Shown: piece by piece, positions 1-38,265 of the stretch
How the letters are laid out: every line of letters starts with the position of its first letter
Numbering within the stretch: position 1 is the first letter of the stretch
DNA from: a virus
Virus record (IMG/VR): IMGVR_UViG_3300025133_006005
Span: 1-38,265 of that record
Reading direction: 5' to 3' (one strand)
Length of the DNA stretch: 38,265 bases
Translations under genes and position numbers: made by a program
The notes under the pieces: generated by a model
The model's input: only the letters and a program-made list of their open reading frames with translations
Databases searched by the model: none
What the model was told of the DNA's origin: nothing

Positions 1-274
1 TATCCCAATCTAAGTCAATTGTTTTTCCCCCTGCTGAAAGGAAATCTCTAATCTTCATGCCATTTTTGTATAAGTTAAATCTTCTCCAGCCACCTGATCC
101 TTCTCTTTTAGGATTTTTAGGTACACAGAGTTGAATTTTAGCATCTCTGTCATACTTATAAGTTCCTTTAAAAGTCTTCGGATCCATAGCTTTAACTTTT
201 GCTTTAGGTTTCACTACTTCAGACTTTTTAGTCTTAGGTGTTACCTTTGGCTTAACAGCTAAATTGATAGACAT
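1..274 (-). CDS. Hypothetical protein, 3' end cut by window edge
   Basis: An open frame begins with ATG at 274 and is still open at base 1, giving 91 residues. The start is fixed by a perfect AGAAAGGAG ribosome-binding site at 279-287. The N-terminal 35 residues are rich in Lys, Pro and Thr and look disordered. A more ordered part follows, with GGWRRFNLYKNGM and FLSAGGKTIDL motifs. No family was recognised. It sits downstream of small virion-type genes, so it may be a small structural or morphogenesis protein, but that is only context. Confidence 0.75.
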   Translation of the reverse strand, partial: MSINLAVKPKVTPKTKKSEVVKPKAKVKAMDPKTFKGTYKYDRDAKIQLCVPKNPKREGSGGWRRFNLYKNGMKIRDFLSAGGKTIDLDWD

Positions 275-324
275 ATTTCTCCTTTCTTTTTTTTATTTAT
301 TATATTAACTTTAACTTGCTGAAT

Positions 325-352
325 ATACTATATATACAATAAAATTAAACAA
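325..352 (-). promoter_or_regulatory. Possible sigma70-like promoter for the gene starting at 274
   Basis: On the minus strand TTGTTT (352-347) and TAGTAT (330-325) are separated by 16 bases, about 50 bases upstream of the ATG at 274. The intergenic stretch 275-364 has no other gene. The region is so AT-rich that chance matches are expected, so this is a weak call. Confidence 0.25.
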
Positions 353-364
353 TAAACATTAAAA

Positions 365-496
365 TTAAGTTCTTGCGGCAGCCTCGGGTATTGGCGGTAT
401 TGGCATAAAATAAGCTCCAATACCAGTTATTATCATTGGTATAATTGAATAGTAGTCGAAAAGGTATTGGTATTGGCTCTTTTTATATTTTTTCAT
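365..496 (-). CDS. 43-residue small hydrophobic protein
   Basis: ATG at 496, TAA at 365-367. The N-terminus is basic and tyrosine-rich (MKKYKKSQYQYLFDYY), followed by a hydrophobic segment with two PIP motifs (MPIPPIPEAAART at the C-terminus). It follows the 24-residue membrane peptide gene with 23 bases between, and a GGAAA lies in that gap. It is noticeably more GC-rich at its 3' end than its surroundings. No family recognised; likely a small membrane-associated phage protein. Confidence 0.5.
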   Translation of the reverse strand: MKKYKKSQYQYLFDYYSIIPMIITGIGAYFMPIPPIPEAAART

Positions 497-519
497 TTTA
501 TTTTTTTCAAAAATATTTC

Positions 520-594
520 CTATATAGTAATAATGATATAAAGAATAATTAAAAGTATTGCCAGAATTAATTTCCTAAAAAACCATAGAATCAT
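520..594 (-). CDS. 24-residue single-span membrane peptide
   Basis: ATG at 594, TAG at 520-522. The peptide starts MILWFFRKLILAILLIILY and is almost entirely one transmembrane helix with two basic residues near its N-terminus. AAGGAAA lies 5-11 bases upstream of the start, a good ribosome-binding site. Function unknown; size and hydrophobicity are what small phage membrane or lysis-timing peptides look like, but nothing here proves it. Confidence 0.45.
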   Translation of the reverse strand: MILWFFRKLILAILLIILYIIITI

Positions 595-610
595 TTGAAT
601 TTCCTTATAA

Positions 611-652
611 TTAGATTAAAAATATTCTTTTATATTATATATTTAAATCTAA
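611..652. repeat. AT-rich inverted repeat after a virion-type gene
   Basis: TTAGATTAAAAATAT (611-625) is nearly the reverse complement of ATATTTAAATCTAA (639-652), giving a stem of about 13 bp with a short AT-rich loop. It lies just downstream of the stop of the gene at 664-990 and upstream of the 24-residue peptide. It has no T-tract on the minus strand, so it may protect an mRNA end or pause transcription rather than act as a classical terminator. Confidence 0.35.
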
Positions 653-663
653 TACAAGTATCG

Positions 664-990
664 TTATTGCTCGTTCCTATTTATTTCTAGCACAGATAGA
701 ACTCCAGAAATAACATTAGCAGTTCCTGCACTCATTGAAAGTGTTTGGGATTCCTCTAGGATCAAAGGTCCTTTCAACATGTTTACTGCAGTATTAGTCA
801 ATACATCTTCAATCGCTGCTTTATAACTCGTGATCGTATTATTAGCACTAACTGTTACAACAGTATTAGCTCCATCATTTGTAGTTTGTAAAGTTTTAAC
901 AATAGCACGTGTATCAGAAGGGACTGTATAAATTAAATTAGCTCCAGTATTAGATAGAGCAAACATTTCATTTTTATATATATTAGCCAC
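664..990 (-). CDS. Putative small virion structural protein
   Basis: 108 residues starting at a GTG codon (990), fixed by AGAAAGGAG at 1001-1009. The protein is short, beta-rich and full of Thr, Asn and Val, with no catalytic motifs. That pattern (VPSDTRAIVKTLQTTNDGAN and similar) is typical of small head-decoration or head-tail proteins of marine phages. The assignment is by character and position only. Its start overlaps the stop of the preceding 56-residue gene. Confidence 0.5.
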   Translation of the reverse strand: MANIYKNEMFALSNTGANLIYTVPSDTRAIVKTLQTTNDGANTVVTVSANNTITSYKAAIEDVLTNTAVNMLKGPLILEESQTLSMSAGTANVISGVLSVLEINRNEQ

Positions 991-1153
991 TTAAAAAAAA
1001 CTCCTTTCTATCTTGTTCATCGTTTTGATCTTTAGGGTAAGTAGAATTTAAAATCTTAACCATATCTTGTAAATCTTCAATTAATTGGTTAAAATCGTTT
1101 TGTACATACTTTTCAGGTGCAGAATTTAAACGTGAGATAGGTACTTTAGCCAT
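983..1153 (-). CDS. 56-residue hypothetical protein
   Basis: ATG at 1153, TAA at 983-985. The protein (MAKVPISRLNSAPEKY at its start) continues with an acidic helical segment (NQLIEDLQDMVKILNSTY). Its 3' end contains the AGAAAGGAG ribosome-binding site of the next gene and overlaps that gene by 8 bases, so translation is probably coupled. No family recognised; a small phage protein linked to the virion genes around it is plausible. Confidence 0.7.
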   Translation of the reverse strand: MAKVPISRLNSAPEKYVQNDFNQLIEDLQDMVKILNSTYPKDQNDEQDRKEFFLSG

Positions 1154-1199
1154 ATTACTATGGTATTTTAATTACTCAATAATGTACAGCGAACTATGG

Positions 1200-1346
1200 T
1201 TATTTTTCGCTATCTTCTTTTATTTCCTGTTCTAGTTTCTTTACCTCTTTAGAGATATTAACCATTTCAACAGTAACTGCTCCATTAGCTATAAATTCAC
1301 TTGCCCATTTCGCCTCCAGGCTTCGCTTCTGGTTCAGTTTTTCCAT
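1200..1346 (-). CDS. 48-residue helical protein, start nested in the preceding gene
   Basis: ATG at 1346, TAA at 1200-1202. The first 50 bases lie inside the 3' end of the gene 1297-1542 in another frame. The product is charged and helical (KWASEFIANGAVTVEMVNIS, then a KEVKKLEQEIKED coiled-coil-like end). The clean protein-like composition after the overlap, and the fact that it fills the gap to the next gene, support it. The ribosome-binding site is weak, suggesting coupling to its upstream neighbour. Confidence 0.55.
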   Translation of the reverse strand: MEKLNQKRSLEAKWASEFIANGAVTVEMVNISKEVKKLEQEIKEDSEK

Positions 1347-1542
1347 CAGAGCTAGGCTCATATTTGTACTCCTCTATAGTTAGTGAATTTGCATCATCAG
1401 GAATATAATTTAATTGTGGTTCCCAACGAAATGTTCCAACATGCTCAGACCAGAGAGCCTTCTCAGCTACATCTAAATTGTCAGCTTCGATAAGTCCCTT
1501 TGCGTAATAACCGTAACGCCTGAACTGAAAATACACCAACAT
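1297..1542 (-). CDS. 81-residue hypothetical protein
   Basis: The N-terminal half is aromatic-rich (MLVYFQFRRYGYYAKGLIEA), followed by a compact alpha/beta-like part with DVAEKALWSEHVGTFRWEP. The last 25 residues are acidic, Pro- and Gly-rich and probably disordered; this part overlaps the next gene in a different frame. No family recognised. Confidence 0.65.
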   Translation of the reverse strand: MLVYFQFRRYGYYAKGLIEADNLDVAEKALWSEHVGTFRWEPQLNYIPDDANSLTIEEYKYEPSSDGKTEPEAKPGGEMGK

Positions 1543-1649
1543 TTAAAGAAGGGTTAGCATACTTTATCGTGTTTGTAAAGTGTATTTATCTAATAAAGGT
1601 CGCTCAGGAACGTGAGCTTAAAAAATTTTAATCGACAAAGCGAATGAGC
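1543..1649. other. Intergenic stretch with two small hairpins
   Basis: No gene seen. ACTTTA (1561-1566) pairs with TAAAGT (1576-1581), and GCTCA (1602-1606) pairs with TGAGC (1613-1617). The sequence TTAAGCTCA on the minus strand occurs twice (about 1612-1620 and 1644-1652). Neither hairpin is followed by a convincing T-tract on the minus strand. A leader or regulatory role for the gene at 1297-1542 is possible. Confidence 0.3.
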
Positions 1650-1790
1650 TTAATTTAGGAAATCGAATAAAACTGAAGATTTATTTTCTTTTTTAGAAGG
1701 TCTACTTCCTATTTCATAAGCTATATATAATCCAATTATAGTAATTATTAATCCTATAAAACAAAGTAATATTCCATAATTTACTGTCAT
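1650..1790 (-). CDS. 46-residue single-span membrane protein
   Basis: ATG at 1790, TAA at 1650-1652. The start overlaps the stop of the upstream gene as ATGA. Residues 4-24 are one transmembrane helix (ILLCFIGLIITIIGLYIAY), followed by a basic, Ser-rich tail. Function unknown; one of several tiny membrane proteins in this end of the genome. Confidence 0.6.
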   Translation of the reverse strand: MTVNYGILLCFIGLIITIIGLYIAYEIGSRPSKKENKSSVLFDFLN

Positions 1791-1969
1791 TTTTGATTTT
1801 TATGTATCTCAAAGAGTCCTTTTACTCTTACATCTATATCATTTATTTTAGAGTACAAAGCATCTGGAAATTTATTATGAATAAACTCCAATTTTAATTC
1901 ATGTATTCTTTCTATCACTTTATTAAACTTTAATGAAGTCTTTAGAGATGTTTTCTTATTCAATGCCAT
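1787..1969 (-). CDS. 60-residue basic helical protein
   Basis: A Lys-rich, mostly helical small protein (KTSLKFNKVIERIHELKLEF). It overlaps the upstream gene by 14 bases and the downstream membrane protein by ATGA, so the three form a tightly coupled unit. No family recognised. Confidence 0.6.
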   Translation of the reverse strand: MALNKKTSLKTSLKFNKVIERIHELKLEFIHNKFPDALYSKINDIDVRVKGLFEIHKNQK

Positions 1970-2387
1970 GTTTATCTTTCAACTCTTTCTTTGCTAATAC
2001 TTCCGTATAATATTCGTCATTAAGTATTTCAGTAACCAACTCGTGATCTTGCTCTGGTATTTCTACAAATTCTTGTTTTAATACAGCTTCATCTATCGCT
2101 TCAACAGCAAAGTCATGAAATTTATCACTTTCTTGAGTCATAAAAGCAGATATAATTTGAGTTCTAATAGTATCAATATATAAACCTTTAAGAAAATACT
2201 TTTCCTTTACTTGATCATAAGTAAGTTTAGGTTCTAACTTAAAACTTCCATCAGAATTTCTTTCATAATCTACATTATAAGATTTAATAGTTCCTAATAA
2301 ACCTAGACTTGTATCCATTGATAAGCCATCAATAGCCATATCATCTTCTATCTCCATCTCAGCAGTTACTTTTATTTTTTGAGTCAT
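1956..2387 (-). CDS. 143-residue acidic hypothetical protein
   Basis: An acidic soluble protein with a beta-like N-terminus (MTQKIKVTAEMEIEDDMAID) and a helical, Glu/Asp-rich C-terminal two thirds. It begins one base after the stop of the 36-residue membrane peptide gene. No motif identifies a function. It is conserved-looking in composition and surely coding, but unassigned. Confidence 0.7.
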   Translation of the reverse strand: MTQKIKVTAEMEIEDDMAIDGLSMDTSLGLLGTIKSYNVDYERNSDGSFKLEPKLTYDQVKEKYFLKGLYIDTIRTQIISAFMTQESDKFHDFAVEAIDEAVLKQEFVEIPEQDHELVTEILNDEYYTEVLAKKELKDKHGIE

Positions 2388-2498
2388 TTATTTCTCTTCA
2401 GCATTTTCTAACCAATCTACAAATATGTATAGTCCAATACCGCCACATATAAATAAGACACCGGTAGTTATTAACATAGTTATTATTATGCTAGTCAT
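2388..2498 (-). CDS. 36-residue single-span membrane peptide
   Basis: ATG at 2498, TAA at 2388-2390. AGAAAGGAG at 2503-2511 gives a strong ribosome-binding site. Residues 4-27 form a transmembrane helix containing GVLFICGGIGLYIF, followed by an acidic cytoplasmic or periplasmic tail. The start overlaps the stop of the upstream gene. Function unknown. Confidence 0.6.
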   Translation of the reverse strand: MTSIIITMLITTGVLFICGGIGLYIFVDWLENAEEK

Positions 2499-2698
2499 AG
2501 TTCTCCTTTCTTACAGATATATCCAGCTATATATGTATCTTTATATTTTGAAGTATAGCCGTGTTTTTCTGTATATTTATATATTATATTTTTTTCTATC
2601 CATTTACTACAACTTAATATTTCGTTACTTGTAATTTTATGTAACTTATAATCATTACCGTTGTTTAGAATGATTATAAGGTAAAGTACCATTTTCAT
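2495..2698 (-). CDS. 67-residue small protein with short hydrophobic N-terminus
   Basis: Starts MKMVLYLIIIL and continues with a polar, Tyr/Lys-rich part containing two cysteines (C30 in LSCSKW, C62 in GYICKK). GGAG lies about 9 bases before the ATG. Its 5' end overlaps the lipoprotein gene 2655-2804 in another frame. The short leader and the Cys pair resemble small secreted proteins common in marine phages, but no function is known to me. Confidence 0.55.
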   Translation of the reverse strand: MKMVLYLIIILNNGNDYKLHKITSNEILSCSKWIEKNIIYKYTEKHGYTSKYKDTYIAGYICKKGEL

Positions 2699-2804
2699 AA
2701 TAATATTCTCCAGTAATTAAGTGTTTAATAACAGTAGTATAGGGATTTAAATCATAATCTTTAACACAACTCACAAGTAGAAAAAATATCAAAATATATT
2801 TCAT
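2655..2804 (-). CDS. 49-residue putative lipoprotein
   Basis: ATG at 2804, TAA at 2655-2657. MKYILIFFLLVSC is a lipoprotein signal peptide with lipobox LVSC, putting the acylated Cys at residue 13. The mature part is about 36 residues and polar. The start overlaps the upstream stop as ATGA. An outer spanin is one possibility, but it is far from the lysis genes at 26 kb and has no clear inner-spanin partner. A surface-exclusion lipoprotein is another. Confidence 0.5.
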   Translation of the reverse strand: MKYILIFFLLVSCVKDYDLNPYTTVIKHLITGEYYYENGTLPYNHSKQR

Positions 2805-3211
2805 TTTAATAATTCGTTTATATCTCCTACAATCCGTCTTAACTCACTATCTTTTTTCCATTCTTTTTCGTAGAAAAATTGTGGATTATTTCTATCTTTT
2901 ATCTTTTGATCTATGTATATAGAGTAATGTTCAGCGTGTGGTAATGGAATATAACTTTGATTTCCATATATCTTTCTTGATCCACGACCCTTTAGTCTTA
3001 TACTATATCTTCCTTTATGTAGATACTTCTTCATTAACTTAATGAATTCCCAACCTTCTTTAGAGTTAGGAATACCAGTCATAAAGTGTATACACTCATT
3101 AGCTTTAGCTTGTCTTTCTTCTTTAGAAAGTTTAGGTTTACTCCAAAATTTTTTAGGTTTCATTGGAGTTCCACATAGTCTTATGGCTTTAATTACATCT
3201 TTGTTATTCAT
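2801..3211 (-). CDS. 136-residue basic hypothetical protein
   Basis: A Lys/Arg-rich protein with a basic N-terminal 35 residues (KPKKFWSKPKLSKEERQAK) and a central RYSIRLKGRGSRK stretch. This suggests nucleic-acid contact, but no known domain was recognised. GGAG precedes the start, and the stop overlaps the downstream lipoprotein start. Confidence 0.6.
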   Translation of the reverse strand: MNNKDVIKAIRLCGTPMKPKKFWSKPKLSKEERQAKANECIHFMTGIPNSKEGWEFIKLMKKYLHKGRYSIRLKGRGSRKIYGNQSYIPLPHAEHYSIYIDQKIKDRNNPQFFYEKEWKKDSELRRIVGDINELLK

Positions 3212-3212
3212 A

Positions 3213-3254
3213 TTATATCGCTCCTAAGAGTAATAATATAATTAATACTTCCAT
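3213..3254 (-). CDS. Possible 13-residue hydrophobic peptide
   Basis: ATG at 3254, TAA at 3213-3215, encoding MEVLIILLLLGAI. AGAAAGG lies 6-12 bases upstream, the same ribosome-binding signal used by confirmed neighbours. The coding stretch contains the GGAG of the next gene. It could be a real micropeptide or simply a leader that couples translation to the next gene. Confidence 0.3.
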   Translation of the reverse strand: MEVLIILLLLGAI

Positions 3255-3266
3255 TTTTATACCTTT

Positions 3267-3611
3267 CTATTTATTTAAATAGGGTTGTTTAATTAAAATT
3301 ACATTTCCCCATATATTTCTCCTATTTATATCAATTTCACTACGAGCATCATCTGGTACTTCTTGATTATACCAGTGCCAATAACTTCTATATGCCATCG
3401 TTGCTTTTTGATTTAATTGAACATTATTTTTACTTAATGCGTTTTCGTCACAAAGCATTTCGTAGTTTTCTCCATCCCATCTAGCTTGTGCTACTTCCAC
3501 AGTCTTGTCATTAATTATAGCTCTTACATGCTCCCAATCTACTGGTGTAGCATGCATAAAACTAAAATGGAATCCAGTCTTTAATATTACTACATGTTTA
3601 ATTATAGACAA
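3267..3611 (-). CDS. 114-residue hypothetical protein, TTG start
   Basis: The start is a TTG at 3611, preceded by GAGGAGG about 9 bases upstream, a near-perfect ribosome-binding site that makes the unusual start credible. The protein is aromatic-rich with YRSYWHWYNQEVPDD in the centre. It overlaps the upstream gene by 14 bases. No family recognised. Confidence 0.6.
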   Translation of the reverse strand: MSIIKHVVILKTGFHFSFMHATPVDWEHVRAIINDKTVEVAQARWDGENYEMLCDENALSKNNVQLNQKATMAYRSYWHWYNQEVPDDARSEIDINRRNIWGNVILIKQPYLNK

Positions 3612-3885
3612 TCGGTTTTACCTCCTCCTCTATTTTTAAAGTTAGTTTTTCATAAATAGAGTTAGGTATATCTAATTGATATAACTCTCCATTTGCATGT
3701 TCGAAAAGAATACGCCAACAATCTTTTCTCATCTTAATCGAGAAATGAATCGGCCACTCTTGCCTCTTATCGAATTTTTTAATATCTTCAAAGTTATGTT
3801 CTTTAAAATGTCTAGGCCAATTATTGGCTCTCGCTATTGTATTAGAATAAATTAAATCACTTCTTTTAATTAATAAGTGATTCAT
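3598..3885 (-). CDS. 95-residue hypothetical protein
   Basis: A soluble alpha/beta-type small protein with many charged and aromatic residues (RQEWPIHFSIKMRKDCWRIL). It overlaps the upstream acidic protein gene by 4 bases and carries the ribosome-binding site of the next gene in its 3' end. Function unknown. Confidence 0.6.
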   Translation of the reverse strand: MNHLLIKRSDLIYSNTIARANNWPRHFKEHNFEDIKKFDKRQEWPIHFSIKMRKDCWRILFEHANGELYQLDIPNSIYEKLTLKIEEEVKPIVYN

Positions 3886-4076
3886 TCTCTACCGTCCAAT
3901 ATATCTCTTAATTCATCTATATCAGAACCATCATCGCTAAAATCAGAAGTTTCTAAATCAACAGATGCTGCAACTTCTTTATCAGACATAATTTTATCTT
4001 CTTTCTTCCAGCCACCAGGTGGCTCGTTTTCTTTATTAACTTTTTTAATTATTGTACTTAATTTTTCTTTCGACAT
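3882..4076 (-). CDS. 64-residue hypothetical protein with acidic C-terminus
   Basis: The start is supported by AGAAAGGAA upstream. The N-terminal half is basic (MSKEKLSTIIKKVNKENEPP) and the C-terminal half strongly acidic (SDFSDDGSDIDELRDILDG), a polarised charge pattern. It is first in a small-gene run after a 137-base gap. No family recognised; a DNA-mimic or regulator role would be speculation. Confidence 0.6.
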   Translation of the reverse strand: MSKEKLSTIIKKVNKENEPPGGWKKEDKIMSDKEVAASVDLETSDFSDDGSDIDELRDILDGRE

Positions 4077-4213
4077 ATTTTTCCTTTCTATTTTTTACTT
4101 AATATATAATTTTTAAAATAAAAAATAATCCATAAAAACAAGAAAAAAATCAACGATACTTACTATCTAAAAGACTAAAACCTGCGCTCTAAAGCGTCCT
4201 ACGTCACACTATT
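4077..4213. other. Intergenic gap, possible promoter region
   Basis: No gene seen. On the minus strand it runs from a small GC-rich hairpin (CGCT at about 4188 pairs with AGCG at about 4196) through a long T/A-rich stretch to the ribosome-binding site of the gene at 4076. The hairpin plus T-rich sequence could end upstream transcripts, and the AT-rich part could hold a promoter. Neither is convincing on its own. Confidence 0.3.
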
Positions 4214-4501
4214 TTAATGGATTGTATACTCTTTCTCTAAATCTACTTGATAACGAGGAATTTCATTCTTATATTCAATTACTTCATAATCTAAAAAATT
4301 AAACATTTTCATTTTCTTTATACAAAATTCATAGAACCTATTTACTCTAGGAAAATAAGGTTCACTATCATATTGTGGAAATTCTAATAGTAATTTTTTT
4401 TCAGGATTTAATTTATTTGTATATATAAATTTCACCCAATAATTTTTTGTAGGTAAACTCATTAACTCTGTCATTAAATGATGATGAGCTTCTTTAAACA
4501 T
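4214..4501 (-). CDS. 95-residue hypothetical protein
   Basis: The start chosen is the ATG at 4501 (MFKEAHHHLMTELM), because it overlaps the upstream stop by 8 bases in the style of this genome. An ATG at 4543 would add 14 residues. The product is a soluble protein rich in aromatic and charged residues (FPRVNRFYEFCIKKMKMFNF). No family recognised. Confidence 0.6.
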   Translation of the reverse strand: MFKEAHHHLMTELMSLPTKNYWVKFIYTNKLNPEKKLLLEFPQYDSEPYFPRVNRFYEFCIKKMKMFNFLDYEVIEYKNEIPRYQVDLEKEYTIH

Positions 4502-4739
4502 GTTCTTGTACAGGTTTAGGTTTAGGAAGAATAAGAGTTTCATCTATACACATAAATTTAATAATAGTTCCATATTTATTAACTTCTTCTGCTCCTATCT
4601 CTTCAGCTTTTTTAATAGATTCCTTATATCCAGAAATCATACATTCATAATGAGAGTTATATACTTCGGGCATATTATGAGGAGGTAAACAGCTATTATA
4701 TACTGAACTACATATTATCATACTTAATATAAATTTCAT
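4494..4739 (-). CDS. 81-residue putative secreted Cys-containing protein
   Basis: MKFILSMIICSSVYNSC is a short signal-peptide-like start. The mature part has further cysteines (C33 in YECMISGY, C64 in KFMCIDE) that could form disulfides in the periplasm. The motif MISGYKESIKKAEEIG followed by a beta strand is typical of small secreted proteins in uncultured marine phages. Role unknown. The start overlaps the stop of the peptidase gene. Confidence 0.6.
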   Translation of the reverse strand: MKFILSMIICSSVYNSCLPPHNMPEVYNSHYECMISGYKESIKKAEEIGAEEVNKYGTIIKFMCIDETLILPKPKPVQEHV

Positions 4740-5038
4740 TTATCTTTTAAACACCTCACTATTAAATTTTTTAAAATAGGATTACTTTTTAAAACAGTAT
4801 AATATTGTTCTGTTAAAGTTGCTACTTTTTCTTCACCATGCGGGCCTACTTGAAAATCATTTAAAGCCATTATAATATGAAAAATTTCATGAAATAAAGT
4901 CTTACCTAACATTTGTTTAGTAAGTCCTTTTCTAATAATTAAGGTATTAGTATTGTAAGTATATAAAGCATAGTCATCTATCTTTTTAAAGATGACTTTT
5001 GTTGTTGTATTTTTGTATTTAATTTCAGTTAGTTTCAT
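4736..5038 (-). CDS. Minimal HExxH zinc-metallopeptidase-like protein
   Basis: 100 residues with HEIFH at 50-54 (in KTLFHEIFHIIMALND). That is the zinc-binding and catalytic motif of zincin peptidases; acidic residues at 69-70 or 77 could supply the third metal ligand. The size and arrangement resemble the catalytic core of ImmA/IrrE-type peptidases without an accessory domain. ImmA/IrrE proteins cleave repressors, so a role against a host or prophage regulator is possible, but the substrate cannot be read from the sequence. It overlaps the downstream secreted-protein gene. Confidence 0.65.
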   Translation of the reverse strand: MKLTEIKYKNTTTKVIFKKIDDYALYTYNTNTLIIRKGLTKQMLGKTLFHEIFHIIMALNDFQVGPHGEEKVATLTEQYYTVLKSNPILKNLIVRCLKDK

Positions 5039-5068
5039 GGGGCCAATCTTCTGACCCCATTATAACAT

Positions 5069-5812
5069 TTATCTCCCAAGCATTCTACTTTTTGTTTGAG
5101 CATTTACTTGAGTATTTAGACCAATACCACCTCCTGCGGCTTTACCGTTATGATAAGCGGCTCTATCTCTTATATTCATACTGCTTTTTTTCGATACAAT
5201 ACGAACACCTTGACTAACGAGCCACTCCGAAAGAGCCTTCTGTTCATTCTTATAAAGCATTGGTAATCCATCTGGATTTTTTATACCTTCATAAGGTGGA
5301 GCTATTTCTTCAAATCTATCTTTCAATCTTTTAGATAGACGACTTGCGCAACCTAACTTAAAAGCTTGTTTCATTCGATTAATAGCTGACTTACTACCAG
5401 GTACAGTTTTAAACTCATTCTCTGCTAGTCTTACAACTGTACTTATAAAGTAATCGCACATTGATTTAGCTACTATTCTATTGGATTTTCTTCCAACAAA
5501 AGTAGCTTTTTTCACTCTACGATAATTAGCATCTATACCTGACGAAGTATACATTTGACAAAAGTATAATTTAGCAGTAGCTGATTGAATCCAACCACGC
5601 CAATTATCTCTTGCGACATCAACTGATTCTTTATCAATTGGTTCTACTTCTGTATCATCTTTTATATCAGACATAGATAGATTATGTTCCGAAAGCAATT
5701 GTTGAGCTTTATTAGCAGCAAGCATGGCTTCGTTCTCTGATGCACCATTTTCTTCTGACATCTTTAAAAGCTTTTGTATTCGCTTCAGAATACTCTCTTT
5801 TTCTTCTGGCAT
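5069..5812 (-). CDS. DUF2786-containing protein
   Basis: 247 residues from the ATG at 5812, fixed by AGAAAGGAG at 5817-5825; upstream in-frame codons exist but fall in the structured element. The N-terminal 45 residues (ILKRIQKLLKMSEENGASE, then NEAMLAANKAQQLLSEHNL) match the DUF2786 domain found in many phage and plasmid proteins. A larger basic, helical region follows, with a Gly-rich C-terminus (GKAAGGGIGLNTQ). The biochemical function is unknown. The gene sits downstream of the three-way-junction element, which would form its leader. Confidence 0.75.
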   Translation of the reverse strand: MPEEKESILKRIQKLLKMSEENGASENEAMLAANKAQQLLSEHNLSMSDIKDDTEVEPIDKESVDVARDNWRGWIQSATAKLYFCQMYTSSGIDANYRRVKKATFVGRKSNRIVAKSMCDYFISTVVRLAENEFKTVPGSKSAINRMKQAFKLGCASRLSKRLKDRFEEIAPPYEGIKNPDGLPMLYKNEQKALSEWLVSQGVRIVSKKSSMNIRDRAAYHNGKAAGGGIGLNTQVNAQTKSRMLGR

Positions 5813-5839
5813 ATTTCTCCTTTCTTTATTATTAATTGA

Positions 5840-5913
5840 ATCAGTAAGACCGCTTCGGCGACACACTAGTATTGAGCCGTCTCAGAATTCTGTGTCTCAT
5901 AAGTCTTACTGAT
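5840..5913. ncRNA. Structured element: predicted three-way junction
   Basis: Three perfectly complementary helices pack together. P1 is ATCAGTAAGAC (5840-5850) with GTCTTACTGAT (5903-5913), 11 bp. P2 is CGC-TTCG-GCG (5851-5860), which on the plus strand is the very stable C(UUCG)G tetraloop hairpin. P3 is ACACA (5861-5865) with TGTGT (5891-5895), capped by TGAG-CCGT-CTCA (5873-5884). P1/P2 and P2/P3 abut without a spacer. GC content is far above the surroundings. The UUCG loop favours a plus-strand RNA, but the helices also form in the minus-strand leader of the DUF2786 gene. It matches no riboswitch or tRNA that I know. Confidence 0.5.
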
Positions 5914-5970
5914 CCTAGGCAAATAACTACCTGTCTCTGTAGACCCACGGCTTAACGCCCTGCGATAATT
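5914..5970. other. GC-richer non-coding extension beside the junction element
   Basis: No reading frame of note. Small complementary pairs occur: GTCT (5933-5936) with AGAC (5941-5944), the competing CTAC (5927-5930) with GTAG (5939-5942), and GGC (5949-5951) with GCC (5957-5959). It is clearly less AT-rich than its surroundings and probably belongs to the same structured element. Confidence 0.35.
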
Positions 5971-5984
5971 ACTTGCTATTCTTA

Positions 5985-6389
5985 CTATATATTATTTTTT
6001 TCTTTTTTAGACAAGATTATTCGTATTGTGTTCCAATCTTTCGCTATCGCTTTTTGCTCCCATTCTTCCCGAGTTACACCAATCGCTAAAGCTTCACCTT
6101 CTGAACTTGGAAATAAATAAATTTCTTTATCCTTTTTCACAATTATATAGACAAGTCCTCCGTGATAGGTATAAGACTTGTGCCATGCGATTTGTTCTAT
6201 ACTCAGCTTTAGCTTTAATTTGGTTTTTTCTCTTTTGGGGGACCGCACATACTTACCTTCTAGCCAACCACTTTGACCAGCTGAACAGTAGTGCACATCA
6301 GGAATTCCTCGTTCAATCTGTGTCTCAATTCTCTGAATAAAAAAATCGTTTAATTTTGATCTAATCGTCTGCCAAATTTGCTTTTCCAT
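5985..6389 (-). CDS. PD-(D/E)xK nuclease, VRR-NUC-like
   Basis: 134 residues. GIPDVHYC (D31) followed by GWLEGKYV (E44, K46) is the PD...ExK catalytic signature, and EQIAWH supplies the usual downstream Gln/His helix. The short size and order match VRR-NUC or Holliday-junction-resolvase-like nucleases, which cut branched or damaged DNA in a metal-dependent way. In a phage this would serve recombination, repair or junction clearing before packaging. It overlaps the end of the NAD synthetase gene, so the two are co-transcribed. Confidence 0.75.
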   Translation of the reverse strand: MEKQIWQTIRSKLNDFFIQRIETQIERGIPDVHYCSAGQSGWLEGKYVRSPKREKTKLKLKLSIEQIAWHKSYTYHGGLVYIIVKKDKEIYLFPSSEGEALAIGVTREEWEQKAIAKDWNTIRIILSKKEKNNI

Positions 6390-7125
6390 TAAACTTACAT
6401 ACAGGGATTGATTTCATTTTATGTAAATTCTTCTTTCTTAATTTTAAATATTTTTGATAATCAGGCTCTGTTGGATTATTCATTAAATATTCTATTTTGG
6501 AATAAGACATTCCTAATTGATCTATATCTTTTCTTCCATCATTCCATAAACCATCAGTAGGTTCAGCATTTATTATTTCATCTAAAATTTTTAATTCTCG
6601 TGCCATATCCCATACTTGAGTTTTTGTACAATCTGCGATTGGTGAAATATCTACTCCCCCATCACCATATTTTGTAAAAAAACCTACACCAAAGTCTTCA
6701 ATTTTGTTTCCTGTTCCTACCACAATACCCTTGGTACTAGCGGATATTTGATATAAACACATCATTCTCATTCTTGCTCTAGAATTTGCTAAACCCATTT
6801 TATCTGTAAATTTCATATCTATCATTTGATTTTCAAAACTTAAAAAAGTATGAGTTAAATCTAAATTAACACCATAACAATTTTGAAATTTAGTAGTTAA
6901 CCAATTTTTATGTTTAATAGATAAGTCATGATCTTCGGGTCTTTGGGAAATAGGCATTGATGCCACAAGTGTTTTAATTCCAGTTAGTCCACAAATTGTA
7001 CTAACAACTGATGAATCCACTCCTCCTGAAATTCCTACTACTAAACAATTAGCAGGCGTATCCATACTTTCAACATAATCAATTAGCCATTTTCTAATAA
7101 AATTTAGTCGTTCAAAAGGAGTCAT
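6361..7125 (-). CDS. nadE: NH3-dependent NAD+ synthetase
   Basis: 254 residues from the ATG at 7125; a TTG at 7137 is a less likely alternative. NadE converts nicotinate adenine dinucleotide, ATP and ammonia to NAD+. The ATP-pyrophosphatase P-loop SGGVDSS is at 33-39, and GTGNKIED (137-144) with VGFFTKYGDGGVDISPIADC is the classic NadE core for ATP and deamido-NAD binding. No glutaminase domain is present, so it belongs to the ammonia-dependent class. The gene starts inside the 3' end of the UDP-sugar dehydrogenase gene, an NAD+ consumer, which suggests cofactor supply for that enzyme or a general boost of NAD during infection. Confidence 0.9.
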   Translation of the reverse strand: MTPFERLNFIRKWLIDYVESMDTPANCLVVGISGGVDSSVVSTICGLTGIKTLVASMPISQRPEDHDLSIKHKNWLTTKFQNCYGVNLDLTHTFLSFENQMIDMKFTDKMGLANSRARMRMMCLYQISASTKGIVVGTGNKIEDFGVGFFTKYGDGGVDISPIADCTKTQVWDMARELKILDEIINAEPTDGLWNDGRKDIDQLGMSYSKIEYLMNNPTEPDYQKYLKLRKKNLHKMKSIPVCKFNGKANLADD

Positions 7126-8383
7126 TATTTTTTCCAATCGGTATATATTTTACATCTTTATTTACTTTTAAATATCTAAAAGGATCAATAACTATTGAAC
7201 CTGACATAAAATAAAATTCTTTCCAAGCTTCATGTTTAGTTCCTATAAAAAATAATTGAGGTTCTTTATCCCATTTATAAGTATCCTTTACTTTCATAAT
7301 ATCATTATCGTCAACCCAAGGATCCCACATAGTAACTTCTTTACCTTTTTCTTTTAGAATATTTTTCAACAAGATAGAAGGACTTCCTACTGTTAAATTA
7401 GTTTCAGGTTTAAAACATTTACCTAAAATATTTATTTTTTTATCTTCAGCATATTTTATACATAGATTAGCTAACCATTCAGTTTGTACTTCTCTTTGTT
7501 TCATTATATTATCATACCAATTATATGATAAATTTAATTTTTGAGCTAAATAACTCAGAGCTATATTATCTCTAGGATGACAACCTCCTCCATCTCCCAT
7601 TCCCCCTGTTAAATATTTAGGACTTATAATTCTATCTGTACATAAAGCAAGAGCTTTAGTAACATCATCAACATCTGTATTAGGTAAATAATGACAAGTT
7701 TCCATAATAGTATTTATCATTGCTATCTTCGTTGAAATAAAAGTATTATAGACTACTTTAATTAATTCAGCATTTTCTAAAGTAGTTTCATGAAAAGGAG
7801 CATTATTAATTGTTTTATAAAATTCTTTAGCTTTTTTAGCAGCAGACTTATCATCTACTCCAAATAAAATAACTTCGCTATTTAAGAAATCAGTAATAGT
7901 TGTTCCCATTGCTATAAAAAATGGATTATAACAAAGTTTTAAATGTGTGCCTAAAATTGGTTTAATAAGTTTTGTAATAGTACCAGGAAGGACAGTAGAT
8001 ATAATAACCACAACTTTATCTTTCCCTTGTTTTTCGATTTCTTCATTTAAATCTTTTATTCCTTTCACTAAATAATCATAATTAAAATCTGCTCTTTCTT
8101 CTGGAATACGAGTTATACCTTCATATTTTTCTTCATGCGGAGTTTGAATAGGAACAAATATAATATCACTTTCTTCCACAATTTTATCTGTAGTTTTTAA
8201 TTTTAATTGAGATTTTTGTAATAATTTATTAGCACCTTCTTCTTTATAAGTTAAACTTTTAAATCTAATATCACGAAGTGTACGATCATTAATATCTGTA
8301 CCAATAACAGTATGACCTTTACTTTCACACGCTAAAGCTACTGGTAAACCTAGTTTTCCTAACCCGATAAAACCTATTTTCAT
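7112..8383 (-). CDS. UDP-glucose/GDP-mannose 6-dehydrogenase family
   Basis: 423 residues. An N-terminal Rossmann fold has GFIGLGKLGLPVA (4-16) for NAD+. The middle domain has NAELIKVVYNTFISTKIAMIN (from 204), matching the catalytic Lys/Asn helix. GGGCHPRDN has the nucleophilic Cys268. A C-terminal UDP-binding domain follows (KCFKPETNLTVGSPSILL). The enzyme oxidises a nucleotide sugar at C6 to a uronic acid using two NAD+; UDP-glucose to UDP-glucuronate is the most common reaction in the family. It abuts DNA polymerase (1 base or less) and overlaps nadE. With a beta-glucosyltransferase-like gene nearby, it may make the sugar donor for DNA modification. A UDP-HexNAc substrate cannot be excluded. 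Confidence 0.85.
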   Translation of the reverse strand: MKIGFIGLGKLGLPVALACESKGHTVIGTDINDRTLRDIRFKSLTYKEEGANKLLQKSQLKLKTTDKIVEESDIIFVPIQTPHEEKYEGITRIPEERADFNYDYLVKGIKDLNEEIEKQGKDKVVVIISTVLPGTITKLIKPILGTHLKLCYNPFFIAMGTTITDFLNSEVILFGVDDKSAAKKAKEFYKTINNAPFHETTLENAELIKVVYNTFISTKIAMINTIMETCHYLPNTDVDDVTKALALCTDRIISPKYLTGGMGDGGGCHPRDNIALSYLAQKLNLSYNWYDNIMKQREVQTEWLANLCIKYAEDKKINILGKCFKPETNLTVGSPSILLKNILKEKGKEVTMWDPWVDDNDIMKVKDTYKWDKEPQLFFIGTKHEAWKEFYFMSGSIVIDPFRYLKVNKDVKYIPIGKNNDSF

Positions 8384-10225
8384 TTATTTTGCGTTACCCC
8401 AATTATCTCCTTTCTCGACATCCACCTTTAAGGGCACTTTCAACTTTACGCAAGTTTTCATGATTTGTAAAGCTTCTTCAAAACATTTTTGTTTATTCCA
8501 AGGAATTGAAAAATCTAATTCATCGTGAATAGTTAGTTTTAAATCTATTTCATCTAAAATTCCTGCTTCATAAATTTTTAACATTGCAGCTTTTGTAATA
8601 TCAGCTGATGAACCTTGAATTAAAGCATTTAATGCTGTATGAGTATAAGCTCGTTTTAATTCTTGTTTAGGATACTGTGCGTGTGCTTCGGAAAGTGTAT
8701 ATGCTCTTTCTCCCCAACTATCTCTAGGTTCCCACATATCAAATCTTCTTTTACGACCAAGTAAAGTTTTAATATAACCCCTACTCCCTGCCACATTTGA
8801 TACTTGTCTTGATAATTCTTTAACAAATGGTACTTTATTATGATATTGATTAAATAATTCATAAGCTTGATCTTGTTCTAATCCTAATTGTGCAGCTAAT
8901 TTTTTATTTCCCATACCATAGAATAATCCTAAATTAATAGTCTTGGCTTGCTTTCTTTCTATTCCTGCCATATTAGCAACCATTTGATGAAAATCTGTTT
9001 TATCATTTCTACAAAATTCTTTTTGAACTTGTAAAGCACTTTTCATATCTTTAAGACTAGCATAATGTACTAATACTCTAGGTTCTTGTTGAGAGTAATC
9101 CGCACAATACCATTCGGAATCTTCTTCTGGTATAAATAAACTTCTGATCATCGGACCAAGTTCAGGGTCTCTAGCTGGTACTTGTTGAAGATTAGGATAT
9201 TGAGAACTAAATCTTCCTGTAACTGTACCCATTGGATTAAAACTACAATGTATACGACCATTAACAGATTTATCAATAATCATGTTTTTAATAAATGTAT
9301 TTCGTATCTTGTCTAATTTACGAATATTTAAAATACTTTGACTAACATCATCCACTTGAGTTTCCAGCCAACTTGCAGTGAAAGATGGAGTACCTTTTGC
9401 GGTGTAGTTATATTTAATGTTATTTTTATCATATGCTTCCTTTAAAGAGGCGTTTGCCCATACATTAACTATGGTTCCTCCTAAAGTATTTAGTCGTGAT
9501 TGCATATGAATTTGTTTTTTTTCTAACTCTACATATAATTTATGGGCTTTATCAACATCAACTCTTACTCCTTTTTTTCTCATTTCAAATAGAACTTGAA
9601 TTAACTTTGATTCAAATTTAATTATATCTTCAATACCTTCTCTCTTTATTCTTTCTTGTTGTTTTTGATATATTTGTAAAGTAAGTAAAGCATCTTCTTT
9701 AGCATATTCACTTACTTCATTTGCGTGTAGTCTCCATAAATTTTCTTTTACTTTAGCACGTTTACCAAACTTATATAAGACAGCTTGTTCGAGTTCAACT
9801 TCATATTTAGATTTTCTTAAATAAAACTTTGCTAATGAGTTTAATGAATACTTTAATTTATTTTCATCAAGTAGATGTTCTATTGCAAGTACATCTAAAA
9901 TCTCGTGACTACGAGTAAGGGTAAGTCGCTTATCCAGTGAATAAAGCCACTCTACGTCATACATTGCGTTAGCAAATACGAGCTTTTTCTTCTTTGAGTA
10001 AATATATAATAAAAAACTAATGACTTTTTCTTTATTTAAATTTCCACCACCTTGGTGTTTAATTGGAAAATATTCGTTATATCCACTATCAGTTGCAATA
10101 GAAATACCTGCTATGAAACCATCTTTTCTAAAACCACCAGGACCCATTGTTTTAAGATTAGGATCATAGGTCTCGGTATCTATTGCTATTAAATTTGCTT
10201 CATCTATTTTATTTACATTAAACAT
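8384..10225 (-). CDS. polA: DNA polymerase I family (family A) with 3'-5' exonuclease
   Basis: 613 residues, the replicative polymerase of the phage. An exonuclease domain comes first: DTE (D16, E18), N86-x3-D90 and Y174-x3-D178 are all present, so proofreading should be active. Polymerase motifs follow: motif A CADYSQQEPR (D376), motif B R424-x3-K428-x3-L432-x3-Y436, and motif C HDE (567-569). There is no 5'-nuclease domain, as is usual for phage enzymes. The residue equivalent to E. coli Phe762 is Leu (L432), a replacement studied as a lifestyle marker in marine phages. It overlaps the dCMP deaminase gene end. Confidence 0.97.
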   Translation of the reverse strand: MFNVNKIDEANLIAIDTETYDPNLKTMGPGGFRKDGFIAGISIATDSGYNEYFPIKHQGGGNLNKEKVISFLLYIYSKKKKLVFANAMYDVEWLYSLDKRLTLTRSHEILDVLAIEHLLDENKLKYSLNSLAKFYLRKSKYEVELEQAVLYKFGKRAKVKENLWRLHANEVSEYAKEDALLTLQIYQKQQERIKREGIEDIIKFESKLIQVLFEMRKKGVRVDVDKAHKLYVELEKKQIHMQSRLNTLGGTIVNVWANASLKEAYDKNNIKYNYTAKGTPSFTASWLETQVDDVSQSILNIRKLDKIRNTFIKNMIIDKSVNGRIHCSFNPMGTVTGRFSSQYPNLQQVPARDPELGPMIRSLFIPEEDSEWYCADYSQQEPRVLVHYASLKDMKSALQVQKEFCRNDKTDFHQMVANMAGIERKQAKTINLGLFYGMGNKKLAAQLGLEQDQAYELFNQYHNKVPFVKELSRQVSNVAGSRGYIKTLLGRKRRFDMWEPRDSWGERAYTLSEAHAQYPKQELKRAYTHTALNALIQGSSADITKAAMLKIYEAGILDEIDLKLTIHDELDFSIPWNKQKCFEEALQIMKTCVKLKVPLKVDVEKGDNWGNAK

Positions 10226-10689
10226 TAATTTAATTTTCCTAAAATAAAATTAATATTAATATAAGCCCAATCTCTATCTGTCATACCCCATAATCTTTCA
10301 GCATCTTTTTGAATATATTTTTCTCCAAATACAATTCTTTTAGCTGAAGTATTTAAAAGTAATTTAACACAATGAATACAAGGACTTACTGTACAATAGA
10401 CTGTATGTATATCATATACATCTTTACATTGAAGTAATGCGTTTTGCTCAGCATGTATAGCTTCACATTTATCTAAATCTTTTCCACTTGTAGAGTGTGC
10501 TCCTTTGCAAGGATTATCTAAACAATGAGTAAACCCACTTGGATTTCCATTATAACCAGTTGCTAATACATGATTTTTTTTATTTACTAAAATACAACCA
10601 ACTTTTCTTCTGACACAAGTTCCTCGTTCGGATACTAACAACGCCATTCTCAAAAAATAAAAATCAGCAGGTTGTCTATAATTATCCAT
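10225..10689 (-). CDS. Deoxycytidylate (dCMP) deaminase
   Basis: 154 residues from the ATG at 10689 (MDNYRQPADF), which overlaps the upstream stop; a longer start at 10722 is less likely. The zinc and catalytic motif HAE (79-81) and PCIHC (103-107) define the dCMP/cytidine deaminase fold, and the additional Cys/His residues (CLDNPCKGAHS) match the dCMP deaminase subfamily. It turns dCMP into dUMP, feeding dTMP synthesis and lowering the unmodified dCMP pool. Its place beside the hydroxymethylase-like gene, kinase and MazG mirrors the nucleotide genes of T4-like phages. Confidence 0.9.
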   Translation of the reverse strand: MDNYRQPADFYFLRMALLVSERGTCVRRKVGCILVNKKNHVLATGYNGNPSGFTHCLDNPCKGAHSTSGKDLDKCEAIHAEQNALLQCKDVYDIHTVYCTVSPCIHCVKLLLNTSAKRIVFGEKYIQKDAERLWGMTDRDWAYININFILGKLN

Positions 10690-10873
10690 ATTTTTTAAAT
10701 TTATAAATTTTAGCTGAATCAAATCTTGAGGATGTTACTACTCTTTTTATTAATAGATATTCTTTTAACTTTTTATAACATTCCTGACAATAAAAAAAAT
10801 TATTTTCAGTTTCAATAAAACTAAAAATAAGTCGATCACAAGTTTTACAATTATATGATTCTTGATTAGCCAT
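10682..10873 (-). CDS. 63-residue zinc-ribbon-like protein
   Basis: Two CxxC pairs (C9/C12 and C29/C32) separated by 16 residues form a plausible zinc ribbon, followed by a Lys-rich helical tail. It overlaps both neighbours by 8 bases, so it is made together with the hydroxymethylase-like enzyme and the dCMP deaminase. Small zinc ribbons often bind nucleic acid or host RNA polymerase; no specific role can be read here. Confidence 0.65.
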   Translation of the reverse strand: MANQESYNCKTCDRLIFSFIETENNFFYCQECYKKLKEYLLIKRVVTSSRFDSAKIYKFKKYG

Positions 10874-11699
10874 ATATTAAATAATCTAATCTTTCAGAGA
10901 GTAATCCATTAGGTCTTAACTCTGTGCCTTTTAAATTTGCCATTTCCCATAAAATATCAATAAATTTAGTAGGAGTTTTTTTATACTTTTCAATAAGATT
11001 ATTTAAATTAAAATCTTCATCTTGATATGTACTTGTAAATATATTATCTAATTTACTAAAATCATTTTCATAAAGATGTCTACTTCCTGCTTGTATATTT
11101 AATTCACCTAACTTACATTTTAATCCACGAAAATTTAACCAACAAAGTATATAAAAAGAGATTGCACTAAAGTTAAAAGTATCATAAGGAGTACCTAACC
11201 AGGCGTCATTACTTCTCATACTAGCAATCGTATGTAACCATAACTCATCACTTGCTTCTCTTAATAAAAATTGTAAAGATAAAGTACAAGGAATATCTTT
11301 ACTTGATCTAGGATTCTCTCTCCATATGTTTATAACAGCTTGTCTACTATCATTATCTTTTATTAAAGTATTAATTACATAAGATGTTTGAGTAATAATT
11401 TTAGGACCATAAGCTCCAAAAAAAGTTACACCATCATCACTAAATCTTTTAACTCCATCAACATATTTAGCTACACTTGCAACATCATTTCTACCACTTA
11501 ACATCCAGGCTGCTTCACCAAACATAAAACTATAAGATAATTTTCTTTCAGGTATCGTTATAATAGGGTCTTCCATACCTATTTTAAAAGAGTGATTAAT
11601 TTTTTCTTTTATATTTAATCCTCTAGGTTTACACATAAACTCAGGAAGATTATAAATATCCCATAACATTTTTTTATATCTGATATTAGTTTCTTTCAC
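10866..11699 (-). CDS. Thymidylate synthase-fold enzyme, probable dCMP hydroxymethylase
   Basis: 277 residues of the thymidylate synthase superfamily: DSRQAVINIW (117 on), nucleophile Cys138 in DIPCTLSLQF, MRSNDAWLGTPYD (161-173) and GSRHLYEND (205 on). Several positions match T4 gp42 dCMP hydroxymethylase rather than thymidylate synthase. CT follows the catalytic Cys where synthase has CH. MRSND replaces QRSxD. Asp173 sits where synthase has the Asn that selects dUMP. GSxHxY replaces GDxHxY. This predicts 5-hydroxymethyl-dCMP formation from dCMP and methylene-tetrahydrofolate. The adjacent kinase, glycosyltransferase and MazG genes fit. Substrate choice is inference; a synthase or dUMP hydroxymethylase is the alternative. 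Confidence 0.75.
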   Translation of the reverse strand: MKETNIRYKKMLWDIYNLPEFMCKPRGLNIKEKINHSFKIGMEDPIITIPERKLSYSFMFGEAAWMLSGRNDVASVAKYVDGVKRFSDDGVTFFGAYGPKIITQTSYVINTLIKDNDSRQAVINIWRENPRSSKDIPCTLSLQFLLREASDELWLHTIASMRSNDAWLGTPYDTFNFSAISFYILCWLNFRGLKCKLGELNIQAGSRHLYENDFSKLDNIFTSTYQDEDFNLNNLIEKYKKTPTKFIDILWEMANLKGTELRPNGLLSERLDYLIYG

Positions 11700-11700
11700 T

Positions 11701-11895
11701 TTAATCTTTCACTTTAATTTTATTTGTATCTATAATTTTTTTAATATCTTTACCTTTTTTATTTACATATGCACATATAATTTTTGTTTTTGGAAATTTT
11801 AAAACTAATTTTTTTAACATTTTTTTAAATGACATCGCTTCTATTGTTTCTTGTTTTTCATCTGTTAAAGAAGTAATTATATAACTATATCGCAT
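11701..11895 (-). CDS. 64-residue basic hypothetical protein
   Basis: A Lys-rich small protein with alpha/beta character (MRYSYIITSLTDEKQETIE at the start, IICAYVNKKGKDIKK later). It lies between the dNMP kinase and the hydroxymethylase-like gene, 1 base from the latter and overlapping the former. No family recognised. Its conserved-looking composition and tight packing support it as a real gene. Confidence 0.6.
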   Translation of the reverse strand: MRYSYIITSLTDEKQETIEAMSFKKMLKKLVLKFPKTKIICAYVNKKGKDIKKIIDTNKIKVKD

Positions 11896-12448
11896 TTAAA
11901 ACCTTATCTGTAAATTGATCTAATTTATAGCCATCTTTAAACATATCGTATCTGATAAAATCTTTTCTTTCTCTTAAAGGAGATAAATTTTTAATAAAAA
12001 CATTTCTTTTACATTTACCAAACCAAGAAAAATAATAATCATCTATTACTGAATCTATATTATCATATTCTTCGTGTCTTAAAGTTTTATTTAATCTATG
12101 ATTTTCTTTTACTCTTGCTGTATCTTCTGGAATACACCAAATATATTTTGCACCTCTTTCTTTTAATCTAGTATATAAAAAACCCGGATTATAACTTGGA
12201 CCACTACTTCTTATATAAGAATAAAATTGTTCACTAGGCCAATGTCTATCTATTAAAACTAATTTACCTTCAAGTTGTTTTCTTACTGCTAATCTTGCAC
12301 TAGCTGTATGCCACAATTTCATATTTTTATGAACTCTTAAATGCATATAATAAGAGTTTTTAAATTTTTTTTTAATATGATTTATTAATGTAGTTTTACC
12401 TACACCATCAGGTCCTTCAAATATTAAGATTTTTCCTTTAATAAACAT
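11885..12448 (-). CDS. Deoxynucleoside monophosphate kinase (thymidylate kinase-like)
   Basis: 187 residues. The P-loop GPDGVGKTT is at 12-20 and the DRHWPSE motif (67-73) matches the DRx nucleotide-base motif of thymidylate kinase-like enzymes. A Lys/Arg-rich lid region (ENHRLNKTLRHEEYD) follows. It would phosphorylate a dNMP, and between a hydroxymethylase-like and a glycosyltransferase-like gene it is a candidate for making the modified dNDP, as T4 gp1 does. Ordinary dTMP kinase activity is equally compatible with the motifs. Confidence 0.8.
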   Translation of the reverse strand: MFIKGKILIFEGPDGVGKTTLINHIKKKFKNSYYMHLRVHKNMKLWHTASARLAVRKQLEGKLVLIDRHWPSEQFYSYIRSSGPSYNPGFLYTRLKERGAKYIWCIPEDTARVKENHRLNKTLRHEEYDNIDSVIDDYYFSWFGKCKRNVFIKNLSPLRERKDFIRYDMFKDGYKLDQFTDKVLNAI

Positions 12449-13458
12449 TTAAAAAATTCTTTCGTTCTTTCTTTCGACCAAAATTTATTTTTTAAAATTT
12501 CAGCTTGACTATTAAATACTTTAGTTAATTCATCATTACTACATTTTTCTAAATTTTCAGGTTCATGATAAAAACCTAATACTTTAGTTTCTTCAGGATG
12601 ACCATAGATAATACATCCTGCATCTAATGCCATTTTATATCTTACTCTCCACCAGCCACTTCCTTGTAAAGTATGATAATGAGGCGGACTTATTATTCCC
12701 CATATTTTACAATACTCTGCAAATAATTCATGTTCTTTTAATCTTGTTTGTCCTTCTTTTATATTTCCAAAAGTTTTTACAGGCCAATTAAAATATTGTT
12801 GTTTTAACCAATTTTGTTTACTTACTAAACTAGCACAAGCCCATTCTTTTTTTCTTTCATGAGATTGACTTGAAAATAAATTTATTAAATCAGGATGATT
12901 TAAATGTAAATTACAATAAATTGAAGGATCCCAATTTATAATTTCTTTAGCTCTCATCCCTAAAGTTTCATAATTACCACCATCATAAGCTGGAATTAAA
13001 AGTTTATAAGGCCATTCTTCAAAAGCAAATGTATCTACAAAATCTTCTATTTCTTTTTTATAATCTTGAGCCTCATCCCAATTAACTTTTCCTACTGGAT
13101 TTCCTGCTTTACTTAATTTTTTCCATATTCTCCAATGACCTCTACTAAAAGTTCCAAAACCACTTACTGAATCTTTAGTTTGCCAATCATCTATTGATAC
13201 AATTGCATCTGGTCTTTTAATTAAAGTATATGCTGCACCATACCAAAAACGTGCTGATAAACTATTAGGACCAAATACAAATACAAAAACTTTATCATAT
13301 TGAGAAACATCTTCTCCCGGGACAATTGCTTTTTGAGTAACATCATGTCCTAAATCTTTTAAAACTGTAGGTAATATTCTAGCTGATGTAGATATATTTA
13401 GTGTACTTCTTGCTGTTCCTACAGCTAATGCATTAAAGCCTGTTATTAGTATTTTCAT
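12424..13458 (-). CDS. Putative GT-B glycosyltransferase, T4 beta-glucosyltransferase-like
   Basis: 344 residues from the ATG at 13458; an upstream TTG would add a Lys-rich stretch made by overlap with mazG. Its architecture parallels T4 beta-glucosyltransferase (351 residues). There is an N-terminal Rossmann half (MKILITGFNA, DLGHDV, SQYDKVFVFVFG, then SIDDWQ). In the C-terminal half, FGNIKEGQ (230-237) matches T4 FGNAREKQ. RVRYKMALDAGCIIYGHPEE (271-290) aligns with the T4 UDP-sugar site RVWETMASDAVMLIDEE. A helical tail ends the protein. It would transfer a sugar from a UDP donor, most simply to hydroxymethylated DNA bases. The alignment is by eye and distant. Confidence 0.65.
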   Translation of the reverse strand: MKILITGFNALAVGTARSTLNISTSARILPTVLKDLGHDVTQKAIVPGEDVSQYDKVFVFVFGPNSLSARFWYGAAYTLIKRPDAIVSIDDWQTKDSVSGFGTFSRGHWRIWKKLSKAGNPVGKVNWDEAQDYKKEIEDFVDTFAFEEWPYKLLIPAYDGGNYETLGMRAKEIINWDPSIYCNLHLNHPDLINLFSSQSHERKKEWACASLVSKQNWLKQQYFNWPVKTFGNIKEGQTRLKEHELFAEYCKIWGIISPPHYHTLQGSGWWRVRYKMALDAGCIIYGHPEETKVLGFYHEPENLEKCSNDELTKVFNSQAEILKNKFWSKERTKEFFKCLLKEKS

Positions 13459-13888
13459 CTTGTTTTTCTTTTTCTTCTTCAATTATTTGTTCTAGATCAG
13501 GTGGTCTCCATCCTTTAGGCTTTACTACATCAAAAGATGTACCACGTTTTTTAGATTTACTTTTAGTTCTTATTTTACTCATATTGGCTTTTTGTACTTC
13601 ATTCCAAGCTTTTTCAAAAGGTAAATTAAAAAGCCACGCAGTTCCTAATGCAATATAAACTATATCAACAAGAGCATCTAAAGCACCAGCTGTATCTTTT
13701 TTAGTTATTGCTTGAGTATATTCTGTAAGTTCTTCTAATAAAAAAGAAGTTCTAAAATTAACTAATTCATTATTTTCTGGTATACCAACTTTATCATTTT
13801 TTTCAAATCCAAATTTTTTATGAAAAGCATCAATATCTTTTATTAAAGTATCTTTATCCATATCTTCAAACATATCTTCATAAGTCAT
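13433..13888 (-). CDS. MazG-like nucleotide pyrophosphohydrolase
   Basis: 151 residues with an all-alpha NTP-PPase core: FLLEELTEYTQA (metal-binding ExxE at 53-56), then GALDALVDIVYIALGTAWLF with D71/D75, and the conserved AWNEVQKANMSKI and KPKGWRPPDL segments. Such enzymes hydrolyse (d)NTPs to (d)NMPs and pyrophosphate. In phages the role is either removal of an unwanted dNTP (for example dCTP before modified DNA is made) or lowering of stress nucleotides. The genetic context favours the first. The 3' end overlaps the glycosyltransferase-like gene. Confidence 0.8.
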   Translation of the reverse strand: MTYEDMFEDMDKDTLIKDIDAFHKKFGFEKNDKVGIPENNELVNFRTSFLLEELTEYTQAITKKDTAGALDALVDIVYIALGTAWLFNLPFEKAWNEVQKANMSKIRTKSKSKKRGTSFDVVKPKGWRPPDLEQIIEEEKEKQDENTNNRL

Positions 13889-14304
13889 AAGTGATATTCA
13901 AAATTCCTTCCTTCTTGATGAGTTTTTAATTCTACAGCTCCTTTTCTTAAATGAAATTTTCTAGCCATTTCTGTTAAAGGAGAAAGAGTAACTAATTTTT
14001 TTACTTCTTCTTGATGAGCATAAAATTTTAAATGATTTATTAATAAACTTCCTGCTCCTTTTTTATTACTCCATAAACTATAAGCTACTAATATATCTCC
14101 TCCTAAATTGGTAAGTGCACTTAATTCTCTTATATTTCTAGGAATTCCTAAAGTTCTTGCTATACATACTACTCCTATAATATCTCCATTTAATTGTTCT
14201 AATCCAAATATTTTTCTTCCATGATTTAATCTCCATTTTAAATCTAATTCAGGTCTAATAGGATCCTCTTTAATATTAATAGTTTTTAATTCTTTAAAGA
14301 TCAT
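13885..14304 (-). CDS. GNAT-like acetyltransferase
   Basis: 139 residues with a GNAT-type order. A beta strand (GGDILVAYSLWSN) is followed by the acetyl-CoA loop KKGAGSLLINHLKFYA, a strand (KKLVTLSPL), and a helix/strand FHLRKGAVELKTH typical of the GNAT C-terminus. The substrate is unknown. It lies between the C5-methyltransferase and mazG with 4-base overlaps, so a role in tailoring a modified base or a protein is possible but unproven. Confidence 0.55.
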   Translation of the reverse strand: MIFKELKTINIKEDPIRPELDLKWRLNHGRKIFGLEQLNGDIIGVVCIARTLGIPRNIRELSALTNLGGDILVAYSLWSNKKGAGSLLINHLKFYAHQEEVKKLVTLSPLTEMARKFHLRKGAVELKTHQEGRNFEYHL

Positions 14305-15359
14305 AATAATGTAGCTTGTTCTGGTACCTTTCTAAAATCTATAATTTGTAATTCTTCTTCTTTTTTATTCTTTTCTTTAATACTATTTTTTATTATTCTT
14401 GCTACATATTCAGCGACAGGAGGCATTACTCCACGTGCGATTTGTGATCCTATACTAGAACTTGGTCCTTCCCATTTATAATCTACTGGAAAACCTGCCA
14501 TATAAGCTAATTCTTTATGACCAAATAATCTATCTTCATTAGGATGTATATAGAATCCTCCTGCTATAACTGGTATATGTGCATTATCTTTTAATCTCCA
14601 TTTCATAAATTGAGGTCTACCTTTTACTCCTCCACGCATTCCTCCTCGTACCCAAGTTTCTGGTGGATTATATCTTTCCCATGTTACTCTTAAACTTTCT
14701 CCTTGTTTACAATGTTTAAGATAAGGTTTTTCATTTTCTCCTAACTTCATTAAATGTCCTATATCGGATCCATGTTCTTTTTTAAATTCACTTAAAACTT
14801 CTCCCGCTGTTGGTAATGGTTGAAAATTTAAAATATGCGGATTTAATCCATATTTAGTTGCTATAAAAAAAAATCTTTTTCTACTATGATTTAAACCAGT
14901 AAAACCTCCATCAATTAATAAATGGGTAACTTGATAATTTAATTTATTTGCTTCTTTAGTTAATTCCATAATCATTGGATATCCTCCATTTTTAGAGTAA
15001 ATTCGAGGAACTGATTCAATAGCTAAAGCTGTGGGATTTAATTCTTTTAAAAGATTAAAGCTATTTCTCCAACATGCAATTCTAGGATCATCTCTCCATG
15101 CTCCTGCTCCTTTCTGTGCTCCTCCTAAATTAGACCAAGGAGCACATGGTGGATTGCAATAAACAAAATCAATCTTATTTTTAAATTTTTTTCGAGGCCA
15201 TTCTTCTTCACCTTCATATACAGGAATATTTGGAAAATTAGCTTTAAAAGTTTTTTTATATAAACCTGGTTTCATTTCGAAATGAGCTTCAACATCAAAA
15301 TGTTTACTTACTCCAAGAGTAAAACCGCCAGCAAATATATAAGTTCCTAATGCTTTCAT
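14301..15359 (-). CDS. DNA C5-cytosine methyltransferase
   Basis: 352 residues. Motif I YIFAGGFTLGV (7-17) binds S-adenosylmethionine. Motif IV NPPCAPWS (69-76) has the nucleophile Cys72, motif VI AIESVPRI (Glu115) activates the base, and SRKRFFFIA is motif VIII. The target-recognition region and a C-terminal motif X-like GSQIARGVMPPVAEYVARII follow. It methylates cytosine at C5 in a short DNA sequence. No restriction partner is nearby, so it is an orphan enzyme, most likely protective. It shares an operon with the putative hydroxymethylation genes. Confidence 0.88.
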   Translation of the reverse strand: MKALGTYIFAGGFTLGVSKHFDVEAHFEMKPGLYKKTFKANFPNIPVYEGEEEWPRKKFKNKIDFVYCNPPCAPWSNLGGAQKGAGAWRDDPRIACWRNSFNLLKELNPTALAIESVPRIYSKNGGYPMIMELTKEANKLNYQVTHLLIDGGFTGLNHSRKRFFFIATKYGLNPHILNFQPLPTAGEVLSEFKKEHGSDIGHLMKLGENEKPYLKHCKQGESLRVTWERYNPPETWVRGGMRGGVKGRPQFMKWRLKDNAHIPVIAGGFYIHPNEDRLFGHKELAYMAGFPVDYKWEGPSSSIGSQIARGVMPPVAEYVARIIKNSIKEKNKKEEELQIIDFRKVPEQATLL

Positions 15360-16867
15360 CGTAATTCGTAACTATACTTCGTTTCTGGATGCAACAAGAA
15401 CAAATTTTTTTTAGCTCGTGTTACAGCTACATAAAAAACTCTATGTTCATCATCTGGTTCAACATTAAATTTTCTCCAAGTTTTATAAGAAATATCGGAA
15501 ATAACCACAACATTATCACTTTCTCCTCCTTTTATTCCATGAATAGTTGATAATCTTATCCTCGCTTTATTTTTAAAAATATCTCCTGATTTAATTAAAG
15601 ATTCAAACATTAAAATATCTTCGGGATCTAGACCAAAAATAACTTCTTGCCATTCTCCTTTAGCAATTAATCCTACATTTTCTCTTAAATCTTGAAGAGA
15701 AAATTCTTTATTTTGATCAATACCTTCTAATTTTTTAAAACCTCTAGTGATTCCTGTTTTACTTTTAATACACTGATATAATTTTTTTAATTCATCAAAA
15801 GAAATAGTTTCACCTCTATTTAATTTAATCCATGATCTAATAGCAATAACAAATTTATTAGTTTTAAATTCGTGGTAACCTTTTTCATAAAACCAACCCA
15901 TTCTTTTACAATAAGATTCAGCTTTAAATAATTGATAACCTGATCGAGCTAATATAAGCCATTCTCCTTCTGACATATCTACATCTTCAATGGAATAAAT
16001 ATCAGTTATTGATCCTTGATCCTTTCTTGAAGTCCAATTTTTTACTTGTCTTAAAGAAATTTTATGAGAAATATCACAAGCTAATTTATGAATAGTTTTT
16101 GGCAATCTATAACTTATAGGTAATACTTCAATATTACCTTTAATATTTAAAAATCTTTTAACATCAGCTCCTGCCCAACGATAGATAGCTTGATCATCAT
16201 CACCTGCTATATATCTAAATTTACAATATTCATTTATTCTTTCTATTACTTTCCATTGTTTAGTTGTTAAATCTTGAGCTTCATCTACAAAAATAATATC
16301 TAATTGTGGAATAGTTTCTTCTTTTATAAAAATATCTAGCATATCAGTAAAATCTAAAAGATTTTTAGATTTCTTAAAATTAATTAATGCTTTAGAAAAG
16401 TATTCTTGTTCTTCCCAAGTATGTTCACATTCTAATTCTTTCCACACGTCTTTTAAATCTCTTTCACTTGATCTTGAAACTTCATCACAGAATAAAAGTA
16501 AATCACCTCTTTTATTTCCGACAGATAATCCAGATGTATCTTCTTCAGATACTCCTGACATTTCTACTCTAGCAATTTCACTAAATTCTTTTACACGTTC
16601 TCCTTTAAAAACTTGACCACTATTTATATTTAAAGTTCGATAACATAAACTATGGATAGTCCTAAAATATTCTAAATCATCTTCTGAAAGATTAAATTTT
16701 TTAATAACCCTACTTCTTGCTTCTCTAATTGCTCTACGAGTAAAAGAAAAAAATCCAATTTTTTCAGGTTTATATCCTTCTGCAATTTTTTCTTCTAAAA
16801 GTTTTAAAAGAGTTGTAGTTTTTCCTGTACCAGGACTACCAAAAATTTTAATTGTCTTACTTTCCAT
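15356..16867 (-). CDS. SF1 (UvrD/Rep-like) DNA helicase
   Basis: 503 residues with the full SF1A motif set: Walker A GSPGTGKTT (10-18), Ia FFSFTRRAIREA, Walker B VDEAQD (194-199), motif III GDDDQAIYRW (222-231), motif IV SYRLP, motif V STIHGIKGGESDNVV and motif VI VFYVAVTRAKK. It is shorter than UvrD (about 720 residues). It would unwind DNA 3'-5' using ATP. With no DnaB-type helicase in the window, it may be the replicative or recombination helicase. It overlaps the methyltransferase and exonuclease genes. Confidence 0.9.
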   Translation of the reverse strand: MESKTIKIFGSPGTGKTTTLLKLLEEKIAEGYKPEKIGFFSFTRRAIREARSRVIKKFNLSEDDLEYFRTIHSLCYRTLNINSGQVFKGERVKEFSEIARVEMSGVSEEDTSGLSVGNKRGDLLLFCDEVSRSSERDLKDVWKELECEHTWEEQEYFSKALINFKKSKNLLDFTDMLDIFIKEETIPQLDIIFVDEAQDLTTKQWKVIERINEYCKFRYIAGDDDQAIYRWAGADVKRFLNIKGNIEVLPISYRLPKTIHKLACDISHKISLRQVKNWTSRKDQGSITDIYSIEDVDMSEGEWLILARSGYQLFKAESYCKRMGWFYEKGYHEFKTNKFVIAIRSWIKLNRGETISFDELKKLYQCIKSKTGITRGFKKLEGIDQNKEFSLQDLRENVGLIAKGEWQEVIFGLDPEDILMFESLIKSGDIFKNKARIRLSTIHGIKGGESDNVVVISDISYKTWRKFNVEPDDEHRVFYVAVTRAKKNLFLLHPETKYSYELR

Positions 16868-17669
16868 TATGTTTATTATATATTTTTCTTAAAGTAGCAC
16901 GTTGTTTATCTGATAATAAAATATGTTTATCACCATTTTTATTTGTTTTTTCAATTACTGATTGACAAAAACTATTTTCCCAATCATTTAATTTATTTTT
17001 ATTAATATTATTTAAAAAATTAATTAAGTTTTGATATTTATTTCCTTCTATTCTATTTAATAATTCTTTAGGAATAGCTTGATGAGTAACTTCTTCAATA
17101 CCTATTCTTTTCATATGAAAATATAATTCTCTACATAATTGAACATCTAATAAAGCATCGTGATAATTATGAATTCCTCTATGAAAAAAATGTTTAAAAC
17201 ATTCTTCTAATTTAGGAAATTTATAATCATTATAATCAGCTTTTAATTTTAATTGATCTTTAGCCATCATCATAGTACAATGTAATTTTTGAGGCTGTTT
17301 ATAAATAAAATTTAAAAGTGTTAATTCTCGTTCTAATATTTGTAAATCAAAAGCTAAATTATGAGCAACCATTGTATGACACTTACTTATAAAGTAAGTC
17401 ATCATAGCTAAAGGATACTGTAAAGCTATTCCTGTATCTTGGGCTTCTTTAGTAGATATTCCATGAATATCTTCAACTTCTTTAGGAATAATAAAATCAG
17501 GTACATCTCTTGATTTTGGCTCTATTCGACTAGAATATTGAGCTATAATTTTTTCTTTATCATCGCATACTTGAAAAGCTATACTTACAAGTCTAGGTTG
17601 ATCTTTATGATTAGAAGGTAAATCCCTTCTCCATAACCCATTAGTTTCAGTATCAAAAAATATATACAT
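16857..17669 (-). CDS. DnaQ-like DEDDh 3'-5' exonuclease
   Basis: 270 residues. FFDTETN has D6 and E8, HNLAFD has D108, and HDALLDV has H170 and D175, giving the complete DEDDh set. The overall order resembles the proofreading epsilon subunit and related phage exonucleases. Because the polymerase has its own exonuclease, this enzyme more likely degrades host DNA or processes ends during recombination. Its start overlaps the upstream small gene by one base and its end overlaps the helicase. Confidence 0.88.
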   Translation of the reverse strand: MYIFFDTETNGLWRRDLPSNHKDQPRLVSIAFQVCDDKEKIIAQYSSRIEPKSRDVPDFIIPKEVEDIHGISTKEAQDTGIALQYPLAMMTYFISKCHTMVAHNLAFDLQILERELTLLNFIYKQPQKLHCTMMMAKDQLKLKADYNDYKFPKLEECFKHFFHRGIHNYHDALLDVQLCRELYFHMKRIGIEEVTHQAIPKELLNRIEGNKYQNLINFLNNINKNKLNDWENSFCQSVIEKTNKNGDKHILLSDKQRATLRKIYNKHNGK

Positions 17670-17857
17670 TATACTCCTTTTGTTAATTTAAATTCAAGAC
17701 CTTTAATTTCTACTTTGCTATCTTTTTTATTTTCTTTAATATAAGTATCCATAAATAAAACTGCAGCAGTTAAACCTTGTATATCTGCTTTATAATGTGG
17801 ATCATTATATTTTTTAGCATGTGTTAATAAAATATTAATAGCTCTATCTTTATTCAT
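17669..17857 (-). CDS. 62-residue hypothetical protein
   Basis: A small helical protein with MNKDRAINILLTHAKKYND at its start and ADIQGLTAAVLFMDTYIKE in the middle. It lies between the primase and the exonuclease with overlaps on both sides, so it is translated with the replication genes. No family recognised. Confidence 0.6.
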   Translation of the reverse strand: MNKDRAINILLTHAKKYNDPHYKADIQGLTAAVLFMDTYIKENKKDSKVEIKGLEFKLTKGV

Positions 17858-19355
17858 ACGCCTCCTTATTTATATTTGGTTGTTTAAATTCTTCAGTTTG
17901 TACTTGAAAACTTGGAATAGACCAAGTATTCGTAAATTTTCCTTTTATCTTTTTTCCGCTATGAGTAGCACCTAAATTTTTCAAATAGGCAGTAATTTCA
18001 TGTAATTTAAATTCTTTAAATCGATGTCTATCTAAAAATTCCATAAAATCATTTATTCTAAATTCTGTTATTTTATCTTGAATAATAGATTTTCCTCTTA
18101 ATAAATCTTCTATTTCTGTAGAAGAAGTGGAACCAGTACAAAATCTTTCTAATAGATCAAATAATCTACCTTCATTACTACTATCTTTAGGTGCTTCAAC
18201 AGCAATAACTCTAGACATTAAATCATTAACAGTTTCAGTCCATAATTTATCATTTATTTTAGGAAGAAGCATATCTAAATTCTCAAATACAACTTGTTTA
18301 AAATCTAAAAAATTATAAATTTGTTTACTAGATAATGGACCAATTTTTTTCTCACTTAAAGTTAAAAAATATTGTGGTGGATTAGTTAATATTTTAGTAA
18401 TACTATTTAAAGTAGGCATTGTACCATCATCATTAATACCATATTCACATGTAATACATTTAGTTTTATTACAAACTGAATTAATTGGTGAATCTTTACA
18501 TTTATAATTATAAGTTTTTTTATCTAAACTTTGTAATACTGTTGTAAATTCTCTAGGTTTAAGGGGAGGATCAATGTATTCATCATTATATTCTTCTAAT
18601 TTATCTTGCCAATCTTCTGGAAATCTTTTCCTTAAATAAACTCCAATATTAAAAAGACCATTATTTCTACTACCTTCTCCTAATGCTCCTTTAGAAAGTA
18701 AATCTTGGAGGCAAGGTGGCCCGCCTGGTAAAATTTCGTTGGATTTATTAAGTTTTTTGATAAAAGTTAGATCCAGAGATTCAAGTGAATCTAATGAAAA
18801 TTTTTCTACCCATTTAATAAAGTGTTCAGGTGTTAATACTTGGCCATCATAAAGAGCATATCTATCAGTGGATTCTCCACCAAAGTATGGCATATTTAAC
18901 CAACTGCCACAATCATTATCATCAATTAATTTAGTTTGCTGTGGTCTTAAATCATATTTAACAAAACCAAATGCTTTTACAATTTCTTTTAATTTATTAA
19001 TCATTGAAGAAGCAGATACAAAATTTTTAGTAAAAATAAAAATATGGGCTCCTCCTGATTTTGATCTACATACTATTAAATTCTTTTTTATAAACTGTTT
19101 ACTAATTTTTTCTATATCAACAGAATAATCATCGACATCTAGACAACCCCATTTACATTTATTTTCTTTATTAATTGGAATAACACCTAGACCAGTTTTA
19201 CCATCTAGGTGTTGTTTCCAAAGTTCAGCGACATAATTTTCCCTTATGGTCTTTCCATAGCCATCAAGTTTAGGACCTTTTCTTTCTGTTATAAAAAATT
19301 GGCCATAAGCTCTGGTTAGGCCTGGAAAGACCTTGAAAAAATCTTCATAAAGCAT
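17850..19355 (-). CDS. Archaeo-eukaryotic-type primase (AEP/prim-pol)
   Basis: 501 residues. The N-terminal prim-pol core has KWGCLDVDDYS (catalytic D73 and D75), RSKSGGAHIFIFT (the sxH motif with H104) and GSWLNMPYFGG. A linker follows, then a Cys cluster (YKCKDSPINSVCNKTKCITC, about residue 300) of the kind found after AEP domains in phage and plasmid primases. The remaining helical C-terminal part is unassigned. It would make primers for PolA. No DnaG/T7-type primase-helicase is present in the window. The gene follows the SSB-like gene by 2 bases. Confidence 0.75.
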   Translation of the reverse strand: MLYEDFFKVFPGLTRAYGQFFITERKGPKLDGYGKTIRENYVAELWKQHLDGKTGLGVIPINKENKCKWGCLDVDDYSVDIEKISKQFIKKNLIVCRSKSGGAHIFIFTKNFVSASSMINKLKEIVKAFGFVKYDLRPQQTKLIDDNDCGSWLNMPYFGGESTDRYALYDGQVLTPEHFIKWVEKFSLDSLESLDLTFIKKLNKSNEILPGGPPCLQDLLSKGALGEGSRNNGLFNIGVYLRKRFPEDWQDKLEEYNDEYIDPPLKPREFTTVLQSLDKKTYNYKCKDSPINSVCNKTKCITCEYGINDDGTMPTLNSITKILTNPPQYFLTLSEKKIGPLSSKQIYNFLDFKQVVFENLDMLLPKINDKLWTETVNDLMSRVIAVEAPKDSSNEGRLFDLLERFCTGSTSSTEIEDLLRGKSIIQDKITEFRINDFMEFLDRHRFKEFKLHEITAYLKNLGATHSGKKIKGKFTNTWSIPSFQVQTEEFKQPNINKEAYE

Positions 19356-19357
19356 AA

Positions 19358-20140
19358 CTAAAATGGTGTTTTAGTATCTTTTTCTTCTGAAGATGTATCA
19401 GTATCAACAGGGTCTGAAGCTTTTACTTTACCTTCAGATATTGAATCTGAAAGACTTTCTGCCTGTTTAAATATATCTTTACTTGATACTGTACCTATTT
19501 CTTCTATTTTATATTTATACCAACTACCTAAATCATTTTCAGCATTAATAGTTGATAAGTTAAACATAAAAAGAAAAGAAGGTGGTTCAACCATCTGTCC
19601 TTTTACATTCATCTTTTTCATTTTAAGAAGTGTATTCCACTTTCTTGAAACTGAAAGATTACTAGATGTCATCGTTAAAACCGCAGGTTCAAACGATTTA
19701 TCTTTTTTAACTAAAACGAAATGTTCAGCTGTATCAACTATTTGATTTTCACCTAACATTGACTTTCTAGTTTTTGGATCAGTTTTAGTTCCATCAGGTT
19801 TCATATCATGTACTGCTACAAGACCTCCACCTTTTTCTCTAGGTACCCATTCTACATAGGACTTTCTGTATCCACAAGGTATAACTGTAATCGAATCACT
19901 ATATAATTGATTAGTAACTGTATTAAAGATATTACCTTCTTCAGCACCCTCAATATATTTTTCATCTTTCTTTTTTCTTTGAGGTGAGCCGGCTTGTACT
20001 ATCGCTAATCTAGGAATAGTAATATCATCATTAGTGACATTTTCTAAACCACGACCAGCTGATTTAATAATCAAATCAGGTGAAATATCGCCTGTTGCGA
20101 GTTCATTATTTGATTTGACTTCTACTTGTTTATTCGCCAT
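19358..20140 (-). CDS. Putative single-stranded DNA-binding protein
   Basis: 260 residues. The main body is beta-rich (IPRLAIVQAGSPQRKK, then SDSITVIPCGYRKSYVEW). The last 25 residues are acidic and disordered and end in Phe (EEKDTKTPF), as in bacterial SSB and T7 gp2.5, where the acidic Phe-ended tail contacts replication partners. It lies directly before the primase. A good ribosome-binding site (GGAAAGGAG) suggests high expression. The assignment rests on tail, size and position; no OB-fold signature was proved. Confidence 0.55.
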   Translation of the reverse strand: MANKQVEVKSNNELATGDISPDLIIKSAGRGLENVTNDDITIPRLAIVQAGSPQRKKKDEKYIEGAEEGNIFNTVTNQLYSDSITVIPCGYRKSYVEWVPREKGGGLVAVHDMKPDGTKTDPKTRKSMLGENQIVDTAEHFVLVKKDKSFEPAVLTMTSSNLSVSRKWNTLLKMKKMNVKGQMVEPPSFLFMFNLSTINAENDLGSWYKYKIEEIGTVSSKDIFKQAESLSDSISEGKVKASDPVDTDTSSEEKDTKTPF

Positions 20141-20141
20141 A

Positions 20142-20726
20142 TTATTTCTCCTTTCCGAGTTTAACTTTTGCTATACTGGCTTCGTATACAGAAAAATATT
20201 CTTCTGGTAATGTTTCACCAAGACTATATCTTTCTTTAGCAAAAGCTTTTAATGTGCCAGCATGAACTGAAGATTTTTCGTCATAAGGTATATTTTTAAA
20301 ATTTTTATTTAATACCTTAATTAGTTTATCAGCTTCATCATACTCGCCTTTTGCGAAACTAACTTTAACATCATGTTTAATTAGTTCACTATGTCCATTT
20401 TCTTCTAACCATTTAAGAGCACCTGCTCTTTTATCTTCTGGTATAGAACAAAATAAATCATCTTTAACTGAAACTTGACTGCCATCGGCTAAATCAAATC
20501 TAGTCATATTATTACATGACGCCATAGCATCAGGTAATTCTTTTTCTTCAATCTCACGAATTTCAGCTTTTAACTCTTTAAGTTTTTCTTCTTCCTTCAT
20601 AAGATTTTTCTTTTTCTTTATAAGTTTATTTCCAATAGCTGTAACTATTTCTAATCCACCTTTTGGTAAACTTTCTTTCTTCTTGTGTTTTTCGACTGAA
20701 TCGAATATCCACTTTTCTTTACTCAT
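20142..20726 (-). CDS. Coiled-coil phage protein of unknown function
   Basis: 194 residues from the ATG at 20726, chosen because AGAAAGGAG (20733-20741) lies 7 bases upstream. The N-terminal third is a Lys/Glu-rich coiled coil (KKKNLMKEEEKLKELKAEIR). A compact domain with SCNNMTRFDLADGSQVSVKD, FCSIPEDKRAGALKWLEENG and a helical end follows. Its position with the SSB-like gene and its coiled coil would fit a recombination or nuclease-inhibitor role (Gam-like), but no family match is claimed. Confidence 0.65.
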   Translation of the reverse strand: MSKEKWIFDSVEKHKKKESLPKGGLEIVTAIGNKLIKKKKNLMKEEEKLKELKAEIREIEEKELPDAMASCNNMTRFDLADGSQVSVKDDLFCSIPEDKRAGALKWLEENGHSELIKHDVKVSFAKGEYDEADKLIKVLNKNFKNIPYDEKSSVHAGTLKAFAKERYSLGETLPEEYFSVYEASIAKVKLGKEK

Positions 20727-21048
20727 TACTTTCTCCTTTCTGATAAAGATCAATATTCACATTATAATAACATTGATTTTCTCTATCCCATTTTAACATA
20801 TTTACTTTTCCATTATTAATATCCGAAGCTACTATCGAAGCAATTCCAATAGCAACTGGATCACCCATTGCAAGTAAGTAATCATTATCACTAAAATCTT
20901 TTAATTTAGTTTTTAATAATTTTACAACTGGTGATGATGAAAGAGTAATTTGTCGACCTGGTGGTAGTAATGGAATTAAATCTCCAAAACGACCAGCCCC
21001 AATAACATTTACATTTGGATTTTCTTGTACTATGTAAACTTTAGCCAT
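20719..21048 (-). CDS. 109-residue conserved-looking early protein
   Basis: First gene of the leftward early block, with AGAAAGGAG at 21056-21064. The protein has an N-terminal strand (MAKVYIVQENPNVNVIGAG), a Gly/Pro-rich turn and a helix with YLLAMGDPVAIGIASIVASD, followed by a strand-rich end. No catalytic motif. Its leading position suggests early expression; function unknown. Confidence 0.65.
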   Translation of the reverse strand: MAKVYIVQENPNVNVIGAGRFGDLIPLLPPGRQITLSSSPVVKLLKTKLKDFSDNDYLLAMGDPVAIGIASIVASDINNGKVNMLKWDRENQCYYNVNIDLYQKGESNE

Positions 21049-21075
21049 AAAGTTTCTCCTTTCTCATTTTTATTA

Positions 21076-21108
21076 TTTACTTATATATTAAAAACTATAT
21101 AAAGTAAA
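21076..21108. promoter_or_regulatory. Dyad in the divergent promoter region
   Basis: TTTACTTATATA (21076-21087) and TATATAAAGTAAA (21096-21108) are inverted copies separated by 8 bases. They lie in the only divergent intergenic region (21049-21136), between the leftward early genes and the rightward helicase. The AT-rich arms include -10-like TATATA sequences in both directions. It is a good place for back-to-back promoters or an operator, though AT-rich dyads arise easily here. Confidence 0.4.
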
Positions 21109-21136
21109 ATTATAATTAGAAAACAGAAAGATTTAT

Positions 21137-22618
21137 ATGCAAGTAAAATTTATAAATGAAAAGAAATTTTTAAAATATAATTTTAAAACTAAACCTTATC
21201 AACATCAATATGATGCATTTGATAAAAGTAAAGAAAAAAAATATTATGCTTTATTTATGGAACAGGGTACAGGAAAATCTAAAGTTATTATTGATAACAT
21301 TGCTTATCTTTATCGAAAAGGTAATATTGATACTGCTATTATTGCTGCCCCTAAAGGTGTATATCGTAATTGGTATGCTTCAGAATTTAAAGCTCATATG
21401 CCTGCAGATGTGGTTAGTTTTACAGATATATGTATTTGGAATCCAATAGAAACTAAAACTAATATTGAAAGATTAACTAAATTTTTAGAATTTTCTCATA
21501 AATTAAAATTTTTTATTATTAATATAGAAGCTCTATCTACAGAGAAAGGTAAAAACTATTTACAACGATTATTAAATATTTCTAAATCTTTTTTCTGTAT
21601 AGATGAAAGCACTAATATAAAAAATAGAACTGCTAGAAGAACTAAAGCATGTATGAAGTTAGGTAAATTAGCAACTTATCGAAGAATATTAACAGGAACT
21701 CCAGTGACCCAAGGTCCATTAGACTTATGGTCTCAAATGCATTTTCTAGATGAGTTTATACTTCAATCGAGTTTCTATGCTTATCGAAATACATTTTGTG
21801 TTATTCAAAGAAGAAGAACATCTAGTCATAGTTTTGATGAAGTAGTAGGTTATCAAAGATTAGATGAACTTCAAAAAATATTAGATGAACATTCTTTTAG
21901 AGTAACTAAAGAAGAATGTTTAGATTTACCACCTAAACTACGTCAAATAAGACATATCGACATGACACCGGCTCAAAAGCGCATGTATGTCATACTTAAA
22001 AAACGTGCTATACTAGAACTAGAACGTGAGAAATTAGTGACGGCGCCTCTTATTATCACACGAATATTGAGATTACAGCAGATATTATGTGGATTTATTA
22101 AATATGATAATAAAACTGAAGAAAATATAGAAGGTGAGAATCCAAGGATTCAGGAACTATTAAGTGTAATAGAAGAAACTCAAGGCAACATAATTATATG
22201 GGCAACTTATAGAAATAGTATTAAATTAATTAGAGATACATTAGCTAAAAAATTTGGAGCAAGTAAAGTTGCAGCTTTCTTTGGTGATACTAAAGCAGAA
22301 GATAGACAAGGTATTGTTGAAAGATTTCAATCAGGAGAATTAAGATTTTTTGTAGGACAACCTAGAACTGGTGGATATGGACTTACATTAACTAATGCTA
22401 AAACTGTAATCTATTTTAATAATACTTATGATATGGAAGTTAGACTTCAATCTGAAGATAGAGCACATAGAATTGGACAAAAGGATAAAGTATTATATAT
22501 AGATTTTATATGTCCTAATACTTTAGATGAAAAGATAATGAAAACTTTAAATACTAAAAAGAAACTCGCTGATCAAATAACTGGTGATAATTGGAAAGAA
22601 TTATTTAAAGAACTTTAG
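21137..22618 (+). CDS. SNF2-family DEAD/DEAH helicase
   Basis: 493 residues; the only gene on the plus strand. Walker A QGTGKS (43-48), Walker B IDEST (DEST at 156-159), motif III LTGTP, and helicase C-terminal motifs with GGYGLTLT and QSEDRAHRIGQ, the SNF2 hallmark. It is a double-strand DNA translocase driven by ATP, here in the compact form seen in many phages, without accessory domains. It might remodel protein-DNA complexes or branched DNA during replication. AGAAAG lies 6 bases before the ATG. Its 3' end overlaps the radical SAM gene on the other strand by 14 bases. Confidence 0.93.
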   Translation: MQVKFINEKKFLKYNFKTKPYQHQYDAFDKSKEKKYYALFMEQGTGKSKVIIDNIAYLYRKGNIDTAIIAAPKGVYRNWYASEFKAHMPADVVSFTDICIWNPIETKTNIERLTKFLEFSHKLKFFIINIEALSTEKGKNYLQRLLNISKSFFCIDESTNIKNRTARRTKACMKLGKLATYRRILTGTPVTQGPLDLWSQMHFLDEFILQSSFYAYRNTFCVIQRRRTSSHSFDEVVGYQRLDELQKILDEHSFRVTKEECLDLPPKLRQIRHIDMTPAQKRMYVILKKRAILELEREKLVTAPLIITRILRLQQILCGFIKYDNKTEENIEGENPRIQELLSVIEETQGNIIIWATYRNSIKLIRDTLAKKFGASKVAAFFGDTKAEDRQGIVERFQSGELRFFVGQPRTGGYGLTLTNAKTVIYFNNTYDMEVRLQSEDRAHRIGQKDKVLYIDFICPNTLDEKIMKTLNTKKKLADQITGDNWKELFKEL

Positions 22619-24503
22619 TCTTATATCTTGCTATTCTTCTACCAAACCATAAAGTATTTTTAGCCCATTCATATAGATCATCATAAGTTTTACCAGTAAA
22701 AGTTTGTACATTTTTTTGCTCTTTAAAAGATTTATTATTTTCTATAACATCATGTATATTAAAATTAAAATATTGATAAATAGGATATTGTTTAAAAGGA
22801 TGATGTAAACGAGCTTTTTGATAATTAATTATATCTCTTAAAATAAAGTCATCTACATCATATTTATCTCTTAAATATTTAGAAATTTGATTATAAAATA
22901 TTTCTTTATTTTTAACTAATCGAATACATGTTGCTTCATCTACTTCCCAATTAATATTTCCTACTCCTGAAATAACATCTCCCCAATGTCTTTTATTCTT
23001 TAATATTTTATTTAAATTTTTTTTTATAGTTAAATATTCTTTTCCTATATAAGTGTTAGACTTTTTTTCACAAAAAGATAAGAGATCAGTATAAAAATCT
23101 TTATAATTAATATTATATATTTTTTTCATTGCTCTAGCTATAAATTGTAACGGACCTAAATAATGGCCAAAGATAACTAGCCATCTAAATTGATGACCCT
23201 TGATCCAATCTTTATGATTACATTTTCTTGTTGCTATAACAAAAGAAACTAAATCATCTACTAACTTTTCTGGATTGGATCTATGTGAAAATCTAGGTTG
23301 AGCATTTACTGATTTAATTCCAAATTGATCTTTATATCCTGGTTCATTAATAGGTGCGTTAGGTAATAACATCATTAAATGTACATCTAAATAAGTATGA
23401 TAACCTTCTTCCATTATATAAGTTACACCATCTATAAAAGAATCAATAGTTTCTTCAGGTAATCCCCATATTAATTCTACATAACTTCCTATTCCTTCTT
23501 TCTCATACATATCTATAAATTCTTTTAATTTACCACTATGTACATTTTTTCTTTTTACAGCTTTTAAAACATCAGGATTAAAAGACTGTAAAGCAATAGT
23601 CATTCCTTTTTGAATATCATGCTTTTCAAATAATTTAGCTATTTGTAAAACTTTATCAGCTTGTCCTTTTGCCCAAGTAACTCTAAAAGCATGTGGATAT
23701 CCTGTTTTCTCTTTTACTTTAACAACATATTCTGCTAAATTCATATCTTGATCAAATAAAATACCAAAATTAGAATTAGCATCAGTTACATATTCTATTT
23801 TATTTTTAGCAATCCAATCTATTTCTTTTTTAGTTTTTTCATAACTTGTTTTTAATTTTTGATAATATTTATCTCCAATTTCACAAAAAGCACAACTAAA
23901 AGGACAACCTCTTGCTGATTCTACTGTTGCGTGAAAATTATAATTTTTATCTTTTTTATTTTTTTCTACTACCCAATCAAAACTACCATCAAGAAAAGGA
24001 CTAGGATTATCATGTATACCTTCTAATCTTACACGTGGAGGATTTCTTACTTCTTTATTATTTATATTATAAGTTATACCTTTTATTTCTTCATAAGGTT
24101 TTTCATATAATAATTCTTTTACTGTTTCTTCACCTTCACTATGTATTAAAACATCTACATAAGGATGTTCATTAAAAAAACCTTTGGCTCTATCAGCTAA
24201 TGGTTGATGTTGTCCTCCAAACATTATTTTACAATTAGGATAATTTTGTTTTATAGTTTTAGCTATCTCACAATTTAAATTCCAATTCCACATGAAACAA
24301 CTAAAAAGTAATATATCTGGATTTTCTATTTTATTAATAATATTTTTAGCTTCATCACGAGCATAAAACCAATCTTTTAATTTATAGTGATCTTTAATAT
24401 AAGGATTATTTTTAACATAAGACCATACTACACCGCTACAATAAGGAAGATAAACTTGATTAGCAAATACATCGCTTAATTCGAATAAATATATATTTTT
24501 CAT
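22605..24503 (-). CDS. B12-binding-domain radical SAM enzyme
   Basis: 632 residues. The N-terminal part (1 to about 135) has the order of a cobalamin-binding Rossmann domain (PDILLFSCFMWNWN, CKIMFGGQH, DVLIHSEGEET). The radical SAM core begins with C200-x3-C204-x2-C207 (RGCPFSCAFCEIG) for the 4Fe-4S cluster and continues through ESARG, TIALQSFN and ELIWGLPEET. No DxHxxG motif is present, as is usual for this class, which often methylates unreactive carbons. A 200-residue helical C-terminus is unassigned. The gene is one base from a BtuB-like receptor gene. The substrate is unknown. Confidence 0.85.
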   Translation of the reverse strand: MKNIYLFELSDVFANQVYLPYCSGVVWSYVKNNPYIKDHYKLKDWFYARDEAKNIINKIENPDILLFSCFMWNWNLNCEIAKTIKQNYPNCKIMFGGQHQPLADRAKGFFNEHPYVDVLIHSEGEETVKELLYEKPYEEIKGITYNINNKEVRNPPRVRLEGIHDNPSPFLDGSFDWVVEKNKKDKNYNFHATVESARGCPFSCAFCEIGDKYYQKLKTSYEKTKKEIDWIAKNKIEYVTDANSNFGILFDQDMNLAEYVVKVKEKTGYPHAFRVTWAKGQADKVLQIAKLFEKHDIQKGMTIALQSFNPDVLKAVKRKNVHSGKLKEFIDMYEKEGIGSYVELIWGLPEETIDSFIDGVTYIMEEGYHTYLDVHLMMLLPNAPINEPGYKDQFGIKSVNAQPRFSHRSNPEKLVDDLVSFVIATRKCNHKDWIKGHQFRWLVIFGHYLGPLQFIARAMKKIYNINYKDFYTDLLSFCEKKSNTYIGKEYLTIKKNLNKILKNKRHWGDVISGVGNINWEVDEATCIRLVKNKEIFYNQISKYLRDKYDVDDFILRDIINYQKARLHHPFKQYPIYQYFNFNIHDVIENNKSFKEQKNVQTFTGKTYDDLYEWAKNTLWFGRRIARYKTKVL

Positions 24504-24504
24504 A

Positions 24505-26058
24505 TTAAAATGTTTTAGTATATCCTATTGTAATTTGTCTATCTTTACCTGTAAAGCCATGTGGCATTTCGTAATTTTTATTTAATAAATTATTAATATT
24601 TAAAGTAAATCCATATTTTTCTATTCCTAGATTAAATAAATGAAGTTCTTTCATATCTATAATAGACCAATTAGAATTATGAATATCTTTACTTTCTCCT
24701 ATATAATTATAACTGGTAATTAAATTAAAGTCATTTATATTATAAATATAATTAAATCCTCCTGAAAATTTAGGTCTCCTTAATTGTACTACTCCATTTT
24801 TTTTACTATTTAATTTAGAAGCAAATATTTCAAAATTATCAATTTTATAAGATAGCTCTATTCCATCTTGATTCTGTATTCCTGTTTCTGATTCAAATAA
24901 AGCAAGAGTAATATTATTATAATCAAAAATTAATTCATTAGTTTTACTATCTTCTTCTAATGTCCATATAGTTCTTTTTTTATATCCAGTAGAATGATTA
25001 GCTCTTATATTTAAATCATTAAACTTTTTAAATAATCCGATATTATAACTATTAAAATCTGAATCTTTTCTTGCTCCTAAAGATATAAGTCCGTTAGTAT
25101 AATTTGTAAATAAACTTACATTATCATCATCTTGAGTATGAGATTGATCATACTTATAATCTAAACCTAACCCAAATGTATTATTTTGATGACCGAGTTT
25201 TATGAAATAATTTTCAGATTTATATTCATCACTTTCATATTTTCTATCATATTCGTGTGTATGTAAGTAAAGATAATTATTACCATTTTTTAATTGTTGT
25301 TCTAATCCTGTTTGTAAAGCGAAAAACGTATTATCACTAAATCCATTTTGAATATCTAAGGAATGACCATCAATATTTGTAAAAGTATTTCTTGAAAAAA
25401 AGGTTGTTTTAAAATTAATATTATCATACCATTTACTTAAATTAATTCCTATTGATTTATTATTAACACTATCTTTATCAGTTCCGTGTTTTAAGGCGGA
25501 GGATTCTTTTTCTTTAAATTGTCCTCCTTGAATACTTATATCCCAATCATTTATATTTGTATAGTAATTTCCATTAATACTTTTATTTGTAGTAGATATT
25601 TTAGTTTCATAATCAGTTATTGTAATTATATTAATAGCTCCGCCTATTGCATCCACTCCAAACTTACTAGCTGATGCTCCTTTATAAACTTGAATAAAAG
25701 ATACATTATACATAAAGTCTTGACCAAAATCAAAAGCTCCTGTAGGTGTAGAAAAATCATTTATAGGAATACCATTAAGTAAAACTAAAGTATTATTACT
25801 ATTTGTTCCTCTTAAAAATAATGATGAGTGTTGACCTATAGGTCCAGATTGTACTGCATTAGATCCATTTATAAAATTTAATACTTTAGTTAAAGTATTA
25901 AGACTAAAAGTTTGTATTTCTTTTTTAGAAATAATAGAAGTAGGTTTAATTTTATAATCTAAAGAATTAGCATTAATAGTAAGACAAGGAATATCATCTT
26001 TCCAATTACAAGCTTGAGCTGATGTTGTTATTAATAAAAATATTATAAACCACCTCAT
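24505..26058 (-). CDS. TonB-dependent outer-membrane receptor, BtuB-like
   Basis: 517 residues. Signal peptide MRWFIIFLLITTSAQA, with cleavage before C17. A TonB-box-like LTINAN stretch (26-31) comes next. The plug domain has LRGTNSNNTLVLLNGIPIND (82-101) and YKGASASKFGVDAIGGAINI (125-144). A beta-barrel of about 370 residues ends in NLLNKNYEMPHGF and a terminal Phe, the BAM-recognised outer-membrane signature. The last 30 residues track E. coli BtuB closely (NLFDKDYETVYGY...YTF). All parts look intact, only shorter than BtuB (614). It should import a TonB-dependent ligand, plausibly a corrinoid. Its phage origin is shown by the lysis genes on one side and the SNF2 gene beyond its partner. 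Confidence 0.85.
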   Translation of the reverse strand: MRWFIIFLLITTSAQACNWKDDIPCLTINANSLDYKIKPTSIISKKEIQTFSLNTLTKVLNFINGSNAVQSGPIGQHSSLFLRGTNSNNTLVLLNGIPINDFSTPTGAFDFGQDFMYNVSFIQVYKGASASKFGVDAIGGAINIITITDYETKISTTNKSINGNYYTNINDWDISIQGGQFKEKESSALKHGTDKDSVNNKSIGINLSKWYDNINFKTTFFSRNTFTNIDGHSLDIQNGFSDNTFFALQTGLEQQLKNGNNYLYLHTHEYDRKYESDEYKSENYFIKLGHQNNTFGLGLDYKYDQSHTQDDDNVSLFTNYTNGLISLGARKDSDFNSYNIGLFKKFNDLNIRANHSTGYKKRTIWTLEEDSKTNELIFDYNNITLALFESETGIQNQDGIELSYKIDNFEIFASKLNSKKNGVVQLRRPKFSGGFNYIYNINDFNLITSYNYIGESKDIHNSNWSIIDMKELHLFNLGIEKYGFTLNINNLLNKNYEMPHGFTGKDRQITIGYTKTF

Positions 26059-26079
26059 ATGGTAGTTTATAATAACTAA

Positions 26080-26172
26080 TTATTTACTAGAACAATTTTG
26101 TGATTTATTTCCACACTTACAACGTCTTCCAAAAATTTTATCTATAAGTTTTTCAAATAATTTTTTTATCAT
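26080..26172 (-). CDS. 30-residue Cys-rich basic peptide
   Basis: ATG at 26172, TAA at 26080-26082; the start overlaps the holin stop as ATGA. An amphipathic N-terminal helix (MIKKLFEKLIDKIFG) is followed by RRCKCGNKSQNC with three cysteines. It is attached to the lysis cassette and may help lysis or membrane association. No family recognised. Confidence 0.5.
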   Translation of the reverse strand: MIKKLFEKLIDKIFGRRCKCGNKSQNCSSK

Positions 26173-26561
26173 TTTGGTTTTTTCATTATATCAGCACCTT
26201 TTAATCCGTATATAGCTGATACTACACCAATAAATAAAGCTTGATACCAAAATGGCATATTATTAAATTGTTCAAAAAACTTTTCAACTTTCATCATAAT
26301 GTCAGGATCATCTGAAAAGATAGACCAAATTAATAACATCACTGGGGCTGACACCAGGATCAACACGAACTCGTCTTTCCATCCCTGTTGATTATTAGTT
26401 ATTACTGCTTTCTTATATTCTAATTCACCTGAAGCCATACGTTCAGCATGTTTCATTTCAGCCACTGATTCTAATTCTTTAGTTCTTCTTCTATTTGTTG
26501 CTATACTCATTCCAGTTTTAATGATTCCCGGTACAAGTTTTGATGCTATACTAAGCCACAT
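26169..26561 (-). CDS. Holin-like membrane protein (3-TM gene-transfer-release type)
   Basis: 130 residues. An N-terminal hydrophobic or amphipathic segment (1-20), a charged linker, then two strong transmembrane helices (about 65-82 and 104-122) ending in a basic tail. The topology and motifs (GWKDEFVLILVSAPV, ALFIGVVSAIYGLKG) match the holin family first seen in gene transfer agents. It would permeabilise the inner membrane so the amidase can reach the wall. It overlaps the amidase gene by 11 bases. Confidence 0.8.
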   Translation of the reverse strand: MWLSIASKLVPGIIKTGMSIATNRRRTKELESVAEMKHAERMASGELEYKKAVITNNQQGWKDEFVLILVSAPVMLLIWSIFSDDPDIMMKVEKFFEQFNNMPFWYQALFIGVVSAIYGLKGADIMKKPK

Positions 26562-26994
26562 TTATATCTTCCTTAATTAACCATTCTTTTAAATTAAATC
26601 CAGGACAATTTGGTTTATTATCTTGAACATCACAATGTCCTACTACTTCTACAATATTAGGATTAGTCATTTTAATTTTTTTAATTAAATCTTTTAATGA
26701 TAAAAATTGTTCTAAAGTAAAATTATTTTCAGCACCACCATCTTCTGCCATACCACCTACTAGACAAATAGCTATACTTTTAGAATTAACAGCAGGAGCA
26801 TGTGCTCCTTGAAAAGCTTCAGCTCTAGCTACTTCTACAGTACCATCACGTTTTATAATGTAATGATAGCCTACATCATCCCAACCATTATCTTCTACAT
26901 GCCATTTACGAATTTCTTTATAACCAATATCCATAGATGGTTTAGTTGCAGCACAATGTACTACGATCATTTCTGTTTTTTTTCTTAACTCCAT
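26551..26994 (-). CDS. N-acetylmuramoyl-L-alanine amidase (endolysin)
   Basis: 147 residues, the size of T7 lysozyme. Zinc ligands are H13, H120 and C130 (VVGHCDVQDNKPNCPGF), with the catalytic Tyr43 and Lys127 in the places known from T7 lysozyme. It cuts the bond between muramic acid and L-alanine in peptidoglycan. It has no signal peptide, so release depends on the adjoining holin. T7 lysozyme also inhibits phage RNA polymerase, but no such polymerase is seen here. Confidence 0.92.
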   Translation of the reverse strand: MELRKKTEMIVVHCAATKPSMDIGYKEIRKWHVEDNGWDDVGYHYIIKRDGTVEVARAEAFQGAHAPAVNSKSIAICLVGGMAEDGGAENNFTLEQFLSLKDLIKKIKMTNPNIVEVVGHCDVQDNKPNCPGFNLKEWLIKEDINVA

Positions 26995-27281
26995 GTTGCT
27001 TTCCTTTTTGGGACTATTCTACATTTTTTATTAATTAAGTCTACCGATAAAATATGTATACGTTTGTCTTTAATTCTAGGTGAACGAGCTATAATACTCC
27101 CATCTTTTCTTTTACCTAACATTTTTACATCAAAAAATTTATGTTCTAATGTTTTAGGATCCACGGCAATTAAATCAATAGCACAATGTGTTTGACTTCC
27201 TTTAAACACATAATAACCTTGTTCTTGTAACCACACTGTTGCTAAATTTTCACAAAGACATCCTTTATTTTTAGCCAGCAT
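26985..27281 (-). CDS. PD-(D/E)xK nuclease-like protein
   Basis: 98 residues. E11 in CLCENLATVWLQEQGY, D36 in CAIDLIAVD and D51-V-K53 in FFDVKM give the E...D...DxK catalytic layout of small restriction-endonuclease-fold proteins such as archaeal Holliday resolvases and PF11645-type enzymes. It lies between the internal virion protein and the amidase. A junction-resolving or DNA-degrading role is likely; it is the second such nuclease in the window. Confidence 0.65.
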   Translation of the reverse strand: MLAKNKGCLCENLATVWLQEQGYYVFKGSQTHCAIDLIAVDPKTLEHKFFDVKMLGKRKDGSIIARSPRIKDKRIHILSVDLINKKCRIVPKRKATWS

Positions 27282-30200
27282 TATTGAACAAATTCTTCTT
27301 TTAGTATTCTTTTCTTTTTCAAATCTTGTTGTAATTCTTCATCATCTTTTGTAAGCTTTCTCCATTGTGTTAGTAATTGATTTACAATTTTTTTAGAGTT
27401 ATCAGCAATTGTAATTCCTAATTGATCAGCAATTTCTTCAATTATATCTGCGGGATCCACATCAAATTGTTCATCAGCTCGACTTTCTTCTAAAGATGTA
27501 CCAAATGGAAGAAGTCCTGATGCTGCAACTTTTTCTTCAAGATCAGTAAAATCTTCAGAAAGTTCTAATCCAGCTGCAGTTTTCCATTTCATTGGATTAT
27601 ATAAAAGACCTTTAGGTTTTTCAAATTTTCCATATTTTCCTAAAGTGGATGTTTTAACTAAAGCATCCCATAAGGATCTCCATAATCCCCTAACTTTAGC
27701 ACTTTTAGAATTTCCTAATTGATCTAAAATTTTAGGATAATTTCCTCCTAAAAATTTATTTCTAGCAGCTTCAATAAATTTTTTATAATCCATTAATAAA
27801 GCTAAACTATCTCCACCTAAATCAAAGCCATCATGTATTCTTGCTACTCTATTTAAAATTAATCTCTTATGATTTAAAGGACCTGCGAATATATCAATTA
27901 ATAATCCTAATCTATTAGCTGATTGAGTAAGAGTAGGAGCTCCTGGACTTCCAACTATATTCATAGTAGCTTGTAATTCTTTTAGTGCTACAGCTATATC
28001 TCTATATGCCGCAGTAAATTCTTTACTATATAATTCATCTAATACTGGTTTATATTCAGTTAAAAAATCATCTAAAATTCTACCATCTAAAAATCCCTGT
28101 GGTTTAGTTTTAGTTATAAAATCATTTAAAAAAACTTTTCTAATATCTTTTAATAAAAGAGGATTAATTTTTTCTAAATTTTTTACCAGTGCTCCAACAT
28201 CATTAGTTCTCATACGTGAAAATAAATGTGATACAATCGCTTGAGCATTATCTCTTGCTAATACTTCAGGAGCAAGACCAGGTAAAGTTCTAGTAATTGT
28301 TTCAATAGTATCAGTTTGAAATTTAACTGATTTTTCAAATGATTCCATTGCTGCTTTATTGGAAGTAGCAAATTTATTATATAAATTATCACCTAAAATT
28401 AATCTATAATTTTTTCCAAACTTTGCCATAAATTGACTATGTGACATTTCTGCTGGTTGTAATTTACCATTAACCATTTTAGGAATAACTTTATTATAAT
28501 AATTTTCATATAAAGCATTAGTTATTTTATTAATATCTTGTTGTTTAAATAACATTCCTTTAAGATCACCTTTAGTAGTAAGTTTTTGTAACTGTAATAA
28601 GTTACCTAATTTTTCAGCATTAACTAATCCCTCATCAGTATTATTAATAAACCGTTTAAACATATTTTGAACATTTCCTTCTAACTTCATGTTAAATCCG
28701 CCATCACGTTTTAAAGCTATTTTAAATTCATCAGCAAATTGAGTGAGAGCTGATCCTTGATAATTATTTACTAAATCTCCCCATGTTTGATGAGCATTAA
28801 TAAGTTTTTGATTTCCGGATGCTTCAATTGCATTATCCATTCCATCTTTTAAAACACCTTTCATATGAGTTAATACATTCATTTCTGAAGATGATATTTT
28901 TCCTGATAATTGAGTTTCAGCTTCTTTAATATAAGCATGCCAAGCTTTAGCTTGTGAATAATTTAATTTATCACCTTTTGACATTTGATTTATTGCCTTT
29001 TTAAAAATACTAAGTCCTTTTGTTTGATTTACAGGAACTACTCCACCATTAAGAAATTTAAGAAATGTATGATAATGTTCATATTCATTTAATTTTGCAT
29101 TATAATTTTTAATTTCTTCAACTGATGCATTTTTTTTAGGTTTTTTAGGTTTTTTAGGTACTACTTTTACATCTAAAGTTTTTTTCAATTTATTAATTAA
29201 TTTTACACTATCTTTTCCTGACATTACGACTGGAATATTTTTTGCTTGTGTAGTAAGTATAGCGTCCGCTGTACTCCACACTGCTTTTATTTCTTTTTGT
29301 AAATTATTAAATACTACACCTAATTCATCAATCTGTCTTATTTCTGGAGCTAGCCAATTTTCTTCCCAATTTTTAGCTAATGTTTGTTCAGCATTTTGTA
29401 TTTCTAATCTTGCTTTTTCTATTTCAAGTTTTCTTATACTTTTAATTTCATCACCTATTTTTATAATTATATCATCTTTTACTTTAGGAGATAGATTTAC
29501 ATCATCTAGTCCAGATAATTTTTTAATTACTTTTTCTTCAACTTTATTTGCAGTTAATTTTTTTTCAAGAGCTTCTAATTTTTTTGCAAAAATTTTATCT
29601 TCTTTAGTTCCCTTTGAAATAATTCCTGATTCAGGTAAAGCTCTTGCTACACTTATAGCTGTATATTCATTAGCTAAATTTTCAGGAACTCCTAATTGAA
29701 CAATTTTATTTCTAGCTACTTCTATTTTTTTAATTAAATCATCATCGAAAGTTATTTCTCCTTTTAATACTTTTTTAATAGAGTCATAAGAAAGTCTTTC
29801 TTTACCCATTGATAATATAGATTTTTTAATTGCTGAACCAGCCACTAACATTGCTGGAGTTAAAACTAAATCAACCCCTGTCATTACTAATGCACTATTT
29901 CTAGCATATTTTTCAAATTCTTCATCATTCATATATGATGAACTTTCTGGATCTGTATTTAACTTAAATACATGTCTTCCTATCAACAATCTTCCATACT
30001 CTCCTACATATGTTCCACCAGCTGAACCTGCAACTAATCCATAAGGTCCTCCAAAACTTCCTATAATAGCACCTGTAATTGCAGTTGCAACTGGAAGTAA
30101 ATCTCCACTTATTGAACCTATATCTCCTAAATTAGGAATTAAACTAGGAGTATTAGCAGCGACCCATTTATTATCTCCTCCTAATTCTTCTGGTGTTCTA

Positions 30201-30784
30201 TAAATTAAAGTATTAAATTCACGATATCCTAATGATTTATTTCCTACTGTTTGCCATTTAAATTGAATTTGATCATCTAAAGATTCAACTAATTCTTTAC
30301 TATATCCTTTTTCATCTACTAGCCATTTTTTATATAAATTTTTAGATTCAGCTAAAGTTATATCATCATTTGGAACAGTAAAACTTAATTTAGTTCTAAT
30401 AATAGAAGGAAGTTCTTTATTTTTATCAGTAGTAATTCCCCATACATTTAATGTCTCTGCTGAAGAAGGAGTATATTCATCCATATATAAACTTTCTCCA
30501 CTCCAATCATCTGCCGCTGGACTATTTTCAACTTCAAATCTTTTTTCCGCTACTTTCTTTTTTGTCTCTTTTATTAAATTAACATCGTAACCTTCATTTT
30601 CTACAAATGACTCTGTATTTGTTACTTTACTTAATTTTTCATCTTTTAATTTTTCTCTATTTTCTAAATAAGTATCTAATTCAAGTTCACCTGTAACTAA
30701 ACCTATTGCATCATTTTTATCAATTTCGTAAGTCGAAATAAGTTTATTAACTTTATCTTTTTGAATTTCATTAAGTTCTGCCAT
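27281..30784 (-). CDS. Large internal virion (ejection-type) protein
   Basis: 1167 residues, the largest gene. Long helical regions surround a Gly-rich hydrophobic stretch (about 227-268: TAITGAIIGSFGGPYG, then VAGSAGGTYVGEYG) that could insert in a membrane, as ejection proteins of short-tailed phages do. A basic Pro/Lys linker (VVPKKPKKPKK, near 545) separates helical parts. No lysozyme or transglycosylase motif was seen. Its place between other virion genes and lysis genes matches the gp15/gp16 position in T7-like phages. The assignment is by architecture and context. Confidence 0.65.
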   Translation of the reverse strand: MAELNEIQKDKVNKLISTYEIDKNDAIGLVTGELELDTYLENREKLKDEKLSKVTNTESFVENEGYDVNLIKETKKKVAEKRFEVENSPAADDWSGESLYMDEYTPSSAETLNVWGITTDKNKELPSIIRTKLSFTVPNDDITLAESKNLYKKWLVDEKGYSKELVESLDDQIQFKWQTVGNKSLGYREFNTLIYRTPEELGGDNKWVAANTPSLIPNLGDIGSISGDLLPVATAITGAIIGSFGGPYGLVAGSAGGTYVGEYGRLLIGRHVFKLNTDPESSSYMNDEEFEKYARNSALVMTGVDLVLTPAMLVAGSAIKKSILSMGKERLSYDSIKKVLKGEITFDDDLIKKIEVARNKIVQLGVPENLANEYTAISVARALPESGIISKGTKEDKIFAKKLEALEKKLTANKVEEKVIKKLSGLDDVNLSPKVKDDIIIKIGDEIKSIRKLEIEKARLEIQNAEQTLAKNWEENWLAPEIRQIDELGVVFNNLQKEIKAVWSTADAILTTQAKNIPVVMSGKDSVKLINKLKKTLDVKVVPKKPKKPKKNASVEEIKNYNAKLNEYEHYHTFLKFLNGGVVPVNQTKGLSIFKKAINQMSKGDKLNYSQAKAWHAYIKEAETQLSGKISSSEMNVLTHMKGVLKDGMDNAIEASGNQKLINAHQTWGDLVNNYQGSALTQFADEFKIALKRDGGFNMKLEGNVQNMFKRFINNTDEGLVNAEKLGNLLQLQKLTTKGDLKGMLFKQQDINKITNALYENYYNKVIPKMVNGKLQPAEMSHSQFMAKFGKNYRLILGDNLYNKFATSNKAAMESFEKSVKFQTDTIETITRTLPGLAPEVLARDNAQAIVSHLFSRMRTNDVGALVKNLEKINPLLLKDIRKVFLNDFITKTKPQGFLDGRILDDFLTEYKPVLDELYSKEFTAAYRDIAVALKELQATMNIVGSPGAPTLTQSANRLGLLIDIFAGPLNHKRLILNRVARIHDGFDLGGDSLALLMDYKKFIEAARNKFLGGNYPKILDQLGNSKSAKVRGLWRSLWDALVKTSTLGKYGKFEKPKGLLYNPMKWKTAAGLELSEDFTDLEEKVAASGLLPFGTSLEESRADEQFDVDPADIIEEIADQLGITIADNSKKIVNQLLTQWRKLTKDDEELQQDLKKKRILKEEFVQ

Positions 30785-30795
30785 ATCATTTCATT

Positions 30796-32127
30796 TTAAT
30801 TAGAAGTTGAAGAAGTATTTCCAGTTATAATTTCTTGAATTCCTTTTTTAATATCTTCTTCTTTTCCTATTTCTTTTTCTAACCAAGCTTCATAAAAACC
30901 ACCTTTAGCTTCCATGTCTGCATATTTAGGTTGTAATTTATTATAATAATAAGCATTAATAAGTTGAAAAGAAGTTTGAGCTTCTTCAACACCATATAAT
31001 TCCATTAAAGCTTTTGATAATACCTCTGGTTTCATTTCTGATTTAAATTTTTCAGCTAATTCTAAAGCCGCTGCCTCTTGTGAATCTTGTCTAAAAGTAG
31101 TATTTAACTCTCCATCAGCAGGAAAAGCTATGTCAAAAGATTTACTATGAGCTAATTTTGCAATCTCTGATATTGCTTTATCAGCAGAAACCATTACTCT
31201 TAAAGCATCGGGATTTGTACTAATATCTCCTTTTGTTGCTTTTAAAATTTCCAAGTCTTTATTAGATACTGGATATAGTTTTTTAGCTTCTCCTACGACT
31301 TGTTCAAAAGTAGCTGCCTGAAATATTTCTTTAAATAGATTTTTTTCATCCAGAGTTAATTCATTATCTTTTCGATTTTCTTTTCCTAACATTGTTAATA
31401 AATCATTATATTTATCATCCATCTTTAATTCACTTATAATTTTCTCTAAAGGTTTTAAAGCTGATGCAATAATACCAGTAGGTGGATCTTTTCCTTGAAG
31501 TGCTAATTTATATATAGCATCAAAACGAGTGTCAATAGATATCTGTTTATCAAGATCAGACTCATAAGCTTTGCTATATGCATCATATTTACTAACATGA
31601 GATAGTTCTTTTCCACCCATAAATTTTTTCTCAGGATTTTTAGCTTTATACCAAGCTATATCTTCAGCAGTGAATTTTCCTTCAGCTTTAAGTAGTCCTT
31701 CAGAAATCATGCCTAAAGGTGATTTAGCTTGACCTAGTGGTTTAATACCAGATGAAGCAGTTATAATTTCTAAACCTCTTAATATATTTCTTCTTTTCTT
31801 TTTATCAGACCATACTTCGTCAATTTTATTAGGTAACTCTGTAGCAATATTTTCAAAAGCTGATCCGATAACTTCTGTAAACTTGGATAAACCAGTTTTC
31901 TCTATATCTGGTTTTGGCTTTGGTAAAATAATTTTATCATTTAAAGCAGCTCCGCCTTCAACTTCTATTTTATCATCTACTACTATTTCATTTTTATCAT
32001 CTATTATTTCAGTTGTATCTTTTAATTTATTAACTCTATTTCCGTCTTTATCTAAAATACCAAGCTCTATTAATCTTTCTTTATTTTTTTCGTGATCTAA
32101 TTCATCAAATTCATAAACTTCAGCCAT
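30796..32127 (-). CDS. Putative internal virion protein
   Basis: 443 residues. An acidic N-terminus with a low-complexity segment (TEIIDDKNEIVVDDKIEVEG) is followed by helix-rich domains. It is preceded by AAGGAGG, so expression should be strong. It lies between the S74 protein and the 1167-residue ejection-type protein, in the usual spot for a second internal core protein. No enzymatic motif. The function is inferred from position and helical character. Confidence 0.55.
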   Translation of the reverse strand: MAEVYEFDELDHEKNKERLIELGILDKDGNRVNKLKDTTEIIDDKNEIVVDDKIEVEGGAALNDKIILPKPKPDIEKTGLSKFTEVIGSAFENIATELPNKIDEVWSDKKKRRNILRGLEIITASSGIKPLGQAKSPLGMISEGLLKAEGKFTAEDIAWYKAKNPEKKFMGGKELSHVSKYDAYSKAYESDLDKQISIDTRFDAIYKLALQGKDPPTGIIASALKPLEKIISELKMDDKYNDLLTMLGKENRKDNELTLDEKNLFKEIFQAATFEQVVGEAKKLYPVSNKDLEILKATKGDISTNPDALRVMVSADKAISEIAKLAHSKSFDIAFPADGELNTTFRQDSQEAAALELAEKFKSEMKPEVLSKALMELYGVEEAQTSFQLINAYYYNKLQPKYADMEAKGGFYEAWLEKEIGKEEDIKKGIQEIITGNTSSTSN

Positions 32128-33203
32128 TAAACCTCCTTAAAGTCTACATCAAGTTTATTATAATCTACCATTAAATATCCAAATTGATTAGGAGTAGCCG
32201 CTTGTGGTACTTGATGAGCCATTACACCTTGATATGTTTTATCATCACCTAGATATTTAAAGTTATAAATTTTAATGCCTTTAGGAGATTTTCCTACTAA
32301 TTTAATATCTTTCTTTAATCTTATATCAGACATAAATTGTGCTCCAGCTAATGCTGCACCTGTTACTTGACCAAAGATACTTGGGCCAGCTACTGGTGTT
32401 CCTACTGATCCTGATCTTTCTTCTCCATAACTTCTTATAGGAGCACCTGATAAAGCTCCAACCATTTGTCTTATTTGTCCAGCAGGATATTCTCTTGCTT
32501 CTATAAAGTCACGATATCCTTCTGCTAATTTAGCTTGTTCTATTCCACGTGCTTGTGCACCAAAAGCTTGAAGACCTTGCGCACCTGATTGTAAAGCTCC
32601 TATCTGAGTAGTTGCAGCACCTAGTTGTTGACCTAGTCCTGCCATTTGTGCTTGTCTATCTTGAGCAAATCTACTTGCACCTGATTCAAAACCAGCTTGT
32701 CTTAATCTTGCTGTTGTATCAGCTACTGAATCTAAATATCTTTCTTGTCCTAATACATTTTCTATACCCTGTCTGGATCCACCAAAAGCACCTGCCCCTA
32801 CAGCAGAAGCATCCATAGCTGTTCTACTTCTACCATAAGCATCACCTAAATCTGTTAATGCTCCTGAAATAACTTGAGCTTCATAAGGATTAGCATAAGT
32901 TGCAGCTGTTGCTGTATCATAAGTTTGCGCACCAGCATTTGCTATTTGTTGACCTATACCAGCTAATTGTCCAGCTTGAGGAATTACTTGTTGAGAATAT
33001 ACATTTTCTGCTGCAATTTCTTGAGGATCAAGTGCAGCTATACGTTGACCTTGATACGCAGTATAAGGTTGAGCAAATACATTTTCTGCTGTTCTTAAAG
33101 TTCGTTCTTGAATTTCTTTAAAGTATTCAGGTATATCATAGCTAGTCGATGACTGCGATGGTGCCTGTACTACTGTTGTGCTTGGTTTGAATATACTACC
33201 CAT
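32127..33203 (-). CDS. Virion protein with C-terminal S74-type intramolecular chaperone
   Basis: 358 residues. The first 285 are Ala/Gly/Gln-rich and helical (GQQIANAGAQTYDTATAATY and AGAFGGSRQG), unlike a fibre shaft and more like an ejection or needle protein. From S292 the sequence SDIRLKKDI, followed by IYNFKYLGDDKTYQGVMAHQ, is the conserved start of the S74/endosialidase chaperone, where self-cleavage occurs before the Ser. Only 67 residues follow, shorter than the usual chaperone of about 100 or more. It overlaps the GNAT gene by 8 bases. Confidence 0.75.
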   Translation of the reverse strand: MGSIFKPSTTVVQAPSQSSTSYDIPEYFKEIQERTLRTAENVFAQPYTAYQGQRIAALDPQEIAAENVYSQQVIPQAGQLAGIGQQIANAGAQTYDTATAATYANPYEAQVISGALTDLGDAYGRSRTAMDASAVGAGAFGGSRQGIENVLGQERYLDSVADTTARLRQAGFESGASRFAQDRQAQMAGLGQQLGAATTQIGALQSGAQGLQAFGAQARGIEQAKLAEGYRDFIEAREYPAGQIRQMVGALSGAPIRSYGEERSGSVGTPVAGPSIFGQVTGAALAGAQFMSDIRLKKDIKLVGKSPKGIKIYNFKYLGDDKTYQGVMAHQVPQAATPNQFGYLMVDYNKLDVDFKEV

Positions 33204-33651
33204 TGACTATAAAAGTTCCTCCTATAACTTTAAAACCTAATTTAATAAAGGCATTGTTTTTTCTTTCAACATCTTTACCTTGGAATATTTCACATATAGC
33301 AGTAACTTTATGAGCTAATGCATATTCCTTAAATACTATCATTAAAGAACGAAAAATGCTAAATCTTCGATGTTGTGGACTTACATGTAACCATAAAGTT
33401 CTCATAAACTTTTTATCACTATACCACGTTTCATCTACTGTAGCAGCTAATGTTCCTACAATAATATTTTCATATTCTACTACTATAACAAAACTATTCT
33501 TAATGTAAAATACTATATTTTCTAATGCTTTCTTATTATTAGTATTTCCAAAGTTAAAAGGAGCCTCTATTAACCATGTTTTTAATAATTCTCTTATTCG
33601 AACAGCATCAGAAATCTGTGCTTTTCGTATTTTATATTTATCTTTTTCCAT
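33196..33651 (-). CDS. GNAT N-acetyltransferase
   Basis: 151 residues with a typical GNAT order: IRKAQISDAVRIRELL at the start, a VEYENIIVGTLAATV strand pair, LWLHVSPQHRRFSIFRSLM for the acetyl-CoA pyrophosphate loop (here degenerate, Q-x-x-R-R-F-S), and NNAFIKLGFKVIGG at the C-terminus. Lone acetyltransferases among tail genes are frequent in marine podoviruses. The substrate, perhaps a virion or host protein, is unknown. It overlaps the gp10-like gene by 14 bases. Confidence 0.75.
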   Translation of the reverse strand: MEKDKYKIRKAQISDAVRIRELLKTWLIEAPFNFGNTNNKKALENIVFYIKNSFVIVVEYENIIVGTLAATVDETWYSDKKFMRTLWLHVSPQHRRFSIFRSLMIVFKEYALAHKVTAICEIFQGKDVERKNNAFIKLGFKVIGGTFIVNG

Positions 33652-35482
33652 CAGCTCTTAAATTCACTCTTAAAGTTCCAAATCTCCAATTGTCTCCTAT
33701 CGCTGTATTTTCAATTTTAATATTAGATTGTCTACCACGGATTCGAGTATTAATAAACCCTGTTGTGTTACTAACAGTTACAGTTTCACCAACAGTGGTA
33801 TTACCATAAGGATAATCTCGTGTAGTTAAAGTAATTAAAGCATTTCCAGTCTGATTTTGAAAATCAGGTATTATTTTGTTTATAAACATAAATTGTTCAC
33901 CATCTGCTAAATCCCCATCACCAGATTGAATATATGCTGTTAAAGCAGAGCCATCAGCATCTACACCATCTTCCATTCTATAAATTAAACTTCTTCCAGC
34001 TGTTAAACCATTTATTTGAGAAATCGTATTAGAAGTAGAATTAGCTGTATATGAAGTAGCTAAAGGATTTAATTCAACTCCGTTATCTTGATATGTACTT
34101 CTATTCATAGTTCCAAAACACCAGGAGTTTTCTAAATAATTATATATGACATATCTATCATTTTGATCAGAGGAACTAGAAGGGTAATACCATATTACTT
34201 CAGAAAAATTAGAGTTTTGTGCAGCATAAACCTGCGCATATTGAACTTTATTTATATCATCAAATATATGATTTAATACAGGACAAGGTATTTCTTGAAC
34301 AGCACCAGCATATCTAAAGAATTGTCCATCGGACATCCAATAAGCTATATCATCTATTACTATTGCAGAATTAAGACCTACAGCTCCACAATCATTACCT
34401 AATTGTCTAAAACCAAATATAAAAGGAGGACCAATAAAAGACATTGATTGCATTGTAGTATCAGTCCATACTAGAATAGTTCCTTTAGCAGGACGTGCAC
34501 ATCTAATTTCACTTCCTCCTGCTATTCTTTGTGATCCAGCTGAATTAGTTACATTAGGAGTCCATTGATTATATTCTTCTTGATCAGACCAACGAATAAA
34601 CATTTTATCTTGAGTTGAAGTATTACCAATAGAAGTTTCTGTACCCATACATACTACGTGTCTAGTTTCAGTAGATACCATTGATAAAGTTGATTTAGTT
34701 GGTGCATTAGCAATTATTGTAGCTCTATTACCTGTCATTCCACCTGATAAATCCCATTCATAAGTTCCACCTTCTTTTTGAGTAATAATTAAATCTTCTC
34801 CCCAATTATTTATAGACCATAATCTTGCATCAATAGTTACATTTGAAGTTGTTCGAGGAGTTCCCCATGTACTTGCACTCCAAGCACCTGAACCCCAACC
34901 ATATCCGAAAGTTTGAAGACTAGGACCTACATTTAATTGATAAGTTGCTGTACAATTACCAGTAGGACCAACTGTTGAAGTAGCAGTAGCATTACTTTGA
35001 ATTACATAAGCATCTACATTAGTAACTGATAAGATTTCATATTCAGCATCTAAAGTTGCAGCTGCAATTCCTCCAACTGAAGTGCTGGTACTACTTAAAG
35101 TTACAAAATCTCCAGTTGTAGCTCCATGATTTAAATCTGAAATAGTGACATTAGCACTCGTGTTAGTGGTTGTAAAAGCATTAACTAAATTAGCTGTTTC
35201 TCTTATAGGAGTAATATCTTGACTATCACCAGAAGCATAAGTATAGACTTTTCTATCTGTTCCTAAAGCTTCATATCTAGCTCCTGATAAAGAAAACCAT
35301 TGTTCTAAAGCTCTTCCTACTCCTACATAATAAGCTTGACTAAATTTATTCCATCCTCCTAATTTTTGAGGAAGTCCTTTACGAAATCTGATTTTATCTC
35401 CGTCAATCCATCTACCTTCTGCTCCGGTTTCTGTATTTTCGGTGTCTAATCCAGGTTGAAAATTTAACTTTGTTAATGGCAT
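33638..35482 (-). CDS. Tail/packaged-DNA stabilisation protein, P22 gp10-like
   Basis: 614 residues, almost all beta-strand, with repeated WSDQEEYNQW, GSEIRCARPAKGTILVWTD and GQFFRYAG motifs typical of the beta-propeller-like tail hub/stabilisation family (P22 gp10). That protein closes the portal after DNA packaging and forms the nozzle of the short tail. An inserted Ig-like region (about 95-190) is rich in Thr and Ser. No clear ribosome-binding site precedes the ATG at 35482. A transcription terminator lies just upstream, so the gene may have its own promoter. Confidence 0.7.
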   Translation of the reverse strand: MPLTKLNFQPGLDTENTETGAEGRWIDGDKIRFRKGLPQKLGGWNKFSQAYYVGVGRALEQWFSLSGARYEALGTDRKVYTYASGDSQDITPIRETANLVNAFTTTNTSANVTISDLNHGATTGDFVTLSSTSTSVGGIAAATLDAEYEILSVTNVDAYVIQSNATATSTVGPTGNCTATYQLNVGPSLQTFGYGWGSGAWSASTWGTPRTTSNVTIDARLWSINNWGEDLIITQKEGGTYEWDLSGGMTGNRATIIANAPTKSTLSMVSTETRHVVCMGTETSIGNTSTQDKMFIRWSDQEEYNQWTPNVTNSAGSQRIAGGSEIRCARPAKGTILVWTDTTMQSMSFIGPPFIFGFRQLGNDCGAVGLNSAIVIDDIAYWMSDGQFFRYAGAVQEIPCPVLNHIFDDINKVQYAQVYAAQNSNFSEVIWYYPSSSSDQNDRYVIYNYLENSWCFGTMNRSTYQDNGVELNPLATSYTANSTSNTISQINGLTAGRSLIYRMEDGVDADGSALTAYIQSGDGDLADGEQFMFINKIIPDFQNQTGNALITLTTRDYPYGNTTVGETVTVSNTTGFINTRIRGRQSNIKIENTAIGDNWRFGTLRVNLRADGKR

Positions 35483-35520
35483 AATAATAAGTATATAACA
35501 AAATTATTAAATTTATACTA

Positions 35521-35567
35521 AAAATTAAGGAGCATGAGGGGTGGTGTGGATATATATCTCATGCCCC
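35521..35567 (-). terminator. Rho-independent terminator-like hairpin
   Basis: On the minus strand GGGGCATGAG (35567-35558) pairs with CTCATGCTCC (35538-35529) through 10 bp with one G-U, with a 19-base loop, followed by TTAATTTTTAG. The G-U pair is stable only in the minus-strand RNA, showing which strand is functional. It separates the oxygenase genes from the gp10-like gene and would reduce read-through from one to the other. Confidence 0.6.
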
Positions 35568-35583
35568 AAGATTATGTTTTATA

Positions 35584-36219
35584 TTACTTTTTAGGTAAAG
35601 TAAAGCCTTTATACCAGGCAGGAACGCCTAGAAATGGACGTTTATCAAACTCATTTTCTTTAGCTAATTTAGAACCTTTTTTATTATAATGTAAAAATAC
35701 TTGTGCACAATCTTTACCAGTAAATTCTTCTCTCCAATGTTCAAGATCACATCCGGAATATATTAACATGTCACCTGGTTCTAGTTTTACTTTAATACCA
35801 GCTTGACCTTCTTTACTTGTTGGGTCTAAATATATAGGCCAATCATCACCACCTAGATTTAAAGTAGTAGATATTTCACAACTAAATCTATCTTTGTGTC
35901 TAGCTAAAACATCTCCTTTTTTATATATTCTTGCATAAGAATATGTTTCACTTAATTTTAATTTAGTATGTTTCTCCATTACAGGTTTAACTTTCTGTAG
36001 TAAAGTCTCCATAACTAAATCACTATAATGAGAATAAGTATTAGGAACTTGTTGATCATTCCATACTCCCCAATACTCTGTAAATGGTGATATATATTTT
36101 TGATTAAATAAAAATTGCGCAACCTTTCTTTTATTTAAGAAATAAGCAAAAGAAAAATCTGCTAATTCTCTACTAATAGCGCCTTTTAATACTGTATATT
36201 TATTTTTTTTGAATGACAT
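35584..36219 (-). CDS. Fe(II)/2-oxoglutarate oxygenase 4
   Basis: 211 residues. ARIYKKGDVLARHKDRFSCE supplies the iron ligands H108 and D110, and LEHWREEFTGK supplies H161. LEPGDMLIYSGCDLEHW precedes it, and CAQVFLHYN closes the fold. It is a jelly-roll hydroxylase that uses O2 and 2-oxoglutarate; the target, protein or small molecule, is unknown. AAAAGGAG lies upstream of the ATG. It is last of four such genes and overlaps the previous one. Confidence 0.75.
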   Translation of the reverse strand: MSFKKNKYTVLKGAISRELADFSFAYFLNKRKVAQFLFNQKYISPFTEYWGVWNDQQVPNTYSHYSDLVMETLLQKVKPVMEKHTKLKLSETYSYARIYKKGDVLARHKDRFSCEISTTLNLGGDDWPIYLDPTSKEGQAGIKVKLEPGDMLIYSGCDLEHWREEFTGKDCAQVFLHYNKKGSKLAKENEFDKRPFLGVPAWYKGFTLPKK

Positions 36220-36964
36220 TTAAATCTCCTTTTGTTGGTTGTCCATTTTGAATATTTAATACTCCTTTGGGTATGGCTTGACAGTTCCAGTGTATAAATC
36301 TAAAAGGTTCATATCCCATATCTACTATATATTGATGAGGCATATAAGATGGAAAAAAAATCATTTTTCCAGGTTTTACTTCATAATTAATTTGTGTAGT
36401 TGCATATGTAACTTTTGTTTTATCTTTTTCTGGTAAAAGATTCATTATATTACCAGGTCTTGGATCTTCAAAGAAAGGTCGTGATGTTTTTTCACTAGCT
36501 TTTAAAAAATAAAAACCAGAGATATGACCATTCCAATGAGTGTGTAAGGTATGATGTCCACCACCTTTTTTAGCAAACTCTTGTACCCATAATTCTGTAG
36601 TAAATAACTGATGACCAGACATCTCAAAACCCATTTCTTCTAATAGATTATATGCCGTAGCACCTATATAATTTTGTAGTTCTAAAAAATTAGGATCTCC
36701 AATTAAAGAAGTCGAATGAAAAACATGTCCCATATCTCCTTTATCTCCAAACTTTTTATTTCTTTTATCTATATCTTTTTTTAAATTTTTCTTGGCAGTT
36801 TCAATATATTTATCAGAAGCTTTATTCAATTCATCTACAAATGCCGGTTCATCTACATACCATACAGGACATTTAAATAAATCTTCTCTGGCTAATTCTC
36901 GAGGAAAAGACTTAGCACTGCCACAGGATATTTTATCGAATTGTTTTTTACTTCTTTTTTTCAT
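36200..36964 (-). CDS. Putative Fe(II)/2-oxoglutarate oxygenase 3
   Basis: 254 residues. GGGHHTLHTHWNGHISGFYFL contains the H-x-H iron ligands (H141, H143) of the putative 2OG-Fe(II) oxygenase family (TIGR02466/PF13759 type), and IFFPSYMPHQY gives the distal His210, with R222 for 2-oxoglutarate. A basic N-terminal 70 residues precede the jelly-roll. The substrate is unknown. It overlaps oxygenase 4 by 20 bases and follows oxygenase 2 by 4. Confidence 0.7.
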   Translation of the reverse strand: MKKRSKKQFDKISCGSAKSFPRELAREDLFKCPVWYVDEPAFVDELNKASDKYIETAKKNLKKDIDKRNKKFGDKGDMGHVFHSTSLIGDPNFLELQNYIGATAYNLLEEMGFEMSGHQLFTTELWVQEFAKKGGGHHTLHTHWNGHISGFYFLKASEKTSRPFFEDPRPGNIMNLLPEKDKTKVTYATTQINYEVKPGKMIFFPSYMPHQYIVDMGYEPFRFIHWNCQAIPKGVLNIQNGQPTKGDLNVIQKK

Positions 36965-36968
36965 ATAA

Positions 36969-37502
36969 TTAATCTGTTGCGATATTAAGTACTATCCTTC
37001 TTTTTGTATCTGTTTGAACATAACCGTTGTGTTTTGAACTATTTTTAAAAATCAAAGCTTGATTTTTAATAGACTTATAATCTTTTTTATTAATAGTCGT
37101 ACCACCATTACATGTACTAAAATTTAAAATAGTTGTATCAACATCATTCATAACTTTTCCTTTCGCATCCCTTATATCATAATGCTCAGCATGGTCAATT
37201 CTTTTCCCTTGGTTAGTATATAAGTTTAATTTCATTCTTCTCAATTGAGTTACTTTTACATGGGCGTCTATAAAATATAAAATAGGTTCAAAGGTTTCAA
37301 AATAAGGAGAACTTCTACCTTTTTCAAAATCCCATAGTATATGTGTAAACATAAAATTATCATCTAAGGGTTTGTCATTCTTTTTCGCTGAATTTTCAAT
37401 CCAGAACCAGTTAAAATTATTATTAAAAATATTATTTAATTTATTAAAAAATAAAGCTGGTAGAAAATTATCTTTTATTTGAATGGCCACCCTAAATTCC
37501 AT
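36969..37502 (-). CDS. Putative Fe(II)/2-oxoglutarate oxygenase 2
   Basis: 177 residues. KLNLYTNQGKRIDHAEHYD gives H107-x-D109, and SSKHNGYVQ supplies H158, with R168/R169 in the closing strand RRIVLNI. DTTILNFSTCNGGT matches the conserved jelly-roll core. The ATG at 37502 overlaps oxygenase 1 by 28 bases; a GTG at 37490 is an alternative start. The substrate is unknown. Confidence 0.65.
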   Translation of the reverse strand: MEFRVAIQIKDNFLPALFFNKLNNIFNNNFNWFWIENSAKKNDKPLDDNFMFTHILWDFEKGRSSPYFETFEPILYFIDAHVKVTQLRRMKLNLYTNQGKRIDHAEHYDIRDAKGKVMNDVDTTILNFSTCNGGTTINKKDYKSIKNQALIFKNSSKHNGYVQTDTKRRIVLNIATD

Positions 37503-38101
37503 ATTACTAAACTATGTCTAGATCCTTTTTTAACTGGACATACTCTATGCCAAACAAATCCAGGAAATACAACCAAGGATCCTTTAGGAAGTATTTCTGT
37601 ACATTTTATAATATTACGTTTTTTATCAGGGTCTAAATTTCTAAAATCAAATTCGAGTTCCCCACCTTTATATTCTTTAGGATCTGATAATGTCACAGTT
37701 ACTGATAGTTTTCTAATTTTACCATTTGAAGGATCACCTTGTTGTCTTTGATAAGGTTTATCCCAACCATCACAATGCCAATCATAGTATTGACCTTTAT
37801 TATATTTTGTAAATTGACAAGACTCAGAAAAATCCCATTGAAAATTCCAACCTGCACTTTGATTTGCTTGGTGAACATAAGGTTGTATTTCTTTATATAT
37901 CCAACGATCATTCATCCATACAATATCTGAATTTCTTTTCTTTTTTAAATCTTTAAATTGTTGTTGATTTAATGGTTTATCTCCATATCCACCAGTAACG
38001 GCCATTTGATCTTGTAAAGATTTTCCATAACGAACAATATCATCACAAATCCTTTCAGGAATTACTGATTTAAAGTACCAATAATAATTAGTTAGGTTCA
38101 T
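37475..38101 (-). CDS. Fe(II)/2-oxoglutarate oxygenase 1 (PKHD/prolyl-hydroxylase-like)
   Basis: 208 residues. YNKGQYYDWHCDGW holds H109 and D111, VVFPGFVWHRVCPV holds H185, and GSRHSLVIWNLG supplies the 2-oxoglutarate Arg195. SVTVTLSDPKEYKGGELEF is the standard prolyl-4-hydroxylase core strand pair. It is a dioxygenase of the PKHD type; the target is unknown, but its place next to tail genes suggests hydroxylation of a virion or host surface protein. It is first in the run of four. Confidence 0.82.
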   Translation of the reverse strand: MNLTNYYWYFKSVIPERICDDIVRYGKSLQDQMAVTGGYGDKPLNQQQFKDLKKKRNSDIVWMNDRWIYKEIQPYVHQANQSAGWNFQWDFSESCQFTKYNKGQYYDWHCDGWDKPYQRQQGDPSNGKIRKLSVTVTLSDPKEYKGGELEFDFRNLDPDKKRNIIKCTEILPKGSLVVFPGFVWHRVCPVKKGSRHSLVIWNLGWPFK

Positions 38102-38140
38102 AATTTTAAATATACCTGGTTAAAATATATTTAAACAAAA

Positions 38141-38166
38141 ATAAAAAGAATTGATCTAGATCAATT
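38141..38166 (-). terminator. Palindromic terminator-like element
   Basis: AATTGATCTAGATCAATT (38149-38166) is a perfect 18-base palindrome that forms a 7-bp stem with a CTAG loop. On the minus strand it is followed by CTTTTTATTTTTG, and it overlaps the stop codon of the virion gene at the window edge. It therefore looks like the terminator of that gene. Its core also equals the FNR-type binding consensus TTGAT-N4-ATCAA, which is probably coincidence. Confidence 0.55.
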
Positions 38167-38265
38167 ATGTAATAGTGATTGTCCCACTAACTGTAAAGGT
38201 AGCTACTTTATAACTTCCTGCAGGCGCAGGTAAAGTTGTTACTGAATTACATCCTGGAGCAACAG
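38165..38265 (-). CDS. Virion protein, C-terminal end only (cut by window edge)
   Basis: An open frame enters from the right edge and ends with TAA at 38165-38167. The 32 visible residues are small, Thr/Ser/Gly/Val-rich beta sequence (SYKVATFTVSGTITIT at the end), typical of tail or fibre proteins. Nothing more can be said from this fragment. Confidence 0.55.
   Translation of the reverse strand, partial: VAPGCNSVTTLPAPAGSYKVATFTVSGTITIT

Follow-up and report, generated by a model that had tools for sequence, protein, structure and literature searches.

An island of high GC content at positions 5838-5979 of an IMG/VR virus contig (the window, the whole stretch of 38,265 nucleotides that was analysed) folds on the minus strand into two adjacent, separate hairpins, A then B, directly upstream of the ribosome-binding site of a DUF2786 gene. 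The fold favours the coding strand, and hairpins of this kind change their stems in a compensatory manner, reuse cores at several genes, associate with Shine-Dalgarno (SD) sites and are exchanged between phages. The explanation we prefer, and hold tentatively, is that A and B are two structured RNA modules in the 5′ leader of the DUF2786 mRNA, exchangeable cassettes with a cis effect on the mRNA of the gene that follows. Whilst the hairpins and their exchange are evident, we infer the cis action.

The island and its coding strand

The island has a GC content of 45.8%, as opposed to 28.7% across the window, and just 0.06% of all 142-nt segments are equally rich; the compositional contrast noted in the original prediction is therefore real. 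All genes around the island lie on the minus strand in the list of open reading frames, making this the coding strand here. The minus-strand fold has an energy of -54.2 kcal/mol (z -4.9, with none of the shuffled sequences folding as well), compared with -34.7 kcal/mol (z -2.0) for the plus strand, which is weak in context. Hairpin A hardly folds on the plus strand, at -6.6 kcal/mol against -22.8 kcal/mol on the minus.

The original prediction described a single plus-strand three-way junction, with an 11-bp helix that encloses a UUCG hairpin together with a further compound stem. These helices are indeed predicted for that strand, but the junction is not free of unpaired bases as had been claimed, the minimum-energy fold leaving one before P2 and six after P3. 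The C(UUCG)G loop likewise is confined to the plus strand; at that position the transcribed strand has CCGAAG. What stands is that the island is structured. It comprises two hairpins and the true three-way junction, that of hairpin A, was missed. The proposal of a regulatory RNA with a selected structure holds up given the compensatory changes in related elements and the location directly before the DUF2786 ribosome-binding site, although on the other strand.

The island occupies the gap between two genes, as predicted, although the label of nuclease given by the earlier reader to the upstream gene (5985-6389, minus strand, 134 amino acids) is unconfirmed since the product has no Pfam match. 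Hairpin A (5919-5976, minus strand) starts 8 nt after the stop codon of this gene. The predicted fold consists of a 13-bp closing stem (5976-5964 with 5931-5919) and a 32-nt core of two small stems, which together create the three-way junction. Hairpin B (5838-5915, minus strand) is predicted to be elongated, with a 14-bp closing stem (5915-5902 with 5851-5838) and a 50-nt core that includes an inner 6-bp helix. It occurs only in contigs of the window phage itself and, with no independent homologue, its fold is derived solely from energy calculations.

The SD site of the DUF2786 gene, GAAAGGAG (5817-5824, minus strand), lies 13 nt past hairpin B in a leader shared with relatives, and the ATG at 5812 is 25 nt past the hairpin. 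The gene (5069-5812, minus strand) encodes a 247-residue protein with DUF2786 and DUF7168 domains according to Pfam. A longer version of the gene from a GTG at 5866 was rejected; it would read into hairpin B and is not common to the relatives. A riboswitch or thermometer that sequesters the SD site was also discounted because the site is not within a stem and is predicted to be mostly unpaired in the ground state, with a mean unpaired probability of 0.72-0.80 when 60-250 nt of leader are folded. Nor do the hairpins resemble intrinsic terminators. There are no terminator-like sites, and the stems are followed by CTAAC..GAAAGG-like sequence and not by a U-tract. Between 5700 and 6200 no promoter-like site was found on the minus strand using a sigma-70-like pattern, which may not be the type used by the host. 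Separately, a further hairpin, GGGGTCAGAAGATTGGCCCC (5035-5055, minus strand), directly adjoins the ATG of the gene that follows (4736-5038), a gene without a clear SD site.

Scanning against Rfam 15 gave no family above the gathering threshold, permissive thresholds producing matches at chance level only, and no known ribozyme family was among the matches; the cores could belong to a new ribozyme class. A tRNA/tmRNA scan found none, and a BLAST search of the island against cultured phages gave chance-level matches only. A literature search, covering few subscription journals, found no description of these elements.

Exchange of hairpins between related phages

The polymerase and a tail-region protein of the window are nearest to those of Pelagibacter phages HTVC023P and HTVC027P and phage DSL-LC04, with approximately 39-46% identity (40-45% for the polymerase), so this is an uncultured, probably marine, phage without a close cultured relative. 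The first 50 kb of each of these three genomes held nothing comparable to the cassette set, with 3/110, 3/81 and 2/103 SD sites, respectively. Two other genes of the window deserve mention. A 517-residue protein (24505-26058, minus strand) carries a TonB-dependent receptor plug domain (PF07715, E 4e-17), unusual for a phage contig, and the adjoining gene (22605-24503, minus strand) encodes a radical SAM protein with a weak match to a B12-binding domain.

The same gene junction is present in several tens of contigs, where the leader is empty, has one hairpin or has two. Empty DUF2786 leaders are seen in, for example, L005, L006, L018 and L019. Most of the hairpins in the gap are unrelated to A and B: C in L013 and L016, D in L014, D with E in L025 and L026, F in L029 and L072, G in L036 and L038-L040, I in L034 and L073, J in L066 and J with K in L067. 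The leader of L045 is more complex. Phage leader hairpins have usually been studied singly; here the same gene with no, one, two or different modules offers a natural experiment on their role.

Element A recurs alone, without B, in L065 and L101. These copies share the 32-nt core without change, and the arms differ at three of 26 bases. All three changes (window against L065) pair as G-U on the minus strand, where they would be A-C mismatches on the plus. Some empty alleles, such as L019 (ACAAGTAATTAATAAGAAAGG), appear to retain the 5′ arm of A, which would be compatible with loss by deletion.

Comparisons of elements with their adjoining genes indicate that the elements have been exchanged as cassettes. 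Element C is identical at 69/69 positions in L061 and L064, whilst the DUF2786 genes alongside are 79% identical at the DNA level. For element D in L062 and L074 the values are 58/59 (98%) and 67%, and for element A in the window phage and L065, 60/63 (95%) and 75%. Near-identity on this scale cannot be fully separated into recent transfer and strong constraint. A 31-row tree of the DUF2786 protein requires at least 12 changes in cassette state and at least eight in presence or absence, counts to be taken as indications because many forks are not firmly supported. L033, L034, L062, L072 and L073 have an insertion in this junction, or close to it, of a gene that by eye resembles a sugar epimerase; whole genes thus also come and go beside the hairpin site.

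Recurring cores and Shine-Dalgarno sites

Reading the complete contigs of 24 related phages for further sites showed that long-stem hairpins stand directly before SD sites at other genes also. The richest such site is the leader of a small gene starting MSTRACYTF (the STRACYTF leader), which in the window phage is located just beyond the left edge of the window (L049, L217). This leader contains tandem hairpin arrays with spacers resembling TAACCGAAAGGAG. SD-like GAAAGGAG copies separate the hairpins in L219 (approx. 1170-1505), L214, L216, L225, L226 and L227. Two hairpins in a row in L219 have nearly the same stem and different cores, further hairpins are inserted into the arrays of L214 and L216, and at the last array position a GAGTTGT..ACAACTC stem encloses at least five different cores. 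In this one uncultured marine phage group, no fewer than 15 different small RNA modules are thus exchanged at a few fixed places.

Five cores, Y, W, F, E and X, recur with different closing stems, and the stem changes keep the pairing. Core Y (ACGCCAG..TAAAACC..GGAGTYCTGCCAGG) has three different stems, set by hand, with no broken pair among those compared; it is found in the STRACYTF leader, in the G014 DUF2786 leader and upstream of another ORF in L226. Core F precedes the DUF2786 gene in G013 and the STRACYTF gene in G023, and has two stems with none broken among the nine pairs compared. Core W has three stems and precedes two or more genes. With a structure fitted after a first look at the data, 97% of its stem positions are paired and six of 13 pairs have changed on both sides, including two of the five inner-helix pairs (slid controls gave at most one). 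Core X has seven distinct stems, in which all 79 cells are paired (100%) and nine of 15 pairs have changed on both sides, as opposed to at most three in slid controls. A core resembling E recurs in the distant phage G024. A search for the Y pattern in 84,980 bacterial and archaeal genomes returned 36 matches scattered over unrelated taxa, approximately the chance expectation, and matches to the core D pattern in L103 and L106 were rejected as unrelated and due to chance.

Distinct stems lie upstream of GAAAGG sites far more often than upstream of permuted hexamers, the 441 GAAAGG sites having 34 and the 4,274 control sites 26 (Fisher p 2e-20), in a sample where contigs are related, score thresholds were set after examples had been seen and about seven of the 34 stems fall in coding sequence. 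The search scored G-U and A-C alike, and the resulting ratio of G-U to A-C is 26:3 at SD sites against 19:13 at controls (p 0.009). Such an excess fits an RNA on the coding strand. Taken individually, 15 of 20 elements also have a better folding energy on the coding strand, a weaker signal than that of the wobble pairs.

Could the hairpins be mobile DNA elements or recombination handles, of the MITE/REP or PeSL type, for which an RNA fold is incidental? In keeping with this, a given site may have or lack an element, elements are inserted in tandem between copies of the SD and can be almost identical where their surroundings diverge, and the junction gains whole genes such as the epimerase-like one; palindromes, moreover, can be perfected by template switching. 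We nevertheless regard it as unlikely. G-U greatly outnumbers A-C on the coding strand, and the Y, F, W and X copies all have the same orientation, just upstream of an SD site. The core A pattern has a single extra exact match elsewhere in viral contigs, in the unrelated phage L102, apparently within coding sequence and attributed to chance, and no transposase was recognised beside the element within the window.

Possible roles of the modules

In the explanation that we prefer, cassettes acting in cis, A and B belong to a larger set of hairpins of about 45-80 nt, in each of which a long stem (8-15 bp) closes a structured core; CTAACNNGAAAGGAG-like sequence often comes after. The marine phage group exchanges these cassettes, inserts them in tandem and loses them upstream of the SD sites of a few accessory genes, where they may serve to process the following mRNA or to make it more stable. 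Their most likely job would be to set a processing point or a protected 5′ end, with RNase III-type cleavage of the long stem one predicted option and protection of the ribosome-binding site by a stable hairpin against 5′-end-dependent decay another. Both the location and the long stem match those of an element for intercistronic processing or stability. If one job is served by different folds, then modules could replace one another, and the interchangeability observed would suit a task open to a variety of folds. Whatever the effect on the next gene, it cannot be essential since many relatives do without any element. Counting against this explanation, the conserved cores exceed the needs of an unspecific double-strand cleavage site, and they leave room for catalysis or ligand binding.

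A different view takes the cores to be small functional RNAs in their own right. They would be self-cleaving ribozymes or aptamers, from several classes not yet described, that carry out the same leader job and are mutually replaceable. The small size, the conserved core within a freely varying closing stem, the reappearance of a core before several genes (Y, W, F, E and X) and the lack of an Rfam match are what such RNAs might display. No catalytic or ligand signature was recognised however, several cores were seen once only and the downstream genes share no obvious pathway, and we judge the proposal distinctly unlikely. More doubtful again is its extension to a shared phage pool of several new classes of self-cleaving or ligand-binding RNA, plugged in as cassettes with compensating stems before ribosome-binding sites, two of them in tandem here. 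Should the cores prove to be catalytic or to bind ligands, several new RNA classes would be obtained at once.

Leader hairpins might also bind a phage or host protein to control translation, for example in autoregulation by the DUF2786 protein. The polymerase of phage T4 autoregulates by way of a leader hairpin (PMC3014915), and the position adjoining the SD site would suit such a role. This is very unlikely, since unrelated cores or an empty leader at one gene, together with one core before different genes, do not fit an arrangement of one operator per protein.

Least credible are the plus-strand antisense RNA and the packaging or replication signal suggested in the original prediction: the plus strand does fold and has one promoter-like site, but that count is at chance level, hairpin A almost fails to fold there, the A arm changes and the wobble ratio point to the minus strand, and close relatives lack the element or have unrelated ones, with several sites per genome.

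How do the cassettes that we favour compare with known systems? The closest idea in print is that of the PeSL (promoter-early stem-loop) cassettes of T4-type phages, reportedly treated by Arbiol et al. 2010 and Comeau et al. 2014. As cited in PMC4503421, a PeSL joins a stem-loop to an early promoter and is regarded as a promoter-terminator motif; like the elements here, PeSLs are short stem-loop cassettes between phage genes that are shuffled among related phages. In the present cassettes neither a minus-strand promoter, with the reservation that the consensus may not be that of the host, nor a terminator was found. They differ too in a stem that encloses a structured core and is placed directly before the SD site. 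With both promoter and terminator features absent we do not assign them to PeSL, although their shuffling between genes is PeSL-like.

The RNase III processing sites of T7-type early mRNAs are intercistronic; each is an irregular hairpin of about 60 nt that shortly precedes a ribosome-binding site. A and B resemble them as long, mostly double-stranded hairpins (stems of 13 and 14 bp) placed between cistrons and upstream of the next SD site. The differences are that here one core can stand in for another to which it is unrelated, and that conservation of some cores is strong. In Pelagibacter, GC-rich intergenic islands are structured RNAs with covariation (PMC2704228). The elements described here are likewise GC-rich, structured and covarying in AT-rich marine genomes, but those are host RNAs, phage being unmentioned in PMC2704228, and ours match no Rfam family.

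A minor feature was noted directly upstream of X, a two-codon ORF after a strong SD, GGAGGT..ATGACTTA(A/G), encoding Met-Thr-stop (ATGACGTAA in G020). The carriers are G003 (L111, 6289-6481), G006, G008, G009, G002 and G020, the hairpin in the last being similar to X. This ORF resembles the bar minigenes of phage lambda.

Follow-up and report, generated by a model that had tools for sequence, protein, structure and literature searches.

dCMP hydroxymethylases and glycosyl-5hmC are classical features of the T-even phages. Pentose variants on 5hmC have been described in RB69 (PMC6024577) and Thanatos (PMC12838424), and the MetaGPA work of 2021 described metagenomic Asp-type enzymes paired with domains of the MazG-like and deaminase kinds (PMC8670742). 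Owing to these T-even, RB69, Thanatos and MetaGPA precedents, the kind of enzyme considered here is already known; what is new is this member of it, together with a predicted family of 5hmC glycosyltransferases. The residues that set such enzymes apart have been studied. In T4 gp42, Asp145, Cys148 and Asp179 are tied to function, whereas Leu143 and Trp83 of thymidylate synthase (ThyA) have been linked with shielding and the transfer of hydride (PMC6400193). Positions 177 and 147 of E. coli ThyA were the top two discriminators between contigs with modified and unmodified cytosine (PMC8670742). Additionally, the specificity residues Asp186, Lys133 and Ala176 have been tested in MilA, the CMP hydroxymethylase of mildiomycin biosynthesis, where Lys133/Ala176 is the ribose-preferring pair (PMC5175136).

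The DNA analysed here (the window), 38,265 bases long and 71% A+T, is an entire IMG/VR contig from an uncultivated virus of bacteria. Another contig, IMGVR_UViG_3300025103_003050, has 52,328 bases and matches the window at 99.97% identity over 38,006 bases, and its extra ~14 kb is mainly structural-looking, as judged from the ORFs. The first 25 kb of the window had no megablast match among phages. An Rfam scan gave no matches, a tRNA search found none, and palindrome avoidance analysis revealed no clear depletion, a result that speaks neither for protected DNA nor against it. One gene of the window is read here as encoding a dCMP hydroxymethylase within a T4-like glycosyl-5hmC pathway, with a probability of roughly 0.87; this reading is predicted from what computation shows of residues, lineage, folds, conserved operon and glycosyltransferase pairing. 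The gene lies in a minus-strand operon whose members are given below in their order, with a GNAT-like ORF standing between the first two and an NAD synthetase following the last.

14301..15359, minus strand: divergent C5-cytosine DNA methyltransferase homologue (PF00145, 1.4e-27)
13433..13888, minus strand: MazG-like all-alpha nucleotide pyrophosphohydrolase (PF01503, 1.9e-12; phrog_671; EELxE and DALVD motifs)
12424..13458, minus strand: predicted 5hmC DNA glycosyltransferase, GT-B fold, 344 aa (AF2 model, T4 BGT fold match, distant homologues beside Asp-type hydroxymethylases); the listed ORF begins at TTG 13482, and relatives start at ATG 13458
11885..12448, minus strand: TMK-like deoxynucleoside-monophosphate kinase (phrog_761, 1.9e-12; P-loop GPDGVGK; DRHWPS)
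11701..11895, minus strand: small ORF, 64 aa, between kinase and hydroxymethylase, kept in close relatives only
10866..11699, minus strand: predicted dCMP hydroxymethylase, Asp-type, 277 aa (PF00303, triad, tree, AF2 model)
10682..10873, minus strand: small Cys-rich ORF, 63 aa, between hydroxymethylase and deaminase, in this virus only
10225..10689, minus strand: dCMP deaminase (PF00383, 5.8e-22; HAEQN and PCIHC zinc motifs); the listed ORF begins at TTG 10722
8384..10225, minus strand: family A DNA polymerase (PolA) with 3'-5' exonuclease (PF00476, 4e-74)
7112..8383, minus strand: UDP-glucose/nucleotide-sugar dehydrogenase (TIGR03026, 6.6e-66)

The hydroxymethylase candidate opens with GTG at 11699 and its stop codon ends at 10866; the GTG start is supported by a 93% identical relative with ATG in the same place. 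The sequence-only reading had placed a thymidylate-synthase-fold enzyme at exactly this position, and its coordinates are right. Pfam matches the protein to PF00303 (Thymidylat_synt, E=4e-15), and the PHROG families that it matches are called thymidylate synthase. These labels would make it an ordinary thymidylate synthase, providing dTMP for a virus of such A+T-rich DNA. The window and the near-identical 52-kb contig hold only this one PF00303 gene and no ThyX, the sequence-only reading having seen no separate thymidylate synthase in the window either, which fits the same explanation; since the window is a contig fragment, the absence of another ThyA holds for the DNA seen. However, one relative, contig G011, encodes a canonical ThyA (4e-103) in addition to its Asp-type enzyme, and the Asp-type enzyme is therefore argued to do another job. 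Furthermore, the best PDB sequence match of the 277-aa enzyme is MilA (5e-27), the best ThyA reaching 3e-6.

The active site was compared in an alignment of the window enzyme with T4 gp42, MilA, E. coli and phage ThyA, relatives from viral contigs, and five phage hydroxymethylases of the dUMP type: those of Pam3 and ctpVu19 and three related to SPO1, YuA/M6 and ViI. The nucleophile is Cys138 (Cys148 in T4, C146 in ThyA). At the cytosine-recognition position, Asp173 aligns with Asp179 of T4 gp42 and Asn177 of E. coli ThyA, just as the sequence-only reading had it. Thr139 is cytosine-type, being Thr also in T4 (C148-T149) and MilA, whereas ThyA usually has His (C146-H147) and the dUMP hydroxymethylases have Asn; the gp42-like Cys-Thr pair proposed earlier is thereby borne out. 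Asp135 is hydroxymethylase-type and aligns with T4 Asp145 and ThyA Leu143, and Phe86 stands where ThyA has Trp83. The Asp173/Thr139/Asp135 triad occurs in 27 of the 42 compared sequences, T4 gp42 and MilA included, and in no ThyA or dUMP hydroxymethylase. The corresponding residues are Asn/His/Leu in five of six ThyA and Asn/Asn/Asp in all five dUMP hydroxymethylases. As the window enzyme has kept none of the E. coli ThyA residues Asn177, His147, Leu143 and Trp83, an ordinary thymidylate synthase is very improbable in spite of its labels.

Further positions agree with T4. Its Glu60, Tyr96, Arg168, Asp171, His216 and Tyr218 are matched by E62, Y97, R162, D165, H208 and Y210 of the window enzyme, and Arg119/Ser163 form a deoxyribose-type pair (T4 Arg123, Ser169). 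The GSxHxY motif, which had been called gp42-like, is indeed found in T4 and MilA, ThyA having GDxHxY. The MRSND motif, likewise proposed as gp42-like, stands in part: the Met before RSND, like the Ser of GSxHxY, is cytosine-type or nearly so in the compared set, but RSND itself is not diagnostic because dUMP hydroxymethylases share it. E62, R119, C138, R162, S163, D165, D173, S206, H208 and Y210 are invariant in 29 aligned relatives, and the dN/dS of the gene against three relatives is 0.19-0.31; for these reasons, the signature is not a product of chance. The Asp is also conserved in 31/31 relatives found in bacterial genomes.

The Asp at the recognition position would also suit an Xp12-like dCMP methyltransferase forming 5-methyl-dCMP via hydride transfer, as the change of Asn to Asp alone makes ThyA a dCMP methylase (literature cited in PMC8670742). 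Against this, the window enzyme has Asp135 and Phe86 in place of Leu143 and Trp83, the shielding and hydride-transfer residues (PMC6400193), and the associated predicted glycosyltransferase needs a hydroxyl acceptor, so that such a methyltransferase is improbable. Two kinds of homologue vary at these positions. The hydroxymethylase relatives L047 and L048 have Asn instead of Asp135, and their product chemistry may differ. A thymidylate-synthase homologue of Xanthomonas phage Mallos (L062:4875-5735) keeps Asp at the cytosine position, but its nucleophile is followed by Pro and Asn takes the place of Asp135; it adjoins a dCMP deaminase and DHFR, and could be a dCMP methyltransferase rather than a hydroxymethylase.

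A maximum-likelihood tree of 42 proteins sets ThyA apart from the window enzyme (100/96); a position within ThyA was the outcome that the sequence-only reading, proposing an alignment and a tree, had named as refuting a hydroxymethylase. The enzyme falls in a clade with HTVC200P gp14 and relatives from uncultivated-virus contigs (98/92), and the T4 enzymes (100/100) and dUMP hydroxymethylases (100/99) form clades of their own. Among these hydroxymethylase lineages, the tree allows either T4 gp42 or the dUMP type to be the nearer one. By this tree, the window enzyme forms a separate Asp-type lineage beside the T4 gp42 clade and would not be a gp42 orthologue. The nearest isolate homologue is gp14 of Pelagibacter phage HTVC200P (41%), annotated as thymidylate synthase, which shares the clade, the triad and a kinase directly upstream; unlike the window, HTVC200P had no glycosyltransferase, MazG or deaminase homologue in the stretch examined.

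Lineage also bears on a dUMP hydroxymethylase of the SPO1/M6/ViI type, which would make hm-dUMP for thymine hypermodification. Such enzymes (SPO1, YuA/M6, ViI, Pam3), which serve thymine rather than cytosine modification, share the superfamily, the Asp135-type pocket and RSND with the window enzyme, the adjoining dCMP deaminase would supply dUMP, and thymine-hypermodification clusters occur in related pelagiphages (PMC9599517). However, all five of those compared have Asn at positions 173 and 139 and lie in their own clade, and the window triad is common to the cytosine-acting MilA and T4 enzymes. Moreover, ten cassette-side proteins were scanned with no match to an aGPT-PPlase family. A dUMP substrate thus appears improbable.

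The AlphaFold2 model of the enzyme (pLDDT 90.4) points in the same direction. Among the best 50 structural matches listed, MilA comes first (Z 26.1, 251 aa, 2.6 A, 31% identity) and T4 dCMP hydroxymethylase does not appear, an absence that counts neither way; ThyA structures score Z 23.1 and below. Foldseek agrees, with 1.7e-18 for MilA and 2.5e-12 for ThyA. As the nearest solved structure, and one that shares the cytosine-type Asp and Thr and the hydroxymethylase-type Asp, MilA suggests a ribonucleotide CMP hydroxymethylase with a small-molecule product. This is scarcely credible, since the ribose-preferring Lys133/Ala176 of MilA is replaced by the deoxyribose-type Arg119/Ser163 (PMC5175136) and the genomic setting is one of viral DNA replication. 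The dCMP-hydroxymethylase assignment of the sequence-only reading is hence supported by the triad, Arg119/Ser163, a tree position outside ThyA, a modelled structure closer to MilA than to ThyA, and an operon that holds the expected partner genes together with a predicted 5hmC glycosyltransferase.

The operon order is kept in about 28 viral contigs, and more distant relatives keep MazG-kinase-hydroxymethylase-deaminase-PolA. Across the conserved loci, MazG, kinase, deaminase and dehydrogenase have kept their catalytic motifs, the dehydrogenase showing GGGCHPRD in 27/27. The MazG-like enzyme is likely a dCTP pyrophosphatase. The TMK-like kinase, which most relatives encode immediately upstream of their hydroxymethylase, is likely an hm-dCMP kinase. 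The C5-methyltransferase homologue, which accompanies the cassette syntenically at about 37 loci, has altered motifs (PPCAPWS, ESVP) that are conserved among relatives. Its presence in the operon is odd, as the carbon that it would methylate should already bear the hydroxymethyl group of 5hmC; perhaps it works early in infection, methylates host DNA or uses 5hmC itself. Distant relatives that have no homologue of the 344-aa protein carry a class I methyltransferase-like gene upstream of MazG (L037:5465-6301, for example), perhaps for an alternative decoration enzyme.

The 344-aa GT-B protein has no Pfam, NCBIfam or PDB sequence match (PDB was also searched with a family profile), and its PHROG is a function-unknown, phrog_14998-like family. 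A model built from 19 relatives (pLDDT 81, pTM 0.83) has a GT-B fold. In the structural comparison T4 beta-glucosyltransferase ranks first (Z 17.8, 291 aa, 3.8 A, 13% identity), on a par with SenB, a selenosugar synthase (17.1). Many other GT-B enzymes come next, including T4 alpha-glucosyltransferase. Comparison of the family with T4 BGT by hhalign gave a probability of 1%, with no sequence relationship detected.

Genomic pairing is stronger evidence than fold for the prediction that this protein is a 5hmC DNA glycosyltransferase. A family-alignment search retrieved 80 viral loci. Outside the window's own group, a thymidylate-synthase-family gene is present in the fetched DNA at 36 of 48 loci, and all 35 neighbours that could be scored are Asp-type. 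The loci are not all independent, and several hydroxymethylase lineages are involved. In unrelated viruses, homologues of 27-32% identity have another Asp-type hydroxymethylase no more than 10 kb away; many of the paired enzymes belong to the T4 gp42-lineage, being 50-60% identical to T4 gp42, and sit in compact modules of the form MazG-gp42-deaminase-GT, and others are nearest to MilA, or nearest to SPO1L1 yet with Asp. Among the 12 loci without a thymidylate-synthase-family gene, several of which are short, six carry a T4 gp56-like dCTPase homologue. Annotated phages with both the glycosyltransferase and an Asp-type enzyme are Aeromonas phage 25, Gordonia phage Mareelih and ctIqW946. In the literature searched, no description of this pairing with several hydroxymethylase lineages was found. 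Phage C48C1 (Kyanoviridae) is an exception, having a homologue (L094:8001-9035) but lacking a PF00303 gene; its glycosyltransferase may use a different acceptor, or the hydroxymethyl bases may be made by other means.

From the preceding evidence we infer the catalysis, how the steps follow one another, which sugar is added and how far genomic cytosine would be replaced. Cys138 would attack C6 of dCMP while Asp173 reads and protonates the cytosine ring, and the one-carbon unit would come from methylene-tetrahydrofolate. In the Asp135-type pocket, water instead of hydride would close the reaction, yielding 5-hydroxymethyl-dCMP. The substrate would be provided by the MazG-like enzyme converting dCTP to dCMP. 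The TMK-like kinase would phosphorylate hm-dCMP, a host NDP kinase would complete hm-dCTP, and the phage PolA would incorporate it into DNA, where the GT-B enzyme would add a sugar to 5hmC. Surplus dCMP may be turned by the dCMP deaminase into dUMP, for dTMP made by the host.

The predicted roles of dCTP pyrophosphatase, hydroxymethylase, dNMP kinase, dCMP deaminase and GT-B glycosyltransferase are those of the T4 pathway. The window differs from T4 in its separate hydroxymethylase lineage, its MazG-type rather than gp56-type pyrophosphatase, its family A polymerase, a glycosyltransferase not recognisable as BGT by sequence, and a genome of roughly 50 kb compared with 169 kb. The MetaGPA homologues (PMC8670742) likewise have Asp at 177, a changed 147, and co-occurring PRA-PH (MazG-like) and dCMP deaminase. 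Their partner is a carbamoyltransferase, whereas the window has a BGT-like GT-B enzyme and no carbamoyltransferase domain in the window proteins scanned against Pfam.

The nucleotide-sugar dehydrogenase is a possible supplier of the sugar donor. UDP-glucose is taken as the default donor because a sister group (48%; L155-L162) keeps the glycosyltransferase without the dehydrogenase, and for the same reason the dehydrogenase was demoted from core pathway part to side hypothesis. That hypothesis, in which the phage UDP-glucose dehydrogenase would provide UDP-glucuronate (with NAD synthetase raising NAD+) and the DNA of the window's group would carry 5-(glucuronosyloxymethyl)cytosine, is unlikely, the sister group counting against it. 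To our knowledge, this base is not known on phage cytosine. A distant precedent is phage SP-15, which encodes a UDP-glucose dehydrogenase and whose thymine-type bases are glucuronylated (PMC5977210). The NAD synthetase (6361-7125, minus strand) and the dehydrogenase form a lineage-specific pair between PolA and a phrog_2165 gene.

Elsewhere in the window, two minus-strand genes adjoin each other: a TonB-dependent vitamin B12 receptor (24505-26058, BtuB-like, 6.5e-27) and a KedN5-family B12-dependent radical SAM C-methyltransferase (22605-24503, 2.5e-75). BtuB matches in the phage collection are weak and partial only, two of them in records named as Salmonella contigs. Relatives occur in five viral contigs, with the radical SAM gene alongside in three, and a viral pair of B12 uptake and a B12 enzyme looks unusual. 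At the right end (35584-38101, minus strand), a four-ORF cluster beside structural genes includes one match to 2OG-Fe(II) oxygenase (phrog_81) and one to a PHROG labelled ferrochelatase.

Taken as predicted, the locus extends T4-style cytosine replacement to widespread small uncultivated aquatic viruses that databases annotate as thymidylate-synthase carriers. The unnamed phrog_14998-like family gains a predicted function as a 5hmC DNA glycosyltransferase accompanying several independent dCMP hydroxymethylase lineages, including that of T4 gp42. If confirmed, these would be new DNA-modifying enzymes and would help to explain how such viruses escape restriction.
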